64,000 nucleotides of DNA from Pseudoclavibacter sp. RFBB5. Lineage in GTDB: Bacteria > Actinomycetota > Actinomycetes > Actinomycetales > Microbacteriaceae. The stretch lies in assembly GCF_002931555.1 (NCBI RefSeq), contig NZ_PSTZ01000001.1, positions 434,001 through 498,000 on the forward strand, in the 5' to 3' direction. This document shows, one piece after another, positions 1 to 64,000 of this stretch (positions are counted from its first letter, which is position 1; each line of letters starts with the position of its first letter). The notes beneath the pieces are model-generated. The model did not search any database, was not told where the DNA came from, and saw only the letters and a program-made list of their open reading frames with translations. The position numbers were made by a program, and so were the translations under genes.

Positions 1-1416
1 GACACCAGCGAGACGCACCAGCCAGAGGCCGGTGCCGGCGGCGGAATCCTCTCCGGCATCCGCGTGCTCGACTGCTCGATCGCCATGGCGGGCCCCTTCG
101 CGGCACAGCGCCTCGGCGACCTCGGCGCCGACGTCATCAAGGTCGAGCCGCCGGCCGGCGAGTGGCAGCGCCACGCCCCTGCGGGCGGCGCCAACGGCAA
201 CGAGATCAACGTCTCGTTCCTCTCGCTCAACCGCAACAAGCGCTCCATCGCCCTCGACCTCAAGTCCGACGACGGCCGCCAGGTCCTGCGCGAGCTCGTC
301 GCGACCAGCGACGTGTTCCTGCAGAACTACCGGCCAGGCGTCGCCGCTCGCCTCGGCGTCGACTACGAGACGCTGCGCGCCATCAACCCGAGCATCGTCT
401 ACGTGTCGGTCTCCGGCTACGGCGAGGACGGTCCATACCGGATGCGGCCGGGCCAGGACCTGCTCCTCCAGGCCATGAGCGGCGCCATGCTCTCCACCGG
501 TCGCGACGGCGAGCCCCCGCAGGCCGCCGGACAGTACCTCGTCGACGCCGTCACCGCATCCACCGCCTTCGAAGGCGTGCTCGCGGCGCTCTTCCACCGT
601 GAGCGCACGGGGGAGGGGCAGCTCGTGACCGTCAACATGCTCGACGCCATCACGACCCTGCAGATGCAGGAGCTGTCCGTCTTCACCGCGGGGGGAGTGC
701 CGCAGCAGCGCAGCGCCGAGCCGCACGCGCACGTCTACATCCGCTCGCCGTACGGCTCGTTCGCGACCTCCGACGGCTTCATCGTGCTCGCCATGCCAGA
801 CCTCGAGGAGCTCGGACGCACGATCGGCGAGGACAGCTTCATCGGCCTCGACACGCTCGACGACTCGTGGCGCCTGCGCGACGAGGTCTTCGCCAAGACC
901 GCTGCCCGGCTCGCGACGAACACGAGCGCCCACTGGCTCGACGCGTTCTCGAAGACCTCGATCTGGGCCGGCCCCGTCTACGGCTACGCCGACCTCGTCG
1001 CCGACCCGCAGATCGCGCACAACGGCACGTTCGTCGAATACGAGCACCCCACCGAGGGGCTCGTGAAGACACCCGGCTTCCCCTATAAGTTCTCGAAGAC
1101 GCCCGCTCGAATCGACCGAGGCGCCCCGCTCACGGGCGAGCACACGCGAGAGATCCTCAGAGAGCTCGGGCACGCGGCCGCCCGCATCGAGGAGCTCGCC
1201 GAGCGCGGCGCGATCGCCGTGCACGCCACCCTCGACAACGTGCGGGAGCAGCTCGGCGGCGCGGTGTCGGCCGACGGCACGGCCCTGCCCGGCGGGTCGG
1301 ATGCGGTGCTCCCCGGAGAAGGGGCGCCGGAGCCGGCCGCGGCTTCCACCCCCGGGCTCGACACCAGTTCGAGCGCTCAAACCGCGAACGTCGGCGCGAG
1401 CGCCGAACGATCGTGA
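1..1416 (+). CDS. CaiB/BaiF family (class III) CoA-transferase, 5' end cut by window
   Basis: The reading frame is open from base 1, so the true start lies left of the window; a GTG at 64 falls inside the conserved N-terminal motif (RVLDCSIAMAGPFAAQRLGD) and is not a credible start. Family hallmarks follow: GADVIKVEPPAGEW, LNRNKRSIALDL, NYRPGVAARLGVDY, and VDAVTAS, whose Asp sits where class III enzymes carry the nucleophile that forms the acyl anhydride, then RERTGEGQ. These enzymes move CoA between carboxylic acids in the cytoplasm. The last 50 or so residues are a low-complexity Gly/Ala/Pro/Ser tail not needed by the fold. The stop overlaps the next start by 4 bp, so the gene belongs to the plus-strand catabolic operon. 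Substrate unknown. Confidence 0.9.
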   Translation, partial: DTSETHQPEAGAGGGILSGIRVLDCSIAMAGPFAAQRLGDLGADVIKVEPPAGEWQRHAPAGGANGNEINVSFLSLNRNKRSIALDLKSDDGRQVLRELVATSDVFLQNYRPGVAARLGVDYETLRAINPSIVYVSVSGYGEDGPYRMRPGQDLLLQAMSGAMLSTGRDGEPPQAAGQYLVDAVTASTAFEGVLAALFHRERTGEGQLVTVNMLDAITTLQMQELSVFTAGGVPQQRSAEPHAHVYIRSPYGSFATSDGFIVLAMPDLEELGRTIGEDSFIGLDTLDDSWRLRDEVFAKTAARLATNTSAHWLDAFSKTSIWAGPVYGYADLVADPQIAHNGTFVEYEHPTEGLVKTPGFPYKFSKTPARIDRGAPLTGEHTREILRELGHAAARIEELAERGAIAVHATLDNVREQLGGAVSADGTALPGGSDAVLPGEGAPEPAAASTPGLDTSSSAQTANVGASAERS

Positions 1417-2732
1417 GCGAGACGCCGCCGGTCGCCGCAGAAACGCGGGGCCATCCGCTTCGCTACCGCGGGCTCACCTGGGACCATCCGCGAGGGCGCA
1501 CTGCGCTCGAGGCGGCAGGTTCGACAGCCGCCGGTGGCCGCGGGGGAATCGAGATCGACTGGGAAGCGCATCCGCTCGAAGGCTTCGAGTCGGCGCCGAT
1601 CGCCGACCTGGCCGACCGCTACGACCTCATCGTCCTCGACCATCCGCACCTCGGCGAGGCGCTCGCGAGCGGCTCGTTCAGGCCGCTCGACGACGTGTTC
1701 GACGCCGCCCTGCTCGATCGCATCGCGGCTGACGCGATCGGCCCGAGCTTCACCTCCTACTCGCTGGACGGCGCGCAATGGGCGCTGCCACTCGACGCGG
1801 CCACGCAGGTCGCGGCGGCGCGCGTCGACCTGATCGCCGCGGCCGAGCCGAGCACCTGGGACGACGTCGTCGCCCTCTCCGAATACGCCCCCGTGGCGCT
1901 GTCGCTCGCCGGCCCGCACGCGTTCCTCACATTCGCGTCCGTGCTCGCAGGGGCCGGCGCGCCGATCTCCGACAGTCCTGCCGAAGGGGCGCTCTTCTCC
2001 TCCCGCCCTGCCGCTCAGGAGGCGTTCGCGCTGCTCCGCACCATCGCCCGCCGGTCCCCGGCAGCGACGCAGGGCGAGAACCCCATCGCCCTCCTCGAGC
2101 GCATGTCGAGCAGCGACTCGCTCGCCTATGTTCCCCTCGTGTACGGGTACGTGAACTACTCGTCGCCCACCCTGCAGTTCCGGGATGCGCCGCGCTGGGC
2201 CGCATCGGCGCGCCTCGGTTCCACGATCGGCGGCACGGGCATCGCCATCTCGAGGCGCTGCCGCGTCACCCCCGAGCTCGTCGCCCACCTCGCCTGGCTG
2301 CTCGACCCCGAGACGCAGCGCACGTTCATCCCGCAGCACGACGGTCAGCCCGGACTGCGCTCCGCGTGGCACGACAGCAACGTCAACAAGGCATCGCACG
2401 ACTTCTACGCGAACACGGCGGCGACCATCGAGGAGTCGTGGGTGCGCCCGCGGTACGACGGCTACATCGCGTTCCAGACCCAAGCGTCTGAACTGTTGCG
2501 CGATGCGCTGCTCGGCGACGCGAGCCACGTCGAAGAGCTTCGCGACGCGTGCCTCGACGCCCTCGAGGTGGCCTTCGCCGCGTCGGCGGGGGCGTCTGGC
2601 GCCTCGCCCGCATCTCCGGCTGCGGCTGCGCGTGCCGCCTCGCCTCCGCCCACTGCTGCATCGACGCGCATCGATGCATCCGTTTCGCGCTTCCACGCAG
2701 CCCACCCCACGACCTCAGGAGCCAGCTCATGA
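1413..2732 (+). CDS. Solute-binding-protein-like protein without signal peptide
   Basis: A 439-residue protein started by GTG inside the previous stop (GTGA). Its body resembles family 1 extracellular solute-binding proteins: an N-terminal alpha/beta lobe (DLADRYDLIVLDHPHLGEAL), the pattern WDDVVALSEYAPVALSLAGP near residue 150, and the closing region LAWLLDPETQRTFIPQHDGQP near 290-310. There is no signal peptide, lipobox or Tat motif at the N-terminus, and the overlap with the CoA-transferase leaves no room for one. The C-terminal 50 residues are Ala/Ser/Pro rich. It lies between CoA-transferase and enoyl-CoA hydratase genes, so a cytoplasmic role such as substrate binding, sensing or enzymatic reuse of the fold is inferred. 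No permease is adjacent on this strand. The family call is moderate and the function unknown. Confidence 0.6.
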   Translation: MSETPPVAAETRGHPLRYRGLTWDHPRGRTALEAAGSTAAGGRGGIEIDWEAHPLEGFESAPIADLADRYDLIVLDHPHLGEALASGSFRPLDDVFDAALLDRIAADAIGPSFTSYSLDGAQWALPLDAATQVAAARVDLIAAAEPSTWDDVVALSEYAPVALSLAGPHAFLTFASVLAGAGAPISDSPAEGALFSSRPAAQEAFALLRTIARRSPAATQGENPIALLERMSSSDSLAYVPLVYGYVNYSSPTLQFRDAPRWAASARLGSTIGGTGIAISRRCRVTPELVAHLAWLLDPETQRTFIPQHDGQPGLRSAWHDSNVNKASHDFYANTAATIEESWVRPRYDGYIAFQTQASELLRDALLGDASHVEELRDACLDALEVAFAASAGASGASPASPAAAARAASPPPTAASTRIDASVSRFHAAHPTTSGASS

Positions 2733-3523
2733 CCGACAGCATCCCTCAGCTCGGTACCGACGAGATCCTGGTAGAACTCGACGGCTTCACCGCCACCGTC
2801 ACCATCAATCGCCCCGCGAAGCTCAACTCGGTGACGCAGGAGATGTCCGACGCACTCGTCACCGTCGCAACCTGGGCCAACGAGAGCGACGACGTGCGCG
2901 TCGTCATCCTCACCGGCGCGGGTGAGCGGTCGTTCTGCGCGGGCAGCGACATCCGCTCGCTCGACAAGTACGCGACCCCGTGGGACTTCCGCAACCGCGA
3001 GGACTACTGCGACGCCCTCCGCGCCCTCCGCAAGCCCATCATCGCCGCCATCAACGGCTACGCGTTCGGTGGTGGGCTCGAGACGGCGATGACCTGCGAC
3101 ATCCGCCTCGCCTCCGAGACCGCGTCGTTCGCCGCCCCGGAGATCAAGCTCGGCTGGATCGGCGGCGGCGGGATGGCCTCGTTCCTCGCCCACTCCGCCG
3201 GCGCGAGCAACGCCGCCCTCATGCTCCTCACCGGCGACCCCATCTCGGCGCAGCAGGCGCTCGCCTGGGGCATCGTCTCGGAGGTGCTGCCAGGCGATCG
3301 ACTGCTGGACCGGGCTCGCGAACTCGCCGCGATCATCGCATCCCGACCGCCCATCGCCGCCGAGACGGCGAAGGCCAACCTGCGGGCCTCCTACAACATG
3401 GGTCAGGACGCGGCCGTCGCCTACGAGCGAGACCTCCAGACCATCACCTTCGCCACCGCCGACGCCGACGAGGGCCGCGCCGCCTTCGCCGAGAAGCGCG
3501 AGGGCATCTTCCACCGCCGCTGA
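2729..3523 (+). CDS. Enoyl-CoA hydratase/isomerase family protein
   Basis: A 264-residue crotonase-fold enzyme. The start is the ATG that overlaps the previous stop (ATGA); the frame is open further upstream but that part is not homologous. The oxyanion-hole segment GAGERSFCAGSDIRSL and the second loop NGYAFGGGLETAMTCDIRLA are present. Both glutamates used by true hydratases are in place: one in GGGLETAM and one in AAPEIKLGWIGGGG. Hydration of a 2-enoyl-CoA in the cytoplasm is therefore plausible, acting after the CoA-transferase or the CoA-ligase of the facing operon. Normal length for the family. A 197-bp gap containing a palindrome separates it from the next gene. Confidence 0.92.
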   Translation: MTDSIPQLGTDEILVELDGFTATVTINRPAKLNSVTQEMSDALVTVATWANESDDVRVVILTGAGERSFCAGSDIRSLDKYATPWDFRNREDYCDALRALRKPIIAAINGYAFGGGLETAMTCDIRLASETASFAAPEIKLGWIGGGGMASFLAHSAGASNAALMLLTGDPISAQQALAWGIVSEVLPGDRLLDRARELAAIIASRPPIAAETAKANLRASYNMGQDAAVAYERDLQTITFATADADEGRAAFAEKREGIFHRR

Positions 3524-3600
3524 CGCCGAGCCGACCTGAACCGAGCCAAGCCCACCATGTCAGCCACCAGCCTCAACTCGTGTGACCTCCCGCCTTCGTC

Positions 3601-3664
3601 TCGGGATGGGAATGTCGCTTCCTTCGGGGAAAGTTCCCGCACCGAAGCGAGTTCTCCATCCCGA
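3601..3664. repeat. Imperfect palindrome between two operon genes
   Basis: TCGGGATGG (3601-3609) pairs with CCATCCCGA (3656-3664). Inside, TCGCTTC (3615-3621) can pair with GAAGCGA (3644-3650), or alternatively TTCGG with CCGAA, and GGGAA with TTCCC near the tip. It sits in the only sizeable gap of the plus-strand operon and has no T tract, so partial termination, mRNA processing or a repeat element are all possible. Confidence 0.55.
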
Positions 3665-3720
3665 AACCTCACGACCCACTCGCCACGACCGACCATCACG
3701 ACCAGAATCCAGGAGCTCAC

Positions 3721-4941
3721 ATGACATCGCAGCAGATGGCCTCAGGCCAGCAGCCGGCAGCCGGATGGTCGGGCAGCGCCGCCCAGGCGCTCCCCGCCGA
3801 CGGAACGACGGGCACGCTCATCGGCCGGGTCTGGGACCCGGCGGTCGGCGGCCCATCACCGGTGCTCATCACTGCTGACGGCGTTCTCGACCTGAGCGGA
3901 ACCTTCGCGACGGTCAGCGACATCACCGAGTCGGCCGAGCCCGCGGCTGCGGTGCGGGAGGTCGCGGCGCATGCGCCGAACCTCGGCTCACTCGACGAGA
4001 TCTTCGCGAACACAGAGCCCACCACCCGCGACGAGTCGAAGCCGTGGCTGCTCGCCCCGGTCGACCTGCACGTGCTGAAGGCGGCGGGTGTGACCTTCGC
4101 GGTCTCGATGATCGAGCGCGTCATCGAGGAGCGGGTGCGCGGCGACATCGAGGCGGCGGCGCGGATGCGCGAGCAGATTCTCGCGGAGATCGGCACCGAC
4201 CTCGCGAGCCTCAAGCCTGGGTCCGAGGAAGCGACGGCGCTCAAGGCGTACCTCGTGGGGGAGGGGCTCTGGAGCCAGTACCTCGAGGTCGGCATCGGCC
4301 CGGACGCGGAGATCTTCACGAAGGGCCCGACCCTCTCGGCGATGGGCACCGCCGAGCAGGTCGGCGTGCACTCCTCGTCGGAGTGGAACAACCCGGAACC
4401 GGAGGTGGCGCTGCTCATCGCATCCACCGGCACGATCGTCGGCGCGACGCTGGCGAACGACGTGAACCTGCGCGACGTCGAGGGCCGTTCGGCGCTGCTG
4501 CTGCCGAAGGCGAAGGACAACAACGCGTCGTGCGGGCTGGGCCCGTTCATCCGCCTCTTCGACACGGGCTTCGACCTCGACTCGGTGCGCGGCATGACGG
4601 TCGAGCTCGACATCCTGGGGCTCGACGGCTTCACCCTGCACGGCTCCTCCGACCTCGCGCAGATCTCCCGCGACCCCGCCGACCTCGCCGCGCAGCTGCT
4701 CGGCCCGCACCACCAGTACCCGGACGGGGCGGTGCTCATGCTCGGCACGATGTTCGCGCCCATCGTCGACCGCGACCAGCCCGACCACGGCTTCACGCAC
4801 CACGCTGGGGACGTCGTGCGCATCTCGTCACCTGCCCTCGGTAGTCTGGTGGGCCAGGTACAGACCAGCGAGGAGTGTGCGCCGTGGACATTCGGGATCG
4901 CAGCGCTCATGCGCAACCTGGCGGCCAGAAGGCTGCTGTGA
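3721..4941 (+). CDS. Fumarylacetoacetate hydrolase family protein
   Basis: A 406-residue cytoplasmic enzyme of the FAH superfamily, in the longer subgroup that opens with LPADGTTGTLIGRVWDP and ILTADGV-type sequence. The metal-site region is visible as EWNNPEPEVALLIASTGTIV followed by GATLANDVNLRDVEGRS and LLLPKAKDNNASCGLGPFI, which fits the E/E/D ligand pattern of the fold. Members hydrolyse or dehydrate 2-keto-3-deoxy acids or acylpyruvates; the exact reaction cannot be read here. Its stop overlaps the GTG of the LacI-type regulator (GTGA). With hydratase and CoA-transferase upstream it probably acts late in the pathway. The C-terminal tail after VGQVQTSEECAPWTFGIAAL resembles the family end. 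Confidence 0.88.
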   Translation: MTSQQMASGQQPAAGWSGSAAQALPADGTTGTLIGRVWDPAVGGPSPVLITADGVLDLSGTFATVSDITESAEPAAAVREVAAHAPNLGSLDEIFANTEPTTRDESKPWLLAPVDLHVLKAAGVTFAVSMIERVIEERVRGDIEAAARMREQILAEIGTDLASLKPGSEEATALKAYLVGEGLWSQYLEVGIGPDAEIFTKGPTLSAMGTAEQVGVHSSSEWNNPEPEVALLIASTGTIVGATLANDVNLRDVEGRSALLLPKAKDNNASCGLGPFIRLFDTGFDLDSVRGMTVELDILGLDGFTLHGSSDLAQISRDPADLAAQLLGPHHQYPDGAVLMLGTMFAPIVDRDQPDHGFTHHAGDVVRISSPALGSLVGQVQTSEECAPWTFGIAALMRNLAARRLL

Positions 4942-5966
4942 CCAGGCGGTCGACGCAGAAGGTGACGCTCACCGACGTCGCGGCGTCTGCGGGGGTCTCT
5001 CCGCAGACCGTCTCGCGTGTGCTGCGGACGCCAGAGCTCGTGTCGGCCGACACCCTCGAGCGAGTGCAGTCGGCGATCGGGGCGCTTGGCTACGTGCCGA
5101 ACCTGGCCGCGTCGAACCTCGCGTCGAACCGGTCGATGACGGTCGCGGCGATCGTCCCGTCGATCTCCGCATCGGTGTTCGCGGATGCGCTGCACGGCCT
5201 CGAGGCGATGCTCTCGCCGTTCGGGTACCAGCTTTTCATCGGCACGACCGGGTACAGCCCGGAGCACGAGGAGGAGCTCGTCCGGGCGTTCCTCGGGCGT
5301 CGACCGGATGGCATGTTCATCGTCGGCGCGCAGCACACGGAGGCGGCGTCGACGCTGCTGCGAGCCTCCGGAATCCCCGTCGTCGAGGCGTGGGACTCGA
5401 GCGAGAACCCCGTCGACAGCCTCATCGGCTTCTCCAACGAAGATGCCGTCCGCGCGCTCGTCGAGTACGTGCGGGACAAGGGATACGCGCATCCCACGTT
5501 CGCGGGCTCGTTCCAGTCCGGCGACTTCCGTGCGGCGGCGAGGCGAGCGAGCTTCGAGGTGTCCGTCGCCGAGCTGTTCCCGGGCGAGCCCGTGCGGGTC
5601 GTCGACTCCGGAGTTGCGGCGGTCGACCTCGAGACTGGACGCGACCTGCTCGACGCGACGCTGCGCGAGCATCCCGAGACCGATGTGCTCATGTTCGCGA
5701 GCGATGTCTTCGCGGCGGGCGCTGTGCTCGAGTGCGCTCGCCGCGGCGTGTCCGTGCCCGGGGAGCTGGCTGTGACGGGCTTCGGCGACTTCGAGCTGTC
5801 GTCGCACCTCACGCCCACCCTCACGACCGTGGCGGTGCCCAACCGCGAGATCGGCACGAAGGCGGGCGAGTTGCTGCTCGCTCGCATGAGCCGTGGCGGT
5901 GCGGATGCGCCCGAGGGCGAGACCGTCGACCTCGGCTTCGAGGTCGTCGCCCGCGAGAGCGCGTAG
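4938..5966 (+). CDS. LacI family transcriptional regulator
   Basis: A 342-residue repressor-type regulator. The N-terminal helix-turn-helix reads KVTLTDVAASAGVSPQTVSR and is followed by the hinge helix SNLASNRSM and a periplasmic-binding-protein-like effector domain ending TLTTVAVPNREIGTKAGELL, all typical of the GntR (gluconate) branch of LacI proteins. I place the start at GTG 4938, which overlaps the preceding stop; an earlier GTG at 4875 would add 21 residues not seen in the family. As the last gene of the plus-strand catabolic operon it most likely controls this operon and the facing transporter genes, through sites like the one at 14558-14583. The effector is unknown, probably the transported compound or a derivative. 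Confidence 0.92.
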   Translation: MTRRSTQKVTLTDVAASAGVSPQTVSRVLRTPELVSADTLERVQSAIGALGYVPNLAASNLASNRSMTVAAIVPSISASVFADALHGLEAMLSPFGYQLFIGTTGYSPEHEEELVRAFLGRRPDGMFIVGAQHTEAASTLLRASGIPVVEAWDSSENPVDSLIGFSNEDAVRALVEYVRDKGYAHPTFAGSFQSGDFRAAARRASFEVSVAELFPGEPVRVVDSGVAAVDLETGRDLLDATLREHPETDVLMFASDVFAAGAVLECARRGVSVPGELAVTGFGDFELSSHLTPTLTTVAVPNREIGTKAGELLLARMSRGGADAPEGETVDLGFEVVARESA

Positions 5967-5974
5967 GCCGAGCT

Positions 5975-6031
5975 CCAGGGCGGAGTTGTGGTCGCCTCAC
6001 GTCGATGTTGACGACCACAACACCGCCCTGG
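5975..6031. terminator. Bidirectional terminator-like hairpin
   Basis: Arms of 20 nt at 5975-5994 and 6012-6031 pair with one mismatch (CCAGGGCGGAGTTGTGGTCG and its complement) around a 17-nt loop. It lies between two convergent genes, the LacI regulator and the acyl-CoA ligase, where it can end transcription from both sides. It shares the word GAGTTGTGG with the hairpin at 9497-9554. Confidence 0.7.
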
Positions 6032-6058
6032 GCGGCGACGGCGAGGCCCGCCCGAGCC

Positions 6059-7633
6059 TCAGCGGCCGCGGAGGTCCTTCCGCAGGATCTTGCCTGACGT
6101 CGACTTCGGGATGACGTCGATGAACGCGACGGCCCGCACCTTCTTGTGCGGCGCGACGTGCTCGGCGACAAACGTCTCGACGCCGGCCTCGTCGAGCGAG
6201 GCACCCTCGCGGCGCACGACGAACGCCTTCGGGATCTCCTGCCCGTCCGCATCCAGCGCCCCCACCACGGCCGAGTCGGTGATATCGGGATGCGTGAGCA
6301 GCAGCGCTTCGAGCTCGGCGGGCGCGACCTGGTAGCCCTTGTACTTGATGAGCTCCTTGAGCCGGTCGACGATCGTGAACTCCCCGAGCGGGCCGACCGT
6401 CGCGATGTCGCCGGTGTGCAGGAAGCCGTCGCTGTCGACGGCCTCGTGCGTCGCATCGTCGCGGCCGAGGTAGCCGAGCATGATCTGGGGGCCGCGCACC
6501 CAGACCTCGCCAGGTTCGCTCCGCCCGCCCTCGACGGCGTCGATCTCGTCACCGGTCTCGGTCGAGACCAGCTTCACCTCGGTGTTGGCGATGGGCACGC
6601 CGACCGAGCCGAGCGGCATGCCGTTCCGCTCGAGGGGGAGGACGTGCGTGACGGGGCTTGCCTCGCTCATCCCGTACCCCTGCCTGGTGCGGGTGCCGAG
6701 GCGGTCGGCGACGGCCGTCATGAGCGCCGAGTCGATGGGGGCGGCGCCGGAGAAGACCGTGCGAACGCTCGACAGGTCGAAGTCGTCGATGAGCGGATGC
6801 TTCGCGAGCGCGACGGCGATCGGCGGCGCGATGAACAGGTAGGTGCATCGATGCGTCTCGATGATGCGCAGGAACTCGCCGAGGTCGAACTTCGGCATCG
6901 TGACGAGGCGGGCGCGCTTCTTGATGGCGATGTTGAGGAGCACGGTCATGCCGTAGATGTGGAAGAAGGGGAGGAGCGCCAGCACGACATCGTCCGCTTC
7001 GACGTCGAGCACCGGGTAGGTCTGGACGACGTTCGCGACGAGGTTCGTGTGGCTGAGCTTGACGCCTTTGGGGTTGCCGGTGGTGCCGGAGGAGTAGGGG
7101 AGGACGGCGACGTGGGTTGCCGGGTCGAAGCTCACGTCGGGCGCGGGGAGGCCGGCACTGAGGAGCTCGCGGAGGTCGTGGTAGCCCTCGGCGCCGTCGA
7201 GGACGATGATGGCGTCCTGCTCGAGGCCCGCAGCGATGGCGCCGGCGTGGGCCTGCGCGAGCAGCGGGCTCACGGTGAACAGCAGCTTCGCGCCGGAGTC
7301 GCGGAGCTGCGTCTCGATCTCCTCAGCGTTGTAGAGGGCGTTGATGGTCGTCGCTGTGGCACCGGAGCGGAGGATGCCGTGGAAGACCGACGCGAACGCG
7401 GGCACGTTCGGGCAGTGCAGGGCGACCACGTCGCCAACCCCGAGCCCGCCGCCGGCGAGGGCCCCGGCGATGAGCTCGATCTGCTGTCTGAGGGCCCCGA
7501 AGGTCGTCTCGGCGCCGCTTGTGCCGTCGACGATGACGGTGCGGGCCGCGTCCGCTTCGCTCAGCTCGGCGAACAGGAAGTCGAAGACCGAGACGTTCGG
7601 GATCTGCTCGTCTGGGTATGGGCTCTTGAACAC
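6059..7633 (-). CDS. Acyl-CoA synthetase (AMP-forming, 4-coumarate-CoA ligase type)
   Basis: A 524-residue ANL-superfamily ligase that activates a carboxylic acid to its CoA thioester using ATP. Motifs in order: the phosphate loop YSSGTTGNPKGVKLSHTN near residue 180, YGMSEASP near 318, the adenylate Asp in GFLHTGDIATVG near 400, IVDRLKELIKYKGYQVAP, and the C-terminal lysine in PKSTSGKILRKDL. It begins with MFKSPYPDEQIPNVSVFDFL, like 4-coumarate-CoA ligases and their bacterial relatives. A ribosome-binding AAAGGAG precedes the ATG. It is the last gene of the minus-strand group, after the RidA-like gene. Together with the CoA-transferase and hydratase across the hairpin it suggests CoA-dependent degradation of an acid. 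Substrate not determined. Confidence 0.93.
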   Translation of the reverse strand: MFKSPYPDEQIPNVSVFDFLFAELSEADAARTVIVDGTSGAETTFGALRQQIELIAGALAGGGLGVGDVVALHCPNVPAFASVFHGILRSGATATTINALYNAEEIETQLRDSGAKLLFTVSPLLAQAHAGAIAAGLEQDAIIVLDGAEGYHDLRELLSAGLPAPDVSFDPATHVAVLPYSSGTTGNPKGVKLSHTNLVANVVQTYPVLDVEADDVVLALLPFFHIYGMTVLLNIAIKKRARLVTMPKFDLGEFLRIIETHRCTYLFIAPPIAVALAKHPLIDDFDLSSVRTVFSGAAPIDSALMTAVADRLGTRTRQGYGMSEASPVTHVLPLERNGMPLGSVGVPIANTEVKLVSTETGDEIDAVEGGRSEPGEVWVRGPQIMLGYLGRDDATHEAVDSDGFLHTGDIATVGPLGEFTIVDRLKELIKYKGYQVAPAELEALLLTHPDITDSAVVGALDADGQEIPKAFVVRREGASLDEAGVETFVAEHVAPHKKVRAVAFIDVIPKSTSGKILRKDLRGR

Positions 7634-7787
7634 GGCGATCTCCTTTGATCGAAATGCAGGCGGCGCGGCGGTCGGGTTGTGTCCGGCCGGGCCGTGTCTG
7701 GCGGATGCACGTGTCGCATCCGCTGCTCATCTTGCGCATCCCAGATGGGAACGACCCCAGCGCGAGCTCCGCCGGCGCAGGCTCGAG

Positions 7788-8210
7788 CTACGGGCGAGGC
7801 GTGGCGGGCGCCACCGCTGCGACCGCCTCGATCTCGACGAGCTGGTCGTCGTAGCCGAGCACGGTGACGCCGAGGAGGGTGCTCGGCACGTCGTGGTCGC
7901 CGAACGCGTCGCGCACGACCTCCCACGCGGTGACGAGGTCGGCCTGCGAGCTGGATGCGACGAGCACGCGCGTGCTGGCGACGTCCTCGAGGCGCGCGCC
8001 GGCCTCGCGGAGGGCGATGCGCAGGTTCTCGACGCACTTCGCGGCCTGACCCGCGTAGTCGCCGACGGCGGCCGTCGTGCCGTCGTCGTTGAGGGGGCAG
8101 GCGCCTGCCGGGAAGACGAGGCGCGCGCCTGCGTCGACGGTGGAGGCGTAGGCGTATTCGGCGGCGTCGCTGAGCGTGTTCGCGCGGATGAGGGAGACGG
8201 AGCTGGACAC
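7788..8210 (-). CDS. RidA/YjgF/YER057c/UK114 family protein
   Basis: A 140-residue protein with the RidA fold: VSLIRANTLSDAAEYAYAST at the start, KCVENLRIALREAGARLEDV in the middle, and LVEIEAVAAVAP at the end. RidA proper hydrolyses reactive enamines and imines; many paralogues act in specific catabolic pathways on other substrates. The arginine that binds the substrate carboxylate in RidA is expected in the ASTRVLVASSSQAD segment (STRV matches the usual KxxVY/RV position), so hydrolase function is possible. It lies between the acyltransferase and the CoA ligase, all on the minus strand, with a 154-bp gap before the ligase. Preceded by an AGGAGG-type ribosome site. Confidence 0.85.
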   Translation of the reverse strand: MSSSVSLIRANTLSDAAEYAYASTVDAGARLVFPAGACPLNDDGTTAAVGDYAGQAAKCVENLRIALREAGARLEDVASTRVLVASSSQADLVTAWEVVRDAFGDHDVPSTLLGVTVLGYDDQLVEIEAVAAVAPATPRP

Positions 8211-8249
8211 GGGGTCCTCCTGGTGGTCGTCTGGCGGGTGGATGCGCGG

Positions 8250-9329
8250 CTACGCGGGGCGGACTGGCGGCGCGAGCTGCGGGCTGCGGCGCGCGAACCT
8301 GGGGAGCACGAACAGCGCATCCACCACTCGGAATCGGCGCAGCCAGCACGCGAGATAGGCGACGGCGAGGGCACCGAAGAAGCAGGCGGGCAGGGAGATG
8401 TTGGGGTTGGTGACGCCGAGGTCGCTGAGGGTGTTCGTGATCCACACCTGCGTTGGGAAGTGCACGAGGTAGAACACGACCGAGTTGCGGCCGATGTACT
8501 GCAGCCACCTGGCGCGGTCGTGGCTGTGCCCCTCGTGGGAGCCCGTGAGTCGGCGCACGGCCATGACCGTGCCGGCGATGCCGGCGATCACGACCGGGAG
8601 GAGCTCGAGGCGGTGCGCGTCGAAGCCCGCGGTCATGGCGTTCGTGTAGCCGCGGTTGCCGGCGATGATGAACGCCCCGAAGCCGGATGCGACGGCGAGG
8701 CACACCCACATCAGGGTGCGCGTCTCGAAGCGGGAGAGCCGCGAGCCGAGGCGCACGCACAGGTGGCCGGCGAAGAAGAAGCCGCCGTAGTAGCAGAGGT
8801 TGGAGAGGTCGCCGTCGGGCAGCGGCCAGCTGGCGATCCACAGCACGGCGGGCACCAGAGCGAACCAGGTGCCGGGGATGCGCGCGAGCAGCGGCGCGAC
8901 CGCGTAGTAAACGGCGAGGAAGAAGATGAACCACAGCCAGTTGTTCGGGATCCAGAAGAACGGGTCCCGCAGGTCCGTGTAGCCCTCGGTGAGCATGCCG
9001 ATGACCATCCACACGAGGTACGGCCAGATGAGGGTGCGCACCTTGTTCCAGTAGTACGTGCCTGGCGGTTTCGCGAGCGACCGGGTGAGGAGCACGCCGG
9101 AGAGGAGGAAGAGGAGGCTCATCCGGTACGGCGCGAAGAACGAGTTGATGTCGTTGACGACGCGGCCCGAGCTGATGCCGCCGAACATCCAGGGGATCGC
9201 TGTGGCGTGCAGGAGGACGACGAGGAGGATCGCACCTCCGCGGATGAGGTCCATCCAGCGGGCCCGGGATGCGCCGCTCGGGGCGCGGGAACCGGCCGGT
9301 GGCTGGGACTGCGGAGATGGTGAGGTCAT
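8250..9329 (-). CDS. Acyltransferase family 3 (AT3) membrane protein
   Basis: A 359-residue multi-pass membrane protein with about ten predicted hydrophobic segments. The AT3 signature Arg-x10-His is present (R30 and H41 in DLIRGGAILLVVLLHATAIP). AT3 proteins O-acylate glycans or small molecules using cytosolic acyl donors. The frame is open far upstream; I chose the ATG at 9329 because the protein begins to resemble its paralogues shortly after it. It is clearly homologous to the two minus-strand proteins near 48.5-50.8 kb, sharing FFAPYRMS, LSGVLL, SLAKPPGTYY, LQYIGRNSVVFYLVH. Two strong hairpins separate it from the ABC permease gene, so it may have its own promoter. Why a glycan-type acyltransferase sits in a catabolic cluster is unclear. 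Confidence 0.85.
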   Translation of the reverse strand: MTSPSPQSQPPAGSRAPSGASRARWMDLIRGGAILLVVLLHATAIPWMFGGISSGRVVNDINSFFAPYRMSLLFLLSGVLLTRSLAKPPGTYYWNKVRTLIWPYLVWMVIGMLTEGYTDLRDPFFWIPNNWLWFIFFLAVYYAVAPLLARIPGTWFALVPAVLWIASWPLPDGDLSNLCYYGGFFFAGHLCVRLGSRLSRFETRTLMWVCLAVASGFGAFIIAGNRGYTNAMTAGFDAHRLELLPVVIAGIAGTVMAVRRLTGSHEGHSHDRARWLQYIGRNSVVFYLVHFPTQVWITNTLSDLGVTNPNISLPACFFGALAVAYLACWLRRFRVVDALFVLPRFARRSPQLAPPVRPA

Positions 9330-9396
9330 TGCGGTTGCGCGTCTGGTTGGGAGCTGGCGGGGCGCGACGGCGGCGCCTCGGCAGTGTCCGACCATA

Positions 9397-9452
9397 CGCG
9401 ACTCGGGGCGGCCTGGCTCTTGCCTCGCCCCGGAAGCGGGAATCGAGTCGCG
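9397..9452. repeat. Imperfect palindrome upstream of acyltransferase gene
   Basis: CGCGACTCG (9397-9405) pairs with CGAGTCGCG (9444-9452), and inside it GGGGCG (9405-9410) with CGCCCC (9426-9431). It lies in the gap between the permease stop and the acyltransferase start, next to the stronger hairpin at 9497-9554. Confidence 0.5.
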
Positions 9453-9496
9453 CGCGTCAACGTGTGTACCGGGCGCATCCACCTGCATCCAGCGCG

Positions 9497-9554
9497 CAGA
9501 GTTGTGGCGCGGTGCTGTTCCCGAGTCGGGGAACAGCACCGCGCCACAACTCTG
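9497..9554 (-). terminator. Perfect 26-bp inverted repeat, likely terminator of the ABC operon
   Basis: Arms 9497-9522 and 9529-9554 are exactly complementary over 26 nt around a 6-nt loop. On the minus strand it starts 17 nt after the stop of the second permease gene, a good position for a Rho-independent-type terminator, although no T-run follows, as is common in high-GC actinomycetes. The outer part CAGAGTTGTGG resembles the hairpin at 5975. Confidence 0.75.
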
Positions 9555-9571
9555 GGCGGAGGGCAGCGTCG

Positions 9572-10627
9572 TTACCCGCGCTTGCGCCCGTACAGCGAGA
9601 TGACGACGAGGATGATGGCGCCGTAGATGAGCTGCTGCACGTTGGAGCCGAGGTTCAAGACGGTGACGAGCGTCGCGACCTGGCCGAGGACCAGCGCGCC
9701 GCCGACGGTGCCGACGACCGAGCCTCGTCCGCCGAAGATGGATGCGCCACCCACAACGACCGCGGCGACGGAGGAGAGCAGGTAGCTGTCGCCCATGGTC
9801 GCGGAGGCCTGCTGGAAGTAGCCGACGATGACCATGCCGGCGAAGGCGGCGAGCATGCCGGAGATGACGTAGCCGGTGATGCGGATGCGGTCGACGGGCA
9901 GGCCGGCGAGCCTGGCCGTCTCGGGGGCCGCGCCGACGAGGAACAGCGAGCGCCCCCATCCGGTGTAGCTGAGGACAAGCTGCAGCACGACCATGAGGAC
10001 GAGCCCGAGGGGGAGGACGGCGGCCATGGAGAGGCCGAGGACGCTGATCTGCGCTGACGTGATGGCGGTGATGAAGTCGGGGATCTGCGTGAGCTCGGAG
10101 AAGTTGAACTGCAGCAGGATCACGCCGAACAGGAGGCCGTTCATGGCGATGGTCGTGACGATGGGGGTGAGCCCGAGCTTCGCGATGACGAGCCCGTTGA
10201 GGAGGCCGATGACGGCTCCGGCGAGCAGCGCCCCGATGAACGCGCCGAAGGGCCCGAGGGGTCCGACCATTGCCAGGAACGACAGTGCCGAGAACGCGAT
10301 CGTGTTGGGTACCGACAGGTCGATGCCCGCCTGGATGACGGCGAAGGTCTGCCCGAAGGACGCGATCGAGAGGATGATCGCGAAGGTCGCGGTGCCGATG
10401 AGCGATTCGATGGTGATGAGGTTCGGTCGGATGATGCCGCCGATGAGGAACAGCACGAGGAACGCGACCAGCGGCCACACGCTGCGGGGGACCCGGGCGA
10501 GCAGCGACTTGGACGGTGAGTACTCGACCTCGTGGTCGGCGCCGCCAGTCGTTCCCGGGCCCGTCCCCGAATCTCCGGCGCCGGATGCCCCGGTGCCGCC
10601 GACTGCGGCCGGAACTGTTGTGGTCAT
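9572..10627 (-). CDS. Sugar-type ABC transporter permease (RbsC-like), second copy
   Basis: A 351-residue inner-membrane permease of the branched RbsC/XylH family. Visible marks: a cytoplasmic Thr/Gly/Ala-rich N-terminus, about nine hydrophobic segments, the LDLSVP-type motif as IDLSVPNTIAFSALSF, the loop ETARLAGLPVDRIRITGYVI and the closing GGASIFGGRGSVVGTVGGAL. The start is placed at the ATG that overlaps the preceding permease stop (ATGA); the open frame continues upstream but out of the family. Pairs with the neighbouring permease as a likely heterodimer. Last gene of the transporter operon before the hairpin at 9497. Confidence 0.93.
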   Translation of the reverse strand: MTTTVPAAVGGTGASGAGDSGTGPGTTGGADHEVEYSPSKSLLARVPRSVWPLVAFLVLFLIGGIIRPNLITIESLIGTATFAIILSIASFGQTFAVIQAGIDLSVPNTIAFSALSFLAMVGPLGPFGAFIGALLAGAVIGLLNGLVIAKLGLTPIVTTIAMNGLLFGVILLQFNFSELTQIPDFITAITSAQISVLGLSMAAVLPLGLVLMVVLQLVLSYTGWGRSLFLVGAAPETARLAGLPVDRIRITGYVISGMLAAFAGMVIVGYFQQASATMGDSYLLSSVAAVVVGGASIFGGRGSVVGTVGGALVLGQVATLVTVLNLGSNVQQLIYGAIILVVISLYGRKRG

Positions 10628-11643
10628 GACCGTGCTCCCTTCCGAGCGAACGACACCTTGCGCCACACGACGGGGATGCCCACGACGGAGACGATGATGA
10701 GCGCCGAGATGACGTACTGCCAGTACGAGTTGATGCCTGCGAAGAAGAGCAGGTTGCCGATGAGGCCGAGGGTGATGCCGGCGAGGATCGTGCCGATGAT
10801 GCTGCCGCGTCCGCCCGTGAAGCTGGCGCCGGCGAGGGCGACGGCGGCGATGGAGGACAGCAGGTAGGGGTCGCCGCTGCGCGGGTCGCCGGTCATGGTG
10901 GAGCCGGCGAGCATGATGGCGCCGGTGGCGGTGAGGACCCCGGCGATGCCGAACGCGGCGAGCTTCGTGAGGCGGGCGTTGAGGCCTGCCGCGCGGATGC
11001 TGTCCATATTCGAGCCGACGCCGTAGATGTGCCTGCCCAGGGCGGTGCGCTGCAGGATGAACCAGATCAGCACGGCGATGAGGGTGAGCCAGACGAGCGC
11101 GACCGGGACGAACGGGATCGCCTCACCGCTGGTGGCGAGGTGGAACTCGGTGGTGATGTCGCCTCCTGGCCGGTCCATGACCTCGCGGGCCAGCGAGCCG
11201 AAGATGAAGGCGCTCGCCAGGGTGACGGCGATCGCGGGGAGGCCGCCGTAGGAGACGAGGAAGCCGTTGAAGAGACCGCAGGCGAGGCCGGTCGCGAGTC
11301 CCATCAGGACTGCGATGGGGACGGGGACCAGCTCGGTCTGCGCCGCGAAGACCACGTTCGAGAGGCTCATGATGGCGCCGATGGAGATGTCGATGCCGCC
11401 GACGAGCACGATGAGCAGCTGACCGAGGGCGACGAACGCGAGCGGCACCACGAGGTTCGCCGCCGTCTGCAGCTGGAACCTCGTCAGCAGCTCCGGGTTG
11501 ATGATGATGTAGACGATCAGGAACACGACGAACGCGGCGGCTGGCGCGAACGCGCCCTCGCGTCGCAGCCTGACGAGTCCCTGCCGCTTCGCGACGGCCC
11601 GGGTGACGGGGGATGCCGGGGGCGGGGTGACGGTGGCGGTCAT
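10624..11643 (-). CDS. Sugar-type ABC transporter permease (RbsC-like), first copy
   Basis: A 339-residue membrane permease homologous to the one encoded downstream. It carries the family motif GGIDISIGAIMSLSNVVFAA, the cytoplasmic coupling loop NMDSIRAAGLNARLTKLAAF and the closing GGASFTGGRGSIIGTILAG. The start ATG overlaps the ATPase stop (ATGA). Together the two permeases form the membrane channel of a ribose/autoinducer-2-type importer. Two different permease genes, rather than one making a homodimer, match the rhamnose, erythritol and autoinducer-2 importers more than ribose. Confidence 0.93.
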   Translation of the reverse strand: MTATVTPPPASPVTRAVAKRQGLVRLRREGAFAPAAAFVVFLIVYIIINPELLTRFQLQTAANLVVPLAFVALGQLLIVLVGGIDISIGAIMSLSNVVFAAQTELVPVPIAVLMGLATGLACGLFNGFLVSYGGLPAIAVTLASAFIFGSLAREVMDRPGGDITTEFHLATSGEAIPFVPVALVWLTLIAVLIWFILQRTALGRHIYGVGSNMDSIRAAGLNARLTKLAAFGIAGVLTATGAIMLAGSTMTGDPRSGDPYLLSSIAAVALAGASFTGGRGSIIGTILAGITLGLIGNLLFFAGINSYWQYVISALIIVSVVGIPVVWRKVSFARKGARS

Positions 11644-13286
11644 CTGCTGCTCCTCGTGGTGGTGTGTCGTGCCGCCTCTTCCAGCTCGGCGGCCGAGACG
11701 GTCTGGATGCTGCCCGTCGCGCCGACAGCGGCGCCGACGATCGCATCCGCCGTCAGCCGCTCGCCGGCGAGCTCGTCGGTCACCTGGCCGTTGTAGAGCA
11801 CGAGCACGCGGTGGCAGACGTGAACGAGCTCCTCGACCTCGGTGGAGAACCAGAGCACGCCGACGCCCTGCTTCGCGAGGTCGACGATCGCGCCGTACAG
11901 CTCCTGCTTGGCGCGCACGTCGATGCCGCGTGTGGGGTCGTGGAGCAGGATGACCGACCGGGAGCGGTTCATCCACCTGCCGAACACGAGCTTCTGCTGG
12001 TTGCCGCCGGACAGCGAGCCGGCGGCCTCGAGCGGGCCGCGCGTGCGCACGGACAGGGCGGCGAGCACGCCGTCGAGCCAGCCGCGCTCGCGACCGAGGC
12101 GCGGCTTCCCGCCGAGCTGCCAGGCTTTGAACCAGGGGGCGAGGAGGTTCTCTCCCACGCCGAGCTCGAGCGCGAGCCCTTCCTTCTTGCGGTCCTCCGG
12201 CACGTAGCCGAGGCCGCGCCGCACGCCGCGCACGGGGGTGAGGCGGGTGACGGGGTCGCCGTCGATCGTCCACGAGTCGGCGGTGGCGGCGGATGCGCCG
12301 AACAGGGCGCGCAGCAGCTCGGCCTGGCCGTGCCCCGCGAGCCCGCCGATGCCGACGATCTCGCCCGCGCCGATCGTGAGAGAGATGCCGTGCACGCCCT
12401 CGGCGCGGAGCCCCTCGACTTCGAGGACGTCGCCGTCGTCGGTGCGCGCTGGCGGGTCTGGGAAGAACCGCTCGGCCTTGCGGCCCGCCATGAGGGAGAT
12501 GAGCTCGTCGTCGGTCCAGGAGCCGCGCGAGAACTCGCCGGCGAGGCCGCCGTCGCGCAGCACGATGCCGCGGTCGGCGATCTCGGCGATCTCACCGAGG
12601 CGGTGCGAGACGTAGATGACGCTGCCGCCGCGCGCCGTGAGCTCGCGGATGCGTGCGAACAGCCACTCGACGCCAGGGGGCGTGAGCGCCGATGACGCCT
12701 CGTCGAGGATGAGCAGCTTCGGTTCGCCCGCGAAGGCGCGGGCGATCTCCACGAGCTGCCGGTTGGCGAGCGACAGGTCTGAGACGAGCGCTCGCGGGTC
12801 GATCTGCGGGAGCTCGAGCGACTCGAGCAGCGCGCTCGCGGCCGAGATCGCCTTCTTCTGCGAGAAGCCGCGGAGCGGCGCCCCATCCGGGAGGCTCAGG
12901 TTCTCGGCGACGGTCCACTCGGGCACGAGCGCGAGCTCCTGGAACGCGCAGCGCACGCCCGAGCGACGTGACAGGCGCACGCTGCCGGACGCGAGCGGCG
13001 CATCCTCGACCGTGATCGTGCCGGAGGTCGGCGTGACGGCACCCGCCAGCATCTTCGCGACGGTGCTCTTGCCCGCACCGTTCTCTCCGACGAGCGCCAG
13101 CACCTCGCCGGGGTGGCAGACGAAGCTCACCCCCTGCACTGCCTTGACCGGGCCGTAGCTCTTGACCAGGTCGGTCGCGACGAGGAGCGCCTCGCCGCTC
13201 TGCGCCTGCCCGGTCGCTGGCGGCCCTGGCGCGGCGGCGGGCTGGAGCGCGTCCGGTGCCGCTGCGCCCACTTCACTTGCATTCAT
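11640..13286 (-). CDS. Sugar-type ABC transporter ATPase (RbsA-like, two nucleotide-binding domains)
   Basis: A 548-residue cytoplasmic ATPase with two fused nucleotide-binding domains. Domain 1 has a good Walker A (LVGENGAGKSTVAKML near residue 67), a signature written LSLANRQLVEIARAF, and the Walker B LLILDEASSAL. Domain 2 has the family's degenerate Walker A (GGLAGHGQAELLRALFG), a canonical signature SLSGGNQQKLVFGRW and DPTRGIDVRAKQEL. This layout is that of RbsA, MglA and XylG. About 40 extra residues, Ala/Pro rich, precede domain 1. It powers import with the two downstream permeases and follows the binding-protein gene after a 75-bp gap with a hairpin. Confidence 0.94.
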   Translation of the reverse strand: MNASEVGAAAPDALQPAAAPGPPATGQAQSGEALLVATDLVKSYGPVKAVQGVSFVCHPGEVLALVGENGAGKSTVAKMLAGAVTPTSGTITVEDAPLASGSVRLSRRSGVRCAFQELALVPEWTVAENLSLPDGAPLRGFSQKKAISAASALLESLELPQIDPRALVSDLSLANRQLVEIARAFAGEPKLLILDEASSALTPPGVEWLFARIRELTARGGSVIYVSHRLGEIAEIADRGIVLRDGGLAGEFSRGSWTDDELISLMAGRKAERFFPDPPARTDDGDVLEVEGLRAEGVHGISLTIGAGEIVGIGGLAGHGQAELLRALFGASAATADSWTIDGDPVTRLTPVRGVRRGLGYVPEDRKKEGLALELGVGENLLAPWFKAWQLGGKPRLGRERGWLDGVLAALSVRTRGPLEAAGSLSGGNQQKLVFGRWMNRSRSVILLHDPTRGIDVRAKQELYGAIVDLAKQGVGVLWFSTEVEELVHVCHRVLVLYNGQVTDELAGERLTADAIVGAAVGATGSIQTVSAAELEEAARHTTTRSSR

Positions 13287-13328
13287 GACTCGATGTGTCC
13301 TCGCTGATCGATGCGATTGAGACCTGTC

Positions 13329-13353
13329 GGCGGCCCCGTCGAGCAGGGCCGCC
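13329..13353 (-). terminator. Intercistronic hairpin after the binding-protein gene
   Basis: GGCGGCCC (13329-13336) and GGGCCGCC (13346-13353) pair around a 9-nt loop just downstream of the binding-protein stop. Hairpins at this place in ABC operons usually stabilise or partly terminate the message so that binding protein exceeds ATPase; that role is inferred. Confidence 0.5.
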
Positions 13354-13361
13354 GGAGCCGG

Positions 13362-14444
13362 CTAGGAGCCGGAGTAGTACTCCATGACGTCCTCGAGCTT
13401 CAGGTCGAGGCCGGGGAAGTCGTAGCCGAGCTGGAAGTTCGCGGGGCGATCTTCGAGGCAGTAGTCGGCGGCGTTGTCGGTCGTGATCTCGAGCGGCGGG
13501 AAGAACTGCTCGCGCTCGATGTCCTCGCCTTCGAGGAGCTTCACGGCCTGCTCGAGGCCCTTGGCGTAGATCGACGGCTGGCCGAAGATCATGTTGCCCG
13601 AGTAGCCCTCTGGCCCGTACTCGACGAGCGCGCACGCCTCACCGTTGTATCCGGAGCCTCCGACCGTCGGGACGAAGGGGATGCCAGCGGCCTTATAGGC
13701 CTCCGCGACTCCCTGGCCGCCGGTCAGGAACGAGTAGACGCCGCCGATGTCGGGGTTGGAGCGCAGGATGTTCGCCATCGACTCCTGCGCGGTGGCCTCG
13801 TTCCAGCCGTTGGTGTCCTGGGCGACGACGGATGCGCCGCCGGCTTCGAGCGCGTCGATGACGCCCGGCATGGAGCCCTCGTTGAGGGGAACGCCGGCGA
13901 GACCTTCGAGCACCGCGACGTCCTTGTTGTCGGTGAGGTTCTCGAGCAGCCATTCGGCGCCGATGGTGCCGGCGCTCGCCCAGTCGGTGGAGACCGTGTA
14001 GACGTCCTCGCTCTCGTACGGGCCGCCGTTGGCGATGACGGGAATGCCCTGGGCGGTGGCCTGCGCGATCGCGGGGTCTGCGCCGCTCGAGGAGGCGGGG
14101 TCGAAGAGGATGAGGTCGACGCCGTCCGCGATGAGGTTCTGCATCGCGGCGTTCTGCTGGGCGGCGTCGTTGTCGTCGGTGCGGACGATCTTGAGCTCGA
14201 CCTTGTCGACGTACTCGGGTGAGTTGGCGAGGGCCTGCAGCGAGGCGAGGCCCATCTCGCGCCAGGCCTGGCCGCCGAGGGGCTGCTGGAAGCCGATGAC
14301 GAACTTGCCGTCCTCGCCACCTGCGGAACCGCCGCCGCCTTCGGCCGGTGCGCTCGTGCATCCGGCGAGGAGGACCACGGCCGAGGCCGCGGCGACGAGT
14401 GCTGAACCCATCCTGAAGCGCGATGTGGGTCGACGAGAGTGCAT
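13362..14444 (-). CDS. Sugar-type ABC transporter substrate-binding lipoprotein
   Basis: A 360-residue secreted lipoprotein: Arg-rich n-region, hydrophobic stretch and lipobox LLAGC with the modified Cys at residue 29, then a Gly/Ser linker. The mature part is a periplasmic-binding-protein-like type I domain (FVIGFQQPLGGQAWREMG, ADGVDLILFDPASSSGADPA, IPVIANGG), the class paired with RbsA/RbsC importers. The ribosome site AAAGGAG is 5 nt from the ATG. First gene of the importer operon; a LacI-type operator at 14558-14583 lies in its upstream region, so repression by the LacI regulator at 4938 is likely. The ligand could be a sugar, polyol or sugar-like acid; nothing in the sequence fixes it. 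Confidence 0.94.
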   Translation of the reverse strand: MHSRRPTSRFRMGSALVAAASAVVLLAGCTSAPAEGGGGSAGGEDGKFVIGFQQPLGGQAWREMGLASLQALANSPEYVDKVELKIVRTDDNDAAQQNAAMQNLIADGVDLILFDPASSSGADPAIAQATAQGIPVIANGGPYESEDVYTVSTDWASAGTIGAEWLLENLTDNKDVAVLEGLAGVPLNEGSMPGVIDALEAGGASVVAQDTNGWNEATAQESMANILRSNPDIGGVYSFLTGGQGVAEAYKAAGIPFVPTVGGSGYNGEACALVEYGPEGYSGNMIFGQPSIYAKGLEQAVKLLEGEDIEREQFFPPLEITTDNAADYCLEDRPANFQLGYDFPGLDLKLEDVMEYYSGS

Positions 14445-14557
14445 GATTTCTCCTTTGAAATCTGGCGGATGCTGCTGGCGACAGAGAGTGTGGGGTTGGC
14501 CGTCTGAGGGAGATCAGGGGCTGTTCGCCGGCTTGCTTCGTGACACTAGCCCAAAAA

Positions 14558-14583
14558 TGGCAGCGCTACCAGTAGCGCTGCCA
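14558..14583. promoter_or_regulatory. LacI-type operator, double palindrome
   Basis: TGGCAGCGCTA (14558-14568) and TAGCGCTGCCA (14573-14583) are exact inverted copies around CCAG. Each half also holds its own AGCGCT palindrome, and TGGCAGCGCTACCA is one base from the symmetric TGGTAGCGCTACCA form typical of LacI-family sites. It lies about 115 bp upstream of the binding-protein start. Confirmed palindrome; the regulator assignment is inferred. Confidence 0.65.
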
Positions 14584-14667
14584 AATTGGTTTGGGACGGT
14601 GACCCGGACTGGAAGGTCGGGCACACGGATGCGGGATGGGCGACCCCCGCCACCCTGTGCTGTCGGT

Positions 14668-14736
14668 GCGCGCTGCCCGACTCCGTCGGCGCGCTGCCCG
14701 ACTCTGTCGGCGCGCTGCCTGACTCTGTCGGCGCGC
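14668..14736. repeat. Three tandem 21-bp units
   Basis: Units at 14668-14688, 14689-14709 and 14710-14730 read GCGCGCTGCCCGACTCYGTC plus G with one or two substitutions, followed by a partial GCGCGC. The array is in the 593-bp gap between the importer operon and the gene at 15038, which otherwise holds the operator and the palindromes listed here and no convincing gene. Confidence 0.8.
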
Positions 14737-14814
14737 AGACCTGCGCCGGAAGCATGCTCCTGCGCTCGGGAGCCTGCATTCGTCGTAGGTCTGTCGCTCG
14801 ACGGCGGCGTGCGG

Positions 14815-14875
14815 ATCGCTGCCAGAGAAGTGGCCCCTTGGGAACCGGCATCGGGGCCACTTGACTGGCAGCGAT
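14815..14875. repeat. Palindrome with 23-nt arms, plus third copy of one arm
   Basis: Arms 14815-14837 and 14853-14875 are complementary except for two adjacent bases. A third, direct copy of the right arm lies at 14896-14920 with two substitutions (core CTGGCAGCGATGGG). The repetition of the same word three times in about 100 bp, inverted and direct, suggests a small repeat family rather than a simple terminator. Confidence 0.7.
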
Positions 14876-15037
14876 GGGCCGTGCGGAGGGGGAACGGGCC
14901 ATTTGGCTGGCAGCGATGGGGCTGCGGGTTGCGGGATGCGGGATGCGCACGTCACCTCACGCCCGACCTCGCCGCTCGGGAGTGCTGAGAGGCGCCGAGG
15001 AGTGCTGAGTAGGGTGGCCACAACGAGGGGATGCGAC

Positions 15038-15805
15038 GTGGGATCACTTGCTGAAATTTCAGGGGCCGTCGGTGCACAGATGCGCGAACGGCGCGACGAG
15101 ACGCTTGCGCGACGTTCGGTGCTGCTTGGTGGCGGGGCGGATGCGCCCGCCGAGCCGAGCGCGAAGCCCGGAATCACCGCATCCGTTCCCGCGTCGTCTG
15201 GCGCCGAGACCGCACCCGCCGCGGAGGCTGTCCGTGCGCACGCCCGGCACGACTGGGTCGCGCAGCCGATGCACTCCGACGCGGCGATCCGCGCGCAGAC
15301 CGGGCAGGGCTGGGACGACTGGATCGACGCGATCGACGCCGGCGTGGGGCGCGACGCCGCGCATCCGCGGATCGTCGAGTGGGTCATGGCCAACTCGGAA
15401 CAGAATGGCTGGTGGAGCCAGGGCATTGCGGTCAGCTTCGAGCGGATGACAGGCCGGCGCCTCGCCGGGCAGATGCCAGACGGCACGTTCACGGCCAACC
15501 GCTCGCGCACGCTTCCCGTCGACCGCGAGGTGCTTCGTGCGCTCATCGCCGACGACGAGGACCGGGATGCACTGCTCGGCTTCGAGACGGAGTTCCGGTC
15601 GAAGGTCGCGTCGAAGACCTACAAGGTGCTCATCGCGCGCGGCGGCGAGCCGATCGGCGGACTGCTGTTCACGTTCGACGCCACCGCGGATGGCCGTACC
15701 AAGCTCGCCATCATGCACGAGAAGCTGCAGGTGCTCGACGAGATCGAGCTCTGGAAGGCCTACTGGGGCGATTGGCTCGATGCGCTCGAGGCGGCGCTGG
15801 TCTGA
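15038..15805 (+). CDS. DUF4287-like protein of unknown function
   Basis: A 255-residue soluble protein. I chose GTG 15038, 7 nt after GAGGGG; the frame runs upstream through repeats and is not credible there. Residues 1-65 are polar and Ala rich. Residues 75-150 match the DUF4287 pattern: AIRAQTGQGWDDWIDAID, a His in HPRIVEWVMAN, WWSQGIAVSFERMTGRR. The C-terminal half (LLFTFDATADGRTKLAIMHE, ending ELWKAYWGDWLDALEAAL) resembles the AHSA1/SRPBCC ligand-binding fold. Similar proteins are common in actinomycetes with no assigned role. It stands alone and ends against a hairpin before a convergent gene. Confidence 0.75.
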   Translation: MGSLAEISGAVGAQMRERRDETLARRSVLLGGGADAPAEPSAKPGITASVPASSGAETAPAAEAVRAHARHDWVAQPMHSDAAIRAQTGQGWDDWIDAIDAGVGRDAAHPRIVEWVMANSEQNGWWSQGIAVSFERMTGRRLAGQMPDGTFTANRSRTLPVDREVLRALIADDEDRDALLGFETEFRSKVASKTYKVLIARGGEPIGGLLFTFDATADGRTKLAIMHEKLQVLDEIELWKAYWGDWLDALEAALV

Positions 15806-15863
15806 CGCCGCCTTCCTAGGAACCGCCCCACGCGCGCCATCCGCCCGCAAACATGCGGCGGAC

Positions 15864-15889
15864 GCATCTTCGTCACGCCGGGAAGATGC
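15864..15889. terminator. Hairpin between convergent genes
   Basis: GCATCTTC (15864-15871) pairs with GAAGATGC (15882-15889). It lies between the convergent genes ending at 15805 and 15982. A short 10-bp tandem (CTGACGCGGG, CTGACGCTGG, CCGACGCGGG) follows at about 15914-15943. Confidence 0.5.
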
Positions 15890-15981
15890 ATTCGCCGGTG
15901 GATGCACGCACTGGCTGACGCGGGCTGACGCTGGCCGACGCGGGCGGTGCGCGCCAGCGAGAACACCGCGCAGCCCGCACC

Positions 15982-16854
15982 TCACGCGCCGAACGGGAAC
16001 GGCGGCTCGTGGGCCCGGTACGACTCGATCCGGTCTGGATGCTCGCGGGCGACGAAGATGCGGCGCTCGTCTCCGGGGCTCGCGGGATCGTAGATGACGG
16101 TGACCTGGTCGCCGATCCCGGGCAGTGAGTCCTCGTGGAACAGTCCCGAGGGGGTGGTCCAGCGGGTCTGCCCGTGGTGGTCGGTGAACTGGATCGTCCA
16201 GCGGCTGACGACGCGCGCGCTCGCGGGCGGACGCTCGACGCCCTGCGTGACGACGCCCGAGGTGCGGGTGCCGGTCGCGAAGACAGCTTCGAACGTCGAC
16301 CTCGTGCGTCGGTGTCGCCTGGCGCGAGCAAGGCGCCTCCACACCGACAACGCGAGTCCAAGCGTGAGCAGCGACGGCAGCACCAATGGCAGCACCGTGA
16401 CGACCCACGGGGTCTGCTCCTCGACCGGGGTCCCGTCGCCGTTCGAGATCAGCGGGCCGGTGATGAAACTCGTTTCTATGGCCAGCGCGGCGAGCGACGC
16501 CCACGCGCCAGCTGCGGCGCCCGCGAACCAGATCGGCTGCCCGTCTGCCAGGGCGCGCGTGAAGTCCGTCTCGCCCGTGTAGGCGCGCCGAGTGGCGGCC
16601 TGCGCGATCAGGAGGCCGACAGACGCGAAGATGCCGATCGGGATGAGGAGCGGCAGCAGCGCGACGAGCGGGAAGGTGCTGGTCGCCTCGAGTTCGGCGA
16701 TGGAGAACAGCGAGCTCAACCCCACGACTCCGAGAAATCCACCCGCCGCCAGGCCGAAGTCCATCACCAGGAGCACGGCGAGGGCTCGCCCGCTTCCTAC
16801 GCGGTCGGCCTTGGCCGCGTGGCGTTGCGCGATCGCCGGGTCGACGGTGCTCAT
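15982..16854 (-). CDS. Membrane protein with DUF3592-like C-terminal domain (paralogue 1)
   Basis: A 290-residue protein with four hydrophobic segments (around residues 27-50, 62-85, 108-128 and 148-172) and a cytoplasmic-type basic stretch RRLARARRHRRTRST. The last 110 residues form a soluble beta-rich domain (TSGVVTQGVERPP, SRWTIQFTDHHGQTRW, LPGIGDQVTVIYDPASPGDE, RRIFVARE), which fits DUF3592. Its ATG overlaps the stop of the upstream paralogue (ATGA), and the two begin alike (MSTVDPAIAQRHA and MSTIDPVQARRAR), so this is a tandem duplication. Function unknown. Confidence 0.8.
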   Translation of the reverse strand: MSTVDPAIAQRHAAKADRVGSGRALAVLLVMDFGLAAGGFLGVVGLSSLFSIAELEATSTFPLVALLPLLIPIGIFASVGLLIAQAATRRAYTGETDFTRALADGQPIWFAGAAAGAWASLAALAIETSFITGPLISNGDGTPVEEQTPWVVTVLPLVLPSLLTLGLALSVWRRLARARRHRRTRSTFEAVFATGTRTSGVVTQGVERPPASARVVSRWTIQFTDHHGQTRWTTPSGLFHEDSLPGIGDQVTVIYDPASPGDERRIFVAREHPDRIESYRAHEPPFPFGA

Positions 16855-17696
16855 GCGTAGTCCTCCGCTCGGTCCGGAGAGACCCTCGAGACGAAGATCC
16901 GCGAGGTGTCACCCGGACGTGCGGGGTCGAAGAGCACCCACACGCGCTGCCCCGGCTTCGGGGCGTTCTGCCACTCGAAGGCGTTGGTGCGCTTCACCCA
17001 GCGCTGCACGCCCTGGGCGTCCGTGTACGTGAAGTGCCACGACGCGATCGTGCGTGTGCCCGGGGAGATCGCGACCCCCTCGGTGATCGTGCCAGGCACG
17101 GGGCGGCCCGCCGTGAGCATCCGCCGGACCGCATCTCCTCGCCGCGAGGATCGGCGTCGGAGCAGCGTGCACGTCACGAAGGCGACGACGGTGAGGGCTG
17201 CAGCGAGTGCCGGCAGCCACAGGGGGAGCCAGTAGGAGGCCCAGGCGCTCGACGACCAGGTGTCGACGGTGGCGAAGTGCTCGTCGCGCGTGAAGCCGAC
17301 GTGCTGCGGCTGCGACCAGAGACCGCTGAAGGCGAGAAGCCCGACCGTCGTGCCCGCCAGCGCGATCGTGAACGGGTCCACGGGCGGCAGCGGACGCGGA
17401 TCGCCGATGAGGTTCGCATAGACGAGGAAGTAGAGGGGGAGTGCGCCGAGCAGCAGCACGAACGCGGCGGGGAGCGCGTACCAGGCGTCGTTGATCCACG
17501 GCTCAGCATCGAAGTCGCGGATCCCCAAGGCCATCTGGCGACCGGAGTTCCGCTCGGCGATCAGCCCGAATCCGAGCAGGGCACCGAGGACGAAGAGCGC
17601 GGCGCCTGCCGTCCAGAGCGCCGCGAGCGTGCGCGGGCTCCCGATGCGGCGCTCCGCTCGCGCTCGCCGTGCTTGGACCGGGTCGATGGTGCTCAT
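16851..17696 (-). CDS. Membrane protein with DUF3592-like C-terminal domain (paralogue 2)
   Basis: A 281-residue paralogue of the next gene with the same plan: short N-terminus, four hydrophobic segments, and a soluble C-terminal domain (VPGTITEGVAISPGTRTIAS, WHFTYTDAQGVQRWVKR, KPGQRVWVLFDPARPGDTSR, IFVSRVSPDRAEDYA). I start it at 17696, whose MSTIDP matches the start of the paralogue; the open frame extends further upstream without similarity. First gene of a two-gene operon. The two have diverged widely in the membrane part but keep the FDPARPGD or YDPASPGD signature. Function unknown. Confidence 0.8.
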   Translation of the reverse strand: MSTIDPVQARRARAERRIGSPRTLAALWTAGAALFVLGALLGFGLIAERNSGRQMALGIRDFDAEPWINDAWYALPAAFVLLLGALPLYFLVYANLIGDPRPLPPVDPFTIALAGTTVGLLAFSGLWSQPQHVGFTRDEHFATVDTWSSSAWASYWLPLWLPALAAALTVVAFVTCTLLRRRSSRRGDAVRRMLTAGRPVPGTITEGVAISPGTRTIASWHFTYTDAQGVQRWVKRTNAFEWQNAPKPGQRVWVLFDPARPGDTSRIFVSRVSPDRAEDYA

Positions 17697-17844
17697 GGGT
17701 GGATAGTGACAGGCGGATGCGCCCCGCACCAGTCCCGGATGCTTCGACTTCGCCGCGCAGGTGCCCCGTGTCACAGCGCGTCGCCGCGCACGCCCCGAGC
17801 GCGCGGCGTCGGATGCACGCAACGGCGCAGCTGGCTCGTGCGGG

Positions 17845-19179
17845 TTAGCGCGCGGCCCGCTCCGCATCCGCTGCCCCGTCGGCCCCGGCGACGAGGTCGT
17901 CGCCGGCCTCATCGACGTCGGATCCGCGGAGCTTCGCGATGCCGCTCATGAGGTGGTACACGACGAGCGTCGCCACGGTGCCGAGGACGATGCCGCCGAA
18001 CGTCACCTGGCCGCTGTTGATCGTGAAGTCGCCGATCGCGACGATGAGGCCGACGCCCGCCGTGAACTGATTGGTGGGTGACGAGAAGTCGACCTTGTTC
18101 TCGAGCCAGATGCGCACGCCGATGATGCCGATGAGTCCATAGAGGGCCGTCGTGATGCCGCCGAGCACGCCCGCCGGGACGCTCGCGATGAGCACTCCCA
18201 CCTTGGGGGAGAGCGCGAGGAGGATCGCGGCGATCGCGGCGACCCAGTAGGCGGCCGTCGAGTAGACGCGCGTCGCCGACATGACGCCGATGTTCTCGCC
18301 GTACGTGGTGGTGGGGGAGCCGCCGCCGAAGCCGGAGAGCACCGTCGCGAGGCCGTCGGCCAGCAGGGCCCGGCCCGCCATCGGGTCGAGGTTGCGGTTC
18401 GTCAGCTGGCCGACGCCCTTCACATGGCCGACGTTCTCGGCGATGAGCGCGAGCACAACCGGCACGAACATCAGGTAGACGAGCAGGTGCTCGGCGGCGA
18501 AGACCGGAGCCGTGAACGTGGGGAGGCCGATCCAGGCGGCATCGTCGAATCCCGCGAGGTCGACCTGATCCATGAACGCGGCCACGATGTAGCCGACGAC
18601 CACGCCGATGAGGATCGACAGACGCCCGACCATGCCCTTGAAGGCGACCGCGACGACGATGACCGTCAGCAGCGTCACCGACGCGACGAGGGGCGACGCC
18701 TCGAAGTTGTTCTTCGCCGCAGGGGCGAGGTTGAAGCCGATGAGCGCGACGATCGTGCCCGCGACGACGGGCGGCATGAGGAGGTTGATCCAGCGGGTAC
18801 CCGCGAGGTTGACGATGAGCCCGACCACCGCGAGCAGCGCGCCGACGACGATGATGCCGGCAAGTGCGACGCCCTGCCCGTCGGAGGCGACGGCCGCGAG
18901 GATCGGAGCGATGAACGCGAACGACGAGCCGAGGTAGCTGGGTATGCGGTTTCGGGTGATGAGGAGGAACAGCATGGTGCCGATGCCCGAGAACAGCAGC
19001 GTGGTGGACGGCGGGAAGCCAGTCAGCAGGGGCACGAGGAACGTCGCGCCGAACATCGCGACGACGTGCTGAGCGCCGAGCCCGATGGTGCGCGGCCAGG
19101 TGAGGCGCTCCTCGGGCAGCACGATCTCGCTTGCGGGGACGTTCTTGCCGTCTCCGTGCAGTTTCCAGGGCAATGCCAC
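17845..19179 (-). CDS. Uracil/xanthine-type NCS2 permease
   Basis: A 444-residue transporter of the nucleobase-cation symporter 2 family, with about 14 hydrophobic segments. The UraA-like start is clear (LPEERLTWPRTIGLGAQHVV, AMFGATFLVPLLTGF), as are SSFAFIAPI, the central ENVGHVKGVGQLTNRNLDP with the conserved Glu, and GGGSPTTTYGENIGVMSATR. In UraA that Glu and the following GG(S/P)xTTxxENIG loop bind uracil. It likely imports uracil by proton symport. The C-terminal 25 residues are Asp/Ala rich. It is transcribed away from the AzgA-type permease, with a 299-bp shared upstream region holding palindromes and direct repeats. Confidence 0.9.
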   Translation of the reverse strand: MALPWKLHGDGKNVPASEIVLPEERLTWPRTIGLGAQHVVAMFGATFLVPLLTGFPPSTTLLFSGIGTMLFLLITRNRIPSYLGSSFAFIAPILAAVASDGQGVALAGIIVVGALLAVVGLIVNLAGTRWINLLMPPVVAGTIVALIGFNLAPAAKNNFEASPLVASVTLLTVIVVAVAFKGMVGRLSILIGVVVGYIVAAFMDQVDLAGFDDAAWIGLPTFTAPVFAAEHLLVYLMFVPVVLALIAENVGHVKGVGQLTNRNLDPMAGRALLADGLATVLSGFGGGSPTTTYGENIGVMSATRVYSTAAYWVAAIAAILLALSPKVGVLIASVPAGVLGGITTALYGLIGIIGVRIWLENKVDFSSPTNQFTAGVGLIVAIGDFTINSGQVTFGGIVLGTVATLVVYHLMSGIAKLRGSDVDEAGDDLVAGADGAADAERAAR

Positions 19180-19287
19180 GGCGGTCTCGCTTCCAGGTCG
19201 TTCGGCGGGGATCGGCCTGCGCGGGGGATCGGCGCGTGACCTCTACGAGATTAGGGGATACGGTGACCGCCGTCGCGCGTCAGCCAA

Positions 19288-19343
19288 GGTGACGTAGGAG
19301 TGAGATCCAACTCGGTGGCGGCGGCGATCCAGCTCACGTCACC
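19288..19343. repeat. Imperfect palindrome between divergent nucleobase permeases
   Basis: GGTGACGT (19288-19295) pairs with ACGTCACC (19336-19343). The arms extend imperfectly inward (GTGAGATC against GATCCAGCTCAC). The element sits between two divergent promoters, about 110 bp from one start and 135 bp from the other. Confidence 0.5.
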
Positions 19344-19378
19344 CTGAGTGTCGATGCCGTGCGTCACCCTGACTGTCG
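19337..19378. repeat. Two direct 17-bp repeats upstream of the AzgA-type permease
   Basis: CGTCACCCTGAGTGTCG (19337-19353) recurs with one change as CGTCACCCTGACTGTCG (19362-19378), with start points 25 bp apart. Paired direct repeats upstream of a purine transporter could be regulator sites; no regulator is identified. Confidence 0.5.
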
Positions 19379-19478
19379 CGCGGAACAGGGCGGCGCAGAG
19401 CGGTCGAGCGGCAACGGGCACTCCGCGCGCTGGCTACGCTTGTCCCTGTACCGCGAGCAGCACGATCAGGGGAGCCGC

Positions 19479-21026
19479 ATGAGCGACAGCCACGAGTCCG
19501 CAGTCGACTATGAGCAGGCGGAGGGTGGCGACGGCGGACACGTTGCGACGCCAACGCGTGCGACGCAGGTCGCGCCGACGAGACGTGGCAGCGGGTCGAC
19601 GTTCAAGGAGCGCCTCGACACGTTCTTCGAGATCACGCACCGCGGCTCGAACGTGCCGCGCGAGATCCGCGGTGGCCTCGTCACGTTCATGACGATGGCG
19701 TACATCGTCATCCTGAACCCCCTGATCCTCGGCGGATTCTCGCAGGACCAGGCGACGCTCGACGTCGAGGGCGGCTGGCTGCAGGCGTCGCAGGTCGCAG
19801 CGGTCACGGGGCTCACGGCCGGCGTCATGACGATCCTGTTCGGCGTCATCGCGAACCTGCCGTTCGGCCTCGCCGCAGGCCTCGGCATCAACTCCTTCCT
19901 CGCCGTCAACGTCGTGCAGCAGGTCACCTGGGCTGAAGCGATGGGGCTCGTGGTCATCAACGGCCTGGTCATCGTCGTGCTGTCGGCGACCCGCCTGCGC
20001 GAGATGATCTTCCACGCGGTGCCGCCGCAGCTGAAGACCGCGATCACGGTGGGCATCGGCCTGTTCCTGGCGTTCATCGGGCTCGTGGACGCGGGCTTCG
20101 TCACGTCATCGGGGAACGCGTCGCCGCCCGTGCAGCTCGGTGTGGGCGGTTCGGTGACGACGGTTCCGACGCTCATCTTCGTGATCGGCCTCATCGTGAT
20201 GGGCGTGCTCATGGCCCGTCGTGTGAAGGGCGCGCTGCTCATCGGCATCGTCGGCACGACGGTCGTCGCGGTGATCGTCGAGGCCATCATGAAGCTCGGC
20301 CCTGCGTTCGAGAACGAGGGCGGATGGTCGCTCAACGTGCCCATGCTGCCGACGCAGATCGTCTCGGTGCCGGACCTCGGCCTGATCGGCGCATTCGACT
20401 TCGGTGCGTTCGAGCGCATCGGCATCCTGGCCGGCGTCATGCTGGTCTTCACGCTCGTGTTCACGAACTTCTTCGACGCGGTCGGCTCCCTGACCGGTCT
20501 CACGCGCGAAGCGGGTCTGCAGGACAAGCAGGGCAACTTCCCTCGCCTCAAGTCGTCGCTGGTCGTCGAGGGCATCGGGGCGGTCGCGGGAGGAGCGACC
20601 TCGAGCTCGTCGAACACGATCTTCGTGGACTCCGCCGCGGGTGTCGGTGAAGGTGCCCGCACGGGACTCGCGAGCGTCGTGACCGGTGTCATGTTCCTGC
20701 TGGCGATGTTCTTCACGCCGCTGACGCAGATCGTCCCGCTCGAGGTGGCGGCCGCGGCGCTGGTCGTCGTCGGTGTGCTGATGGTGTCGCAGGTCCGCGA
20801 GCTGAAGTGGGACGACTTCTCGGTCGCCCTCCCGGTCTTCCTGACGATCGTGATTATGCCGCTCACCTACTCGATCGCGAACGGCATCGGCGCGGGCTTC
20901 ATCTCGTGGGTGCTCGTGCAGACCCTGACCGGCAAGGCGCGCAAGGTGTCGCCGCTGCTGTGGATCGTCGCCGTCGGCTTCCTCATCTACTTCGCACGCG
21001 GCCCCATCGAGGTCATGTTCGCGTAG
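19479..21026 (+). CDS. Guanine/hypoxanthine (AzgA-type) NCS2 permease
   Basis: A 515-residue multi-pass permease. The ATG follows GGGGAG by 5 nt; a longer frame upstream lacks similarity. Residues 1-45 are polar. The AzgA-type markers follow: ITHRGSNVPREIRGGLVTFM, TMAYIVILNPLILGG, ANLPFGLAAGLGINSFLAVN, FTNFFDAVGSLTGLTREAGL, EGIGAVAGGATSSSSNTIFV and DSAAGVGEGARTGLASVVTG. Such proteins carry adenine, guanine or hypoxanthine into the cell by proton symport. Together with the divergent uracil-type permease, and hpt further along, it forms nucleobase salvage capacity. Confidence 0.92.
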   Translation: MSDSHESAVDYEQAEGGDGGHVATPTRATQVAPTRRGSGSTFKERLDTFFEITHRGSNVPREIRGGLVTFMTMAYIVILNPLILGGFSQDQATLDVEGGWLQASQVAAVTGLTAGVMTILFGVIANLPFGLAAGLGINSFLAVNVVQQVTWAEAMGLVVINGLVIVVLSATRLREMIFHAVPPQLKTAITVGIGLFLAFIGLVDAGFVTSSGNASPPVQLGVGGSVTTVPTLIFVIGLIVMGVLMARRVKGALLIGIVGTTVVAVIVEAIMKLGPAFENEGGWSLNVPMLPTQIVSVPDLGLIGAFDFGAFERIGILAGVMLVFTLVFTNFFDAVGSLTGLTREAGLQDKQGNFPRLKSSLVVEGIGAVAGGATSSSSNTIFVDSAAGVGEGARTGLASVVTGVMFLLAMFFTPLTQIVPLEVAAAALVVVGVLMVSQVRELKWDDFSVALPVFLTIVIMPLTYSIANGIGAGFISWVLVQTLTGKARKVSPLLWIVAVGFLIYFARGPIEVMFA

Positions 21027-21054
21027 ACGTGACGGGGAGCCGCTCACCCGCCCG

Positions 21055-21591
21055 CTAGTACTGGCCTGGGTACTGACCGCCGCCGCCAGCGGGCCCGTAG
21101 CCCTGATGCGCCGTGTACGCGCCGGCCCCGGCGAGGCGCGCGTTGGCTTCTCGGACGAACTGCGGGATGAGGAAGAGCTCGACGATGACCCAGATCGCGA
21201 CGCCGAAGATGAGGAGCAGGCCGATGCCGAGCCAGGACGTCGCGAATCCCACGAGGTAGAGCACGAGCTGCGTGATGGCGATGCCCGTGCGGCCGAGGTA
21301 GAAGTTGTGGATGCCGAGTCCGCCGAGGAAGATCGCGAGCACGTACGTGATGCCGACTTCCTTGCCGCCGCTGACGACAACCGTCTGCTGGTAGAGCACG
21401 GGCGCGTTGGGGGCTGGTGCCTGCGTGGGCGCGTAGTGCCCCCATTGGGCGCCGTCCCAGTAGCGCTGCCTGCCCGTCGGGTCTGGGTACCAGCCGGCGG
21501 CCGGCGAGGACGGCCCGTGGTTGGCGTCGGACGAGCCGAAGGTGTCGTCTTCGGGCTGCGATGCGTATGGATCCGATGGAACGAGGCTCAT
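21055..21591 (-). CDS. TM2 domain protein with N-terminal DUF2510 domain
   Basis: A 178-residue protein. Residues 30-55 contain the DUF2510 pattern AAGWYPDPTGRQRYWDGAQW, a short module found in many actinomycete membrane proteins. Residues 75-150 form a TM2 domain: two membrane segments around GGLGIHNFYLGRTGIAITQL, with the Gly-Xaa-His-Xaa-Phe-Tyr-Leu-Gly core. The tail is Gly/Gln/Tyr rich (GYGPAGGGGQYPGQY). The function of TM2 proteins in bacteria is not settled. The stop codons of this gene and the permease lie 28 bp apart in convergent orientation. Confidence 0.9.
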   Translation of the reverse strand: MSLVPSDPYASQPEDDTFGSSDANHGPSSPAAGWYPDPTGRQRYWDGAQWGHYAPTQAPAPNAPVLYQQTVVVSGGKEVGITYVLAIFLGGLGIHNFYLGRTGIAITQLVLYLVGFATSWLGIGLLLIFGVAIWVIVELFLIPQFVREANARLAGAGAYTAHQGYGPAGGGGQYPGQY

Positions 21592-21691
21592 CAGGCACTT
21601 CCCTGCTGTCGAGTGGATGCGTCACTCATGCTAGCGAGCACCACCGACACTGGGCGGGCCTGTGGGATTTCGGGACCGAAGCGCGTCAGGG

Positions 21692-22618
21692 TCAGAGCGT
21701 CGGGTGTGCGCCTGGTGCCTTGCGCAGCGCTCGCCGGACGAGCAGCCCTTCGGAGATGAGGAGTGCAGCCACGATCGCGGCGCCGAGCAGGAACCACAGC
21801 GCGGGGCCGACGACGTCCCCCGAGGCCCAGAGCAGTTCGCGGTCCTCTGTCTGCCACGGCCACAGGGCGCGGAGCGACCCGGCCATGAGCCCCGTCATGA
21901 GGGCGAGGGTGACGCGGCGGTGCTTGGTGAGGAGCCACAGCAGCACCTGCACGAAGAGCGCGAGGCCCGTGACGGCGCCGACCGCGAAGAGCGCGATGTA
22001 TCCGAGGTCGAGCGAGTTGAGGGCGCGCAGCGTCGGCTCGTACATGCCAGTCGTGACGAGGACGAAGGATCCGGAGACCCCGGGCAGCACCAGCGCGCAG
22101 ACCGCGACGGCGGCCGAGACGAGGATGGCGACGGGGGATGGGTCAGCGTCGTTCGCAGACGGGAGTCCCGTCAGCACGAAGCTCAGAATGGCGGCGGGGA
22201 CCGCGATCGCGTAGTCGCGCAGCTGCCAGCGCGCCCCGAGCATCCGGGCCGGAACGATGAGCGACACGGCGATGAGCCCCGCGAAGAGCGCGCGGGATGG
22301 GATGGGGTGCGCCTCGATGAGGGGCGCGACGATGCGGGCGGCGGCGACGATCGCCACGAGCATCCCGATGCCGATGGGCAGGACGACGCCCCACCTGACC
22401 TGCGCGAAGTGCTCGCGTGCGCGCTGCAGGCCCTGGCCGCGGATTGTGTCGACGGCGGCTCGCACGACGCCGCGCACGAGATGGCCAGCTGAGTCGATGA
22501 GGGTCTCGTAGACACCGATCAGCAAGGCGATGGTGCCGCCGCTGACGCCCGGGATGATCTCCGTCACGCCGATGAGCGCGCCTCGGAGGAGATTGACGAG
22601 GACGTTGAGCGCTGACAA
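21692..22618 (-). CDS. DUF368 membrane protein, probable polyprenyl-phosphate transporter
   Basis: A 308-residue protein with about eight hydrophobic segments. The DUF368 signature GALIGVTEIIPGVSGGTIAL appears at the start, and its internal repeat ALVLPGVSGSFVLVTTGMYE about 190 residues later, as the family shows. DUF368 proteins were shown in other bacteria to recycle undecaprenyl phosphate across the membrane; that role is assumed here. I use a TTG at 22618 preceded by AAGGG because the family starts near NLLRGA; an ATG at 22723 would add 35 Arg-rich residues. Confidence 0.85.
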   Translation of the reverse strand: MSALNVLVNLLRGALIGVTEIIPGVSGGTIALLIGVYETLIDSAGHLVRGVVRAAVDTIRGQGLQRAREHFAQVRWGVVLPIGIGMLVAIVAAARIVAPLIEAHPIPSRALFAGLIAVSLIVPARMLGARWQLRDYAIAVPAAILSFVLTGLPSANDADPSPVAILVSAAVAVCALVLPGVSGSFVLVTTGMYEPTLRALNSLDLGYIALFAVGAVTGLALFVQVLLWLLTKHRRVTLALMTGLMAGSLRALWPWQTEDRELLWASGDVVGPALWFLLGAAIVAALLISEGLLVRRALRKAPGAHPTL

Positions 22619-22840
22619 ACCGGCCCTTCTCGGGCGCCGGGGTCGGGGGCGGCGCCGGATGCTTGTGCGCCAGGAGAGGCGGCACAAAGCCTCTAGTCTG
22701 TCAGGCCGCATCCGCGACCGCACCCGCGGCGCCTCGCCGCCGCCAGCATCCGGGTCACGAGGCGGGCGGCATTCACAGCGGATTCACGCAATCCACCGGC
22801 ACTCAGCCCGGCCGGGTCTGGCGCGCGTACCGTGTCCGCC

Positions 22841-24535
22841 ATGTCCTCCGAACCCAGCCTCGCAGTGGCTCAATCACGTCGCGGACGCCTCCGCGGTGCA
22901 GCCCCCGCCGGCCTCGCCGGCATCGGTGCGGCGGCGCTCGGAGTCGGCCTCGGTGAGCTTGCGGCCGCGTTCCTGCAGACCACGGCGAGCCCGATCGTCG
23001 CGGTGGGGGCCCTCCTCATCGACCTCGCACCGCCCTGGGCGAAGGACACGGCGATCGCGCTCTTCGGGACCGCCGACAAGATCGCCCTCATCGCGCTCGT
23101 CGCGGTCGTGCTGCTCGTCGTCGCCGCGGTTGCCGGCGTACTCGAGCGGGCTCGTCCGCCGTGGGGGCGCGTGCTCATCGGGCTCATCGCCGCGATCGGT
23201 GCTGTCGCTGTAGCCACCCGTACCCCCTTCTCGCCCCTCGATACCGTGCCGCCGCTGCTCGCCATGGTGGTGGCTGTGCTGACGTTGCAGTTCCTCTCGA
23301 AGACGCTCGCCGATGCTGAGCAGCGGGCCCGCCAGCGCTCGAGGGAGTCGGCCGTCGCCGTCGGGCGGGGCTCAGCCGCAGGCGCGACAGGACGCGCGAC
23401 CGGAAACGGTTCGGAGGCCGAAGGGCCAGCCGGCGCCGACGTGGAGTCGGCCGCGCCGCCCGCCGGCGTCGACCGCCGTCGCTTCCTCATCTACTCGGGG
23501 GCATCCCTCATCGTCGGCGCGATCGCGGCCGCCTCAGGTGCCGCGCTCTCGGCCGGAACTCGCGCCGTCACGGCCGTCCGCGAGGCGATCGCCCTGCCCG
23601 CGGCCGCGGTGAAGGCCGCCGCCGTCCCTGCGGGCGCGCAGTTCGACATCCCGGGCCTCCCGCCCGTCGTCACCCCGAACGCCGACTTCTACCGCATCGA
23701 CACGGCCCTCAGCGTGCCGCTCGTGAACCCCGAGGGCTGGTCGCTGCGCATCCACGGCCTCGTCGACAACGAGGTGACCATCACCTGGGACGAGCTGCTC
23801 GCCCTGCCGCTCGAGGAGAGCATCACGACCCTCATGTGCGTGTCCAACGAGGTCGGCGGCGGTCTCATCGGCAACGCCCTCTGGCTCGGCTACCCGCTCC
23901 GTGAGCTGCTCAAGCGCGCGGGCCCGCAGGCGGACGCCGACATGGTGCTCTCGAAGTCCGCCGACGGGTGGACCGCCAGCACCCCCATCGGCGCGCTCAC
24001 CGACGACCGCAACGCGATCCTCGCGGTCGGCATGAACGGCCAACCCCTGCCCGCCGAGCACGGCTTCCCGGTGCGGATGGTCGTGCCAGGCCTCTACGGG
24101 TACGTGTCGGCGACGAAGTGGGTCGTCGACCTCGAGGTCACCCGCTTCGACCGGGTCAACGCATACTGGACCGACCGCGGGTGGAGCGCCGAGGGGCCGA
24201 TCAAGATCGGCTCGCGCATCGATGTGCCAAGCGCCGGAAGCCTGAACGCGGGTCCGACGACGATCGCCGGGTTCGCGTGGCAGCAGCACACGGGCATCGA
24301 GGCCGTCGAAGTGCAGATCGACGACGGCGAGTGGATGCCGACTGAGCTCGCCGCGCCCATCTCCGACGACACGTGGCTGCAGTGGAAGCTCGACTGGGAC
24401 GCCCCAGCCGGCGAGCACTCCGTGCGCGTTCGCGCGACCTCCAGCGATGGCGAGGTGCAGACGGATGCGCGTGCCAACGTCGTCCCAGACGGTGCCACCG
24501 GGCACCACGAGATCAAGGTCAACGTCACGGCGTAG
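22841..24535 (+). CDS. Membrane-anchored molybdopterin-dependent oxidoreductase (sulfite-oxidase fold)
   Basis: A 564-residue protein. Residues 1-155 hold about four hydrophobic segments (AAALGVGLGELAAAFL, IALIALVAVVLLVVAAVAGV and others). After a Ser/Ala linker, DRRRFLIYSG starts a further hydrophobic stretch, a Tat-like RR feature inside the protein. Residues 290-450 form the molybdopterin domain (NADFYRIDTALSVPLVNPEG, WSLRIHGLVDNEVTITWDEL); the Cys in TTLMCVSNEVGGGLIGN is the expected Mo ligand. The C-terminal 90 residues are the dimerisation domain (IAGFAWQQHTGIEAVEVQID). Catalysis is expected outside the membrane. Substrate unknown. ATG 22841 chosen over GTG 22832, three codons upstream. 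Confidence 0.9.
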   Translation: MSSEPSLAVAQSRRGRLRGAAPAGLAGIGAAALGVGLGELAAAFLQTTASPIVAVGALLIDLAPPWAKDTAIALFGTADKIALIALVAVVLLVVAAVAGVLERARPPWGRVLIGLIAAIGAVAVATRTPFSPLDTVPPLLAMVVAVLTLQFLSKTLADAEQRARQRSRESAVAVGRGSAAGATGRATGNGSEAEGPAGADVESAAPPAGVDRRRFLIYSGASLIVGAIAAASGAALSAGTRAVTAVREAIALPAAAVKAAAVPAGAQFDIPGLPPVVTPNADFYRIDTALSVPLVNPEGWSLRIHGLVDNEVTITWDELLALPLEESITTLMCVSNEVGGGLIGNALWLGYPLRELLKRAGPQADADMVLSKSADGWTASTPIGALTDDRNAILAVGMNGQPLPAEHGFPVRMVVPGLYGYVSATKWVVDLEVTRFDRVNAYWTDRGWSAEGPIKIGSRIDVPSAGSLNAGPTTIAGFAWQQHTGIEAVEVQIDDGEWMPTELAAPISDDTWLQWKLDWDAPAGEHSVRVRATSSDGEVQTDARANVVPDGATGHHEIKVNVTA

Positions 24536-24572
24536 ACCTCGGCATCGGCGGGGCCGCCCGCATCCGCTCGCG

Positions 24573-24601
24573 CCACACCTTCCTCCTCCGCAGAGGTGTG
24601 G
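24573..24601 (+). terminator. Hairpin after the molybdopterin oxidoreductase gene
   Basis: CCACACCT (24573-24580) pairs with AGGTGTGG (24594-24601), 38 bp after the stop codon, before the next plus-strand gene. Confidence 0.55.
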
Positions 24602-24701
24602 GAGGCGCAGCCTCGTTCCGGGACGAGCCTGCATTTCCCAAAGGTCTGCGCCGAGTCCCAGCCGGAGGCACCGCGCAAGACGCCCCGATAGCCTGGCCGG
24701 G

Positions 24702-25349
24702 ATGCCCCCACATTCCCCCGAAGAGGCTCCCCGTCCGTCGACCCTGCGCGATCTGCCGCGCGCCGCGTGGATCTCGGCACGAGCATCCACCCCGAATACG
24801 CCCCTGGCCGTGCTGTCGGTGCCGATCTACGCGTTCTCGATCGTGCCGATGACGCTTCGTGGCGGGCTCTACCTCGATGAGTCGCGCACGGGAACGGTGC
24901 TGTTCGCGCGGCGCCGACCCATCCGCGATGGCCTCGTGGTCGGGCTCGTCACGGCTGCGGCGTTTGCGCTCTGGGTGGCCGGCATTCTGCTGTTCGACAC
25001 CATGCTCGTGCTGCTGCTCGGGATGCTCGCCTACGCGGCGCTGCTCATCGGAGCTGTCATCGCGCTGGTGCAGCCGGGAGGGACGACGCTCTCGGCGTCC
25101 GGGCCGGAGACCCCCAAGGGGGAGCGGTGGATGGTCGCGGCGCTGGCGCAGCTTCCCGGCACCCGCATGACCGCGGTGATGCTCGCGAGGCGCCTGATCG
25201 AGCAGGCACCGCCCGGCTCGATCCTGGTCGCGGCCGCGGCGACGGATGCGCTGCACGAGCGCTACGTGCGCGCCGGCTTCACGGCGGGGCGGGCACGGCG
25301 CGTCTATCGCCTCGTTCCCCCGCGGACGCAAAGAAACCCCGCCATGTAG
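24702..25349 (+). CDS. Membrane protein with possible GNAT-like C-terminal remnant
   Basis: A 215-residue protein started at ATG 24702; the frame is open further upstream without a sensible start. Residues 35-60 and 80-130 contain hydrophobic segments (VGLVTAAAFALWVAGILLF, LLLGMLAYAALLIGAVIALV). The last 75 residues are soluble (ERWMVAALAQLPGTRMTAVM, PPGSILVAAAATDALHERYV, RAGFTAGRARRVYRLVP); the LHERYVRAGF element is like the end of an N-acetyltransferase domain, where a residue pair before the final strands reads YxxxGF. A complete acetyl-CoA loop is not visible. The final codons overlap the terminator at 25334. Function unknown. Confidence 0.7.
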   Translation: MPPHSPEEAPRPSTLRDLPRAAWISARASTPNTPLAVLSVPIYAFSIVPMTLRGGLYLDESRTGTVLFARRRPIRDGLVVGLVTAAAFALWVAGILLFDTMLVLLLGMLAYAALLIGAVIALVQPGGTTLSASGPETPKGERWMVAALAQLPGTRMTAVMLARRLIEQAPPGSILVAAAATDALHERYVRAGFTAGRARRVYRLVPPRTQRNPAM

Positions 25350-25365
25350 AAGCTAGGCGGGGTTT
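25334..25365. terminator. Bidirectional terminator between protein gene and tRNA genes
   Basis: AAACCCCGCC (25334-25343) pairs with GGCGGGGTTT (25356-25365). It serves the plus-strand gene that ends at 25349, whose stop is in the loop, and the minus-strand tRNA genes, for which the TTT tract is correctly placed. Confidence 0.8.
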
Positions 25366-25368
25366 CAG

Positions 25369-25441
25369 TGGCTCCGACGGGCGTCGATCCCGTGACCTCA
25401 CGATTTTCAGTCGTGCGCTCTACCAACTGAGCTACAGAGCC
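25369..25441 (-). tRNA. tRNA-Phe (anticodon GAA)
   Basis: On the minus strand the cloverleaf folds fully: acceptor GGCTCTG with CGGAGCC and discriminator A, D-arm TAGCTCAGTTGGTAGAGC, anticodon stem CACGA/TCGTG with loop CTGAAAA, and T-loop region GGGATCGACGCCCG, where the loop reads ATCGACG rather than the usual TTCRANY start. CCA is not encoded. Confidence 0.95.
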
Positions 25442-25523
25442 GGAGGCTGTTGCCTCGTGGCGACGCACTGATGTTCGTCGCCGTTGCAAATTGCCCTCTT
25501 CGAGAAGAGGGCAAGATGCTTGG

Positions 25524-25597
25524 CGACCCTGACGGGACTTGAACCCGCGACCTCCGCCGTGACAGGGCGGCGCGCTAACCAACTGCGCTACAGGGCC
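25524..25597 (-). tRNA. tRNA-Asp (anticodon GTC)
   Basis: Minus-strand cloverleaf with acceptor GGCCCTG and CAGGGTC, discriminator G, anticodon loop CTGTCAC and T-arm CGGGTTCAAGTCCCG. Unlike its two neighbours it is followed by an encoded CCA (25521-25523). Confidence 0.96.
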
Positions 25598-25689
25598 TTA
25601 CTGTGGTGTCTCAGCCTGGGCTGATCCATCCGTATTCGATTGCGACAGTTCAATGTACAGCATCCCAGCACCTGGTGTTGTCACGACCG

Positions 25690-25762
25690 TGACCCCAACG
25701 GGATTCGAACCCGTGTTAACGCCGTGAAAGGGCGCCGTCCTAGGCCGCTAAACGATGGGGCC
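25690..25762 (-). tRNA. tRNA-Glu (anticodon TTC)
   Basis: Minus-strand cloverleaf with acceptor GGCCCCA and TGGGGTC, discriminator A, anticodon loop CTTTCAC and T-arm CGGGTTCGAATCCCG. CCA is not encoded. First of the three tRNA genes in transcription order Glu, Asp, Phe. Confidence 0.96.
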
Positions 25763-26122
25763 GAGTGCTTGTAGCTGACTTGACTACCGAGAGAAGAGCA
25801 TAGGGGCGTTTTTGGCTCGCGGCAAATCCGGTGCCGCATCGCGGCTCGTTCGGCGTGTCGCGCCGGACGTGGTCGGGTGCGCGCGCAGGCTTCCACGTAT
25901 CCGGATGTTCCCCACGAGGCGCGGGATTCCGGCCCACACGACGACCCGGTACAGGTTTCCTCACCCGGGTCTCTGTGACGCGCTAGGCAGATGTTGACAA
26001 ACTTGTTACTGTTTCTCGTGTTGTTGGTGTGAAACGAGTGACTGCAGTGGTAAATGCAGTCTCGCGTTGCCGCAGAGGCGTCCGCCTCGTTCCGCACCCA
26101 AGATCCATCACGAGGAGAGCGA
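25763..26122 (+). promoter_or_regulatory. Upstream region of the M23 peptidase gene
   Basis: A 360-bp gap between divergent tRNA-Glu and the peptidase gene. From about 25990 it is noticeably A+T richer. TTGACA at 25994-25999 is a good -35 element and overlaps the palindrome ACAAACTTGT (25997-26006), but no clear -10 follows at 16-18 bp. The ribosome site CGAGGAG is 6-8 nt before the ATG. No gene is visible in the gap. Confidence 0.4.
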
Positions 26123-27916
26123 ATGCCCGCCACCAGGAGCCGGAAGCCCCTGCGACTCCGCGACCGCTGGCGTACCCCGCTCGTGGGCGCAGCATCCGCC
26201 GCCGTGCTGGCCGCGCTTGCGCTCTCCGCCGGCCCCGCATTCGCCGCCGACGATGACTACGCCACGTGGGAAGACGTCGTCGCCGCCGAGGGCAACGTCG
26301 ACCGCCAGGAATCGCTCATCAGCGAGATCGAGCAGCAGATCGCCGACCTCGACGCAAAGGTGACCGCAGCAGCCTCCGAAGCGCAGGCCGCTGGCGAAGA
26401 GCACGGCAAGGCGCAGACCGCGTCGAGCGAGAAGTTCGCCGAGGTCACGATCCTGCAGGAGCAGGCGGATGCGGCCGAAGAGAAGGCCGCGACGTCACGC
26501 GAGAAGGCCGGTCAGCTGGCTGCCGCCATGAGCACCCGCGGCGCAGGCGACCCCAAGCTCGCCCTCTTCCTCAACCCAGGCGACGCCGACACGCTGCTCT
26601 ACCAGCTCGGCACCATCAGCAAGCTCTCCGAGCAGACCGACGGCATCTACAACCAGGCCGTCACCGAGAAGAACACGGCAGACGTCCTCGGCACCCAGGC
26701 GACAACCGCGCACGACGAGCTCGCGAAGCTCGAAGCCGACGCGAAGACCAAGTTCGACGCCGCGCAGGCCGAGCAGGTTGTCCTCCAGAACGAGAAGTAC
26801 CTCGCCGACAACAAGAAGGCCGACCTCCAGGCCATGCTCGCGCCGCTCAAGGAGAAGCGCGACGTCACCGCCAGCGACTACGCAGCCGGTGAGAAGCTCC
26901 GCCAGGAGCAGGTCGCGCAGACGAACCGCGAGCGTGCAGAAGCCGCGGCCGCCTACCAGGAAGAGGCGTACCAGCAGGCCGTCGCCGACGCTGAAGCAGC
27001 CGGCGTCCAGGCGCCAGCCAAGCCCGACATCTCCACGGACGTCCCAGAGGCATCCGCCCCGCTCGCGCCAGCAGACCCGACGGACACCTCTGTCGCCCCG
27101 GAGTCGCTGCGCCCGCCGGCACAGGCTGCACCTCCTCGCCAGCCCTCTGCTCCGCCGACGGCCACGGCAGACCCGACTGCGCCGGTCGCGCCCCAGCAGC
27201 CGACCACTCCCGCCGAGTCGCCCGCCCCGAACCCTGACCCCGTCACGCCAGCGCCGACCACGGACCCAGCGCCGACCACGGCCCCGGAGCCGACGCGGGC
27301 CCCGGAACCGACGCAGGCCCCGGAGCCGACGACCGCGCCGCCGACCACGGCACCCGAGCCCGACCCGACGAAGCCCGACATCGAGATCCTCCCCGAGGAA
27401 CCGCAGAAGCCTGACGTCGAGCTCGAGCCGGAGCCCGAACCCGAGCCCGAGGTTGTCGCACCGACCACTCCGGAGACCCCGAGCGGCGTGCTGGCCGGCT
27501 ACTACGGACCGATCAGCAGCGGCGTCGTCACCGACGAGTACGGCATGCGCCTGCACCCGATCTTCGGCACCTACCGCATGCACAACGGCCTCGACCTCGG
27601 CGTCAACGGCGGCACCTGCGGAGCCCCGCTCTACGCAGTGCACAGCGGCACGATCACCTACGCCGGCTACAACGGCGGGTTCGGCAACCACGTCGTGCTC
27701 GACTTCGGCAACGGCACCCAGGTCTCCTACTCGCACATCATGGACGGTGGCATCAACGTCTACGTCGGCCAGACCGTGAACGCCGGTGACGTGCTCGCCT
27801 ACGCCGGAACCACCGGTTCCTCCACGGGCTGCCACCTGCACTTCGAGCTGAAGTACTGGGGCACCCTGATGGACCCGAAGCCGTGGCTCGCCTCGGCAGG
27901 CATCTACTACTACTGA
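26123..27916 (+). CDS. Secreted coiled-coil M23 family metallopeptidase
   Basis: A 597-residue exported protein. ATG 26123 follows AGGAG; the signal peptide ends at AGPAFA before ADDDYA (about residue 40). Residues 45-300 are a long Ala/Glu/Lys coiled coil (QESLISEIEQQIADLDAKV and onward), as in EnvC- or RipA-like cell-separation proteins. Residues 310-460 are a Pro/Thr/Glu linker with PAPTTDPAPTTAPEP-type repeats, likely wall spanning. Residues 470-597 are the peptidase domain with zinc motifs HNGLDLG (about 486) and HLHFE (about 571). It probably cuts peptidoglycan cross-links at division, and the coiled coil may control access to the active site. Confidence 0.92.
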   Translation: MPATRSRKPLRLRDRWRTPLVGAASAAVLAALALSAGPAFAADDDYATWEDVVAAEGNVDRQESLISEIEQQIADLDAKVTAAASEAQAAGEEHGKAQTASSEKFAEVTILQEQADAAEEKAATSREKAGQLAAAMSTRGAGDPKLALFLNPGDADTLLYQLGTISKLSEQTDGIYNQAVTEKNTADVLGTQATTAHDELAKLEADAKTKFDAAQAEQVVLQNEKYLADNKKADLQAMLAPLKEKRDVTASDYAAGEKLRQEQVAQTNRERAEAAAAYQEEAYQQAVADAEAAGVQAPAKPDISTDVPEASAPLAPADPTDTSVAPESLRPPAQAAPPRQPSAPPTATADPTAPVAPQQPTTPAESPAPNPDPVTPAPTTDPAPTTAPEPTRAPEPTQAPEPTTAPPTTAPEPDPTKPDIEILPEEPQKPDVELEPEPEPEPEVVAPTTPETPSGVLAGYYGPISSGVVTDEYGMRLHPIFGTYRMHNGLDLGVNGGTCGAPLYAVHSGTITYAGYNGGFGNHVVLDFGNGTQVSYSHIMDGGINVYVGQTVNAGDVLAYAGTTGSSTGCHLHFELKYWGTLMDPKPWLASAGIYYY

Positions 27917-27947
27917 TCCCCGCTCGCACTGGCTGACCCAGCGCGCG

Positions 27948-27989
27948 CAGAAGGGCGGCTCCTCGCTTCGGCGGGGAGCCGCCCTTCTG
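27948..27989 (+). terminator. Terminator of the M23 peptidase gene
   Basis: CAGAAGGGCGGCTCC (27948-27962) pairs perfectly with GGAGCCGCCCTTCTG (27975-27989), 32 bp after the stop codon. Confidence 0.85.
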
Positions 27990-28039
27990 CGTCTGACGTC
28001 GGCGGCGGTTGCCTGTGGGACGATCCTTGCGCTCGACGT

Positions 28040-28119
28040 CTGTCCAACATCAGTGCGACTTCGCGCGATTCCGGACCTTAGGGGCCGCAGATCCCCGATA
28101 TTGCACTCATGTTGGACAG
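28040..28119. repeat. Long-loop palindrome between convergent genes
   Basis: CTGTCCAACATCAGTGC (28040-28056) and GCACTCATGTTGGACAG (28103-28119) are complementary but for one base and enclose a 46-bp spacer with its own short GGGG/CCCC pairing. True terminators flank it on both sides (27948 and 28150), so a third termination signal is not needed. Confidence 0.65.
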
Positions 28120-28149
28120 CCGCAGCCGCAGCGTGCACCAGGCGCACGA

Positions 28150-28182
28150 AGAGCCCCGCATCCACGTGGGATGCGGGGCTCT
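28150..28182 (-). terminator. Terminator of ppa
   Basis: AGAGCCCCGCATCC (28150-28163) pairs perfectly with GGATGCGGGGCTCT (28169-28182) around a 5-nt loop, 37 bp beyond the ppa stop on the minus strand. Confidence 0.85.
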
Positions 28183-28218
28183 CGTCAGCCTGCCGCCGGA
28201 CGAACCGGCGAACGGTGC

Positions 28219-28707
28219 CTACTCGGCTGGCTTGTACTGCGCGATGGAGCGCTCGATGATCGCCTCGGCGGCGGCAGCGTCGCCCCAGGCCTCGACCTTG
28301 ACCCACTTGCCGGGCTCGAGGTCCTTGTAGTGCTCGAAGAAGTGCTTGAGCTGGTCCTTGGTCGAGTCGTCGACGTCGCCGAGGTCCTGGATCTTGGCCC
28401 AGCGGGGGTCCTTCGCGGGCACGCAGAGGATCTTGTCGTCTCCGCCCGCCTCGTCTGCCATGTTGAGCACGCCGACGGGGCGCACCTTGAGGCCGACGCC
28501 GGGGAAGAGCGGGTACTCGAGCAGCACGAGCGCGTCGAGGGGGTCGCCGTCGTCGGCGAGGGTGTGCTCGAAGAAGCCGTAGTCGACGGGGTACACGAAC
28601 GGCGTGAAGAGCACGCGGTCGAGGAAGACGCGGCCGGTCTCGTGGTCGACCTCGTACTTGTTGTGGCTTCCGCGTGGGATTTCGATGACGACGTCGTAGC
28701 TGCCCAT
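28219..28707 (-). CDS. ppa: Inorganic pyrophosphatase
   Basis: A 162-residue family I soluble pyrophosphatase, which hydrolyses diphosphate and so pulls biosynthetic reactions forward. The signature is present: [20 protein letters not shown], then [20 protein letters not shown], and the metal-binding [19 protein letters not shown]. The usual length for bacterial forms. It is transcribed alone on the minus strand and ends at a clear hairpin. In many actinomycetes ppa lies beside tilS, hpt and ftsH, as here. Confidence 0.97.
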
Positions 28708-28944
28708 GGCGCTCCTTCGTTGCGCCTGGCGGCGCTCATTCTCTGTGGCTTGTCGGCGGGGCCCTGTGGGGCGCTGCTCGCCGCACGAAACCGTTGGTCT
28801 CGTTCGGCTTCAGGGTAGTGGATGCGCCTCGGTTGGGGGTGCGGATGCGCGCTTTCCGTCGGCATCGGCGGCGGCCGTTGCCTGCGCCTCGCCTTGTGAC
28901 GCTCCGCTGGAGCGGCGGCGACGGATCGTGGCATGCTGGTCTGC

Positions 28945-29205
28945 ATGGCTGATCTCAAGGAAGCGCTGCACCTCGATCCGTTCATCCCGCTTCGGGAGGG
29001 GACGGGCCAGGCGCTTCCGCACGCGTTGTCGCTTGGGACGGCTCTTGTCGCCGGCGTGCAGTTCACCCTCCTCGCCGCGGCGCTCTTGAGTCTCGTGCGT
29101 CGCAAGCCGACCGAGGTGCGGGGTTCGCGACTCGCGTGGGGTGCGTTCTCGCTCGTGAACTTCGTGGGTCCGATCTCTTACTTCCTCTTCGGCCGCAAGC
29201 GTTGA
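28945..29205 (+). CDS. Small membrane protein with PLDc_N domain
   Basis: An 86-residue protein started at ATG 28945 (a second ATG is four codons upstream). It has two hydrophobic segments, SLGTALVAGVQFTLLAAALL and WGAFSLVNFVGPISYFLFGR. The ending NFVGPISYFLFGRKR is the typical close of the PLDc_N (phospholipase D N-terminal-like) membrane module, which also occurs alone in small proteins of unknown role. It precedes tilS by 95 bp on the same strand. Confidence 0.8.
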   Translation: MADLKEALHLDPFIPLREGTGQALPHALSLGTALVAGVQFTLLAAALLSLVRRKPTEVRGSRLAWGAFSLVNFVGPISYFLFGRKR

Positions 29206-29300
29206 GCCTGCTGCCCGCCACCGCGCCTCGCCGCACCTTCGGCGGCGCTTGTTGCGGCTCCGAGCGTGACGGTTCGCGCGGGCGCGTTTAGGCTGTACCT

Positions 29301-30329
29301 GTGTCAGATCGCCCTCGCCTCACTCCAGCAGTCGCCGACCTTCGCCGAGCCGTCCGTGGTTCGCTCCTCGGGCGTGTGCAAAAGGGCGACCGTGTGCTCG
29401 TCGCCTTGAGTGGCGGACCCGACTCTCTCGCTCTTGCCGCTGCCGCCGTCTTCGAGGCCAAGCGCCTCGAGGTCGAGGCCGGCGCGATCATCATCGACCA
29501 CGACCTGCAGGAGGGTTCGGCGAAGATCGCCGAGCACGCTGCGGAGCAGGCGGCTGAGCTTGGCCTCGCCCCGGTGAGCGTCGTGCGCGTCAATGTCGAG
29601 GACCTGGGGGCCGGCCCTGAGGCGTCTGCCCGCGTGGCCCGCTACGAGGCCATCGAGGCCGTGCGCGTCGAGACCGGCGCATCCTGGGTGCTGCTCGGCC
29701 ACACGCTCGACGACCAGGCCGAGACGGTGCTGCTGGGCCTCGCTCGCGGCTCCGGCGCGAAGAGCCTGCACGGTATGGCGCCCGTCACGGGAACGCTGCT
29801 GCGCCCGCTGCTCGGCCTGCACCGCCAGGTGACGGTCCAGGCGTGCGAAGACCAGGGCATCACGCCGTGGATCGACCCGCACAACAGCGACCCCGCCTAC
29901 ACCCGCGTCCGCGTGCGCGACACGGTGCTGCCGCTCCTCGAGAAGGAGCTCGGCCCCGGCATCTCCGAGGCGCTCGCCCGCACGGCGACGACGCTCCGCG
30001 AAGACTCGGAGACGCTCGATGCGCTTGCTCTCGAGTGGGCGCACGAGATCGTGAACACCGATGATGACGGCCGCATCTCCCTCGACGTCGGCGGCATCGT
30101 CGCGCAGCCTCCCGCGCTGCGCCAGCGCATCTGCCGCATCGTCGCCGAGCAGGGCTTCGGCGTCTCCCTCACGCGTCGCCACACGATGGCCGTCACGGCC
30201 CTCGCGACGGAGTGGCGCGGTCAGGGCCCGGTCGACCTCCCCGGAATCCGGGTGGAGCGCGAGAAGGGTCGCATCCTGTTCGGTGCGACGGCCTCCGCGC
30301 ACGACGACCACCTTGACGAGACCGCCTAG
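29301..30329 (+). CDS. tilS: tRNA(Ile)-lysidine synthase
   Basis: A 342-residue cytoplasmic enzyme that converts cytidine 34 of the CAU-anticodon isoleucine tRNA to lysidine, so that it reads AUA. The PP-loop ATP motif ALSGGPDSLALA lies near residue 37 and is followed by IIDHDLQEGS, GHTLDDQAETVLLGLARGSG, and LLRPLLGLHRQ with NSDPAYTRVRVRDTVLP. It has the short form without the far C-terminal domain of E. coli TilS. The start is GTG 29301. The next gene is hpt, 64 bp away on the same strand, as in many bacteria. Confidence 0.95.
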   Translation: MSDRPRLTPAVADLRRAVRGSLLGRVQKGDRVLVALSGGPDSLALAAAAVFEAKRLEVEAGAIIIDHDLQEGSAKIAEHAAEQAAELGLAPVSVVRVNVEDLGAGPEASARVARYEAIEAVRVETGASWVLLGHTLDDQAETVLLGLARGSGAKSLHGMAPVTGTLLRPLLGLHRQVTVQACEDQGITPWIDPHNSDPAYTRVRVRDTVLPLLEKELGPGISEALARTATTLREDSETLDALALEWAHEIVNTDDDGRISLDVGGIVAQPPALRQRICRIVAEQGFGVSLTRRHTMAVTALATEWRGQGPVDLPGIRVEREKGRILFGATASAHDDHLDETA

Positions 30330-30393
30330 CTTCACCCGTTCCGCCGCACACCACGTTCGTCTTCTCGAGCGCTGAAACACCCCAGGAGCCAGG

Positions 30394-30951
<558 letters not shown>

Positions 30952-31106
30952 GCGGGGTAGCGCGACCCGGTGCATCCGCGCGCCTTCAGCGAACACTGGA
31001 GACCCGTGTCGGTGGTGCCGAGTACCATGACTTTCGATCGCGCGCCCCGGTGCGCTGGCGAAGAACCGGCTGAAAGGCACCGAGCACGCCACTCGAGTCT
31101 CGACTT

Positions 31107-33083
31107 ATGAAGCAAGTTACCAAGATCCTCAAGAGCCCGATCTTCATCGTGGTGCTCGCCGTGCTGGTCATCGGCCTCGGCTTCAGCCTCATCAACGGCA
31201 GCGGCACCCGCGAGGTGACGACGCAGCAGGGCCTTCAGCTCCTCCAGGAGAAGAAGGCAGACAAGGTCGTCATCGTCAACGGTGACAACCGCGTCGACAT
31301 GGAGCTGGCGCAGGCCGACCCCGAATACGGCCAGAATGTCCAGTTCTACTTCGTGGATGCGCGCGCCGACGACGTCGTGTCGGCCGTCGACACGGCTGCT
31401 CCCGCCGGTGGCTACGACGACGACGTGCCTCAGCCGAGCTGGCTGCTGTCGGCCGTCAGCATCCTCTTCCCGCTGCTGCTCATCGGCTTCTTCATCTGGA
31501 TCCTCTTCGCCGGAGGCCTGGGTGGCGGCGGTGGCCGCGGCGTCATGCAGTTCGGCAAGTCGAAGGCGAAGCTCGTCTCGAAGGAGAGCCCGCAGGTCAC
31601 GTTCGACGACGTCGCCGGTGCCAACGAGGCGCTCGAGGAGCTGCAGGAGATCAAGGAGTTCCTCAAGGAGCCGGCCAAGTTCCAGGCGGTCGGCGCCCGC
31701 ATCCCGAAGGGCGTGCTGCTGTACGGCCCTCCAGGAACCGGCAAGACCCTGCTCGCCCGCGCCGTCGCGGGTGAGGCTGGCGTGCCCTTCTACTCCATCT
31801 CGGGTTCCGACTTCGTCGAGATGTTCGTGGGTGTCGGCGCGAGCCGCGTCCGCGACCTGTTCGAGCAGGCCAAGCAGAACTCGCCCGCCATCATCTTCGT
31901 CGACGAGATCGACGCCGTCGGTCGTCACCGTGGCGTCGGCATCGGCGGCGGCAACGACGAGCGCGAGCAGACCCTCAACCAGCTGCTGGTCGAGATGGAC
32001 GGCTTCGACGGCTCGACGAACGTCATCCTCATCGCCGCGACGAACCGTCCGGACGTGCTCGACCCGGCGCTTCTGCGGCCAGGCCGCTTCGACCGCCAGA
32101 TCGGCGTCGACGCGCCAGACCTCGACGGCCGCGCCCGCATCCTGGGCGTGCACGCCAAGGGCAAGCCGCTGTCGCAGGACGTCGACCTTCGCGTCATCGC
32201 GCGCAAGACGCCCGGCTTCACGGGTGCCGACCTCGCGAACGTGCTCAACGAGGCGGCGCTGCTCACGGCCCGCTCGAACGCGCAGATCATCGACAACGAG
32301 GCCCTCGACGAGGCGGTCGACCGCGTCATCGCCGGTCCGCAGCGTCGCAGCCGCGTCATGAACGACCAGGAGCGCCTCATCACGGCGTACCACGAGGGCG
32401 GCCACGCCCTCGCCGCCGCCGCGATGCGCCACACCGACCCGGTGACGAAGATCACGATCCTCCCGCGCGGTCGCGCCCTCGGCTACACGATGGTGCTTCC
32501 GCTGGAAGACAAGTACTCGGTCACCCGCAACGAGCTCCTCGACCAGCTGTCGTACGCCATGGGCGGCCGCGTCGCGGAGGAGATCGTGTTCCACGACCCC
32601 ACGACGGGCGCATCCAACGACATCGAGAAGGCCACGAAGACGGCCCGCAAGATGGTCACCGAGTACGGAATGACCGCATCCGTCGGCTCCGTGAAGCTCG
32701 GGGAATCCTCCGCTGAGACGGTCTACGGGCAGCAGGCCGGCGCAGGTCGCAACTACTCGGAGTCGGTCGCCGAGACCGTCGACCGCGAGGTGCGCCTCCT
32801 CATCGAGCAGGCGCACGACGAGGCGTGGAAGGTCATCAACGACAACCGCGACATCCTCGACCAGCTCGCGGCCGAGCTCCTTGAGAAGGAGACGCTCGAC
32901 CACGTTCGGCTGGAAGAGATCTTCGCGCCCGTGCGCAAGCTGCCCGAGCGCCCGCAGTGGCTCTCCAGCCCCGACCGGCCCGTGAGCGCGCTGCCGCCCG
33001 TGCCGCTCAAGCCGCACATCCCGGTCGACCAGATGGACCCGATCGAGCACGCTCAGGATGGCGGCGCCGAGCTCGGCTTCTAA
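31107..33083 (+). CDS. ftsH: ATP-dependent zinc metalloprotease FtsH
   Basis: A 658-residue membrane protease. It has two membrane segments (around residues 11-29 and 110-133) with a small extracytoplasmic domain between them, an AAA+ ATPase with Walker A GPPGTGKT (near 206), Walker [12 protein letters not shown], second region of homology [20 protein letters not shown], and the zinc motif HEGGH (near 430) with the third ligand region [13 protein letters not shown] downstream. FtsH degrades misfolded membrane proteins and some regulators. A hairpin with 19-nt arms follows its stop. Confidence 0.98.
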
Positions 33084-33097
33084 ACCCCGCATGCACG

Positions 33098-33141
33098 ACG
33101 AAGAAGGTAGGTTCCCGGCGATGGGAACCTGCCTTCTTCGT
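33098..33141. terminator. Bidirectional terminator after ftsH
   Basis: ACGAAGAAGGTAGGTTCCC (33098-33116) pairs with 33123-33141, one mismatch, 6-nt loop. It lies between convergent ftsH and the small gene ending at 33174. Confidence 0.85.
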
Positions 33142-33173
33142 GTGTGCGTGCACCTGCGGTCAGGGCATGGTGG

Positions 33174-33374
33174 CTAGGAGCCGCGCGTCTTCTTGAGAGC
33201 GGCCGCCGTCACGGCGATGCTGACGACTGCGAGGGGCACGATGAGGATGCCCATCTGCAGCAGGTTCCAGCCGAACGCGAGGAACATGGCAGTCAGGAGG
33301 GCCGTGGCCACCCAGAGCGTGATGGCGAGTGGCGTGGATGCGAAGCTCCGGAAACCGGGGCGTTCGGTCGTCAT
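33174..33374 (-). CDS. Small two-segment membrane protein
   Basis: A 66-residue protein. The ATG at 33374 is preceded by GGAGGAG, a strong ribosome site, which supports this short form over the much longer frame open upstream. Two hydrophobic segments, TLWVATALLTAMFLAFGW and MGILIVPLAVVSIAVTAAAL, are followed by a basic tail KKTRGS. No family recognised. It faces ftsH across the terminator at 33098, in a place where some actinomycetes carry a small conserved membrane gene. Function unknown. Confidence 0.75.
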   Translation of the reverse strand: MTTERPGFRSFASTPLAITLWVATALLTAMFLAFGWNLLQMGILIVPLAVVSIAVTAAALKKTRGS

Positions 33375-33728
33375 AGGTGCTCCTCCGATCGTCGGTACGC
33401 ACTTCGTGGCAGCTACGCCGGGGTTTGCGTGGCCCTTCGACCCTCTCGAGGCGGGCGGTGGCCTGTCAACCTGAGGCGTTGATGCCCAGGCAACCTGCAA
33501 CCGGCACGACGTCGCTGGCCCGGTCGGGGGCGCCGTCGCGCCCGCCGCCCGCTTCCATGAGCCAGTTGCTGATGATGTCGAATCTGGATGGCTCCCCTCC
33601 GCCTCGGACGCACGCCTTCGCGTCGCCGCGCGACTCGCGCGAGTGCCGCGGGGATGCGCGCGGGCTTCGTTTCGCGGGAGGATGGAGACCGACCCGCGTT
33701 GCGGGCGCTGCGGAGTGAGGACTTGCAA
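33375..33728. other. Intergenic region between divergent genes
   Basis: 354 bp between the small membrane gene and folE. It must hold two divergent promoters, but no convincing -35/-10 pairs were found. The folE frame is open across the last 140 bp, without homology to the family. Nothing else seen. Confidence 0.4.
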
Positions 33729-35660
33729 ATGAACGATGTCGGTTCCGGATCGTCGGAGCGGGTCGATCTTGCGCGCGCGCAGGCTGCCGTGCGGGAGTTC
33801 CTGGCGGCAATCGGCGAGGACCCCGACCGCCCTGGCCTCGCGCGCACTCCCGAGCGGGTCGCGGAGGCCGCGCTCGAGCTGTTCGGCGGCATCGGGGTTG
33901 AAGCGATCACGCCTCTGGCTGGCGCCAGGTTCCCCGTCGCCGACACGCAGCAGCCGCTCGCGGCTGTCTCCGGCGCGGCCGGATCCGCGGCTCCGCTTTC
34001 CGCATCTGCGAGTGCCGTCGCGTCCGAATCTGCCTCCGCACGCGAATCCGCGTCCGCAGCTCCATCCGCGGACAACGCAACCGCGCCTGTGTCGCAGCCC
34101 GTCGTCCTCCGCGATCTCGCCTTCAGATCCATGTGCGAGCACCACCTGCTGCCCTTCTCTGGCCGTGTGCACCTCGCCTACGTGCCCGGTGATTCGATCG
34201 TCGGCTTCGGTCGTCTGCACGCGCTCCTCGAGACGCTCTCCGCACGACCGACCCTGCAGGAGCGCCTCGGCGACGAGCTGGTCGACGCAATGATGACGGC
34301 GCTCGACGCCCGCGGGGCGCTTGCGATCATCGTGGCGAGTCACGCGTGCGCCGGGCTTCGCGGCTCGCGGCAGCAGGCAGGCGTCGTCGTGACCGTGTCT
34401 GCGCGGGGCGAGCTCTCCGAGCCCATCGCTCGCGCCGAGATCATCTCGCTCATCGGGGCGCAGCCGATCGTCGCCGCCGATGAGGCCGCCGCGACGCCCG
34501 CCGCGAGCGGTCAGTCGGCTCCGCCCGCCGCGCCCATCGTCGGTCACGTGCTGCGCGGCGCGCGCTTCGACCCACGGTTGGGGACGCAGGCGAGCTCCGC
34601 GTCAGCCGACGAGGACGACACGGCTGGAGCGCCAGAAGCAGCGGAGCCGGAGGCTGCAGGGACTGCAGCGGCGGCACCCGCATCGCACGCGCCCGCCGAG
34701 GTCACCGAGCGCGACGCGCAGCTCGACGCGGCGACGGGTGAGCAGTGGGCGGAGGACTCCGGCCCCGTGAACACGCGACCGTTCGAGCTGCCGCAGCGGT
34801 TCACGAACCTGCTGCAGCCTGCGATCCCGAAGCGTCCGCGCATCCTGGGCATCCTGAACATCACGCCGGACTCCTTCAGCGACGGCGGCAAGTTCGAGGA
34901 TCTCTTCAGCCAGAATCGCCGCACGAAGCGTGCGCTGCGACGTGCGCGTGAGCTCGTCGCACAGGGCGCCGACATCATCGACGTGGGTGGCGAGTCCACG
35001 CGCCCCGGCGCCGTGCGGGTGCCGCAGGAGGAGGAAGCCGCGCGCGTCCTGCCGGTCATCAAGGAGCTCGCGGGGCTCGGCGTGCTCGTGAGCATCGACA
35101 CGATGTACGCGAAGACGGCCGAGGCCGCACTCGAGCTCGGCGCCGAGTACGTCAACGACGTGTCGGGCGGACTGGCCGATCCCGCGATGCTCGGCCTCGT
35201 CGCCGAGAGCGGGAACCCGTTCATCCTGAGCCACTGGCGCGGCCACTCGGTGCGCATGAACGAGCTCGCCGACTACCGCGACCCTGCCGCCGAGATCCTC
35301 TCGGAGCTGGCGGGTGCCCGGGACCGCGCCGTCGACGCCGGGCTGGACCCGTCGCAGATCGTGCTCGACCCCGGCCTCGGTTTCGCGAAGCGCCGCGACG
35401 ACAACTGGGCCGTGCTGCGCGAGCTCGAGCAGTTCGTGGCGCTCGGGCATCCGCTGCTGGTGGGCGCCTCGCGGAAGCGCTTCACGGGCGAGATGCTGGG
35501 ACCGGATGCGGACGTGACCGAGCGCGACCTGCCGACGGCGATCATCACGGCGCTCGCCGCGAAGGCGGGCGTCTGGGGCGTTCGGGTGCACAACGTCGAG
35601 GCGAACCGCGTGGCGCTGGATGTCGTCGACGCGTGGCGTGAAGGAGCACAGGATGACTGA
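33729..35660 (+). CDS. folE-folP: Fusion of GTP cyclohydrolase I and dihydropteroate synthase
   Basis: One 643-residue frame carries two folate enzymes. Residues 10-245 are GTP cyclohydrolase I, which makes dihydroneopterin triphosphate: PDRPGLARTPERVAEA, zinc motif MCEHHLLPF (near 135), LQERLGDEL, and HACAGLRG (near 205). Between its N-terminal helices and catalytic core is an Ala/Ser-rich insert (about 63-125). After a linker of about 110 residues comes dihydropteroate synthase (about 370-643): ILGILNITPDSFSDGGKF, DVGGESTRPGA, LDPGLGFAKRRDDNW, GASRKRF. ATG 33729 follows GAGGA. Normally these are separate proteins; no stop or frameshift separates them here. The folB-folK gene overlaps the end by 8 bp. 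Confidence 0.93.
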   Translation: MNDVGSGSSERVDLARAQAAVREFLAAIGEDPDRPGLARTPERVAEAALELFGGIGVEAITPLAGARFPVADTQQPLAAVSGAAGSAAPLSASASAVASESASARESASAAPSADNATAPVSQPVVLRDLAFRSMCEHHLLPFSGRVHLAYVPGDSIVGFGRLHALLETLSARPTLQERLGDELVDAMMTALDARGALAIIVASHACAGLRGSRQQAGVVVTVSARGELSEPIARAEIISLIGAQPIVAADEAAATPAASGQSAPPAAPIVGHVLRGARFDPRLGTQASSASADEDDTAGAPEAAEPEAAGTAAAAPASHAPAEVTERDAQLDAATGEQWAEDSGPVNTRPFELPQRFTNLLQPAIPKRPRILGILNITPDSFSDGGKFEDLFSQNRRTKRALRRARELVAQGADIIDVGGESTRPGAVRVPQEEEAARVLPVIKELAGLGVLVSIDTMYAKTAEAALELGAEYVNDVSGGLADPAMLGLVAESGNPFILSHWRGHSVRMNELADYRDPAAEILSELAGARDRAVDAGLDPSQIVLDPGLGFAKRRDDNWAVLRELEQFVALGHPLLVGASRKRFTGEMLGPDADVTERDLPTAIITALAAKAGVWGVRVHNVEANRVALDVVDAWREGAQDD

Positions 35661-37104
35661 TCACTCGAGCGGACACGAGCCGAACCTGGACGCCAGACGG
35701 GTGGCGGATGCGCCCACCGCCACACGCAGTGCGGCCGCTGATGCTGCTCGCGGGCATGCGCACGAGCACGCGTTCGTGCGCGAGCGGGTTGTCGGTGCGA
35801 CCAACAGCGTCGCCGGTCAGGTCCCGTCCGAGCTCGCAGCAACGGCGACGCCAGAGCCGGTCCGCCGCACCGGTGTCCCGGAGCCCGAGCTGGACCGCAT
35901 CATCATCAGGCGCATGCACGCCCGCGGCCATCACGGGGTGTTCGAGCACGAGCGCCGGGACGGGCAGGACTTCTACGTCGACGCCGAGGCATGGGTCGAC
36001 GCGGCCGCGGCCTCGTCGAGCGATCACATCGGCGACACACTGCATTACGGCGAGTGGATGCACGCGTTGCACGCGATCGTGACCGGTGAACCGGTCGATC
36101 TCATCGAGACGCTGGCCGAGCGCCTGGCGGCGGCCACGTTCGGCTTCGACGACGCGGCGGCGGTGCGGATCACGGTGCACAAGCCCCAGGCGCCTGTCGC
36201 CTTGGACTTCGAGGATGTCGCCGTGAGCATCCTGCGGCATCGGCCGGCCGCTCCGGGGGAGTACCTGGAATCGGCGGCCGCGCACGCGGTCCAGGCACCC
36301 AGCGCCCAGACGGCAGCCACGGCCGTTCCTGCCACCGTTCCCGCTGCGGCTCCGAGCACCGCCGCGTCGGCGAGCGCCGAGGACGATTTCCTCGCGCGTG
36401 AAGCGGCCGCCGCCGCGCACACCGCCTCCGACGCGTCGATCGTCCTCGACTCCGGGGGAGCCCCCAACGTGCCGCTGCCACGCATCGAGCCTGCTGGCGA
36501 CCTCTTCTCGCCGATCGCGCAGCGCGAGCAGGACGAGCGCTCGCCCTCCGATGCGGCCGTCGTGAGCCGCGCCGGTGGCGCCCCGAACGCCACGTCGGCC
36601 CAGCTGCCGACACGCGTTCGCCAGGCGGTGATCGCGCTCGGCGCCAACCTCGGCGACCGCGACGCGACCCTGTCCTCCGCCCTGCGCAGCATCTCGGAGC
36701 TGCCAGGCACGAAGCTGGTCGCCGCTTCGAGCCTCTACGAGACGCCCGCGCTGACGCTCGAGGGCGTCAGCGAAGAAGCCCCCGCCTACCGAAACGCTGT
36801 GGTGCTCGTCGACACCGATCTGCCCGCCGAAGACCTTCTGCAGGCGCTGCACGCCATCGAGGATGCGCACGGCCGTACGCGCGAGACGCGCTGGGGGAGC
36901 CGAACGCTGGACCTCGATCTCATCCAGGTGTCCGGCGAGCTCCGCGACGGTGCTCTGCAGCTCCCGCACCCGCGGGCGCACGAGCGTGCGTTCGTCCTGG
37001 CCCCGTGGCTCGAGGTCGACCCGCGCGCGCAGCTCGCCCCGCACGGCAGCGTCGCGGAGTTGCGGGCGGCCGCTCCGGATCGGGTCGATCGGATCGTGCA
37101 GTGA
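35653..37104 (+). CDS. folB-folK: Fusion of dihydroneopterin aldolase and HPPK
   Basis: A 483-residue bifunctional folate enzyme. Residues 1-80 are low complexity. Residues 83-200 are dihydroneopterin aldolase (RRMHARGHHGVFEHERRDGQ, DTLHYGEWMHALHAIVTGEP, LIETLAERLA, HKPQAPVALDFEDVAVSI). A linker of about 110 Ala-rich residues follows. Residues 319-483 are hydroxymethyldihydropterin pyrophosphokinase (AVIALGANLGDRDATLSSAL, YETPAL, AYRNAVVLVDT, RWGSRTLDLDLI, LPHPRAHERAFVLAPW). It supplies the substrate for the FolP part of the previous gene. ATG 35653 overlaps that gene by 8 bp. FolB-FolK fusions are known in actinomycetes. Confidence 0.95.
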   Translation: MTDHSSGHEPNLDARRVADAPTATRSAAADAARGHAHEHAFVRERVVGATNSVAGQVPSELAATATPEPVRRTGVPEPELDRIIIRRMHARGHHGVFEHERRDGQDFYVDAEAWVDAAAASSSDHIGDTLHYGEWMHALHAIVTGEPVDLIETLAERLAAATFGFDDAAAVRITVHKPQAPVALDFEDVAVSILRHRPAAPGEYLESAAAHAVQAPSAQTAATAVPATVPAAAPSTAASASAEDDFLAREAAAAAHTASDASIVLDSGGAPNVPLPRIEPAGDLFSPIAQREQDERSPSDAAVVSRAGGAPNATSAQLPTRVRQAVIALGANLGDRDATLSSALRSISELPGTKLVAASSLYETPALTLEGVSEEAPAYRNAVVLVDTDLPAEDLLQALHAIEDAHGRTRETRWGSRTLDLDLIQVSGELRDGALQLPHPRAHERAFVLAPWLEVDPRAQLAPHGSVAELRAAAPDRVDRIVQ

Positions 37105-37727
37105 ACCTCGCGAGCAGAACGCGACCTGGCCTGCTCGTCGGGCTGGTCGTGATCGGAGGCGTGCTCGCGTGGTGCGTGGAGACCTGGCTCGTGACATCGG
37201 GTCGTCCCGTCATGGCGCCGCCGCTCACGATGCCCCTGACGCTGGTCGTGCTCGCGGCGCTGCTCCTGTGGCTCGCGTGGCCCATCCGGGCGTACACGCG
37301 CCGCCTCTGGCGTGAGCGCCGCGAGGCCGAGTCGCGGCGGCGTGCGCCTGGTCTCGAGCGCGGCGGCCGTGCCAACCCCGGGAACTGCGACGGACGCCAG
37401 GGCCAGGGCCAGGGCCAGGGCCAGGAGGGCCAGGAGATCGAACGCGACGTCAGGGGAAAGCGCGTCGACCCGCAGTACGCGTTCCGCGTGCTGGCGTTCG
37501 CTCGAGCGGCGAGCCTGGCTTCATCGCTTATGGGCGGCGTCGCGTTGGGGGTGCTCGTCTTCGCGTCGACCCGCACGGTGCCGCCCGAGGAGCCCATCTG
37601 GCACGCCGCGGTGTCGCTCATCGGCTCGGTGGTCCTGCTGGCGGTCGGACTCATCGCCGAGTCGTGGTGCCGCATCCCGCCGGGTAACGACGCGGCCTCT
37701 ACCTCGCCGAACCCGATTGCGGTATAG
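37101..37727 (+). CDS. DUF3180 membrane protein with Gly-Gln repeat
   Basis: A 208-residue protein started by GTG inside the folK stop (GTGA). Four hydrophobic segments (GLLVGLVVIGGVLAWCV, TLVVLAALLLWLAW, AASLASSLMGGVALGVLVFA, IGSVVLLAVGLIAESW) and the ending EPIWHAAVSLIGSVV match DUF3180, which follows the folate genes in many actinomycetes. In the cytoplasmic loop the sequence GQGQGQGQEGQE is encoded by a run of GGCCAG hexamers (about 37398-37433), which is unusual for the family. The function of DUF3180 is unknown. Confidence 0.85.
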   Translation: MNLASRTRPGLLVGLVVIGGVLAWCVETWLVTSGRPVMAPPLTMPLTLVVLAALLLWLAWPIRAYTRRLWRERREAESRRRAPGLERGGRANPGNCDGRQGQGQGQGQEGQEIERDVRGKRVDPQYAFRVLAFARAASLASSLMGGVALGVLVFASTRTVPPEEPIWHAAVSLIGSVVLLAVGLIAESWCRIPPGNDAASTSPNPIAV

Positions 37728-37856
37728 GGGCGTTCCGTCGAAATCGCAGTAAGTTCATAAGCATTCCTCTTTCGTATTATCCGGGTATTTCGCTCCCATT
37801 TGAGAATCGCCGGAAGCGGGTGCCGCTAATTGCTTTTCCGACTACTGTTGACGACT
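37728..37856 (+). promoter_or_regulatory. Probable promoter region of the kinase-glycosyltransferase operon
   Basis: The 129-bp gap is clearly more A+T rich than its surroundings. TATTAT at 37775-37780 could be a -10 element; no good -35 lies at the right distance. Assigned because eight overlapping genes start just after it. Confidence 0.4.
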
Positions 37857-38942
37857 ATGCCCGAGGCTTCGTACCGCATTCTCATCATCGAAGACGACGG
37901 TGACGTCGCCGAATTCCTTGAAACGGTGCTTCGGAGGCGTCTCGGGTGCGAGGTTCGCGTGCTGCGCGACGCGGTTGCCGTGCTGATGAACGTGAACGAT
38001 TTCGATCCTGATCTGGTGCTCACGGATGTAGAGCTGCCGGGAGCGAATGGCCTCGAGGTTCTGGGAAGACTGCGTGAGATCAAGCCCGATCTGCCTGTCG
38101 TGGTGATGACGGCGCACGCTTCTGTCGAGTACGCGGTGCACGCCCTGCGCCACCGTGCCGACGAGTTCCTGCAGAAGCCGATCTCGAGTGCGCTGCTGGT
38201 CAGCACCGTGCAGCGCCTTGTCGAGGCGGCCAGGGCCAGGCGCGCGCAGAACTCGCGCCGACGAGTGCTCGCGATCGGGGCGCATCCGGATGACGTAGAG
38301 ATCGGTGTCGGCGGCACGCTGGCCGCTCACGCGGCTGCTGGCGATTCGATCGTCATTCTGACGCTGTCTCGCGGCGGGCGGGGCGGTGACGCCGCGGATC
38401 GGCAGCATGAGTCTCTTGCCTCTGCGGAGTCCCTTGGCGCGCGCCTCTTCCTCGAGGACCTCACGGACACGGCCATTCCGAACAGTGATCCGACGGTCGG
38501 CATCATCGAGCGGGTGATCGCCGAGACCGATCCGACGATCGTCTACACGCATTCCCGGAATGACCGTCATCAGGACCATCGCGCAGTGCATGAGGCGACG
38601 CTCGTCGCGAGTCGGCGGGTTGCAAGCGTGGCCTGTTACCAGAGCCCCTCATCGACGATCGATTTCCGTCCCACACGGTTCGTGACCGTCGACGGGTTCA
38701 TAGATACGAAGCTGGGTCTCCTGGCGCGTTTCGCTTCGCAGGCCGACATCCGCGACTACCTGGCACCGGACTTCGTGCTCTCGGCGGCAAGATACTGGTC
38801 GCGGTTCGGGACGGGGACGTACAGCGAGCCGCTCGAGGTGATCCGGGATGCGAGTAGCATCACTGTGGAGCGCGGCGACGGTGAGTTCGCGACGGTGCAC
38901 AATCTGGGCACGACTGAGACTGAGAAGAAGAACCGCGCATGA
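37857..38942 (+). CDS. Receiver domain fused to PIG-L family deacetylase
   Basis: A 361-residue cytoplasmic protein with two domains. Residues 5-122 form a response-regulator receiver: acidic pair IIEDDGDV, phospho-acceptor Asp in LVLTDVELPG, MTAHAS, and Lys in FLQKPIS. Residues 134-340 form a PIG-L/LmbE domain, zinc-dependent de-N-acetylases of GlcNAc-type substrates such as in GPI, mycothiol or teicoplanin synthesis: AIGAHPDDVEIGVGGTLA and HSRNDRHQDHRAVHEA. Phosphorylation by the operon's kinase may thus switch a deacetylase directly. ATG 37857 used; a TTG at 37830 is possible. First gene of the eight-gene operon; next ATG overlaps the stop. Confidence 0.88.
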   Translation: MPEASYRILIIEDDGDVAEFLETVLRRRLGCEVRVLRDAVAVLMNVNDFDPDLVLTDVELPGANGLEVLGRLREIKPDLPVVVMTAHASVEYAVHALRHRADEFLQKPISSALLVSTVQRLVEAARARRAQNSRRRVLAIGAHPDDVEIGVGGTLAAHAAAGDSIVILTLSRGGRGGDAADRQHESLASAESLGARLFLEDLTDTAIPNSDPTVGIIERVIAETDPTIVYTHSRNDRHQDHRAVHEATLVASRRVASVACYQSPSSTIDFRPTRFVTVDGFIDTKLGLLARFASQADIRDYLAPDFVLSAARYWSRFGTGTYSEPLEVIRDASSITVERGDGEFATVHNLGTTETEKKNRA

Positions 38943-39901
38943 GACTTCGTGTTCTGATCACTGGTGCCGGTGGGCCTGCTGGGGTCGCGGTCATCCGCTC
39001 TCTGCTCGGCCGGGCTGACCTCGAGGTGTTCGCAGCTGACATGGACGGCTGGGCGAGCGGCCTGTATCTCGTCGATGCGGCGCACCGGAGGCTTGTTCCC
39101 CCCGGACTCTCGGAGGGTTTCTGCGACGCGGTGATCGCCGTCGTAGCTGCCGACGGCATCGACGTGGTCGTGTCCACAGTGGATGTGGAGCTCCCATCGC
39201 TCGCGGTTCGGCGCTCCGAGCTCGGAGCGGCGCTCGCGGCGCCCTCCGAGGAGGCGCTTGCGACGTGCCTCGACAAGTGGCTGCTCGTGCAGGCGTGCGA
39301 GCCGCACGCGCTGGTGCCGGCGACTGCTCTGCTCGATGACGAGGGCATCGCGCGCGACTGGGTCTTTCCGGTCATCGTGAAACCTCGCAGCGGTGCAGGC
39401 TCGCGCGGCGTGCATCTCGTGCACTCGCGCGAGGAGCTCGAGGCGAAGACGCGCGATGCCGCCTTGCTCATCCAGGAGAACCTCCCGGGCGACGAGTTCT
39501 CCGTGGACGTCGTGATGGGTGCCGACGGTCAGGCGATCGCCGCAGTTCCTCGTCTTCGGGCGCGCGTGGATTCCGGCGTGGCGGTTGCGGGCCGGACGGT
39601 GCATCGCTCGGAGCTCGAGGAGACGGCTGCCGCCTGTGCTCGCGCGGTTGGGCTCGTGGGGGTGGCGAACGTGCAGCTGAGGTACAGCACCGATGGCCGC
39701 CCAGCGCTGCTGGAGATCAACCCGAGGTTCTCGGGCGCTATGCCGTTGACGATAGCGGCCGGTGTGGATATGCCGTCGCTCGCGGTGGATATCGCGCTCG
39801 GCCGGTCGGTTCCTGCGCGCGTCGAGTTCCGTGAGGTCGCGAACGTTCGCTTCCTCGAGGATGTCTTCCTGCCCTGGGATGAAGTGCTCGCTCGTGCCTG
39901 A
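38939..39901 (+). CDS. ATP-grasp family ligase
   Basis: A 320-residue enzyme. Residues 1-95 form a Rossmann-like preATP-grasp domain (LRVLITGAGGPAGVAVIRSL). The ATP-grasp part follows: FPVIVKPRSGAGSRGVHLV (glycine-rich loop with Lys), LIQENLPGDEFSVDVVM, and the metal-binding LLEINPRFSGAMPLTIAAGV. Most similar in style to carbamoyl-phosphate-synthase-like and PylC-type ligases, which activate a carboxylate to an acyl phosphate and join it to an amine. It overlaps the deacetylase gene by 4 bp, so ligation of an acid or amino acid to an amino sugar exposed by deacetylation is an attractive but untested idea. Confidence 0.88.
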   Translation: MRLRVLITGAGGPAGVAVIRSLLGRADLEVFAADMDGWASGLYLVDAAHRRLVPPGLSEGFCDAVIAVVAADGIDVVVSTVDVELPSLAVRRSELGAALAAPSEEALATCLDKWLLVQACEPHALVPATALLDDEGIARDWVFPVIVKPRSGAGSRGVHLVHSREELEAKTRDAALLIQENLPGDEFSVDVVMGADGQAIAAVPRLRARVDSGVAVAGRTVHRSELEETAAACARAVGLVGVANVQLRYSTDGRPALLEINPRFSGAMPLTIAAGVDMPSLAVDIALGRSVPARVEFREVANVRFLEDVFLPWDEVLARA

Positions 39902-40673
39902 GATGCAGGCGGGTCCCGGTCTCGACGCGCTGCTGCTCGGCGACTGGCATGTCCATTCCGATTTCTCGGACGACGCGGAGAGTCCCATCTCGGCGAATGT
40001 CCGCGCCGCCGAGCGGGCCGGCCTGATGGCGATGCGGGCGACCGATCATGTGCGCCGTGACACGGCATGGGTGCCGGAGTTCGTTGCTGCGGTCGTCGAG
40101 GCGCGGGGCAGGACCGGTGTCGAGCTGGTGATCGGTGTCGAGGCGAAGATCCTGGATGCGCGTGGCACGCTCGACGTGCCGAGCGACCTCCGGGTGGGTG
40201 GCGGCGGAGTCGATGGCATTGTGATCGCCGATCACCAGTTCCCCGGTCCGGATGGTCCGTGGTCCCCGCGTGAGACGAGGGAGCGTCTCGCTCGCGGCCT
40301 GGCGGTCGAGGATGCGCTCGATCTGCTCATCGGCGCGACGATAGGCGCGATGCGCATGGCGGGCGGCGGCGCACAGCTGGCGCATCCGTTCTCGATCCTT
40401 CCCAAGGTGGGCATCGACGAGTCGCGGCTTTCGGCGGGGCATCTGTCGGCGTGGGCGTCCGCCGCGCGCGAGACGGGGACGCACATCGAGGTGAACGAGA
40501 AGTGGGTGTGCCCGAGTGCGCGGGCGATCGAGGCGGCCCTCGCAGGGGGTGCGACGCTCGTCGCGTCGACGGACAGTCACCGCGCGGCCGATGTCGGCGT
40601 CTACGACCGGGTTCGCGAGCTGCTGACGGAGGTGCCGGCGTTCAGCGCGTCGGATGCTGGTGGTGTCGCGTGA
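39894..40673 (+). CDS. PHP domain metal-dependent phosphoesterase
   Basis: A 259-residue protein with the complete PHP metal-site set: GDWHVHSDFSDDAE, ATDHVRRD, the Glu in IGVEAKI, the His in IADHQFPG, QLAHPFSI and the final STDSHRAADVG. PHP proteins hydrolyse phosphoesters or act as phosphatases using a cluster of two or three metals. I use GTG 39894, which overlaps the ATP-grasp stop as elsewhere in the operon; ATG 39903 and ATG 39879 are alternatives. Cytoplasmic. It may remove a phosphate from a precursor handled by its neighbours. Its stop overlaps the GTG of the glycosyltransferase. Confidence 0.88.
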   Translation: MPEMQAGPGLDALLLGDWHVHSDFSDDAESPISANVRAAERAGLMAMRATDHVRRDTAWVPEFVAAVVEARGRTGVELVIGVEAKILDARGTLDVPSDLRVGGGGVDGIVIADHQFPGPDGPWSPRETRERLARGLAVEDALDLLIGATIGAMRMAGGGAQLAHPFSILPKVGIDESRLSAGHLSAWASAARETGTHIEVNEKWVCPSARAIEAALAGGATLVASTDSHRAADVGVYDRVRELLTEVPAFSASDAGGVA

Positions 40674-42169
40674 GCGGTGACGCCTGGCTCGATCTCGGCG
40701 GGGCGGTGCTGGCGACGATCTTCGTCGCGTTCGTCGCGGTCGGTGCGATCCCGGCCTTCACGATGGCCTACCAGTTCCTCATCGTGCCGTTGCACGCTCA
40801 CTTCAATCACTACGCGAAGGCCGCGCCGTATCTCCCGAACGTGGCGGTTGTCGTGCCGGCGTGGAACGAGGGCGCGGTGATCGGGGGGTCGATCGATCGG
40901 CTCATGGCTCTCGAGTATCCACCGGAGCGTCTCAGGGTGTACGTCGTCGACGATGCGTCGACCGATGACACCCCCGATGTCGTTCTGGAGCGCGCCGCAC
41001 GGTACCCGGGCCGGGTCTTCCACCTGCGTCGCGAGAAGGGCGGGGAGGGCAAGGCGCACACGTTGAACCATGGGCTGCGCCGCGTCCTGAGCGAGGACTG
41101 GATGGAGGCGTTGCTCATCATGGACGCCGACGTCATCTACCTTCCGGATTCGATGCGGAAGATGACAAGGCATCTCGCCGACCCCGAGGTGGGGTCGGTC
41201 ACGGCGTACATCAGCGAGGGGAGCCTGCGGAAGAACTACCTGACGCGGTTCATCGCGTTCGAGTACGTCCTGTCGCAGGTCGGCAGTCGTCGCGCGCAGA
41301 ATGTGCTCGGGGCTCTCGCCTGCCTCGCCGGCGGTGCGCAGCTGCATTCGCGGGAGAACCTGCTCGCCATCGGCGGGCAGATCGACACGAGCTCGCTGGC
41401 GGAGGACACGGTCACGACTTTCGAGACGCAGCTCTCCGGCCGCAAGGTGGTGTTCGAGCCGCACGCTGTCGTGCTGGCCGAGGAGCCTCGTCACGTCGGG
41501 GACCTCTGGAAGCAGCGGCTTCGCTGGGCCAGGGGCAACGTGCAGCTGACGAAGCGGTACAGCCATCTGTGGTTCCGGCCTTCGAGGGAGCACAAGCTCG
41601 GCACGGTCTCGTTCGGCCTCTTTTGGTTCAGCGTGTTCCTGCTGCCGGTGCTCATGCTGCTGTCGTCGGTCGGCCTCATCGGGCTGTACCTGATGGATTC
41701 GCCGCTTGCCTCGCTCGTGTTCCGTGCGCTCTGGATCGTGGTGGGCTGCGCATACGTCTACATCATGCTGTTCGCGGCGCAGCTCGACCCGAAGGTGGGC
41801 AGAGTGGCTTGGCGCGAGGTGCTGCTGTTCCCCGGCCTGATCTCGATGATCGTGCTGCTGGCCGCGTTCTTCCCTGGGCTGTTCGAGGAGCGTGTGCCTG
41901 CCCTGTTCGGGCTGACGCTCACCCAGGCCGGGTACGACGCTTGGAACCTGGCGATCTTCGCGTGGATCTCGCTGTGCATGGTCGCGGCGTGGGGCATGAA
42001 GGCGATCGACTCGACGAGGATCGGCCGTTTGCTGAATCCCTTCCTGGTCTATCTCATCGGTTACGGGCCGATCTTGTGCGCGGTGACGTTCGACGCCTAC
42101 ATCAAGGAGGCGCGTGGTGCCGCGATGACGTGGGATAAGACGGAGAAGAGCGGACGCGTGCTGGCATGA
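40670..42169 (+). CDS. Processive family 2 glycosyltransferase, membrane-embedded
   Basis: A 499-residue protein. One membrane segment near residues 10-32 precedes the GT2 catalytic domain: VAVVVPAWNEGAVIGGSIDR, VYVVDDASTDDTPDVVLERA, MDADVIY (DxD, near 150), SLAEDTVTTF (catalytic ED) and QRLRWARGN (QxxRW, near 282). About five further segments follow from residue 305. The QxxRW motif marks processive synthases such as cellulose, hyaluronan and poly-N-acetylglucosamine synthases, which extrude the polymer as they make it. The closest plan is that of IcaA/PgaC. With the deacetylase gene in the same operon, an amino-sugar polymer or a lipid-linked glycan is likely. GTG start inside the PHP stop. 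Confidence 0.9.
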   Translation: MSGDAWLDLGGAVLATIFVAFVAVGAIPAFTMAYQFLIVPLHAHFNHYAKAAPYLPNVAVVVPAWNEGAVIGGSIDRLMALEYPPERLRVYVVDDASTDDTPDVVLERAARYPGRVFHLRREKGGEGKAHTLNHGLRRVLSEDWMEALLIMDADVIYLPDSMRKMTRHLADPEVGSVTAYISEGSLRKNYLTRFIAFEYVLSQVGSRRAQNVLGALACLAGGAQLHSRENLLAIGGQIDTSSLAEDTVTTFETQLSGRKVVFEPHAVVLAEEPRHVGDLWKQRLRWARGNVQLTKRYSHLWFRPSREHKLGTVSFGLFWFSVFLLPVLMLLSSVGLIGLYLMDSPLASLVFRALWIVVGCAYVYIMLFAAQLDPKVGRVAWREVLLFPGLISMIVLLAAFFPGLFEERVPALFGLTLTQAGYDAWNLAIFAWISLCMVAAWGMKAIDSTRIGRLLNPFLVYLIGYGPILCAVTFDAYIKEARGAAMTWDKTEKSGRVLA

Positions 42170-42306
42170 GCGAGTTGGGTGAGCGCCGTCTGGCGGAGGA
42201 GATCGAGCGGGATGCCAGAGCGGAGCGTCGCCTGTACCTGCAGGCGACGTTGGCGTTGGTGGGCGTCGCAGCGCTGGTCGTCGTGCGAGAGGTGTTCTTC
42301 CTGTGA
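42166..42306 (+). CDS. 46-residue single-pass membrane protein
   Basis: A short gene whose ATG overlaps the glycosyltransferase stop (ATGA) and whose stop overlaps the GTG of the next receiver gene (GTGA). The protein begins with a charged helix (MSELGERRLAEEIERDARAE) and ends in one membrane segment (LYLQATLALVGVAALVVVRE) and VFFL. This is the layout of small synthase- or kinase-associated subunits. No family recognised. The double 4-bp overlap is the main evidence that it is real. Confidence 0.75.
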   Translation: MSELGERRLAEEIERDARAERRLYLQATLALVGVAALVVVREVFFL

Positions 42307-42662
42307 GCGATGGGCCGTTGCGGGTGCTGATCGTGGATGACAATGCGGACCAGCGTGAGCTGCTGCGCACGCAGTTCCGGAAGGCTGGCTGCGGGGTGGC
42401 GTCAGCGGCGACCCTCGATGAAGCTCTCGCGAGCATCCGCGTCGAGGTTCCCGATGTCGCGGTGATCGACCTGCTGCTTGGTGTCGGGAGCGGCTGGGAG
42501 GTGCGGGAGAAGATCTGCGAGCTGGTGCCCGAAGTGGCCATCGTCATCTCCTCGGTTCTCGACGAGTCCGACTATCCGAGCTCGGATGATGTGCTCCCGA
42601 AGCCGTTCACGGGCAAGCAGGTCAAGGGGCTCGTGTCGCGTCTGCGTGAGAGGCGTGCCTGA
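42303..42662 (+). CDS. Stand-alone response regulator receiver protein (first)
   Basis: A 119-residue single-domain receiver with no output domain. It shows LIVDDNADQRELLRTQF, phospho-acceptor Asp in VAVIDLLLG, the Ser switch in VISSVLDESD and Lys in LPKPFTG. Such proteins act by protein contacts or pass phosphate along a relay. GTG start inside the stop of the small membrane protein; its own stop shares one base with the next ATG. The phospho-loop IDLLLGVGSGWEV is unusual in lacking the common MPGxxG. Confidence 0.93.
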   Translation: MSDGPLRVLIVDDNADQRELLRTQFRKAGCGVASAATLDEALASIRVEVPDVAVIDLLLGVGSGWEVREKICELVPEVAIVISSVLDESDYPSSDDVLPKPFTGKQVKGLVSRLRERRA

Positions 42663-43030
42663 TGGCGACGAGGGTGGTGATCGCGGATGACGATGACGAC
42701 ATCCGCTTCCTGCTCGAGACTGCCGCTCGTCGGGCCGGGTTCGAGATCGCGGGCTCGTACGGCGACGGGGTGAGCGCGTTGCGCGCTGCCGTCGAGTTGT
42801 CGCCCGAACTGCTGCTTCTGGATGTGTCCATGCCCGGGCTGTCGGGGCTCGAGGTGCTCGCGCGGGTGCGTGCCCAGGAGGGCGACGTTCGGGCGCACGC
42901 GATCATCGTGTCGGCCAACGCCGCGGTCGTGGCGCTGGAGGCGGGAGAGGCGGCGGGGGCAGACGGCTATCTGACGAAGCCCTTCTCGCTGGCCCGTCTC
43001 GTCGCGATGCTCAGGGAGGTGCGGTCATGA
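42662..43030 (+). CDS. Stand-alone response regulator receiver protein (second)
   Basis: A 122-residue single-domain receiver of canonical type: VVIADDDDDIRFLLETAARR, Asp in LLLLDVSMPGLSGLEVLARV, IIVSANA and the conserved Lys in GYLTKPFSLARL. No DNA-binding or enzymatic domain. Only moderately similar to the receiver before it, so not a recent duplication. It overlaps the histidine kinase by 4 bp and is the most likely direct phosphate acceptor of that kinase. Confidence 0.94.
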   Translation: MATRVVIADDDDDIRFLLETAARRAGFEIAGSYGDGVSALRAAVELSPELLLLDVSMPGLSGLEVLARVRAQEGDVRAHAIIVSANAAVVALEAGEAAGADGYLTKPFSLARLVAMLREVRS

Positions 43031-44757
43031 GCGTCTCTGTGAAGAGCTCGTTCGGTCAGTTCACGATCGACACGACGTCGCCTGCGATCCGGCAGCTCGC
43101 CTCGGTGTTCGGCTTGGTGCTGGCGTTCGGTGCCATGGTCGTCGTGCCTGGCGTGGTCATCATGGAGCCTGTTGCAGCGTGGACGGGGGTCGTGATCGTG
43201 TTCGCGCTCGCGGGTGTCGCCTTCGTGATCCCGTGGCCGAAGATCGCGCCGTTGTGGCAGCTAGTCCTTCCCGTGATCACGATGCTGGCGCTCGGCCTGT
43301 TCCGCGCTGGCACGGGCGGGGCGCAGTCGATGTTCACGTCGCTGATCCTGCTCCCCCTGATCTTCATCGCGGCGGCGCCCGGTCGCCGTGCCATCTGGCT
43401 GGCGATCGGCACGTCGGTGCTGACCGTCGCGATCCCGTATCTGATCGGCACGGCGCCGTGGAGCGACCCGCTGATCCTGCGCGTCGTCTTCACCCCGTTG
43501 GTGTTCGCGGTGATCGCGAGCATCATCAACGAGCTGTCGCATCGGGCGAGGGTGCAGGTGGAGAGCTCGAAGCTCTACGCGGACGAGCGGGATCGCCGCC
43601 TTCGGGAGGTGCAGGCGAGCAACGAGGCCCGCGAGGTCGCTCTCGGCGAGCTACGCGCCTCCGAGGCCTTCAACCGCAGCGTCTGGAACGCCGCGGTCCA
43701 CGAGATTGCCATCGTGACGGAGCTCGACGGGACGATCGTGGCGTGGGGTCCTGGTGCGCGCAACCTCCTCGGCCCGGCATCGAGCGAGGTCGTGAGGTCC
43801 CGGAATGTGACGGAGTTCCTGTCTGAGGCCTCTGCGTGCGCGTTGCGCGGCGAGGGAGAGGGCGATGAGGGCGGGGATCGCCTGCTTCGGCGTCTTGTCC
43901 AGATCGCCGGATGCGACGAGCAGGCGGGGACGCTCGTTGAGTTGGTCCGCACCGATGGAGAGCCGCTGTCGACGCTGATGACGTGCGCTCCGAGGAAGAC
44001 GCCAGAGGGGGACGTAGTCGGTCACATCTTCATCGCGTACGACATGACGCAGGTCAATGAAGCTTCCAGACTCAAGGATGAGTTCGTGGGCACGATCTCG
44101 CACGAGCTGCGGACTCCGCTGAGTTCCATCCTCGGCTACCTGGAGCTCGCTCGCGATGAGGAGAGCGGGCCGCTTAACGACGAGCAGCGTCACTACCTCG
44201 AGGTGGCTGAACGCAACGCTCAGCGGCTGCTCGCGCTCGTCGGGGACCTGCTCTTCGTCGCTCAGGTGGACGCGGGGAAGGTGCCGATGGAGTTCTCGCC
44301 GGTGCGCATCGGGGAGGTCGTGCGGCAGTCGTTGGAGACGGCACTGCCGACTGCTGCGCAGGCCTCGGTAGAACTAGTCCGTGAGCCAGGTAATGAGGAG
44401 GAGACTCTCGCCGGCGACGCGATGCGCCTCGGGCAGGCGATCGACAACCTGATCTCGAACGCGGTGAAGTTCACGCCGCGGGGCGGTGTCGTCCGCGTCG
44501 GGGTGCGCCGGGATGGGAACCAGCTCGTGGTGTACGTGTCGGACACGGGCATGGGCATTCCCGAGGCGGAGATGCATCGTCTCTTCACGAAGTTCTTCCG
44601 TGCGACGACGGCGACGAAGCAGGCGGTTCCTGGTGTGGGCCTCGGTCTGAACATCACGCTCGCGATCGTGAAGGCGCACGGCGGGCGGCTGGAGGCGTCG
44701 AGCACGGTGGGCGAAGGCACGACCTTCGAGATGCACCTGCCGGTCGCCGCGCGCTGA
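43027..44757 (+). CDS. Membrane sensor histidine kinase with PAS-like domain
   Basis: A 576-residue kinase. Residues 15-175 contain five or six membrane segments with very short loops, so it may sense something within the membrane. A coiled coil (ESSKLYADERDRRLREVQAS) leads to a PAS-like domain (about 215-335: EIAIVTELDGTIVAWGPGAR). The dimerisation domain carries the phospho-acceptor His in VGTISHELRTPLSSILGYLE (near 359). The ATPase domain has N box AIDNLISNAVKFTP, G1 VSDTGMGIPEAE, F box LFTKFFRA and G2 GVGLGLNITLAIVKAHGG. Last gene of the eight-gene operon. Three receivers in the operon are its candidate partners. Confidence 0.95.
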   Translation: MSVSVKSSFGQFTIDTTSPAIRQLASVFGLVLAFGAMVVVPGVVIMEPVAAWTGVVIVFALAGVAFVIPWPKIAPLWQLVLPVITMLALGLFRAGTGGAQSMFTSLILLPLIFIAAAPGRRAIWLAIGTSVLTVAIPYLIGTAPWSDPLILRVVFTPLVFAVIASIINELSHRARVQVESSKLYADERDRRLREVQASNEAREVALGELRASEAFNRSVWNAAVHEIAIVTELDGTIVAWGPGARNLLGPASSEVVRSRNVTEFLSEASACALRGEGEGDEGGDRLLRRLVQIAGCDEQAGTLVELVRTDGEPLSTLMTCAPRKTPEGDVVGHIFIAYDMTQVNEASRLKDEFVGTISHELRTPLSSILGYLELARDEESGPLNDEQRHYLEVAERNAQRLLALVGDLLFVAQVDAGKVPMEFSPVRIGEVVRQSLETALPTAAQASVELVREPGNEEETLAGDAMRLGQAIDNLISNAVKFTPRGGVVRVGVRRDGNQLVVYVSDTGMGIPEAEMHRLFTKFFRATTATKQAVPGVGLGLNITLAIVKAHGGRLEASSTVGEGTTFEMHLPVAAR

Positions 44758-44863
44758 GCGTGCTCGCCTCCGCGGTGATTCGCACCGTGCCGCCCGAGGA
44801 GTCCGGCTGGGGGCACCGTGGGGTGCTCGGTCACGCCGCGACCAGCCCTCTGCGCGCACGCCT

Positions 44864-44905
44864 CGCAAACTTTGGTGACTATTCGCGGTCTCTGCACGGT
44901 TTGCG
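44864..44905. repeat. Palindrome carrying the TTGGTGACTATTC word
   Basis: CGCAAAC (44864-44870) pairs with GTTTGCG (44899-44905). The spacer begins TTTGGTGACTATTC, nearly repeated at 45020-45034. Part of the 426-bp gap 44758-45183, which holds these palindromes and no other gene that I can support. Confidence 0.5.
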
Positions 44906-45016
44906 CGCAGAGCGTCTCGGCTAGTCCCCGAACCTGGCGGCCTGGCCGGACGACCAGCAGGTGCCCGGAGGAGGGCCGCCCGCGGTCGTGAGCGGTGCCT
45001 CCCGGCCTGCTCGCGT

Positions 45017-45086
45017 CAACTTCGGTGACTATTCAGCCGTACAAGTTCCAAGGCACGCGCGAGGGCGCATCAGTCACCGAAGTTTG
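45017..45086. repeat. Long-loop palindrome upstream of the DUF559 gene
   Basis: CAACTTCGGTGACT (45017-45030) pairs with AGTCACCGAAGTTTG (45072-45086) with a single extra base, around a 41-bp spacer. The left arm is a near copy of the sequence at 44867-44880 (AACTTTGGTGACTATTC), so three versions of the same word occur in 220 bp. Confidence 0.65.
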
Positions 45087-45183
45087 CCAAGGCGGGACAT
45101 CGGCCGCGATGGCGGCGCGGGATCTTGTCCACAGTTTCTCGACTGGTCGTCCGAAGATAGGGCCTCTGGCGTTGGCTGTGCAC

Positions 45184-46122
45184 ATGCCGCCGTTGCCCTC
45201 TGACTTCGAAGCCCCCATCGGCGGGGTGTTCGCGCGTGACCGTTGGCTACGGTTCGGTGGTTCTGACGCTGAACTTCGACGGAGTCTCCGGGCTGGTGTG
45301 TTTCGCCGGGTTGCGCCTGGTTGGTACGCGCTTCCGGATGCGAGCAGCCATGCGGTGAAGGCGGTTCAGGTGGGCGGCCGGGTGACGTGCTCGAGTGCCC
45401 TTGCGCTGCTGGGTGCCTGGGATCTGAAGTCTCCGCTCACGCATGTGCGTGTGCGTCTCGGCGCCGGTGGCGAGATGAGGCGGCGTGCTGGGGGCACGCG
45501 GGATGTCGCAGCACAGTCGCGAGCGGGAGTTCGCTTGCATCGGCGGCCACGGTCGTTGGCGCTTCCGTTGGGGAAGGACGCCGTCGACGATGTGGAGTCG
45601 GCGGTCGGGTCCGCGCTTTTGTGCCTGGACGAGCCTGATCTGGTCGTTGTGGTCGATTCGCTCCTCCAACGGCGGATTCTCGAGTTCGGCACGTTGGAGG
45701 CATTTGCTGCTCGCGTGCCTTCTGGCGCGCTAAGCAAGCTGCGCTATGTGAGCGGCGCAGCCATGTCGGGAACCGAGTCGAAGGTGCGCTTCTGGTTGCA
45801 GAGCGGGGGTCACCGAGTGGAGCCCCAGTCGTGGTTCGAGGGCGTGGGCTTTGTGGACCTTCTGGTCGACGGATGGCTGGTGATCGAGTGTGATTCGAGG
45901 TTGCATCACACCGATCAGGCGGCGTTCGAGGGTGATCGTTCGCGCGATCTCGTGTTGAACGGAGTGCGCGTGCATTCGCGAGTGCGGGTCGTCCGGCTGT
46001 CGTATCGGCAGGTCATGTTCGACTGGGAGGCGACGACGCTTGCTCTGTTGGGGGTTCTCGAGCAGGGGCCGTCGGCCTCGCGGTTGCGGGCGCGTCGGCG
46101 GAGGGGTCGGGGCTTTTCGTAG
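45184..46122 (+). CDS. DUF559 endonuclease-like protein with AbiEi-type N-terminus
   Basis: A 312-residue protein. The N-terminal 110 residues resemble the winged-helix module seen in AbiEi antitoxins and related actinomycete proteins (RRSLRAGVFRRVAPGWYALP). The C-terminal third is DUF559, a Vsr-like restriction-endonuclease fold: the WFEGVGFVDLLVDGWLVIEC segment with D and E in place, then DSRLHHTDQAAFEGDRSRD and VRVVRLSYRQVMFDW. Many copies occur in actinomycete genomes without known function; no AbiEii toxin is adjacent. I start at ATG 45184 because upstream codons run through a palindromic repeat; ATG 45109 and GTG 44995 are alternatives. Confidence 0.78.
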   Translation: MPPLPSDFEAPIGGVFARDRWLRFGGSDAELRRSLRAGVFRRVAPGWYALPDASSHAVKAVQVGGRVTCSSALALLGAWDLKSPLTHVRVRLGAGGEMRRRAGGTRDVAAQSRAGVRLHRRPRSLALPLGKDAVDDVESAVGSALLCLDEPDLVVVVDSLLQRRILEFGTLEAFAARVPSGALSKLRYVSGAAMSGTESKVRFWLQSGGHRVEPQSWFEGVGFVDLLVDGWLVIECDSRLHHTDQAAFEGDRSRDLVLNGVRVHSRVRVVRLSYRQVMFDWEATTLALLGVLEQGPSASRLRARRRRGRGFS

Positions 46123-46155
46123 CGTGACGAGGCGCGTCTCGGTGGCGTTTGTCCG

Positions 46156-47241
46156 CTACTCCCATCCCGGGAACTGGTCGGCATAACCATGCCAGGCGGT
46201 CGGGCCGGTGATGAGCTCATCGTCGGTGAGGGCGCAGTCGTGCAGGGCGGTGTCGATGGCGTCGGTGCGGAGGTTCTTCCCGAAGAAGGCGATGGTGGTG
46301 CCGATGGGTGCGTCCGGGTCTGAGCTGGCGAGGCCGGAGGCGCCGAGCTGGATGCTGCTGCCTGTGCTCGACCAGTCGCCGACGTGATCCGTGCGGCTGG
46401 CGAGGCGGAAGAGTCCGCGGGAGCGGGCGATGAGTCCGACTCGGTCGGGGGTCAGGCCGCCGAGGGCTGTGGCGAGGCGTTCGGGGTGGAGGGGTCTCGG
46501 CTCGTTGAAGACGTGGCAGTCGAGGGGGCCGCCGGCCGGCGGGAAGTGCGTGTGTTCGTCGAGGCGCAGCATCCAGCCGGCGGTGGAGGCGAGCTGGTGC
46601 GCGAGTCGTGGACGGATCGGCCGCAGTCGCCGCCCGAGTTCGGTGGCCGCGGCTGGTGTGGTGATGGCGGTTGTGGGGTTGAGCTGCTGGATGAGCGCGC
46701 AGGTCTCGCTGACGACGCCGGCGGGGTGCGCGTCGGCGGCGGTGAGGACGATGACGGTCGCGAACTCGAGCTGCCCGACGAGGGTGGCGGATGCGTCGGT
46801 GTCGTCTGGCGGGGAGGTTCCCTCTTGGAACAGCAGGCGTCTGACGTCGGAGATGCTGGCGACGGTGACGAACTCTCGTGGGCCTATGACGAGCCCAGCT
46901 TCATCATCGCCTGGAGTTGAAGCCCTCGCGCCGCGTCCCTCGGCGAGGACATGCTCCATCGCGAGTCCGATGCTCTGCGGGTCTGCGTCTGCCGAGAGCT
47001 CGACGATGGTGTTGCCGCGCCGTCCGTCCGAGGCCTGCCGCAGCAGGTCCTCGGCGAGTTCGACGCCGAGCTCCAGCGCCCCCGTCTGCTCGTCGCCGTA
47101 GTCGCTCGCGGGTGTTGGGCCGCCGGGTTCGCCGCACATGAGGGCGGTCACGAGTTGCCGCCCGGAGGTTTCGAGGCCGCTGACGAGGGTCATGCCGAGT
47201 GAGCTCGTCGCGGTCTGGCTGGTTGGCTGGTTGGGGGTCAT
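46156..47241 (-). CDS. CobW-like protein with degenerate GTPase domain, zinc-linked
   Basis: A 361-residue protein that keeps the CobW/COG0523 outline: a segment like [20 protein letters not shown] where family members have IExSGx[16 protein letters not shown] for QxxxADxxxLNKxD, QQLNPTTAI, and the C-terminal domain [12 protein letters not shown] with [15 protein letters not shown]. The Walker A is gone: the expected GxxGxGKTT reads [15 protein letters not shown]. The CxCC metal motif and the NKxD guanine motif are also missing. So it can hardly bind GTP as metallochaperones do. It diverges from the zinc-free L36 gene across a Zur-like box only 14 bp from its start, which implies expression under zinc starvation. 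Confidence 0.82.
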
Positions 47242-47254
47242 GCGAGTAGTCTAA

Positions 47255-47269
47255 TGAGAAAGATTCTCA
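47255..47269. promoter_or_regulatory. Zur-like operator
   Basis: TGAGAAAGATTCTCA is a 15-bp palindrome (TGAGAA, AGA, TTCTCA), close to actinobacterial Zur boxes of the TGA-AAT-ATT-TCA type. It lies between divergent genes that both have zinc links, 14 bp from one start and 18 bp from the other. Confidence 0.75.
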
Positions 47270-47286
47270 AGAAGGAGGTCAGGCTC

Positions 47287-47409
47287 ATGAAGGTTCGCAA
47301 CTCGCTCAAGGCGCTCAAGAAGGTCCCCGGCGCGCAGATCGTCCGCCGCCGCGGTCGCACGTTCGTCATCAACAAGAAGAATCCGCGCATGAAGGCGCGG
47401 CAGGGCTGA
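47287..47409 (+). CDS. rpmJ: Ribosomal protein L36, zinc-independent form
   Basis: A 40-residue basic protein beginning [20 protein letters not shown] and ending NPRMKARQG. It is L36 of the C-minus type: the zinc-binding Cys/His positions of the standard form are replaced ([20 protein letters not shown]). In many bacteria this form replaces the zinc-binding paralogue when zinc is scarce, sparing metal. Ribosome site GAAGGAGGT ends 7 nt before the ATG at 47287. An in-frame ATG at 47254 lies within the Zur box and is not used as the start. A normal zinc-binding L36 should exist elsewhere in the genome. Confidence 0.95.
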
Positions 47410-47528
47410 CCCGCCGCTCGGGCGCGCCTGTTCCCCGGAACTGCCAGAATGGTGGCGGGTGCGTTCCGGCGCGTCCGACGAAGCCCGGCGCAGCCGCTCG
47501 GCGCTGACGCACTCTGAGGAGATTCACC

Positions 47529-48518
47529 ATGACTGTGCTCATCACCGGCGGTGCCGGTTACATCGGCGCTCACGTGCTTGCTGCCCTTGAGGCTCGCGGC
47601 GACACGGCGGTTGTCGTCGATGACCTCACGACGGGCACTCCCGAGAAGGTCGGCGCGACCCCGCACTTCAACTTCGATATCTCCACGACGGGCGCGGCGG
47701 ATGCGCTTGCCGACATCATGCAGGCGCTCGAGGTGACGAGCGTCATCCACTTCGCGGCGAAGAAGCAGGTCGGCGAGTCGGTGGCGAGGCCCGCCTGGTA
47801 CTACCAGCAGAACATGGGTGGGCTCGCGAACGTGCTCGAGGCGATGCAGCGTGCGGACGTGAAGAGCCTGGTGTTCTCGTCGTCGGCGGCCGTGTACGGC
47901 CTCGGGACCGGGTCCGACGAGCCGATCCGCGAGGACGATGTGAAGAACCCCATCAACCCGTACGGTCAGACGAAGCTGGCGGGGGAGTGGCTCGTGCAGG
48001 CGGCGGCGAAGGCCGCGGGCATCAGTGCTGTGTCGTTGCGCTACTTCAACGTCGCGGGTGCTGGCAGCGATGAGCTGGCCGACCGCTTTGCGTTGAACCT
48101 CGTGCCGATGATCTTCGAGAAGCTTGCCGAGGGGAAGTCGCCGCTCGTGTTCGGCGACGACTACCCGACGCCTGACGGCACGTGCGTCCGTGACTACGTG
48201 CACGTCGTCGACCTGGCGGATGCGCACCTTGCGGTGCTGGATGCGATCGCGGCTGGCGAGCCGGTCTCTGCCGAGTACAACGTGGGTCGCGGTGAGGGCT
48301 ACTCCGTGTTCGACGTGCTGGATGCGGTGCGTCGCGCGAGCGGGCAGCAGTTCGAGGCGGACGTCGCGCCTCGTCGCCCGGGTGACCCTGCCTTGCTGGT
48401 GGCTGACGCATCCCGGATCAAGGATGAGCTGGGGTGGACGGCGAAGTACTCGCTGGACGACATGGTCACGTCGGCGTGGTCGGGGTTCGAGCGCAACGGC
48501 GCTCCGGTCAGGGCGTAG
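47529..48518 (+). CDS. galE: UDP-glucose 4-epimerase
   Basis: A 329-residue NAD-dependent short-chain dehydrogenase-type epimerase that interconverts UDP-glucose and UDP-galactose. Motifs: Gly-rich loop VLITGGAGYIGAHVL, SSSAAVYGLG, the catalytic YxxxK in NPYGQTKLAGEW, and SLRYFNVAGA. GAGGAG precedes the ATG. It can feed galactose into the nearby polysaccharide genes. The 3' end overlaps the convergent acyltransferase gene by 11 bp. Confidence 0.95.
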   Translation: MTVLITGGAGYIGAHVLAALEARGDTAVVVDDLTTGTPEKVGATPHFNFDISTTGAADALADIMQALEVTSVIHFAAKKQVGESVARPAWYYQQNMGGLANVLEAMQRADVKSLVFSSSAAVYGLGTGSDEPIREDDVKNPINPYGQTKLAGEWLVQAAAKAAGISAVSLRYFNVAGAGSDELADRFALNLVPMIFEKLAEGKSPLVFGDDYPTPDGTCVRDYVHVVDLADAHLAVLDAIAAGEPVSAEYNVGRGEGYSVFDVLDAVRRASGQQFEADVAPRRPGDPALLVADASRIKDELGWTAKYSLDDMVTSAWSGFERNGAPVRA

Positions 48519-49755
48519 GGCGGCGGCGGGGTCGCAGCTTCGGGAAGACGAAGACGGCGTCTCCTGCCGGCCAGCGGCGCAGCCAGCAGAAGAGGTAGCT
48601 GAGGCTCATCGCGACGATGGTGTTGATGATGAGCATCCAGGTGGGGTCGCGCATGCCCCAGTCGCCGAGCCATGAGGTGATCATGATCTGCGCGGGGTAG
48701 TGGACGACGTAGAAGACGACGGAGTTGCGGCCGATGTATTGCAGCCAGCGGGCGGAGTTGCCGTCGAGGCCCCGTTGGGTGCCGGTGAGGCGGCGGGTGG
48801 TCATCATGATCGCGGCGACCCCGGCGAGGACGACGGGGATCCAGACGAGCTCGTAGCGGTCGATGAGGCGGGTCGCGGCGGTGAGTGAGCCGTCGCCGGG
48901 GGCTGTTGAGGTTGTGCCCGAGACCCACTGCAGTGCGCCGTCGAGGCCGAAGTAGGTGCCGCGCGTCTGCCCGATGAGCAGCGCGCCGAAGCCGCCGGCG
49001 ATGGCGGTGCAGGCGATGAGCAGCGGCCAGCTCTCAATGCGGGCGAGCTGCTGTCGGTGCTGGGCGACGAGGTGGCCGGCGAAGAAGAATCCGCCGTAGT
49101 AGGCGAGGTCGCCCCACATCCCGGATGGGCCGATCCCGTCGGCGGAGAGCACGGCGCTGAGGCCCCAGAGGGCAAGGGGCACGAGCGCGAACCAGGGGCC
49201 GCGGATGCGGGTGAGGAGCGGGGCGGCGAGGTAGTAGATGGCGAGGTAGGAGATGAACCAGAGCCAGCTGAGGGCGATCCAGTTGCCGGGGTCTGTCCAC
49301 CCGTCTTGCATGGTGACGAGCCAGTACACGGTGCCCCAGAGCAGGTACGGCCAGACCAGGGTGCGGAGCTTGCCCGTGTAGTAGGTGGGGCCCGTCTTCG
49401 CGAGGGAGCGGCCGAGGAGCATTCCGGAGAGGAGGAGGAGCGTGCTCATCCGGTAGGGCGCGAAGAGCGTGTTGAGGTCGTTGATGACGCTGGTCGGGTC
49501 GACGCCGGCGAGGAAGATCGGGATGGCGCTGGCGTGGAAGGTGACGACGAGGAGGATCGCGGCGCCGCGGACGAGGTCCATCCAGTGCTCGCGCCGTCCT
49601 GCGGGGCCGGGGCCGGGGCCGGGGTTCGTGGCGGAGTCGGGCGTCACATGGGCCGGGCCTCTGCGGGATGGCTGCTCGGTGGGTGCTGGTGTTGGCATGG
49701 GGGTTTCATCGGGCGCTGGAGGGGTGTCACGGTGCGCGAACCGCGTTCCGATCAT
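48508..49755 (-). CDS. Acyltransferase family 3 membrane protein
   Basis: A 415-residue multi-pass protein with the AT3 Arg-x10-His motif in MDLVRGAAILLVVTFHASAI. A polar N-terminal extension of about 65 residues (Pro/Ala/Thr rich) precedes it. The ATG at 49755 overlaps the stop of the upstream paralogue (ATGA); ATG 49698 would give a shorter form. It shares LFAPYRMSTLLLLSGMLLGR, KLRTLVWPYLLW, YYGGFFFAGHL and WLQYIGRNSVVFYVVHYP with the proteins at 8250 and 49752. Likely O-acylates a surface glycan, fitting the polysaccharide genes next door. Confidence 0.88.
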   Translation of the reverse strand: MIGTRFAHRDTPPAPDETPMPTPAPTEQPSRRGPAHVTPDSATNPGPGPGPAGRREHWMDLVRGAAILLVVTFHASAIPIFLAGVDPTSVINDLNTLFAPYRMSTLLLLSGMLLGRSLAKTGPTYYTGKLRTLVWPYLLWGTVYWLVTMQDGWTDPGNWIALSWLWFISYLAIYYLAAPLLTRIRGPWFALVPLALWGLSAVLSADGIGPSGMWGDLAYYGGFFFAGHLVAQHRQQLARIESWPLLIACTAIAGGFGALLIGQTRGTYFGLDGALQWVSGTTSTAPGDGSLTAATRLIDRYELVWIPVVLAGVAAIMMTTRRLTGTQRGLDGNSARWLQYIGRNSVVFYVVHYPAQIMITSWLGDWGMRDPTWMLIINTIVAMSLSYLFCWLRRWPAGDAVFVFPKLRPRRRPTP

Positions 49756-50828
49756 CTGGTGACCGGCGTTGCTCGTTGTGGGAAGACGAAGAGCGCATTC
49801 ACGACGCGGCTGCGGCGTCGGAGTGCAACAGCGCCGAACGATACGGCAAGTGCGGCGATGATGCACGCGCTCATCACGATGGGCTGCTCGGTGATGCCCG
49901 CCGCGGCCAGGAGTCTCACGAGCACGATCTGCAGTGGGTAGTGAATGAGGTAGAACACGACCGAGTTGCGGCCGATGTGCTGCAGGAAGCGTGAGGGGGC
50001 TGGTTCGCGGTGTCCGTCGAGGGTGCCGCGGATGCGTCGCGCGAGGAGCGCGGTGCCGGCGATGCCGGCGAGTACGACGGGAACCCAGATCAGGTCGAAG
50101 CGCTCGATGGCACCGTCGTCGTTTGTGCCAGGCGTCGTGGGCGAGGTGAGGGTGAGCCCGTGCTCCTGGAGGACGAGCAGTGCGGCGAAGGTGGAGCTGC
50201 CGGCGAGGAGCAGCACCATCGCCAGCGGGGTGTCGAAGCGCCTCAGCAGGTGCTGGGTTCGGGCGATGAGGTAGCCGGCGAAGAAGAATCCGCTGTAGTA
50301 GCTGAGGTCGAAGAGCGTGCCGTCTGGGGCGACGGTGCTGAGCAGCCAGAGGGTGATCGGCACGAGGGCGAACCACGGGGTCGGGATGCGGGTGAGCAGG
50401 GGCGCGGCCACGTAGGAGAGGAAGAGGCAGAGGATGAACCACAGCCAGCTGCGTGTGGCCCAGCCATCTGGGCGCATCCACTCTGTGGGGTTGGAGGTGG
50501 CGATCCAGAAGATCACGAGCCAGACGACGTACGGCCAGGCGAGGGTGCGGAGTTTGCTGGCGTAGTAGCGGCGGGGTGGTTTGGCGAGGGCGCGGGGGAG
50601 GAGGAGGCCGGAGAGCAGCATGAGGGAGGTCATGCGGAACGGCGCGAAGTAGAGGGTGATGTCGTCGATGACGGTGCCGGGGGTGATGTCGGCGATGTGC
50701 ATGGGTACGTCGATGGCGTGGTTGGCGATGACGAGGAGGATGGCGGTGCCGCGGATGAGGTCGATCCAGCGTTCCCGCTGCTGGGGCACGGTCGACGATG
50801 CGCGTGCTGTCGCGTCGTGTGTCACCAT
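49752..50828 (-). CDS. Acyltransferase family 3 membrane protein
   Basis: A 358-residue paralogue of the next gene, with about ten membrane segments and the AT3 motif WIDLIRGTAILLVIANHAID (Arg-x10-His). Further shared marks are YFAPFRMTSLMLLSGLLL, ALAKPPRRYYASKLRTLAWP, YYSGFFFAGYL and IGRNSVVFYLIHYP. It is first in a two-gene operon of tandem duplicates and is divergent from the SGNH hydrolase gene, with 184 bp between the starts. In known systems AT3 proteins and SGNH-fold esterases cooperate in glycan acetylation. Confidence 0.88.
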   Translation of the reverse strand: MVTHDATARASSTVPQQRERWIDLIRGTAILLVIANHAIDVPMHIADITPGTVIDDITLYFAPFRMTSLMLLSGLLLPRALAKPPRRYYASKLRTLAWPYVVWLVIFWIATSNPTEWMRPDGWATRSWLWFILCLFLSYVAAPLLTRIPTPWFALVPITLWLLSTVAPDGTLFDLSYYSGFFFAGYLIARTQHLLRRFDTPLAMVLLLAGSSTFAALLVLQEHGLTLTSPTTPGTNDDGAIERFDLIWVPVVLAGIAGTALLARRIRGTLDGHREPAPSRFLQHIGRNSVVFYLIHYPLQIVLVRLLAAAGITEQPIVMSACIIAALAVSFGAVALRRRSRVVNALFVFPQRATPVTR

Positions 50829-51012
50829 TCGTTCTCCGTCTCGCCGTGTCTCGACGCTACACTTGCCCGTTTTCTGGGCTACGACATTGCGAATTTGGAT
50901 GAATCTGAAATGACGTCCAGGGCTAAATCCCGCGGATCTGCGCGTGTCGGAACGGCCTTAGGTTCCCCGGGGAGTACAAGGTGTGCCGCTGGGCCGGTAC
51001 GATCACTGGGAA

Positions 51013-51789
51013 ATGAAAACACGCAACCAGAGTGCGCGTCGTTGGCCCCAGCTGACACTGCTCGTGGTCGTGGCTCTCGCTGCGGCTGCGTTGGTGGCTC
51101 TGGCGTTCATGCCACGGCAGGCCCCCGCGGGGGTCGGCGCAGAACCCGTTCTTACCATTGCCAGCTCGGAAGATGCCGCTTCGGCGACGAACTCCGGTGG
51201 AGCTCCATCCGCTTCCGCACCGTCGGCGACCCCTGCGGGAACCGGCCTGACGGTCGCGTTCATCGGTGACTCGTACACGGAGGGTGTCGGCGCGAGCGAC
51301 CCGTCGCTGCGCTGGACCACGCTGCTGGCCGCGGCGAACGGCTGGGAAGAGCTCAACCTGGGTGTGAGTGGCGCGAGCTACGGCCAGGGCCTCGAAGAGT
51401 GGATTTCGTACGCGGTCCAGGTCGAGGAAGCCATCGAGGCGCAGCCTGACGTGGTGATCGTCTCCGGCGGTCTCAACATGTCGGAGCTCGATCAGGAGCT
51501 TGGCGTCGAGTCGGTCTTCACCGACCTTCGCGCCGGGTTGCCGGATGCGCGCATCATCGCGGTCTCGCCCTTCTGGGTGAGCACGGCGTACCCCGCGCAG
51601 CTGACGCTCACGAGCGAGCTGATCGAAGCGGACGTGACCGCAGTCGGCGGCCAGTACCTGGACGTGGGTCACCTGTTCGAGGACGAGTTCCAGTACTTCG
51701 AGCTCGACGGCCTGCACCCTGACGACGCCGGTCACCAGCTGATCGCGAACGCTGTCGACGCGGGCCTGCCCGTGGAAATCGGCGGCTGA
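51013..51789 (+). CDS. SGNH/GDSL hydrolase, membrane-anchored or secreted
   Basis: A 258-residue protein. The N-terminus is basic, then TLLVVVALAAAALVALAF is a signal anchor, followed by a Ser/Ala/Pro linker. The SGNH blocks are present: VAFIGDSYTEGVGASDP (block I Ser), GVSGASYGQG (block II), SGGLNMSEL (block III, with Asn), and DGLHPDDAGHQL (block V Asp and His). Such enzymes cleave or transfer acyl esters on sugars outside the cell. I use ATG 51013; a GTG start ten codons upstream is possible. Its place beside two AT3 genes suggests a joint role in glycan acylation or de-acylation. Confidence 0.88.
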   Translation: MKTRNQSARRWPQLTLLVVVALAAAALVALAFMPRQAPAGVGAEPVLTIASSEDAASATNSGGAPSASAPSATPAGTGLTVAFIGDSYTEGVGASDPSLRWTTLLAAANGWEELNLGVSGASYGQGLEEWISYAVQVEEAIEAQPDVVIVSGGLNMSELDQELGVESVFTDLRAGLPDARIIAVSPFWVSTAYPAQLTLTSELIEADVTAVGGQYLDVGHLFEDEFQYFELDGLHPDDAGHQLIANAVDAGLPVEIGG

Positions 51790-52002
51790 TCAGCGTTCTT
51801 CGCCAGCATGTGCCCGATCTGCGACCAGCGCGGCACATTTCAAGAATTTACAGCCGAATAACATGACACCAGTAGTATGAGGCCGGGCTTGCCCCAGCTT
51901 GCTTGACATACCCCCTGCGCTCCGAACCGCGAGCCACCCGTTTCGTGCCAGCCGCGAAAGCGGCAGCGGCACGAGCGCGAGAGACACACGGACGGACCCC
52001 AC

Positions 52003-53466
52003 ATGGAACTGCGCGACTACTTGCGAATCCTGCACAAGAACTGGATCATCATCCTGATTTGCACTCTGGCGGGTGTGGCCGCGGGAGCTGGGGCATCGCT
52101 CCTGATGACTCCCAAGTACGAGTCGCAAGCACAGCTCTACGTGTCAGTACGCGCGTCCGATGGCACAGAAGTCCAGGGTCTTAACCAGGGAACGACGTTC
52201 GCCCGTCAGGCAGTCCAGTCCTACACGACGGTTGTCGACAAAGAGATCGTGACCTCGCGAGTCGTAGAGGAACTGGGACTCGATCGAACCCCCGCGCAGC
52301 TCGCCACTCAGATTACGGCGACGAACCAGGTCAATACTGTGGTTATCGAGATATCCGTCATCGATGAGGACCCGCAGTTGGCGGCGACGCTTGCAAACTC
52401 GGTAGCCACCAACTTCATCGACGTAGTTGTCAATGAGTTGGAGAAGCCCGAAGGTGGGGCTCCTAGCCTGGTAAAGATTGAACCCGTTCAATCTGCCGAA
52501 GTACCGACCAGCCCGATAAGCCCACGAGTGTCTCTCAACGTCATCATCGGTGCTTTGCTTGGTTTGGCTATCGGTGTAGGTGTGGCTGTACTTCGCCAGC
52601 TCGTGGACACGAAGATCCGCAGTACTCACGACATTGCTCAGATCACGGATCGCCCCATCATTGGGACGATCGCCTTCGATCCTGATGCCGCTAAGCGCCC
52701 CCTCATTGTTCATGAGGAGCCAAAGAGTCCCAAAGCAGAGTCGTACCGGGCACTTCGCACGAACCTGCGATTCATGGACATCGAAAACACGCGACACAGC
52801 TTTGTGGTCACTAGCTCACTCCCATCAGAGGGAAAGAGCACCACGTCCGCCAATATCGCAATCGCCTTGGCGGAGCAGGGGGCCAAGGTCGCGCTCGTAG
52901 ACGGCGATCTCCGCAAGCCGAAGGTCGCGACGACAATGGGTGTTGACGGATCCGTAGGCTTGACCGACCTCCTGAGCGGACGCGCCGAGCCGAAGGATGT
53001 TCTGCAGCGATGGGGCCGTGGGCGCCTCTATGTGCTCCCCGCCGGCCGTATCCCGCCGAACCCGAGTGAGCTCCTCGGCTCCCACACGATGCAGCAGGTC
53101 CACGATCAGCTCCTCGCGGAGCACGACTACGTGATCATCGATGCGCCACCCCTCCTGTTGGTAACAGACGGTGCGGTACTCAGTGAGCTAGTCCATGGAA
53201 CGATTCTCGTAGTGGCCAGCGGACAGACACCTCGCTCGGCTCTGGCGGGCGCAGTTTCACAGCTCGAAGGCATCGGGCGAGAAGTCTCAGGAATCGTGGT
53301 AACCAAGGTACCGACCAAGGGCCCTGACTCTTACGCCTATGGTTCCTACGGTGCTTACGGTGCCTATTACGGCACGGACCAGGACGGGAACCCGACGACC
53401 GAGTACCGAAAAATCGGCACCGGTCAGATGCCGATCATCACGTCCGCTCGGAAGGGAACACGGTAG
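52003..53466 (+). CDS. Polysaccharide co-polymerase fused to bacterial tyrosine kinase (Wzz-BY kinase)
   Basis: A 487-residue protein. Residues 1-200 are a Wzz-type domain with membrane segments near 17-37 and 178-200 around an extracellular part. Residues 225-430 are a BY-kinase: VVTSSLPSEGKSTTSANIAI (Walker A, near 275), VALVDGDLRKPK (A prime) and YVIIDAPPLLLVTD (B). The Tyr cluster SYAYGSYGAYGAYYG follows (near 445), the usual autophosphorylation site. It controls chain length and export of the polysaccharide made by the genes behind it. In Firmicutes the two parts are separate; the fused form is usual in actinomycetes and proteobacteria. First gene of the exopolysaccharide locus. Confidence 0.93.
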   Translation: MELRDYLRILHKNWIIILICTLAGVAAGAGASLLMTPKYESQAQLYVSVRASDGTEVQGLNQGTTFARQAVQSYTTVVDKEIVTSRVVEELGLDRTPAQLATQITATNQVNTVVIEISVIDEDPQLAATLANSVATNFIDVVVNELEKPEGGAPSLVKIEPVQSAEVPTSPISPRVSLNVIIGALLGLAIGVGVAVLRQLVDTKIRSTHDIAQITDRPIIGTIAFDPDAAKRPLIVHEEPKSPKAESYRALRTNLRFMDIENTRHSFVVTSSLPSEGKSTTSANIAIALAEQGAKVALVDGDLRKPKVATTMGVDGSVGLTDLLSGRAEPKDVLQRWGRGRLYVLPAGRIPPNPSELLGSHTMQQVHDQLLAEHDYVIIDAPPLLLVTDGAVLSELVHGTILVVASGQTPRSALAGAVSQLEGIGREVSGIVVTKVPTKGPDSYAYGSYGAYGAYYGTDQDGNPTTEYRKIGTGQMPIITSARKGTR

Positions 53467-53553
53467 AAATCTCGGCTGGACGCTGAACGCGGGAGGGGCG
53501 ACGAAAATGAACTCTCCTCTCGAGCGGTGATCATGGATAAGGGAGCTTAGGGA

Positions 53554-54630
53554 ATGAATCAGGCGAGTGCTCGTGCTGTTGTATACTTCCGCATCCATGA
53601 CTCGACCTACCCACGTAACAGTCGCATTCGCTCGGCTCTGTCTAGCGAATACGAAGTAACGTGTCTCGCCAGAGTCCAGGGTGTGCACGGTCCACGTAAA
53701 TTGATTTACGAATCTTTGGGATTGTGGCGTGCCTCGCGGGGTGCTCGGATTCTTGTGCTTTCGGAATTTAACCTACAATACGCGAGCGTCGCCTGGGCAA
53801 TTGCACGACTGAGGGGCATGACTCTCGTTATTGATGGCTTCATAGGTATGTACGAGACTGAAGTCGAAGATAAGAAAACTGTCTTGCCTGGGTCGTATCC
53901 AGCCAAGAAGTACAGGTTTCTCGACGCAGTGGCGCGCAGAGTTGCCGATTATTACCTGATTGATACCGAAGTGCGCGCCAGAGAGATCGTAATGCGCACT
54001 AGATCCAAAGTGTTCGCGTTGCCGGTCGGTGCGCCTGACTGGGCTGTGCAGCATGAGCCTGCAAATGGCCACGACGAGATGAGGATTCTTTACTACGGCA
54101 ACTACATCGAACTGCACGGACTCGATGTCTTGGTGCCGGCTGTGCGTCGAGCTTCAGAATCTCGCAAGATACGCTTCACACTAATCGGAGACGGACCTAG
54201 CAGGGCTGCGGTCGAGGCCATGACGAATAACTGGCCCAGTGGCTCGAGGGTCGTTTTCTTGGATCCAGTGCCGCAGGAAAAACTTCCGAAATATATAGCA
54301 GAAAATGATCTCGTACTCGGAGTCTTTGGGTCATCTCTCAAATCTCGCTCTGTTATAGCTAATAAAGTCTGGCAGGGTTTATCTTCTGGACGTGTTGTGT
54401 TGACGCAGGTATCTCCAGCCATGCTCGAAATTGAGCAAATAGCCGGTTCCGCCCTCGTGCAAGTAGAGGCTTCAGAAGAGGCGATCGCTACTGCCCTCGT
54501 CGGTCTAGATCTCTTGCGCGTGGACCGTGGTGAGCTATCAGCGCACTTGGAAGATTACGTACAGATGAAATTTGAAAGATTCCTGTCGGCGATACGCGAC
54601 GTAAGCCCCCGAAGTCATTGGAAGTTTTAG
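53554..54630 (+). CDS. Glycosyltransferase, GT-B fold (family 4-like)
   Basis: A 358-residue protein that adds a sugar to the lipid-linked repeat unit on the cytoplasmic side. The C-terminal Rossmann half is recognisable: MRILYYGNYIELHGLDVLVP, FTLIGDGPSRAAVEAM, VVFLDPVPQEKLPKYIAEND, VANKVWQGLSSGRVV-type text (IANKVWQGLSSGRVV). The N-terminal acceptor half is divergent. Codon use is strikingly A+T rich (ATA, TTA, AGA codons) compared with genes left of 52 kb, an indication of horizontal origin. AGGGA precedes the ATG. Confidence 0.85.
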   Translation: MNQASARAVVYFRIHDSTYPRNSRIRSALSSEYEVTCLARVQGVHGPRKLIYESLGLWRASRGARILVLSEFNLQYASVAWAIARLRGMTLVIDGFIGMYETEVEDKKTVLPGSYPAKKYRFLDAVARRVADYYLIDTEVRAREIVMRTRSKVFALPVGAPDWAVQHEPANGHDEMRILYYGNYIELHGLDVLVPAVRRASESRKIRFTLIGDGPSRAAVEAMTNNWPSGSRVVFLDPVPQEKLPKYIAENDLVLGVFGSSLKSRSVIANKVWQGLSSGRVVLTQVSPAMLEIEQIAGSALVQVEASEEAIATALVGLDLLRVDRGELSAHLEDYVQMKFERFLSAIRDVSPRSHWKF

Positions 54631-54631
54631 T

Positions 54632-55723
54632 ATGCCTAAAGTAGCAATCATCGGAACGCGAGGTTACCCGAGTTTTTACGGTGGCTTTGAGACGGCCGTC
54701 CGAAAACTCGCCCCGTACCTCGCGGACCAAGGGTGGGATGTAACTGTCTATAGTCGCGCGCGTCGCGGGCCGAATTCAGGCGCGGATCGTCGGGTCAGAA
54801 GCGTGATCACACGCGGTATCGAGACGAAGAGCCTGAGCACGCTCTCGTATGGCTTTACCTCGGCGGTGCACGCAGCGCGCGAGAAACCAGACGTGGCACT
54901 CGTCATGAATGTTGCTAACGGATTCTGGCTCCCGATCTTGAAGGCGCGAGGTGTGCCTGCGCTCGTGAACGTGGACGGAATCGAGTGGGACCGAGAAAAG
55001 TGGGGAAAGGTCGCGAAGGGAGTGTTCAAGAGTGGCGCCAGGTTCACCGCGAAATGGGCGGATCAGCTAGTTTTCGATGCCCACGAGATCGGTCGACGCT
55101 GGGCTCACGAATTCGACCGCGACGGCGTTTTCATTCCTTACGGTGGAGATGCTCCCTCTTCGAGATTGCCCGTAGTGACTGGACTCGAGCGCCGTGGATA
55201 CATACTGGTCGTCGCCAGATTTGTTCCTGAGAACTCGATTCCTCAGTTCTTCGACGCCGTAGAGCTGCTGCCTTCTGATCTGCGGGTCATAATCGTGGGA
55301 TCGTCCGGCTACGGTGGGGAGCTAGACGAACGAGCAGAGAAGCTTAGCCAAACTCGGCCCGGCGTCGAATGGCTCGGGCACGTTTCTGACGATCAGAAAC
55401 TTCTTTCGCTTTGGCAAAACGCTGGAGTGTACTTTCACGGCCACAGCGTAGGAGGAACGAACCCAGCTCTCGTTCAGGCGATGGCCGCCGGGGCTCCGAC
55501 GCTGGCCCGCGACACGCCGTACAATCGTGAAGTGCTGGGTGATGAAGCGACTTACACCTCACCAAATGCAGCTGAGATAGCTTCTAAACTCGTCAAACTT
55601 TTGAATGATCCAGATGAGATGGAAGCCAACTCAATGCGAGGACAGCGGCGTGCCGAGGCTATCTACACCTGGGAGCGGGTGTGTTCATCTTACGAGCGTT
55701 CCCTCCGGGAGTTGATCGCATGA
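54632..55723 (+). CDS. Glycosyltransferase with DUF1972 N-terminal domain
   Basis: A 363-residue GT-B enzyme. The N-terminal DUF1972 signature is clear: MPKVAIIGTRGYPSFYGGFE followed by TAVRKLAPYLADQGWDVTVY, typical of rhamnosyl- or galactosyltransferases in O-antigen and exopolysaccharide loci. The C-terminal half has ILVVARFVPENSIPQFFDAV, VEWLGHVSDDQKLLSLWQNA and GTNPALVQAMAAGAPTLARD, with the nucleotide-sugar Glu position changed (NPALVQAMA). The start follows the preceding stop by 1 bp. Confidence 0.9.
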   Translation: MPKVAIIGTRGYPSFYGGFETAVRKLAPYLADQGWDVTVYSRARRGPNSGADRRVRSVITRGIETKSLSTLSYGFTSAVHAAREKPDVALVMNVANGFWLPILKARGVPALVNVDGIEWDREKWGKVAKGVFKSGARFTAKWADQLVFDAHEIGRRWAHEFDRDGVFIPYGGDAPSSRLPVVTGLERRGYILVVARFVPENSIPQFFDAVELLPSDLRVIIVGSSGYGGELDERAEKLSQTRPGVEWLGHVSDDQKLLSLWQNAGVYFHGHSVGGTNPALVQAMAAGAPTLARDTPYNREVLGDEATYTSPNAAEIASKLVKLLNDPDEMEANSMRGQRRAEAIYTWERVCSSYERSLRELIA

Positions 55724-56832
55724 CCACTTCGTTCCCCAAGGCTTCCGTACTCTGCTTCCCAATGCACGGGCAGTCTAAACTTAGCTCGGAGGGGTATCGG
55801 ACTAGGGACGGGCACGTCATCGAGTGGTTAGGCAAACTGAACGATCCCGATCCTGTCGCGGTCATTTCCAGACCGGAACCAGCTCCGCTAAGCCTTCGCA
55901 AGAATAGGAATGTCGCGCTCAATACGATCGATGTTTCCACCCGTGCTTGGAAGGTACCGAACCTGCGAAACCGGCGTCGTTGGTGGGTCGACAGCGCTAG
56001 TAGTTATCCTTCGCTCGATCCCTGGGGTCCCGCGGTGCCTGCAGTCGTCTGGAATCCCTTTGTAGCTTTGGCACCCAAGGGATCCAATCCGTTCTCGAAC
56101 ACGCGTCGAGTCGTTTTCGATCTACTCGATGATTGGACTGTGCACTTCGCGTTCGCGGGGATAAGCGAGGATGTACTTCGCGCTTATAGAGCAGCATTCG
56201 AAAAAGCAGATAGTGTTACAGCTAACGCCGAGGGCACGCTTGAGCTTGCTCACCGATTCGGTCGTAAGGACGCCGTACTATTGCCGAACGGTGTCGATCC
56301 GGAACGCTTTAGCCGCCGTAGTGAGCCGACGGGGGCACTCAACATCGGTTACGTAGGCAAGATCGGCAAGCGAGTTGACCTCGCTTGCATCGTAGAAACT
56401 GCTGAGTCTAACCCGGACGTGACGTTCACCTTCGCGGGACCCATCTTGGACGAAGAGTATCGTGCGCCTCTTAGCGCTTTGCCGAACCTGAGATTGTTGG
56501 GCGATGTGCATTACACTGACGTCCCCGATCTCTTGCAGAGCTTCGACGTTGGCTGGGTCCCTCATCGGGTCGGTGAGGGCGAGGTTGGAGGCGATGTAAT
56601 CAAGACCTACGAATACCGCGCCGCCGGACTTCCCGTGCTGGCGACTCCGTTCGCTGGCGTTGAACAGCGAGGATTTGCAGGACTGCATGTGCTCGAGGGG
56701 ACTCGACATGGTTCGTGGATCAAGGATCTGGCGAGTAAGCACTCGCGAGTTAGCCGGGTCGAGGAAGATTTTCCTGAACTCATGACCTGGGAGTCAAAAG
56801 CGCGTCGAATCCGAGGTCTCTACGGTGCCTAA
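55720..56832 (+). CDS. Glycosyltransferase, GT-B fold
   Basis: A 370-residue protein started at the ATG that overlaps the previous stop (ATGA). N-terminal half: GHVIEWLGKLNDPDPVAVIS and VVFDLLDDWTVHFAFAG. C-terminal half: LLPNGVDPERFSRRSEP, LNIGYVGKIGKRVDLACIVE, VTFTFAGPILDEEYRAPLSA, LLGDVHYTDVPDLLQSFDVG, IKTYEYRAAGLPVLATPFAG. The KTYEYRAAGLPV element holds the expected Glu of family 1/4 enzymes. Likely adds one sugar of the repeat unit; donor unknown. It overlaps the next gene by 8 bp. Confidence 0.88.
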   Translation: MTTSFPKASVLCFPMHGQSKLSSEGYRTRDGHVIEWLGKLNDPDPVAVISRPEPAPLSLRKNRNVALNTIDVSTRAWKVPNLRNRRRWWVDSASSYPSLDPWGPAVPAVVWNPFVALAPKGSNPFSNTRRVVFDLLDDWTVHFAFAGISEDVLRAYRAAFEKADSVTANAEGTLELAHRFGRKDAVLLPNGVDPERFSRRSEPTGALNIGYVGKIGKRVDLACIVETAESNPDVTFTFAGPILDEEYRAPLSALPNLRLLGDVHYTDVPDLLQSFDVGWVPHRVGEGEVGGDVIKTYEYRAAGLPVLATPFAGVEQRGFAGLHVLEGTRHGSWIKDLASKHSRVSRVEEDFPELMTWESKARRIRGLYGA

Positions 56833-57892
56833 TGATACGAAGCGAGTCGTCCTTCTCGCCGCTCCACTGATGGCTAGAAGCGGGGTGTATAGAACGGCGC
56901 TGGACTTGGTTGCCACTGCTCAAGCGCAGGGTCATGACTGGAAAGCACTAATAGGCTTGCGATCGTCGGCCTTGGGCGAACGTTCAGAAGCACCAGGCGT
57001 AGAAGAACGTGATGTCGTTAGTCATGGCCGGCACGTTATAGATGAACTGGGCGACTGGTTCGCTAGATCTGACGCAGTTCAAGAGGCGGACACTGTCATC
57101 ACATTGATCTCGCAGTCCGACATCGCGTATGGCAGACGGCTACGAATGGCGGGGAAGAACTGGGTGGCCTGGACGAGGGGAATGCCTTGGCCCGACAAAG
57201 GGGAGCAGTCAGCCTCTAGGACGTTAGCGGCTCGCATGATCGAGAGCTGGGCTCTGCGACGCGCGGATGAGGTGTGGGCCACGACGCCTATCCTGGCCAA
57301 GGAAGTGGCTCGGGCTCGCGCTCCCTTCATCGTGCCTGCCGGAGTTCCCTCCTCAGTCCGGGTACATGACGGCACGGTCTTGCCTGAGAGGCTTATTTGG
57401 GCGGCTCGAGTTGACCGGGACAAGAACCCGCAGCTCTTCCTCGATATCGCCCGAGGCACCGGCATTCATTCTGACATGTACGGCACTGGTCCCCTGGAAC
57501 AGGCCATGAGAAGGCAGGCTCCGCAGAATGTCAGCGTCGCGGGCTGGGTCGATGCGCGTTCACTCTGGACCCGTCCCAGTATCTTCATTGGCACTTCCCT
57601 ACGCGAAGCATTTGGTAGAAGTGCAGTTGAGGCAGCTATGACGGGGACGCCTCTGATCCTGTCAGACCAGTACGGAGCTGCTCCGCTCCTATACACGGAC
57701 CCGGACCTGCGAAAGGCTTTCGTCCTTCCGTTGGATGATGAGGAAGCGTGGATAAGGAGCACTCGGTCTTTAATCGAAGATGACGAGCTGAGAATCAGAG
57801 TATCCCAGCACGTGTACGATAATGCCCAGACGCAGTCCATCGAAGCCTCGCTGGCTGCCGCTCAGGCGCGACTGCTGCAGTTCGGGAGCTGA
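56825..57892 (+). CDS. Glycosyltransferase, GT-B fold (family 4-like)
   Basis: A 355-residue protein started at GTG 56825, overlapping the preceding gene by 8 bp. Recognisable parts: VVLLAAPLMARSGVYRTALD near the N-terminus, FIVPAGVPSSVRVHDGTVLP, RLIWAARVDRDKNPQLFLDI, NVSVAGWVDARSLWTRPSIF and SLREAFGRSAVEAAMTGTPL with the donor-binding Glu pair. The AGR(S)AVEAA pattern fits family 4. Donor and linkage unknown. Confidence 0.87.
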   Translation: MPNDTKRVVLLAAPLMARSGVYRTALDLVATAQAQGHDWKALIGLRSSALGERSEAPGVEERDVVSHGRHVIDELGDWFARSDAVQEADTVITLISQSDIAYGRRLRMAGKNWVAWTRGMPWPDKGEQSASRTLAARMIESWALRRADEVWATTPILAKEVARARAPFIVPAGVPSSVRVHDGTVLPERLIWAARVDRDKNPQLFLDIARGTGIHSDMYGTGPLEQAMRRQAPQNVSVAGWVDARSLWTRPSIFIGTSLREAFGRSAVEAAMTGTPLILSDQYGAAPLLYTDPDLRKAFVLPLDDEEAWIRSTRSLIEDDELRIRVSQHVYDNAQTQSIEASLAAAQARLLQFGS

Positions 57893-57940
57893 CGTGAAGT
57901 TAATCGTGCTCTGGATCTTGCGTCGGCAAAGGTTGACCAC

Positions 57941-59260
57941 ATGTCAGTAGTTATCTTTGTGATGACATCCGTGATTCTCCTAGCATCGATGCTGTCGAAG
58001 ACTGACTTGCGATGGAACCTTCTGGGATCGGTCATCCTCATCAACTTGACTGTCTTTCCAGCCTCTTTCAACCGAAACGCATTCGACCTGGTTTCCGGCA
58101 CGAACCTCGTCATAGTAGTCGCGGGAATGGCTCTCCTAGCACGTGGCCGATTCTACAAGACCTTATTGCTTTTCGCGCCATTTCTAATTATTGCTCTCCT
58201 GCTTCAGATCTACGAATGGCATGCCTTAACCTCGTCACTATTGAATTATGCGGTGTATCTACTCGCGTGGGTGGTAGGTATGCGCGTGAGCCAGTCCACT
58301 CACGACTCAGCTCGCAACATGCGATGGTTTGCATGGACGCTTCTGATCGTTGTCGTCGTTCAGACGGGTGTGACTTCCCTGCAAGCGATGGGGGTGCCGA
58401 TCTTCCAGCTCGAGGGGGTTACCGCCGAGCTTGAGAGCGGTCGTGCTAATGGCACAATGGACCACCCAGGAACGCTCGGGAAAGTGCTCATGTTGATTGC
58501 TGTTCTAGCGCTGCCTGCGACGCTGAGTGCAGATGTGGCAACCAGACGTATCGCCAGCGTCGCCGTCTGGCTAGCACTGGTACCTATTGCTCTGACAGCC
58601 AGTCGTTCAAATTTCATTGCCTACTTAGCCGTCGTCCTTGTTTGGGCCGTAATTCAGCCTGCCAGCAGAAGGTTCGGGGGGCGCCTGGTTCTACCCATGT
58701 TTGTTGGCGTGGTTGCACTGATTTTTGTGGACCAAATAATTCAGCGATTCCTAGCGGATCCGAGCGGTGGGCAGCGAGAACACTTCACGATCGTTACGCT
58801 TGAGTACTTGCCGCGAGTCCTGTGGACAGGTGTTGGGCCGGGGAAATTCACAAGCTATTTCGGTCAGTTCGATGCACTCATTGCACAGAACTGGCCGGTC
58901 CACCATGTAGGTCTACTGCTCCTCTCTGAGCTAGGTCTGCTAGGCGTTGTGGCGTTCTTGATCCCAGTGATCGTCGTGTTCGTCCGAGCACTTCGAGGAG
59001 GCAAGGCAGCAGGAGTGGGTGATGCTAGAGCGTTGTTGGCACTCATGCCGTCCTTGATTCTCGTGAGTGTTACTGGTTGGGGTCTCATGTATCCGAACGT
59101 ATTTACTCTGCTCATGTTCCTCTTCGGATATTTCTCCTTCAGTCTTCAAAGCGCGTCCAAGGCTTCGCAAGCACCTGGGGAACCGGTGGGCAGAAATGTC
59201 GTCGTGTATGGCGAAGCTAAACGTCGGAAAAACAAGCGGGAAATGGGATCGATGTCGTGA
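57941..59260 (+). CDS. O-antigen ligase/Wzy-type polysaccharide polymerase
   Basis: A 439-residue membrane protein with about eleven hydrophobic segments and one large loop before the last ones, the Wzy/WaaL plan. The segment RVLWTGVGPGKFTSYFGQFD, then WPVHHVGLLLLSELGLLGVV, matches the PF04932 core, in which polymerases join lipid-linked repeat units outside the membrane. ATG 57941 follows AAAGG. The basic C-terminal tail (KRRKNKREMGSMS) is cytoplasmic. In a Wzx/Wzy system it works with the flippase at 61385 and the Wzz-kinase at 52003. Confidence 0.88.
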   Translation: MSVVIFVMTSVILLASMLSKTDLRWNLLGSVILINLTVFPASFNRNAFDLVSGTNLVIVVAGMALLARGRFYKTLLLFAPFLIIALLLQIYEWHALTSSLLNYAVYLLAWVVGMRVSQSTHDSARNMRWFAWTLLIVVVVQTGVTSLQAMGVPIFQLEGVTAELESGRANGTMDHPGTLGKVLMLIAVLALPATLSADVATRRIASVAVWLALVPIALTASRSNFIAYLAVVLVWAVIQPASRRFGGRLVLPMFVGVVALIFVDQIIQRFLADPSGGQREHFTIVTLEYLPRVLWTGVGPGKFTSYFGQFDALIAQNWPVHHVGLLLLSELGLLGVVAFLIPVIVVFVRALRGGKAAGVGDARALLALMPSLILVSVTGWGLMYPNVFTLLMFLFGYFSFSLQSASKASQAPGEPVGRNVVVYGEAKRRKNKREMGSMS

Positions 59261-60132
59261 ATCTTTACTGGTGGTCGCCCGGTCGGCATTATGAGTATTT
59301 TCGCAAAGAGGCTCGCCTGAATGGCCGGGCCTGGGCAAGTCTTGCTCTCCGAAGTGGGCGCCTTATGCGAAACTTCGGTGATGAGATGTCCCCGTTGGCA
59401 TGGTCAATCGCCTCCTCGTCGAAAGCGCAATGGAGCCCGCCTTCATCTGCGGATGCGATTGCAATTGGCTCGATTCTCCACCTCGCCCTACGCGACGCTC
59501 GACGTGATCTCCTGGTCTGGGGAACGGGTGGGAGGCAGGATCTTACTTCTGCGGAGAAACAGAGGCTGGACTCCTGGAATATTCTTGCGGTGCGGGGGCC
59601 GAGGACTGCGGCGCTGCTCGGTAGCGAGTCTGTAGTCACTGGTGATCCTGGCTTGTTTGCTAGCGAGCTTCTAAGTCGACCCATCAGGAAGAAAAGCGGA
59701 AAGAAGATATACCTTCCGCATTTTCGCGCGTGGAGTACCAATGAGGGCATCGATGGAATCAGATCGGCCAAGAAGCTCGGCTTCCAGGTGCTTACGCCGG
59801 CACATTCGCCGAAGCACATCGCGGAGCAGATCGCTGAGAGTCAGTACCTAGCAGCGTCCAGTTTGCATGGACTCATCTTCGCTCATGCACTCGGAGTTCC
59901 AGCGATGGCCGTTACGCCACCTGGACAGGAGCCGGATTTCAAGTACCGTGATCACTACGAATCGGTGGGTGCCAGGCTGACGTTCAGGTCATTGGATCAA
60001 GTCGCTACTGCTCTCGAGACTGCTAGCTCGCTTGATTCACTGCCCGAAGTTGCATATAGGGCGGAAATTAGCCGAGAGGCGGGCGTCCGACGCGAGGCAC
60101 TTGCTAAGGCTCTGATTGAGCACGGGGTCTAG
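59257..60132 (+). CDS. Polysaccharide pyruvyl transferase family protein
   Basis: A 291-residue enzyme of PF04230, which adds a pyruvate ketal from phosphoenolpyruvate to a sugar, making the polymer acidic. Evidence: NFGDEMSPLAWSIASS near the start, WGTGGRQDL, ILAVRGPRTAALLGSESVVT, GDPGLFASELL, and the closing YLAASSLHGLIFAHALGVPA, in which SSLHG(L/R) is a family hallmark. GTG start inside the polymerase stop (GTGA). Confidence 0.9.
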   Translation: MNLYWWSPGRHYEYFRKEARLNGRAWASLALRSGRLMRNFGDEMSPLAWSIASSSKAQWSPPSSADAIAIGSILHLALRDARRDLLVWGTGGRQDLTSAEKQRLDSWNILAVRGPRTAALLGSESVVTGDPGLFASELLSRPIRKKSGKKIYLPHFRAWSTNEGIDGIRSAKKLGFQVLTPAHSPKHIAEQIAESQYLAASSLHGLIFAHALGVPAMAVTPPGQEPDFKYRDHYESVGARLTFRSLDQVATALETASSLDSLPEVAYRAEISREAGVRREALAKALIEHGV

Positions 60133-60134
60133 CG

Positions 60135-61388
60135 GTGCCTCTGAACATAGTCAGTGTCTCTAAAATAGTTCCATTCGCTAGCGCGCCTCATGCAGGCGGC
60201 CAGTTCTACTATCAGCACATTAGAACGCTCCTTAGTCTCGGCTACAAAGTGACGATCATCTCTCCTTACGACAAGAGAAACGTCGATGCAAGAGCACGAC
60301 TAGATCTCCCCGTAAATGTGCTTCTCTTCGGGAAGGATCCCACACCGGCGGGCTCCTTGGGCGTGATTCTCGCGCGAATAGATTTGCGAGTTCGTGTATA
60401 CAAGGGTCGACTAAGTCGACGGCACCGGAAAGCTTTTCGGCGCGAGCCGGCCGTCCTCAGCGCCGTTCTAGCGGCCGATCTGGTCGAATTTCAGTGGACA
60501 GAGGCTGGTGAGTTGGCTGCTGGGCCGCTCTCCGAGGTGAGAAGGTCTTGGCCAGAGCAGACTCCGCGTGTGCTGATTGCCCACGACGTACTTGCACAGC
60601 GCGAGAATCGACGTTTGGACGCAGCCCGAAAATTCTCTGCCCGCTGGACTCTGGCAAAAGTACGTCGGAGGCAGACGGTCCGGGATGAGTGCAGAACCGT
60701 TAAGGTCATGGACCTAGTTCTCGCGTTGAGTCCCAAGGACAAGGGCATGCTCCAGACAATTTCAACTGGAACCTCCGTCGTGTCTGTCACTCCTCCTCTC
60801 ACTCTCGAGAGGATAGAGACACCAAGCGTACACGAGCGATCTGCAGGGGTTCTTTTCGTCGGTGCCTTCCATCGTCCAGAAAATATCGATGCCGCCTTGT
60901 GGCTGCTCAGGGAAATCTGGCCACTGGTGCGAGCTAGGAACCCGGCGGCGGAGCTAGTGATCGCAGGTGCTTCACCAACAGCACAGATGAGGATTCTCGC
61001 GAATGATCTGGGCCGCGTAACAGTTACGGGGTACGTTCCGAGTCTCTATCCGTATTACGCGAGTTGCTTAGTGAACGTCGTTCCCCTTCGACAGGGTGCT
61101 GGCGTAAAGTTTAAAACGATCGATGCGCTGCTAATGAGTCAGGCAGTCGTGTCGACGTCAGTTGGTCTCGAAGGTATCCACGCCCCTGAAGGCACGGTCT
61201 GGGCACGTGCAGAAAACGCGGACGAAATCGCAGGGGCGATTCTCGAGGCTCTCAAGGATCCGCGACACAGTGCTTCCGTTGGTAAGAAAGCAGCAGAGTG
61301 GGCAGCTGCGGAGTACTCGCATGAGAACTATTCGTCGACTCTCTTACGTGAGTATGCACGCTTGATCACTGCCAGGGTCCGCGAATGA
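60135..61388 (+). CDS. Glycosyltransferase, GT-B fold (family 4)
   Basis: A 417-residue enzyme started at GTG 60135, two bases after the previous stop. N-terminal half: PHAGGQFYYQHIRTLLSLGY and KVTIISPYDKRNV. C-terminal half: GVLFVGAFHRPENIDAALWL, AELVIAGASPTAQMRILAND, VTVTGYVPSLYPYYASCLVN, VVPLRQGAGVKFKTIDALLM, the last typical of family 4 enzymes of the GAGxKxK type. Its stop overlaps the flippase ATG. Fourth single-sugar transferase gene with full GT-B features in the locus; donor unknown. Confidence 0.88.
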   Translation: MPLNIVSVSKIVPFASAPHAGGQFYYQHIRTLLSLGYKVTIISPYDKRNVDARARLDLPVNVLLFGKDPTPAGSLGVILARIDLRVRVYKGRLSRRHRKAFRREPAVLSAVLAADLVEFQWTEAGELAAGPLSEVRRSWPEQTPRVLIAHDVLAQRENRRLDAARKFSARWTLAKVRRRQTVRDECRTVKVMDLVLALSPKDKGMLQTISTGTSVVSVTPPLTLERIETPSVHERSAGVLFVGAFHRPENIDAALWLLREIWPLVRARNPAAELVIAGASPTAQMRILANDLGRVTVTGYVPSLYPYYASCLVNVVPLRQGAGVKFKTIDALLMSQAVVSTSVGLEGIHAPEGTVWARAENADEIAGAILEALKDPRHSASVGKKAAEWAAAEYSHENYSSTLLREYARLITARVRE

Positions 61389-62851
61389 CGATCAGCTCAT
61401 TCGGCCGGCAGGCAAGCCGGGGCGGCATGATCACCATGATTGGCCAGGTCGCCAGGATTGGCACACAGCTAGTCAGCCTGGTGATCTTGGCTAGGTTGCT
61501 AGCTCCGGACGACTTTGGACTGATGGCCATGGTGGTGGCTGTGGTGGGTGTCGGTGAGGTGGTGCGCGATTTCGGTTTGAGTTCGGCCGCCGTCCAGGCC
61601 GCCTCGCTCTCAAGAGGACAGAGAGACAAGCTCTTCTGGATCAATTCTGGTATTGGGTTGGCGCTGGGACTCGTTTGTGCGTCGATGGCTCCGCTCTTGG
61701 CCTACCTCTATGACAGGCCTGAGCTTGTAGCTATCACAATCGCTTTGTCTCCAACATTCCTGCTGAATGGTTTAAGCACACAACATCGGGCGAACCTGAA
61801 CAGGGAGATGAAGTTCGCTAGGTTGGCCATAGTTGAGACGCTGGCTCCAGTGATGGCCCTCGTCGTTGGGGTCGCGATCGCTTTGCTCTCGGGAGGCTAC
61901 TGGGCTCTCGTCGGTCAGCAGCTCGCATTAGCTGTATTCACTCTCCTGTTATCCGTCTGCCTCGGCCCCTGGTTGCCTGGTGGCTGGCGCCGCGACGCGG
62001 ACGTCAGGCCGTTCATGAGATTCGGCCTGAACCTCCTCTTAGTGCAACTCTTGAACTACGCCAGCCGTAACATCGATTCCGTGGTCATCGGTGCTCGATT
62101 CGGAGCACAGTCCCTGGGTCTGTACGATCGTGCCTTTCAGCTCGTCATGAAGCCAGTTGCGCAGATCAATGCACCTGCGGTAAAAGTGGCACTACCCACT
62201 TTGGCTAAATTGCAAGAATCGCCGGATTTCGCCCGGTTTGTTCTTGCTGGCCAACGTTTGCTGTTGCTTCCTCTGATCGCACTCCTGGGATTCCTTGCTG
62301 CAAGCAGTCCCGTTCTGGTGGTTGCGCTGCTGGGCGACGAGTGGGAAGGTTCTGCTTTATACGTATCCATCTTGTCCGTGGGGGCGATCGCGCAAGTAGG
62401 AAGCTATTGCGTGTACTGGATATTCCTGGCCAAGGGGCTGACCGGATCGAATCTGAAATACGCGCTAGTCACGCGCCCAATCATGATTGCCATGGTGCTG
62501 ATGGGGGCGCTAGTCAGTCCTGAATTAGCAGCTGCTGGCTATTCTGCATCACTCTTGGTGATGTGGCCTCTTGGCATTTGGTGGATTCGCCGAGTTCCTG
62601 GGGTGCCTGCGCGTTCCATGGCGTGGAACGGCTTCCGAACACTTCTCACAGTGACACCAGCCTCCGTAGTCGTAGCCGCGTTTGCCCTCCACTGGTCAGA
62701 GAGCGGCGAGCTGCCGGGCTGGATTGCGTTGGTCCTATCTCTGGTCCTCTACGCAGTGTCATATTCTGTTACCCTCGCTATCTGGCCTGCGGCTAGGAGA
62801 GACTTTGTTTTCGTGAGCACAAAAGCGAGGGATGGGCTGAGGCGTGCTTAG
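61385..62851 (+). CDS. Wzx-type lipopolysaccharide/exopolysaccharide flippase
   Basis: A 488-residue membrane protein with 12-14 hydrophobic segments, of the polysaccharide transport (MOP superfamily) type. It begins SFGRQASRGGMITMIGQVAR and LVSLVILARLLAPDDFGLMA, the usual start of this family, and has FGLNLLLVQLLNYASRNIDS and SLGLYDRAFQLVMKPVAQIN in the middle. It turns lipid-linked repeat units to the outer face for polymerisation. The ATG overlaps the preceding stop (ATGA). Confidence 0.92.
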   Translation: MTISSFGRQASRGGMITMIGQVARIGTQLVSLVILARLLAPDDFGLMAMVVAVVGVGEVVRDFGLSSAAVQAASLSRGQRDKLFWINSGIGLALGLVCASMAPLLAYLYDRPELVAITIALSPTFLLNGLSTQHRANLNREMKFARLAIVETLAPVMALVVGVAIALLSGGYWALVGQQLALAVFTLLLSVCLGPWLPGGWRRDADVRPFMRFGLNLLLVQLLNYASRNIDSVVIGARFGAQSLGLYDRAFQLVMKPVAQINAPAVKVALPTLAKLQESPDFARFVLAGQRLLLLPLIALLGFLAASSPVLVVALLGDEWEGSALYVSILSVGAIAQVGSYCVYWIFLAKGLTGSNLKYALVTRPIMIAMVLMGALVSPELAAAGYSASLLVMWPLGIWWIRRVPGVPARSMAWNGFRTLLTVTPASVVVAAFALHWSESGELPGWIALVLSLVLYAVSYSVTLAIWPAARRDFVFVSTKARDGLRRA

Positions 62852-62897
62852 TTTACTTAATACCAAATCTCGTTAGATCAAACTCTAGGAGTATAGA

Positions 62898-64000
62898 ATG
62901 CACTTGTCTGTTATTGGATGCGGTTACCTCGGAGCTGTCCACGCTGCAGCAATGGCCTCAATTGGGCATCATGTTGTTGGTATTGACGTCGATGAGGCAA
63001 AGATCGCCCAGCTATCTGCTGGGCATGCTCCATTTTTCGAGCCTGGCCTGCAGGAACTTCTAGAAGCCGGGCTTCAGTCTGGACGACTAGCGTTCTCCTC
63101 TGACATGTCTGCAGCTCAGCATGCTCAGGTGCATTTCATCGGTGTTGGGACCCCCCAGCAGAGAGGCAGCTACGCTGCTGATCTCACCTTTGTTGATGCG
63201 GCGGTAGAATCCTTGCTGCCGTACTTAGAGGCAGGAGACATCGTCGCAGGTAAATCGACCGTCCCAGTGGGTACGGCGGAGCGCCTGGCCCCGTCCATCA
63301 CCGCTACCGGCGCGACTTTGGTCTGGAACCCGGAGTTCTTGAGGGAGGGTTTCGCAGTGGTGGATACGATCTCTCCAGATCGCCTCGTTGTCGGCGTTCC
63401 CGCCGGAGATGACGGGGAGAAAGCTGTCGAAGTATTACGCGACGTATATCACACGGCTATCGCCTCTGATACGCCGTTGATCGTCACCGATTATGCGACA
63501 TCCGAGCTGGTAAAGGTATCAGCCAACGCTTTCCTTGCTACCAAAATCTCATTCATCAATGCTATGGCCGAGATAGCCGAGGTGACTGGAGCAGATGTGA
63601 CTCAGTTGGCAGACGCCATCGGGCATGATGCTCGGATTGGCCGGCGTTTCCTCGGCGCGGGAATAGGTTTCGGTGGTGGATGCTTGCCGAAGGATATCCG
63701 TGCCTTCTCAGCGCGCGCCGAGGAGCTCGGCCGAGGAGAATCGGTCAACTTCTTGCGAGAGGTGGATGCCATCAACTTGCGGCGCCGCGAGCGCGCTGTT
63801 CAGCTGGTGGTCGAGAGTGTTGGCGGCTCGGTCTTCGACAAGCGTGTCGCCGTTCTCGGTGCGGCATTTAAGCCACACAGTGACGACATTCGAGACTCCC
63901 CGGCACTGGACGTAGCTGTGCGGCTCCACGGCCTGGGCGCTGACGTCGTTGTTACCGATCCTGAAGCCCTCGAGAATGCCCGACGAGCCCATCCGCAGCT
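62898..64000 (+). CDS. ugd: UDP-glucose 6-dehydrogenase, 3' end cut by window
   Basis: The frame opened by ATG 62898 (after TAGGAG) runs without a stop to the right edge, giving 367 residues of an expected 430 or so. The NAD-binding start is MHLSVIGCGYLGAVHAAAMA, followed by FIGVGTPQ, VWNPEFLREGFAVVD, the conserved Lys segment SELVKVSANAFLATKISFIN, and the catalytic Cys in GIGFGGGCLPKD (near residue 261). AAFKPHSDDIRDSPALDVAV lies near the edge. It oxidises UDP-glucose to UDP-glucuronic acid, providing an acidic sugar for the polymer; GDP-mannose dehydrogenase is the less likely alternative. Confidence 0.93.
   Translation, partial: MHLSVIGCGYLGAVHAAAMASIGHHVVGIDVDEAKIAQLSAGHAPFFEPGLQELLEAGLQSGRLAFSSDMSAAQHAQVHFIGVGTPQQRGSYAADLTFVDAAVESLLPYLEAGDIVAGKSTVPVGTAERLAPSITATGATLVWNPEFLREGFAVVDTISPDRLVVGVPAGDDGEKAVEVLRDVYHTAIASDTPLIVTDYATSELVKVSANAFLATKISFINAMAEIAEVTGADVTQLADAIGHDARIGRRFLGAGIGFGGGCLPKDIRAFSARAEELGRGESVNFLREVDAINLRRRERAVQLVVESVGGSVFDKRVAVLGAAFKPHSDDIRDSPALDVAVRLHGLGADVVVTDPEALENARRAHPQ

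Follow-up and report, generated by a model that had tools for sequence, protein, structure and literature searches.

A Pseudoclavibacter operon that may place a synthase-type exopolysaccharide pathway under two-component control

In the 64,000 nt of Pseudoclavibacter sp. RFBB5 analysed here (NZ_PSTZ01000001.1, 434,001-498,000, forward strand; hereafter the window), eight overlapping genes combine a membrane glycosyltransferase and sugar-type enzymes with a histidine kinase and three receivers. We read this operon as a synthase-type exopolysaccharide machine under two-component control, to which we assign a probability of somewhat over one half (about 0.57). The evidence comprises gene content, intact motifs, linkage, co-occurrence and the BcsC-like fold of one protein from a diderm relative; new here are the TPR-barrel, BcsB-like and H-NOX neighbours of the relatives' loci.

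Gene content and conservation of the operon

All eight reading frames of the operon (37857-44757, + strand) are present, and each overlaps the next, by 4, 8, 4, 4, 4, 1 and 4 bp along the operon as read off the sequence (Table 1). The eight-gene operon with overlaps of 1-8 bp that a previous, sequence-only reading had described is hence borne out by reading frames, sequence and Pfam. The PHP frame starts with GTG, with an ATG at 39879 or 39903 as alternative starts, and the catalytic and phospho-acceptor motifs are intact across the operon proteins.

Table 1. Genes of the operon, in window coordinates
Gene product	Position	Strand	Basis
REC-PIG-L: receiver fused to a PIG-L (GlcNAc de-N-acetylase type) domain	37857..38942	+	Pfam, alignment
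ATP-grasp ligase (ATPgrasp_Ter / PRK12767-like)	38939..39901	+	Pfam, NCBIfam, alignment
PHP phosphoesterase, YcdX / histidinol-phosphatase-like fold	39894..40673	+	Pfam, alignment, fold search
Membrane GT2 (synthase), D, DxD, ED, QxxRW motifs	40670..42169	+	Pfam, NCBIfam, alignment, own clade
46-aa single-TM protein, near-constant GT2 partner	42166..42306	+	Locus counts
Stand-alone receiver 1	42303..42662	+	Pfam, alignment
Stand-alone receiver 2	42662..43030	+	Pfam, alignment
Histidine kinase: hydrophobic N-terminal part (by eye), PAS, HisKA, HATPase	43027..44757	+	Pfam, alignment

A five-gene unit, from REC-PIG-L through ATP-grasp, PHP and GT2 to the 46-aa protein, recurs together across Actinomycetota, and parts of it are also found in Pseudomonadota, Myxococcota, Gemmatimonadota and Rhodothermota. 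Because this unit recurs in other genomes, the arrangement in the window is more than chance. The conserved set is nevertheless these five genes and not all eight, as the lone receivers and the kinase vary. The idea that REC-PIG-L keeps its neighbours elsewhere held in that the genes recur side by side in conserved order, although the distribution within Microbacteriaceae is patchy (14 of 150 genomes). ATP-grasp and GT2 have identical distributions among the 150, both being confined to the same 14 genomes, all of them with REC-PIG-L, and in two GT2 is located elsewhere in the genome and still retained. At phylum level REC-PIG-L and GT2 are found together in 2 of 246 genomes, one being that of the window, and no other of the 246 has either protein at the cut-offs used. 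REC-PIG-L also exists apart from this set, since 11 of the 25 family-sample genomes with a full-length copy carry neither ATP-grasp nor GT2. No ATP-grasp was seen in the Myxococcota and Rhodothermota loci, some of which are short contigs, and 72,556 plasmids yielded no GT2 match at E 1e-60.

The relatives' loci are the best 80 of at least 471 confirmed candidates, so counts drawn from them are biased towards close relatives. Their genes were predicted with a home-made caller that places starts approximately. In L009, L044, L062, L063 and L083, five loci of the 80, it overlooked REC-PIG-L, and these loci are therefore absent from the 90-sequence alignment of this protein.

The synthase, its small partner and export

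The GT2 matches Glyco_tranf_2_3 at 108.9 bits (cut-off 27), and its D, DxD, ED and QxxRW motifs are conserved in no fewer than 97% of 63 aligned rows. The assignment to the processive type was thus well founded, and these motifs mark the protein as a predicted inner-membrane polysaccharide synthase, its polymerase activity being judged from sequence. PgaC and BcsA are relatives, and the window GT2 sits in a clade of its own; it falls below the cut-offs of both the PNAG synthase PgaC/IcaA (TIGR03937, 113.6 bits versus 422.3) and the cellulose synthase CelA (TIGR03030, 63.4 bits versus 699.1), and both assignments were rejected. The 46-aa protein found no match in Pfam or NCBIfam up to E 0.1. 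A small transmembrane protein is present in 55 of the 64 GT2 loci listed, in 48 directly downstream of GT2, compared with 4 of the 36 listed loci that have no GT2 in the stretch. The 46-aa protein is accordingly a near-constant GT2 partner, new to Pfam and NCBIfam.

Candidate export proteins appear in lineages which we take to bear an outer membrane. A TPR protein is encoded in 12 of the 17 listed loci from such lineages, with six of the twelve matches being weak (23-74 bits). One of these proteins was folded, yielding TPR repeats followed by a 14-strand barrel (pLDDT 87); its top PDB match is the cellulose exporter BcsC (E 6.8e-13, with TM-scores of only 0.28-0.34), and ordinary porins rank next, among them OmpG with TM-scores, normalised to the target, of up to 0.66-0.73. 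Furthermore, BcsB scored above the cut-off in four of six proteins tested, and four relatives' loci carry a BcsB-like protein. The window operon encodes no TPR or outer-membrane pore protein, and the exporter search recovered none at the actinobacterial loci. The TPR-barrel and BcsB-like proteins of the relatives are the best evidence for polymer secretion, which they suggest.

The modifying enzymes and their control

Both halves of REC-PIG-L are well supported by Pfam (Response_reg 93.6 bits, cut-off 30.2; PIG-L PF02585 83.7 bits, cut-off 28.2). The receiver has the phospho-acceptor Asp, the Thr/Ser and the Lys of response regulators; of 90 aligned sequences, 89 retain the Asp and the remaining one has a gap there. 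The PIG-L part displays the AHPDD and HxDH motifs, whose roles, like the choice of catalytic residues, we take as established. The nearest PIG-L-type NCBIfam model is BshB1 (TIGR04001), membership of which was rejected (76.4 bits versus a cut-off of 182.5). PDB matches include BshB1 and MshB chains and also the hydratase 5cgz; as PIG-L relatives thus include a hydratase, an amino-sugar substrate is inferred at the level of the family.

The logic of mycothiol and bacillithiol synthesis unites a glycosyltransferase, a PIG-L deacetylase and a ligase, and the pathway may in the same manner yield a glycolipid or a small amino-sugar conjugate instead of a polymer. The BshB1 and MshB similarities, the pairing of a deacetylase with an ATP-grasp ligase and the actinobacterial loci where the exporter search came up empty all fit such a product, which we nonetheless hold to be unlikely, considering the processive QxxRW set of a GT2 related to PgaC and BcsA and, in diderm relatives, the TPR and BcsB-like partners, which a small conjugate would hardly explain. 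Compared with MshB and BshB, the window shares the deacetylase family and the glycosyltransferase-plus-ligase logic, but its ligase is of the ATP-grasp type, its GT2 is a membrane enzyme of the processive type, and its PIG-L part is fused to a receiver and scores below the BshB1 cut-off.

Turning to the other enzymes, the ATP-grasp protein scores as a Ter-operon-type member (ATPgrasp_Ter, PF15632, 114.7 bits versus 29.1), and at least 97% of 62 rows retain residues such as K148, R150, E259 and N261. The PHP enzyme matches Pfam at 37.5 bits (cut-off 26.4), and the His and Asp of its motifs are invariant or nearly so in 50 aligned rows. A CpsB-type protein-tyrosine-phosphatase role was rejected, as YcdX and histidinol phosphatases lead the fold search and no CpsB entry occurs among the 50 matches listed. 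Neither the ATP-grasp nor the PHP protein displays a signal segment by eye. The phosphatase type varies by lineage: besides PHP, a LMW-PTP is found in L055, L061, L072, L076 and L080, and a histidine phosphatase in L074, L082 and L084 (the enzymes of L055 and L084 were checked by Pfam). GlmS comes after the operon in L080, with a match also in L077, too few to use.

All 65 aligned proteins with ATP-grasp nearby (the window's included) have the complete PIG-L catalytic set, as against 18 of the 25 without, a contrast whose losses come from one Microbacteriaceae clade and which is not significant in an independent-pairs test. In that clade, 7 of 13 REC-PIG-L proteins without nearby ATP-grasp have lost a catalytic residue, and six of the seven retain the full receiver set. 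Such losses, together with a kinase match adjoining REC-PIG-L in 9 of 11 fetched loci, would suit a PIG-L domain devoted more to signalling than to catalysis, REC-PIG-L then being an allosteric regulator or scaffold of the synthase and the enzymes constitutive. The unbroken retention of the catalytic set beside ATP-grasp speaks against this, and we consider it distinctly improbable.

The signalling proteins are likewise intact. The lone receivers match Response_reg at 53.3 and 79.6 bits (cut-off 30.2), with Asp and Lys kept in 33 of 33 rows for the first and 29 of 29 for the second; the kinase matches HisKA at 77 bits (cut-off 26.9) and HATPase_c at 98.2 bits (cut-off 26.4), its phospho-His being kept in 62 of 62 rows. 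Since a receiver is fused to an enzyme, control by the kinase at the protein level, as the sequence-only reading had it, is the natural interpretation, weakened by the variability of the receivers and kinase and by operons that lack the latter. The operons of Blastococcus, where the kinase match belongs to another, upstream gene group, and of G119 both end without one. The proposed absence of a DNA-binding output holds locally, whereas a LuxR-type (L055) and an NtrC-type (L069) regulator adjoin relatives.

These kinase-less operons and neighbouring HTH regulators would be expected if the kinase and receivers served mainly a distant DNA-binding regulator, their position in the operon being incidental. 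We judge this highly improbable: a match to the window kinase lies within 8.5 kb in 36 of the 43 well-flanked core loci listed (Blastococcus counted), in three of the other seven (L055, L076 and L080) a different, H-NOX-linked kinase adjoins REC-PIG-L, and the enzyme carries a receiver of its own. Four gammaproteobacterial loci among those listed have an H-NOX gene and kinase divergent to REC-PIG-L, in three together with a divergent LuxR-type regulator, the fourth contig ending before that gene; there is no H-NOX near the window operon. None of the eight proteins has a Pfam match to PilZ, GGDEF or EAL. A GGDEF-EAL protein adjoins L069, which leaves room for c-di-GMP at that locus.

Proposed mechanism and comparison with known systems

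In the synthase-type machine that we favour, GT2 and the 46-aa protein, as its presumed small subunit, would polymerise and extrude a glycan. REC-PIG-L, in the cytoplasm, would remove the acetyl group from an amino-sugar precursor, the amine thus exposed may then be joined by ATP-grasp to a carboxylate (probably an amino acid), and PHP could strip phosphate from a pathway intermediate, as judged from their families. We assume action on a precursor, an extruded polymer being out of reach of a cytoplasmic PIG-L. By phosphorylating the PIG-L-fused receiver, the kinase would raise or lower precursor supply or tailoring with no transcriptional step; the pair of lone receivers may be relays or phosphate sinks. 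In diderm relatives the TPR-barrel protein, in some with a BcsB-like protein, would move the polymer outward.

More tentatively, and with less than even odds, the operon may represent a further synthase-dependent class with parts in five phyla, making an amino-acyl-type-modified amino-sugar polymer, where a phosphorelay via a receiver-deacetylase replaces c-di-GMP, with nitric oxide input in Gammaproteobacteria. If true, a kinase acting directly on a sugar-precursor enzyme would constitute another, fast switch for biofilm or envelope polymers, and Gammaproteobacteria might possess a path from nitric oxide to the matrix that bypasses c-di-GMP; the system further offers a synthase partner missing from Pfam and NCBIfam and an unusual polymer chemistry of deacetylase plus ATP-grasp. 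Pig-L and biofilm in Clostridioides difficile are reportedly the subject of a 2025 paper (PMC12613277). Among titles and abstract beginnings in the open-licence literature we found neither a system with this gene set, in agreement with the sequence-only reading, nor a description of a receiver-PIG-L fusion.

An excerpt of PMC7112194 defines a synthase-dependent system by an inner-membrane synthase, a c-di-GMP-binding regulatory domain or co-polymerase, periplasmic modification enzymes, and a TPR domain joined to a pore in the outer membrane; the Gram-negative exopolysaccharide systems, with five polymers named in it, typically have a c-di-GMP-binding part. Like Bcs, Pga/Ica, Pel and alginate, the window operon pairs a membrane GT2 synthase with a small membrane protein, and its diderm relatives have a TPR protein and, in four, a BcsB-like protein. 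Unlike them, it lacks PilZ or another known c-di-GMP domain, contains a receiver-PIG-L fusion, ATP-grasp and PHP, and has a GT2 below the PgaC and CelA cut-offs; moreover, none of the eight genes encodes a periplasmic modification enzyme, and the enzyme that would modify the sugar is fused to a receiver. The relative's barrel has 14 strands in its single model versus 16 in PgaA and BcsC (excerpt of PMC9384988). The four H-NOX loci resemble H-NOX/HnoK nitric-oxide biofilm circuits, whose Shewanella outputs are given in an excerpt of PMC6335343 as a c-di-GMP phosphodiesterase, a degenerate HD-GYP protein and a transcription factor; a sugar enzyme such as the REC-PIG-L beside H-NOX is not among the outputs described there. 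Finally, the window's own genome has another operon that unites PIG-L, ATP-grasp and GT2 enzymes from these superfamilies (L086, contig C1, about 962-965 kb), differing from the window operon in a PIG-L without receiver, no PHP or small-TM match in the stretch, and a GT2 that falls in a separate clade.

The operon and the conservation of its gene set

Congruent with the sequence-only reading, which had proposed an operon of eight overlapping genes joining a two-component circuit to glycan-modifying enzymes, all eight were recovered, successive genes overlapping by 4, 8, 4, 4, 4, 1 and 4 bp, and each of the named domains scored above its curated Pfam cut-off. The 46-residue membrane protein returned no match in Pfam or NCBIfam up to E 0.1. 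Among 90 aligned REC-PIG-L proteins, in which a receiver is fused to PIG-L (the window's, 75 from the best 80 of 471 loci and 14 from fetched loci), the phospho-acceptor Asp is present in 89, the remaining one having a gap, and the receiver Lys in 88. The His and Asp of the PHP motif are invariant or nearly so (50 aligned rows), the D, DxD, ED and QxxRW residues of GT2 are conserved in at least 97% (63 rows), as are ATP-grasp residues such as K148, E259 and N261 (62 rows), the kinase His is found in 62 of 62 rows, and the two lone receivers retain Asp and Lys in 33/33 and 29/29 rows, respectively.

Scanning one genome per species gave 471 confirmed REC-PIG-L loci, of which the best 80 were retained; linkage was counted in the 60 of these with flanks of at least 6 kb downstream and at least 3 kb upstream, with a neighbour limit of 8.5 kb. 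ATP-grasp and GT2 both lie near REC-PIG-L in 43 of the 60, the others holding ATP-grasp alone (5), GT2 alone (1) or neither (11). Within the 43, again from the best 80 of 471, PHP is matched in 37 and the window's kinase in 36, a count that includes Blastococcus, whose match sits upstream in another gene group, and omits the H-NOX-linked kinases of three relatives' loci (L055, L076, L080). For a unit of five genes, the neighbour listing supports the earlier proposal: the same succession, from REC-PIG-L through ATP-grasp, PHP and GT2 to the small TM protein, is found again in Microbacteriaceae, Cellulomonas, Nakamurella, Blastococcus and Conexibacter.

Of 150 Microbacteriaceae genomes drawn evenly (E 1e-30), 29 match REC-PIG-L and 25 have it at full length; in three of these 25 a stop interrupts the matched region. 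ATP-grasp and GT2 were each found in 14, the identical genomes and all within the 25; ATP-grasp adjoins REC-PIG-L in 14/14, and GT2 is near it in 12 and elsewhere in the genome in two (G055, G125). Across a phylum sample of 246 genomes, REC-PIG-L (E 1e-50) and GT2 (E 1e-100) each occurred in the same two, the window's own and one other, and were linked in both. The gene system is rare and patchy, yet its parts persist together.

Enzyme identities and the small membrane protein

The closest NCBIfam model to the GT2 is PgaC/IcaA, far below cut-off (113.6 vs 422.3), and the closest PDB chains are 6yv7 and BcsA. A quick tree placed 63 system GT2s in one clade (SH-aLRT 98), separate from E. coli PgaC, BcsA and a paralogue of the same genome, with the deeper order unsure because of long branches. 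The ATP-grasp protein is closest to 2pn1 in the PDB and to the PRK12767 group, below the NCBIfam cut-offs of that group. PHP gave no match in a PDB sequence search; its predicted fold is good (pLDDT 95.9), with YcdX and histidinol phosphatase as the closest structures. The PIG-L part is closest to BshB1, and since the hydratase 5cgz is also among its relatives, de-N-acetylation is probable rather than proven. Elsewhere in the genome, a parallel operon (Table) encodes a PIG-L with an N-terminal hydrophobic part and no receiver; GT2/ATP-grasp pairs like this one are found close to REC-PIG-L in loci of Promicromonospora (two), Cellulomonas (two) and Krasilnikoviella (one).

A profile of the small TM protein, built from 20 seeds (one from the window, the others from 19 loci), recovered 19/19 seed loci and 40 non-seed loci. 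Of the 64 loci that have a system GT2, 55 contain a match, which in 48 lies directly downstream of GT2, the gene typically starting 4 bp inside the GT2 end; of the 36 whose stretch lacks GT2, four do (L070 and three from Leifsonia). No match was obtained in nine GT2 loci, namely L087-L089, whose GT2 copies lie outside the operon, L061, where the contig ends within GT2, and L032, L039, L041, L046 and L059. The protein looks like a synthase subunit, perhaps comparable in place to PgaD, though much smaller.

Relatives in other phyla and the proposed mechanism

REC-PIG-L, ATP-grasp, GT2 and the small TM protein also occur together in Pseudomonadota (e.g. L055, L072, L076, L074, L084) and, with PHP, in the Gemmatimonadota locus L069. 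The Rhodothermota locus L060, a 5.9-kb contig, holds REC-PIG-L, GT2 and the small protein. Myxococcota sets are partial: L083 has REC-PIG-L, GT2 and a small TM match, while L070 and L077 have REC-PIG-L and PHP, with no GT2 or ATP-grasp within the stretch. None of the Myxococcota or Rhodothermota loci examined showed an ATP-grasp.

Seventeen of the best 80 loci (of 471) were classed by titles as diderm, the unclassified L081 included. A TPR protein lies in or near the operon in 12 of them (L055, L060, L069, L070, L071, L072, L074, L076, L077, L080, L082, L084) and in none of the remaining 63 in the same search, though six of the twelve score weakly (23-74 bits) and may owe their match to the repeats. 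The L076 protein is predicted to combine a TPR domain with a 14-strand barrel (pLDDT 87.2, pTM 0.59); against the PDB, E. coli BcsC ranked top (E 6.8e-13, TM 0.28-0.34), followed by ordinary porins, with PelB at rank 36. BcsB (PF03170, cut-off 21) was matched at L071 (46.0), L081 (39.8), L083 (37.0) and L069 (52.7); the large proteins tested from L070 and L060 gave no match. As to inputs, an H-NOX gene and a kinase are divergent to REC-PIG-L in four gammaproteobacterial loci (L055, L072, L076, L080), Pfam confirming H-NOX and a hybrid kinase at L055; L061 has the kinase and no H-NOX, and at L071 a hybrid kinase carries receivers plus an Hpt domain. Together, these proteins support polymer export and varied kinase inputs. 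The earlier claim of no DNA-binding output does not extend to all relatives, since transcriptional outputs exist beside some, such as an NtrC-type regulator at L069, where a GGDEF-EAL protein is also found; c-di-GMP outputs are perhaps present beside some as well. A protein of ~114-121 residues near GT2 was also noted in five diderm-type loci (Table), starting M-[KE]-M-S by eye in four; the L071 copy has no Pfam match.

We favor, at somewhat better than even odds (roughly 0.57), a kinase-controlled, synthase-type polymer machine, each step of which we infer from gene families and neighbourhoods; the figure is slightly lowered because ATP-grasp was not observed in the Myxococcota and Rhodothermota loci. 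The kinase would sense a signal and pass phosphate to REC-PIG-L, with the lone receivers as relays or sinks, and phosphorylation would alter deacetylation of an amino-sugar precursor. ATP-grasp would then re-acylate the freed amine, PHP remove phosphate, and GT2 with the small protein polymerise and extrude the product. As described in PMC7112194, which names five polymers, Gram-negative synthase-dependent systems typically combine a synthase and a part that binds c-di-GMP with modifying enzymes of the periplasm and a TPR-pore protein; a term search of that paper's text for PIG-L, ATP-grasp, response regulator and histidine kinase came back empty. The c-di-GMP-binding part and the periplasmic modifying enzymes are lacking in the window operon, which is therefore not classed as a member, although it most likely works like one. 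The H-NOX circuits of PMC6335343 have c-di-GMP and a transcription factor as their targets, an ATP-grasp ligase has been noted in a polysaccharide locus (PMC4000134), and a eukaryotic ATP-grasp is predicted to modify surface polymers with amino acids (PMC2824669). No paper on this operon system was listed in searches of open-licence papers.

REC-PIG-L without ATP-grasp and GT2, and the surroundings of the operon

All 11 Microbacteriaceae loci with full-length REC-PIG-L from genomes devoid of ATP-grasp and GT2 were examined; neither gene was found in the surrounding stretch (11/11), and a kinase match adjoins REC-PIG-L in nine. Among the 90 aligned proteins, every one of the 65 with ATP-grasp nearby has an intact PIG-L catalytic set, vs 18 of the 25 without (Fisher p 6e-5, kinship ignored). 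The seven broken proteins show six different residue patterns and all belong to a single 14-member clade (support 94), in which L011 alone has ATP-grasp, and an independent-pairs test of catalytic loss against ATP-grasp absence was not significant; the contrast hints that PIG-L catalysis may serve the ATP-grasp/GT2 pathway. The broken proteins (L091, L092, L094, L095, L096, L098, L100, all without ATP-grasp and GT2) retain the full receiver set except in L096.

Table. Coordinates of the operon and of associated features
Feature	Location	Remark
Eight-gene operon	37857-44757	+ strand
Parallel PIG-L, ATP-grasp_3, GT2 operon	L086:8000-11150	window's own genome, contig C1 ~962-965 kb
~114-121-residue protein	L071:6968-7330	
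~114-121-residue protein	L083:3485-3844	
~114-121-residue protein	L069:3694-4041	
~114-121-residue protein	L081:5517-5861	
~114-121-residue protein	L080:6422-6787	
17-bp motif AACTTYGGTGACTATTC	44868-44884	between kinase and next gene
17-bp motif AACTTYGGTGACTATTC	45018-45034	between kinase and next gene
Inverted 13-bp copy of the motif	45072-45084	
Apparent Wzx/Wzy-type cluster	52003-64000	
Protein with acyltransferase-3-like start	8250-9254	by eye
Protein with acyltransferase-3-like start	48508-49581	by eye
Protein with acyltransferase-3-like start	49752-50789	by eye

Judged by their N-termini, the upstream genes resemble housekeeping genes of folate and the ftsH region, and a gene downstream has a sub-threshold REase_MTES_1575 match (22.6 vs 38.2). 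The motif following the kinase has 0.01 matches expected by chance in the window, and a longer form of it has two matches in the genome, one being downstream of this kinase. A separate polysaccharide cluster apparently begins 7 kb beyond the operon, its first proteins reading by eye as Wzz-like, glycosyltransferase, polymerase-like, flippase-like and UDP-sugar dehydrogenase-like, and three proteins of the window share near-alike acyltransferase-3-like starts.
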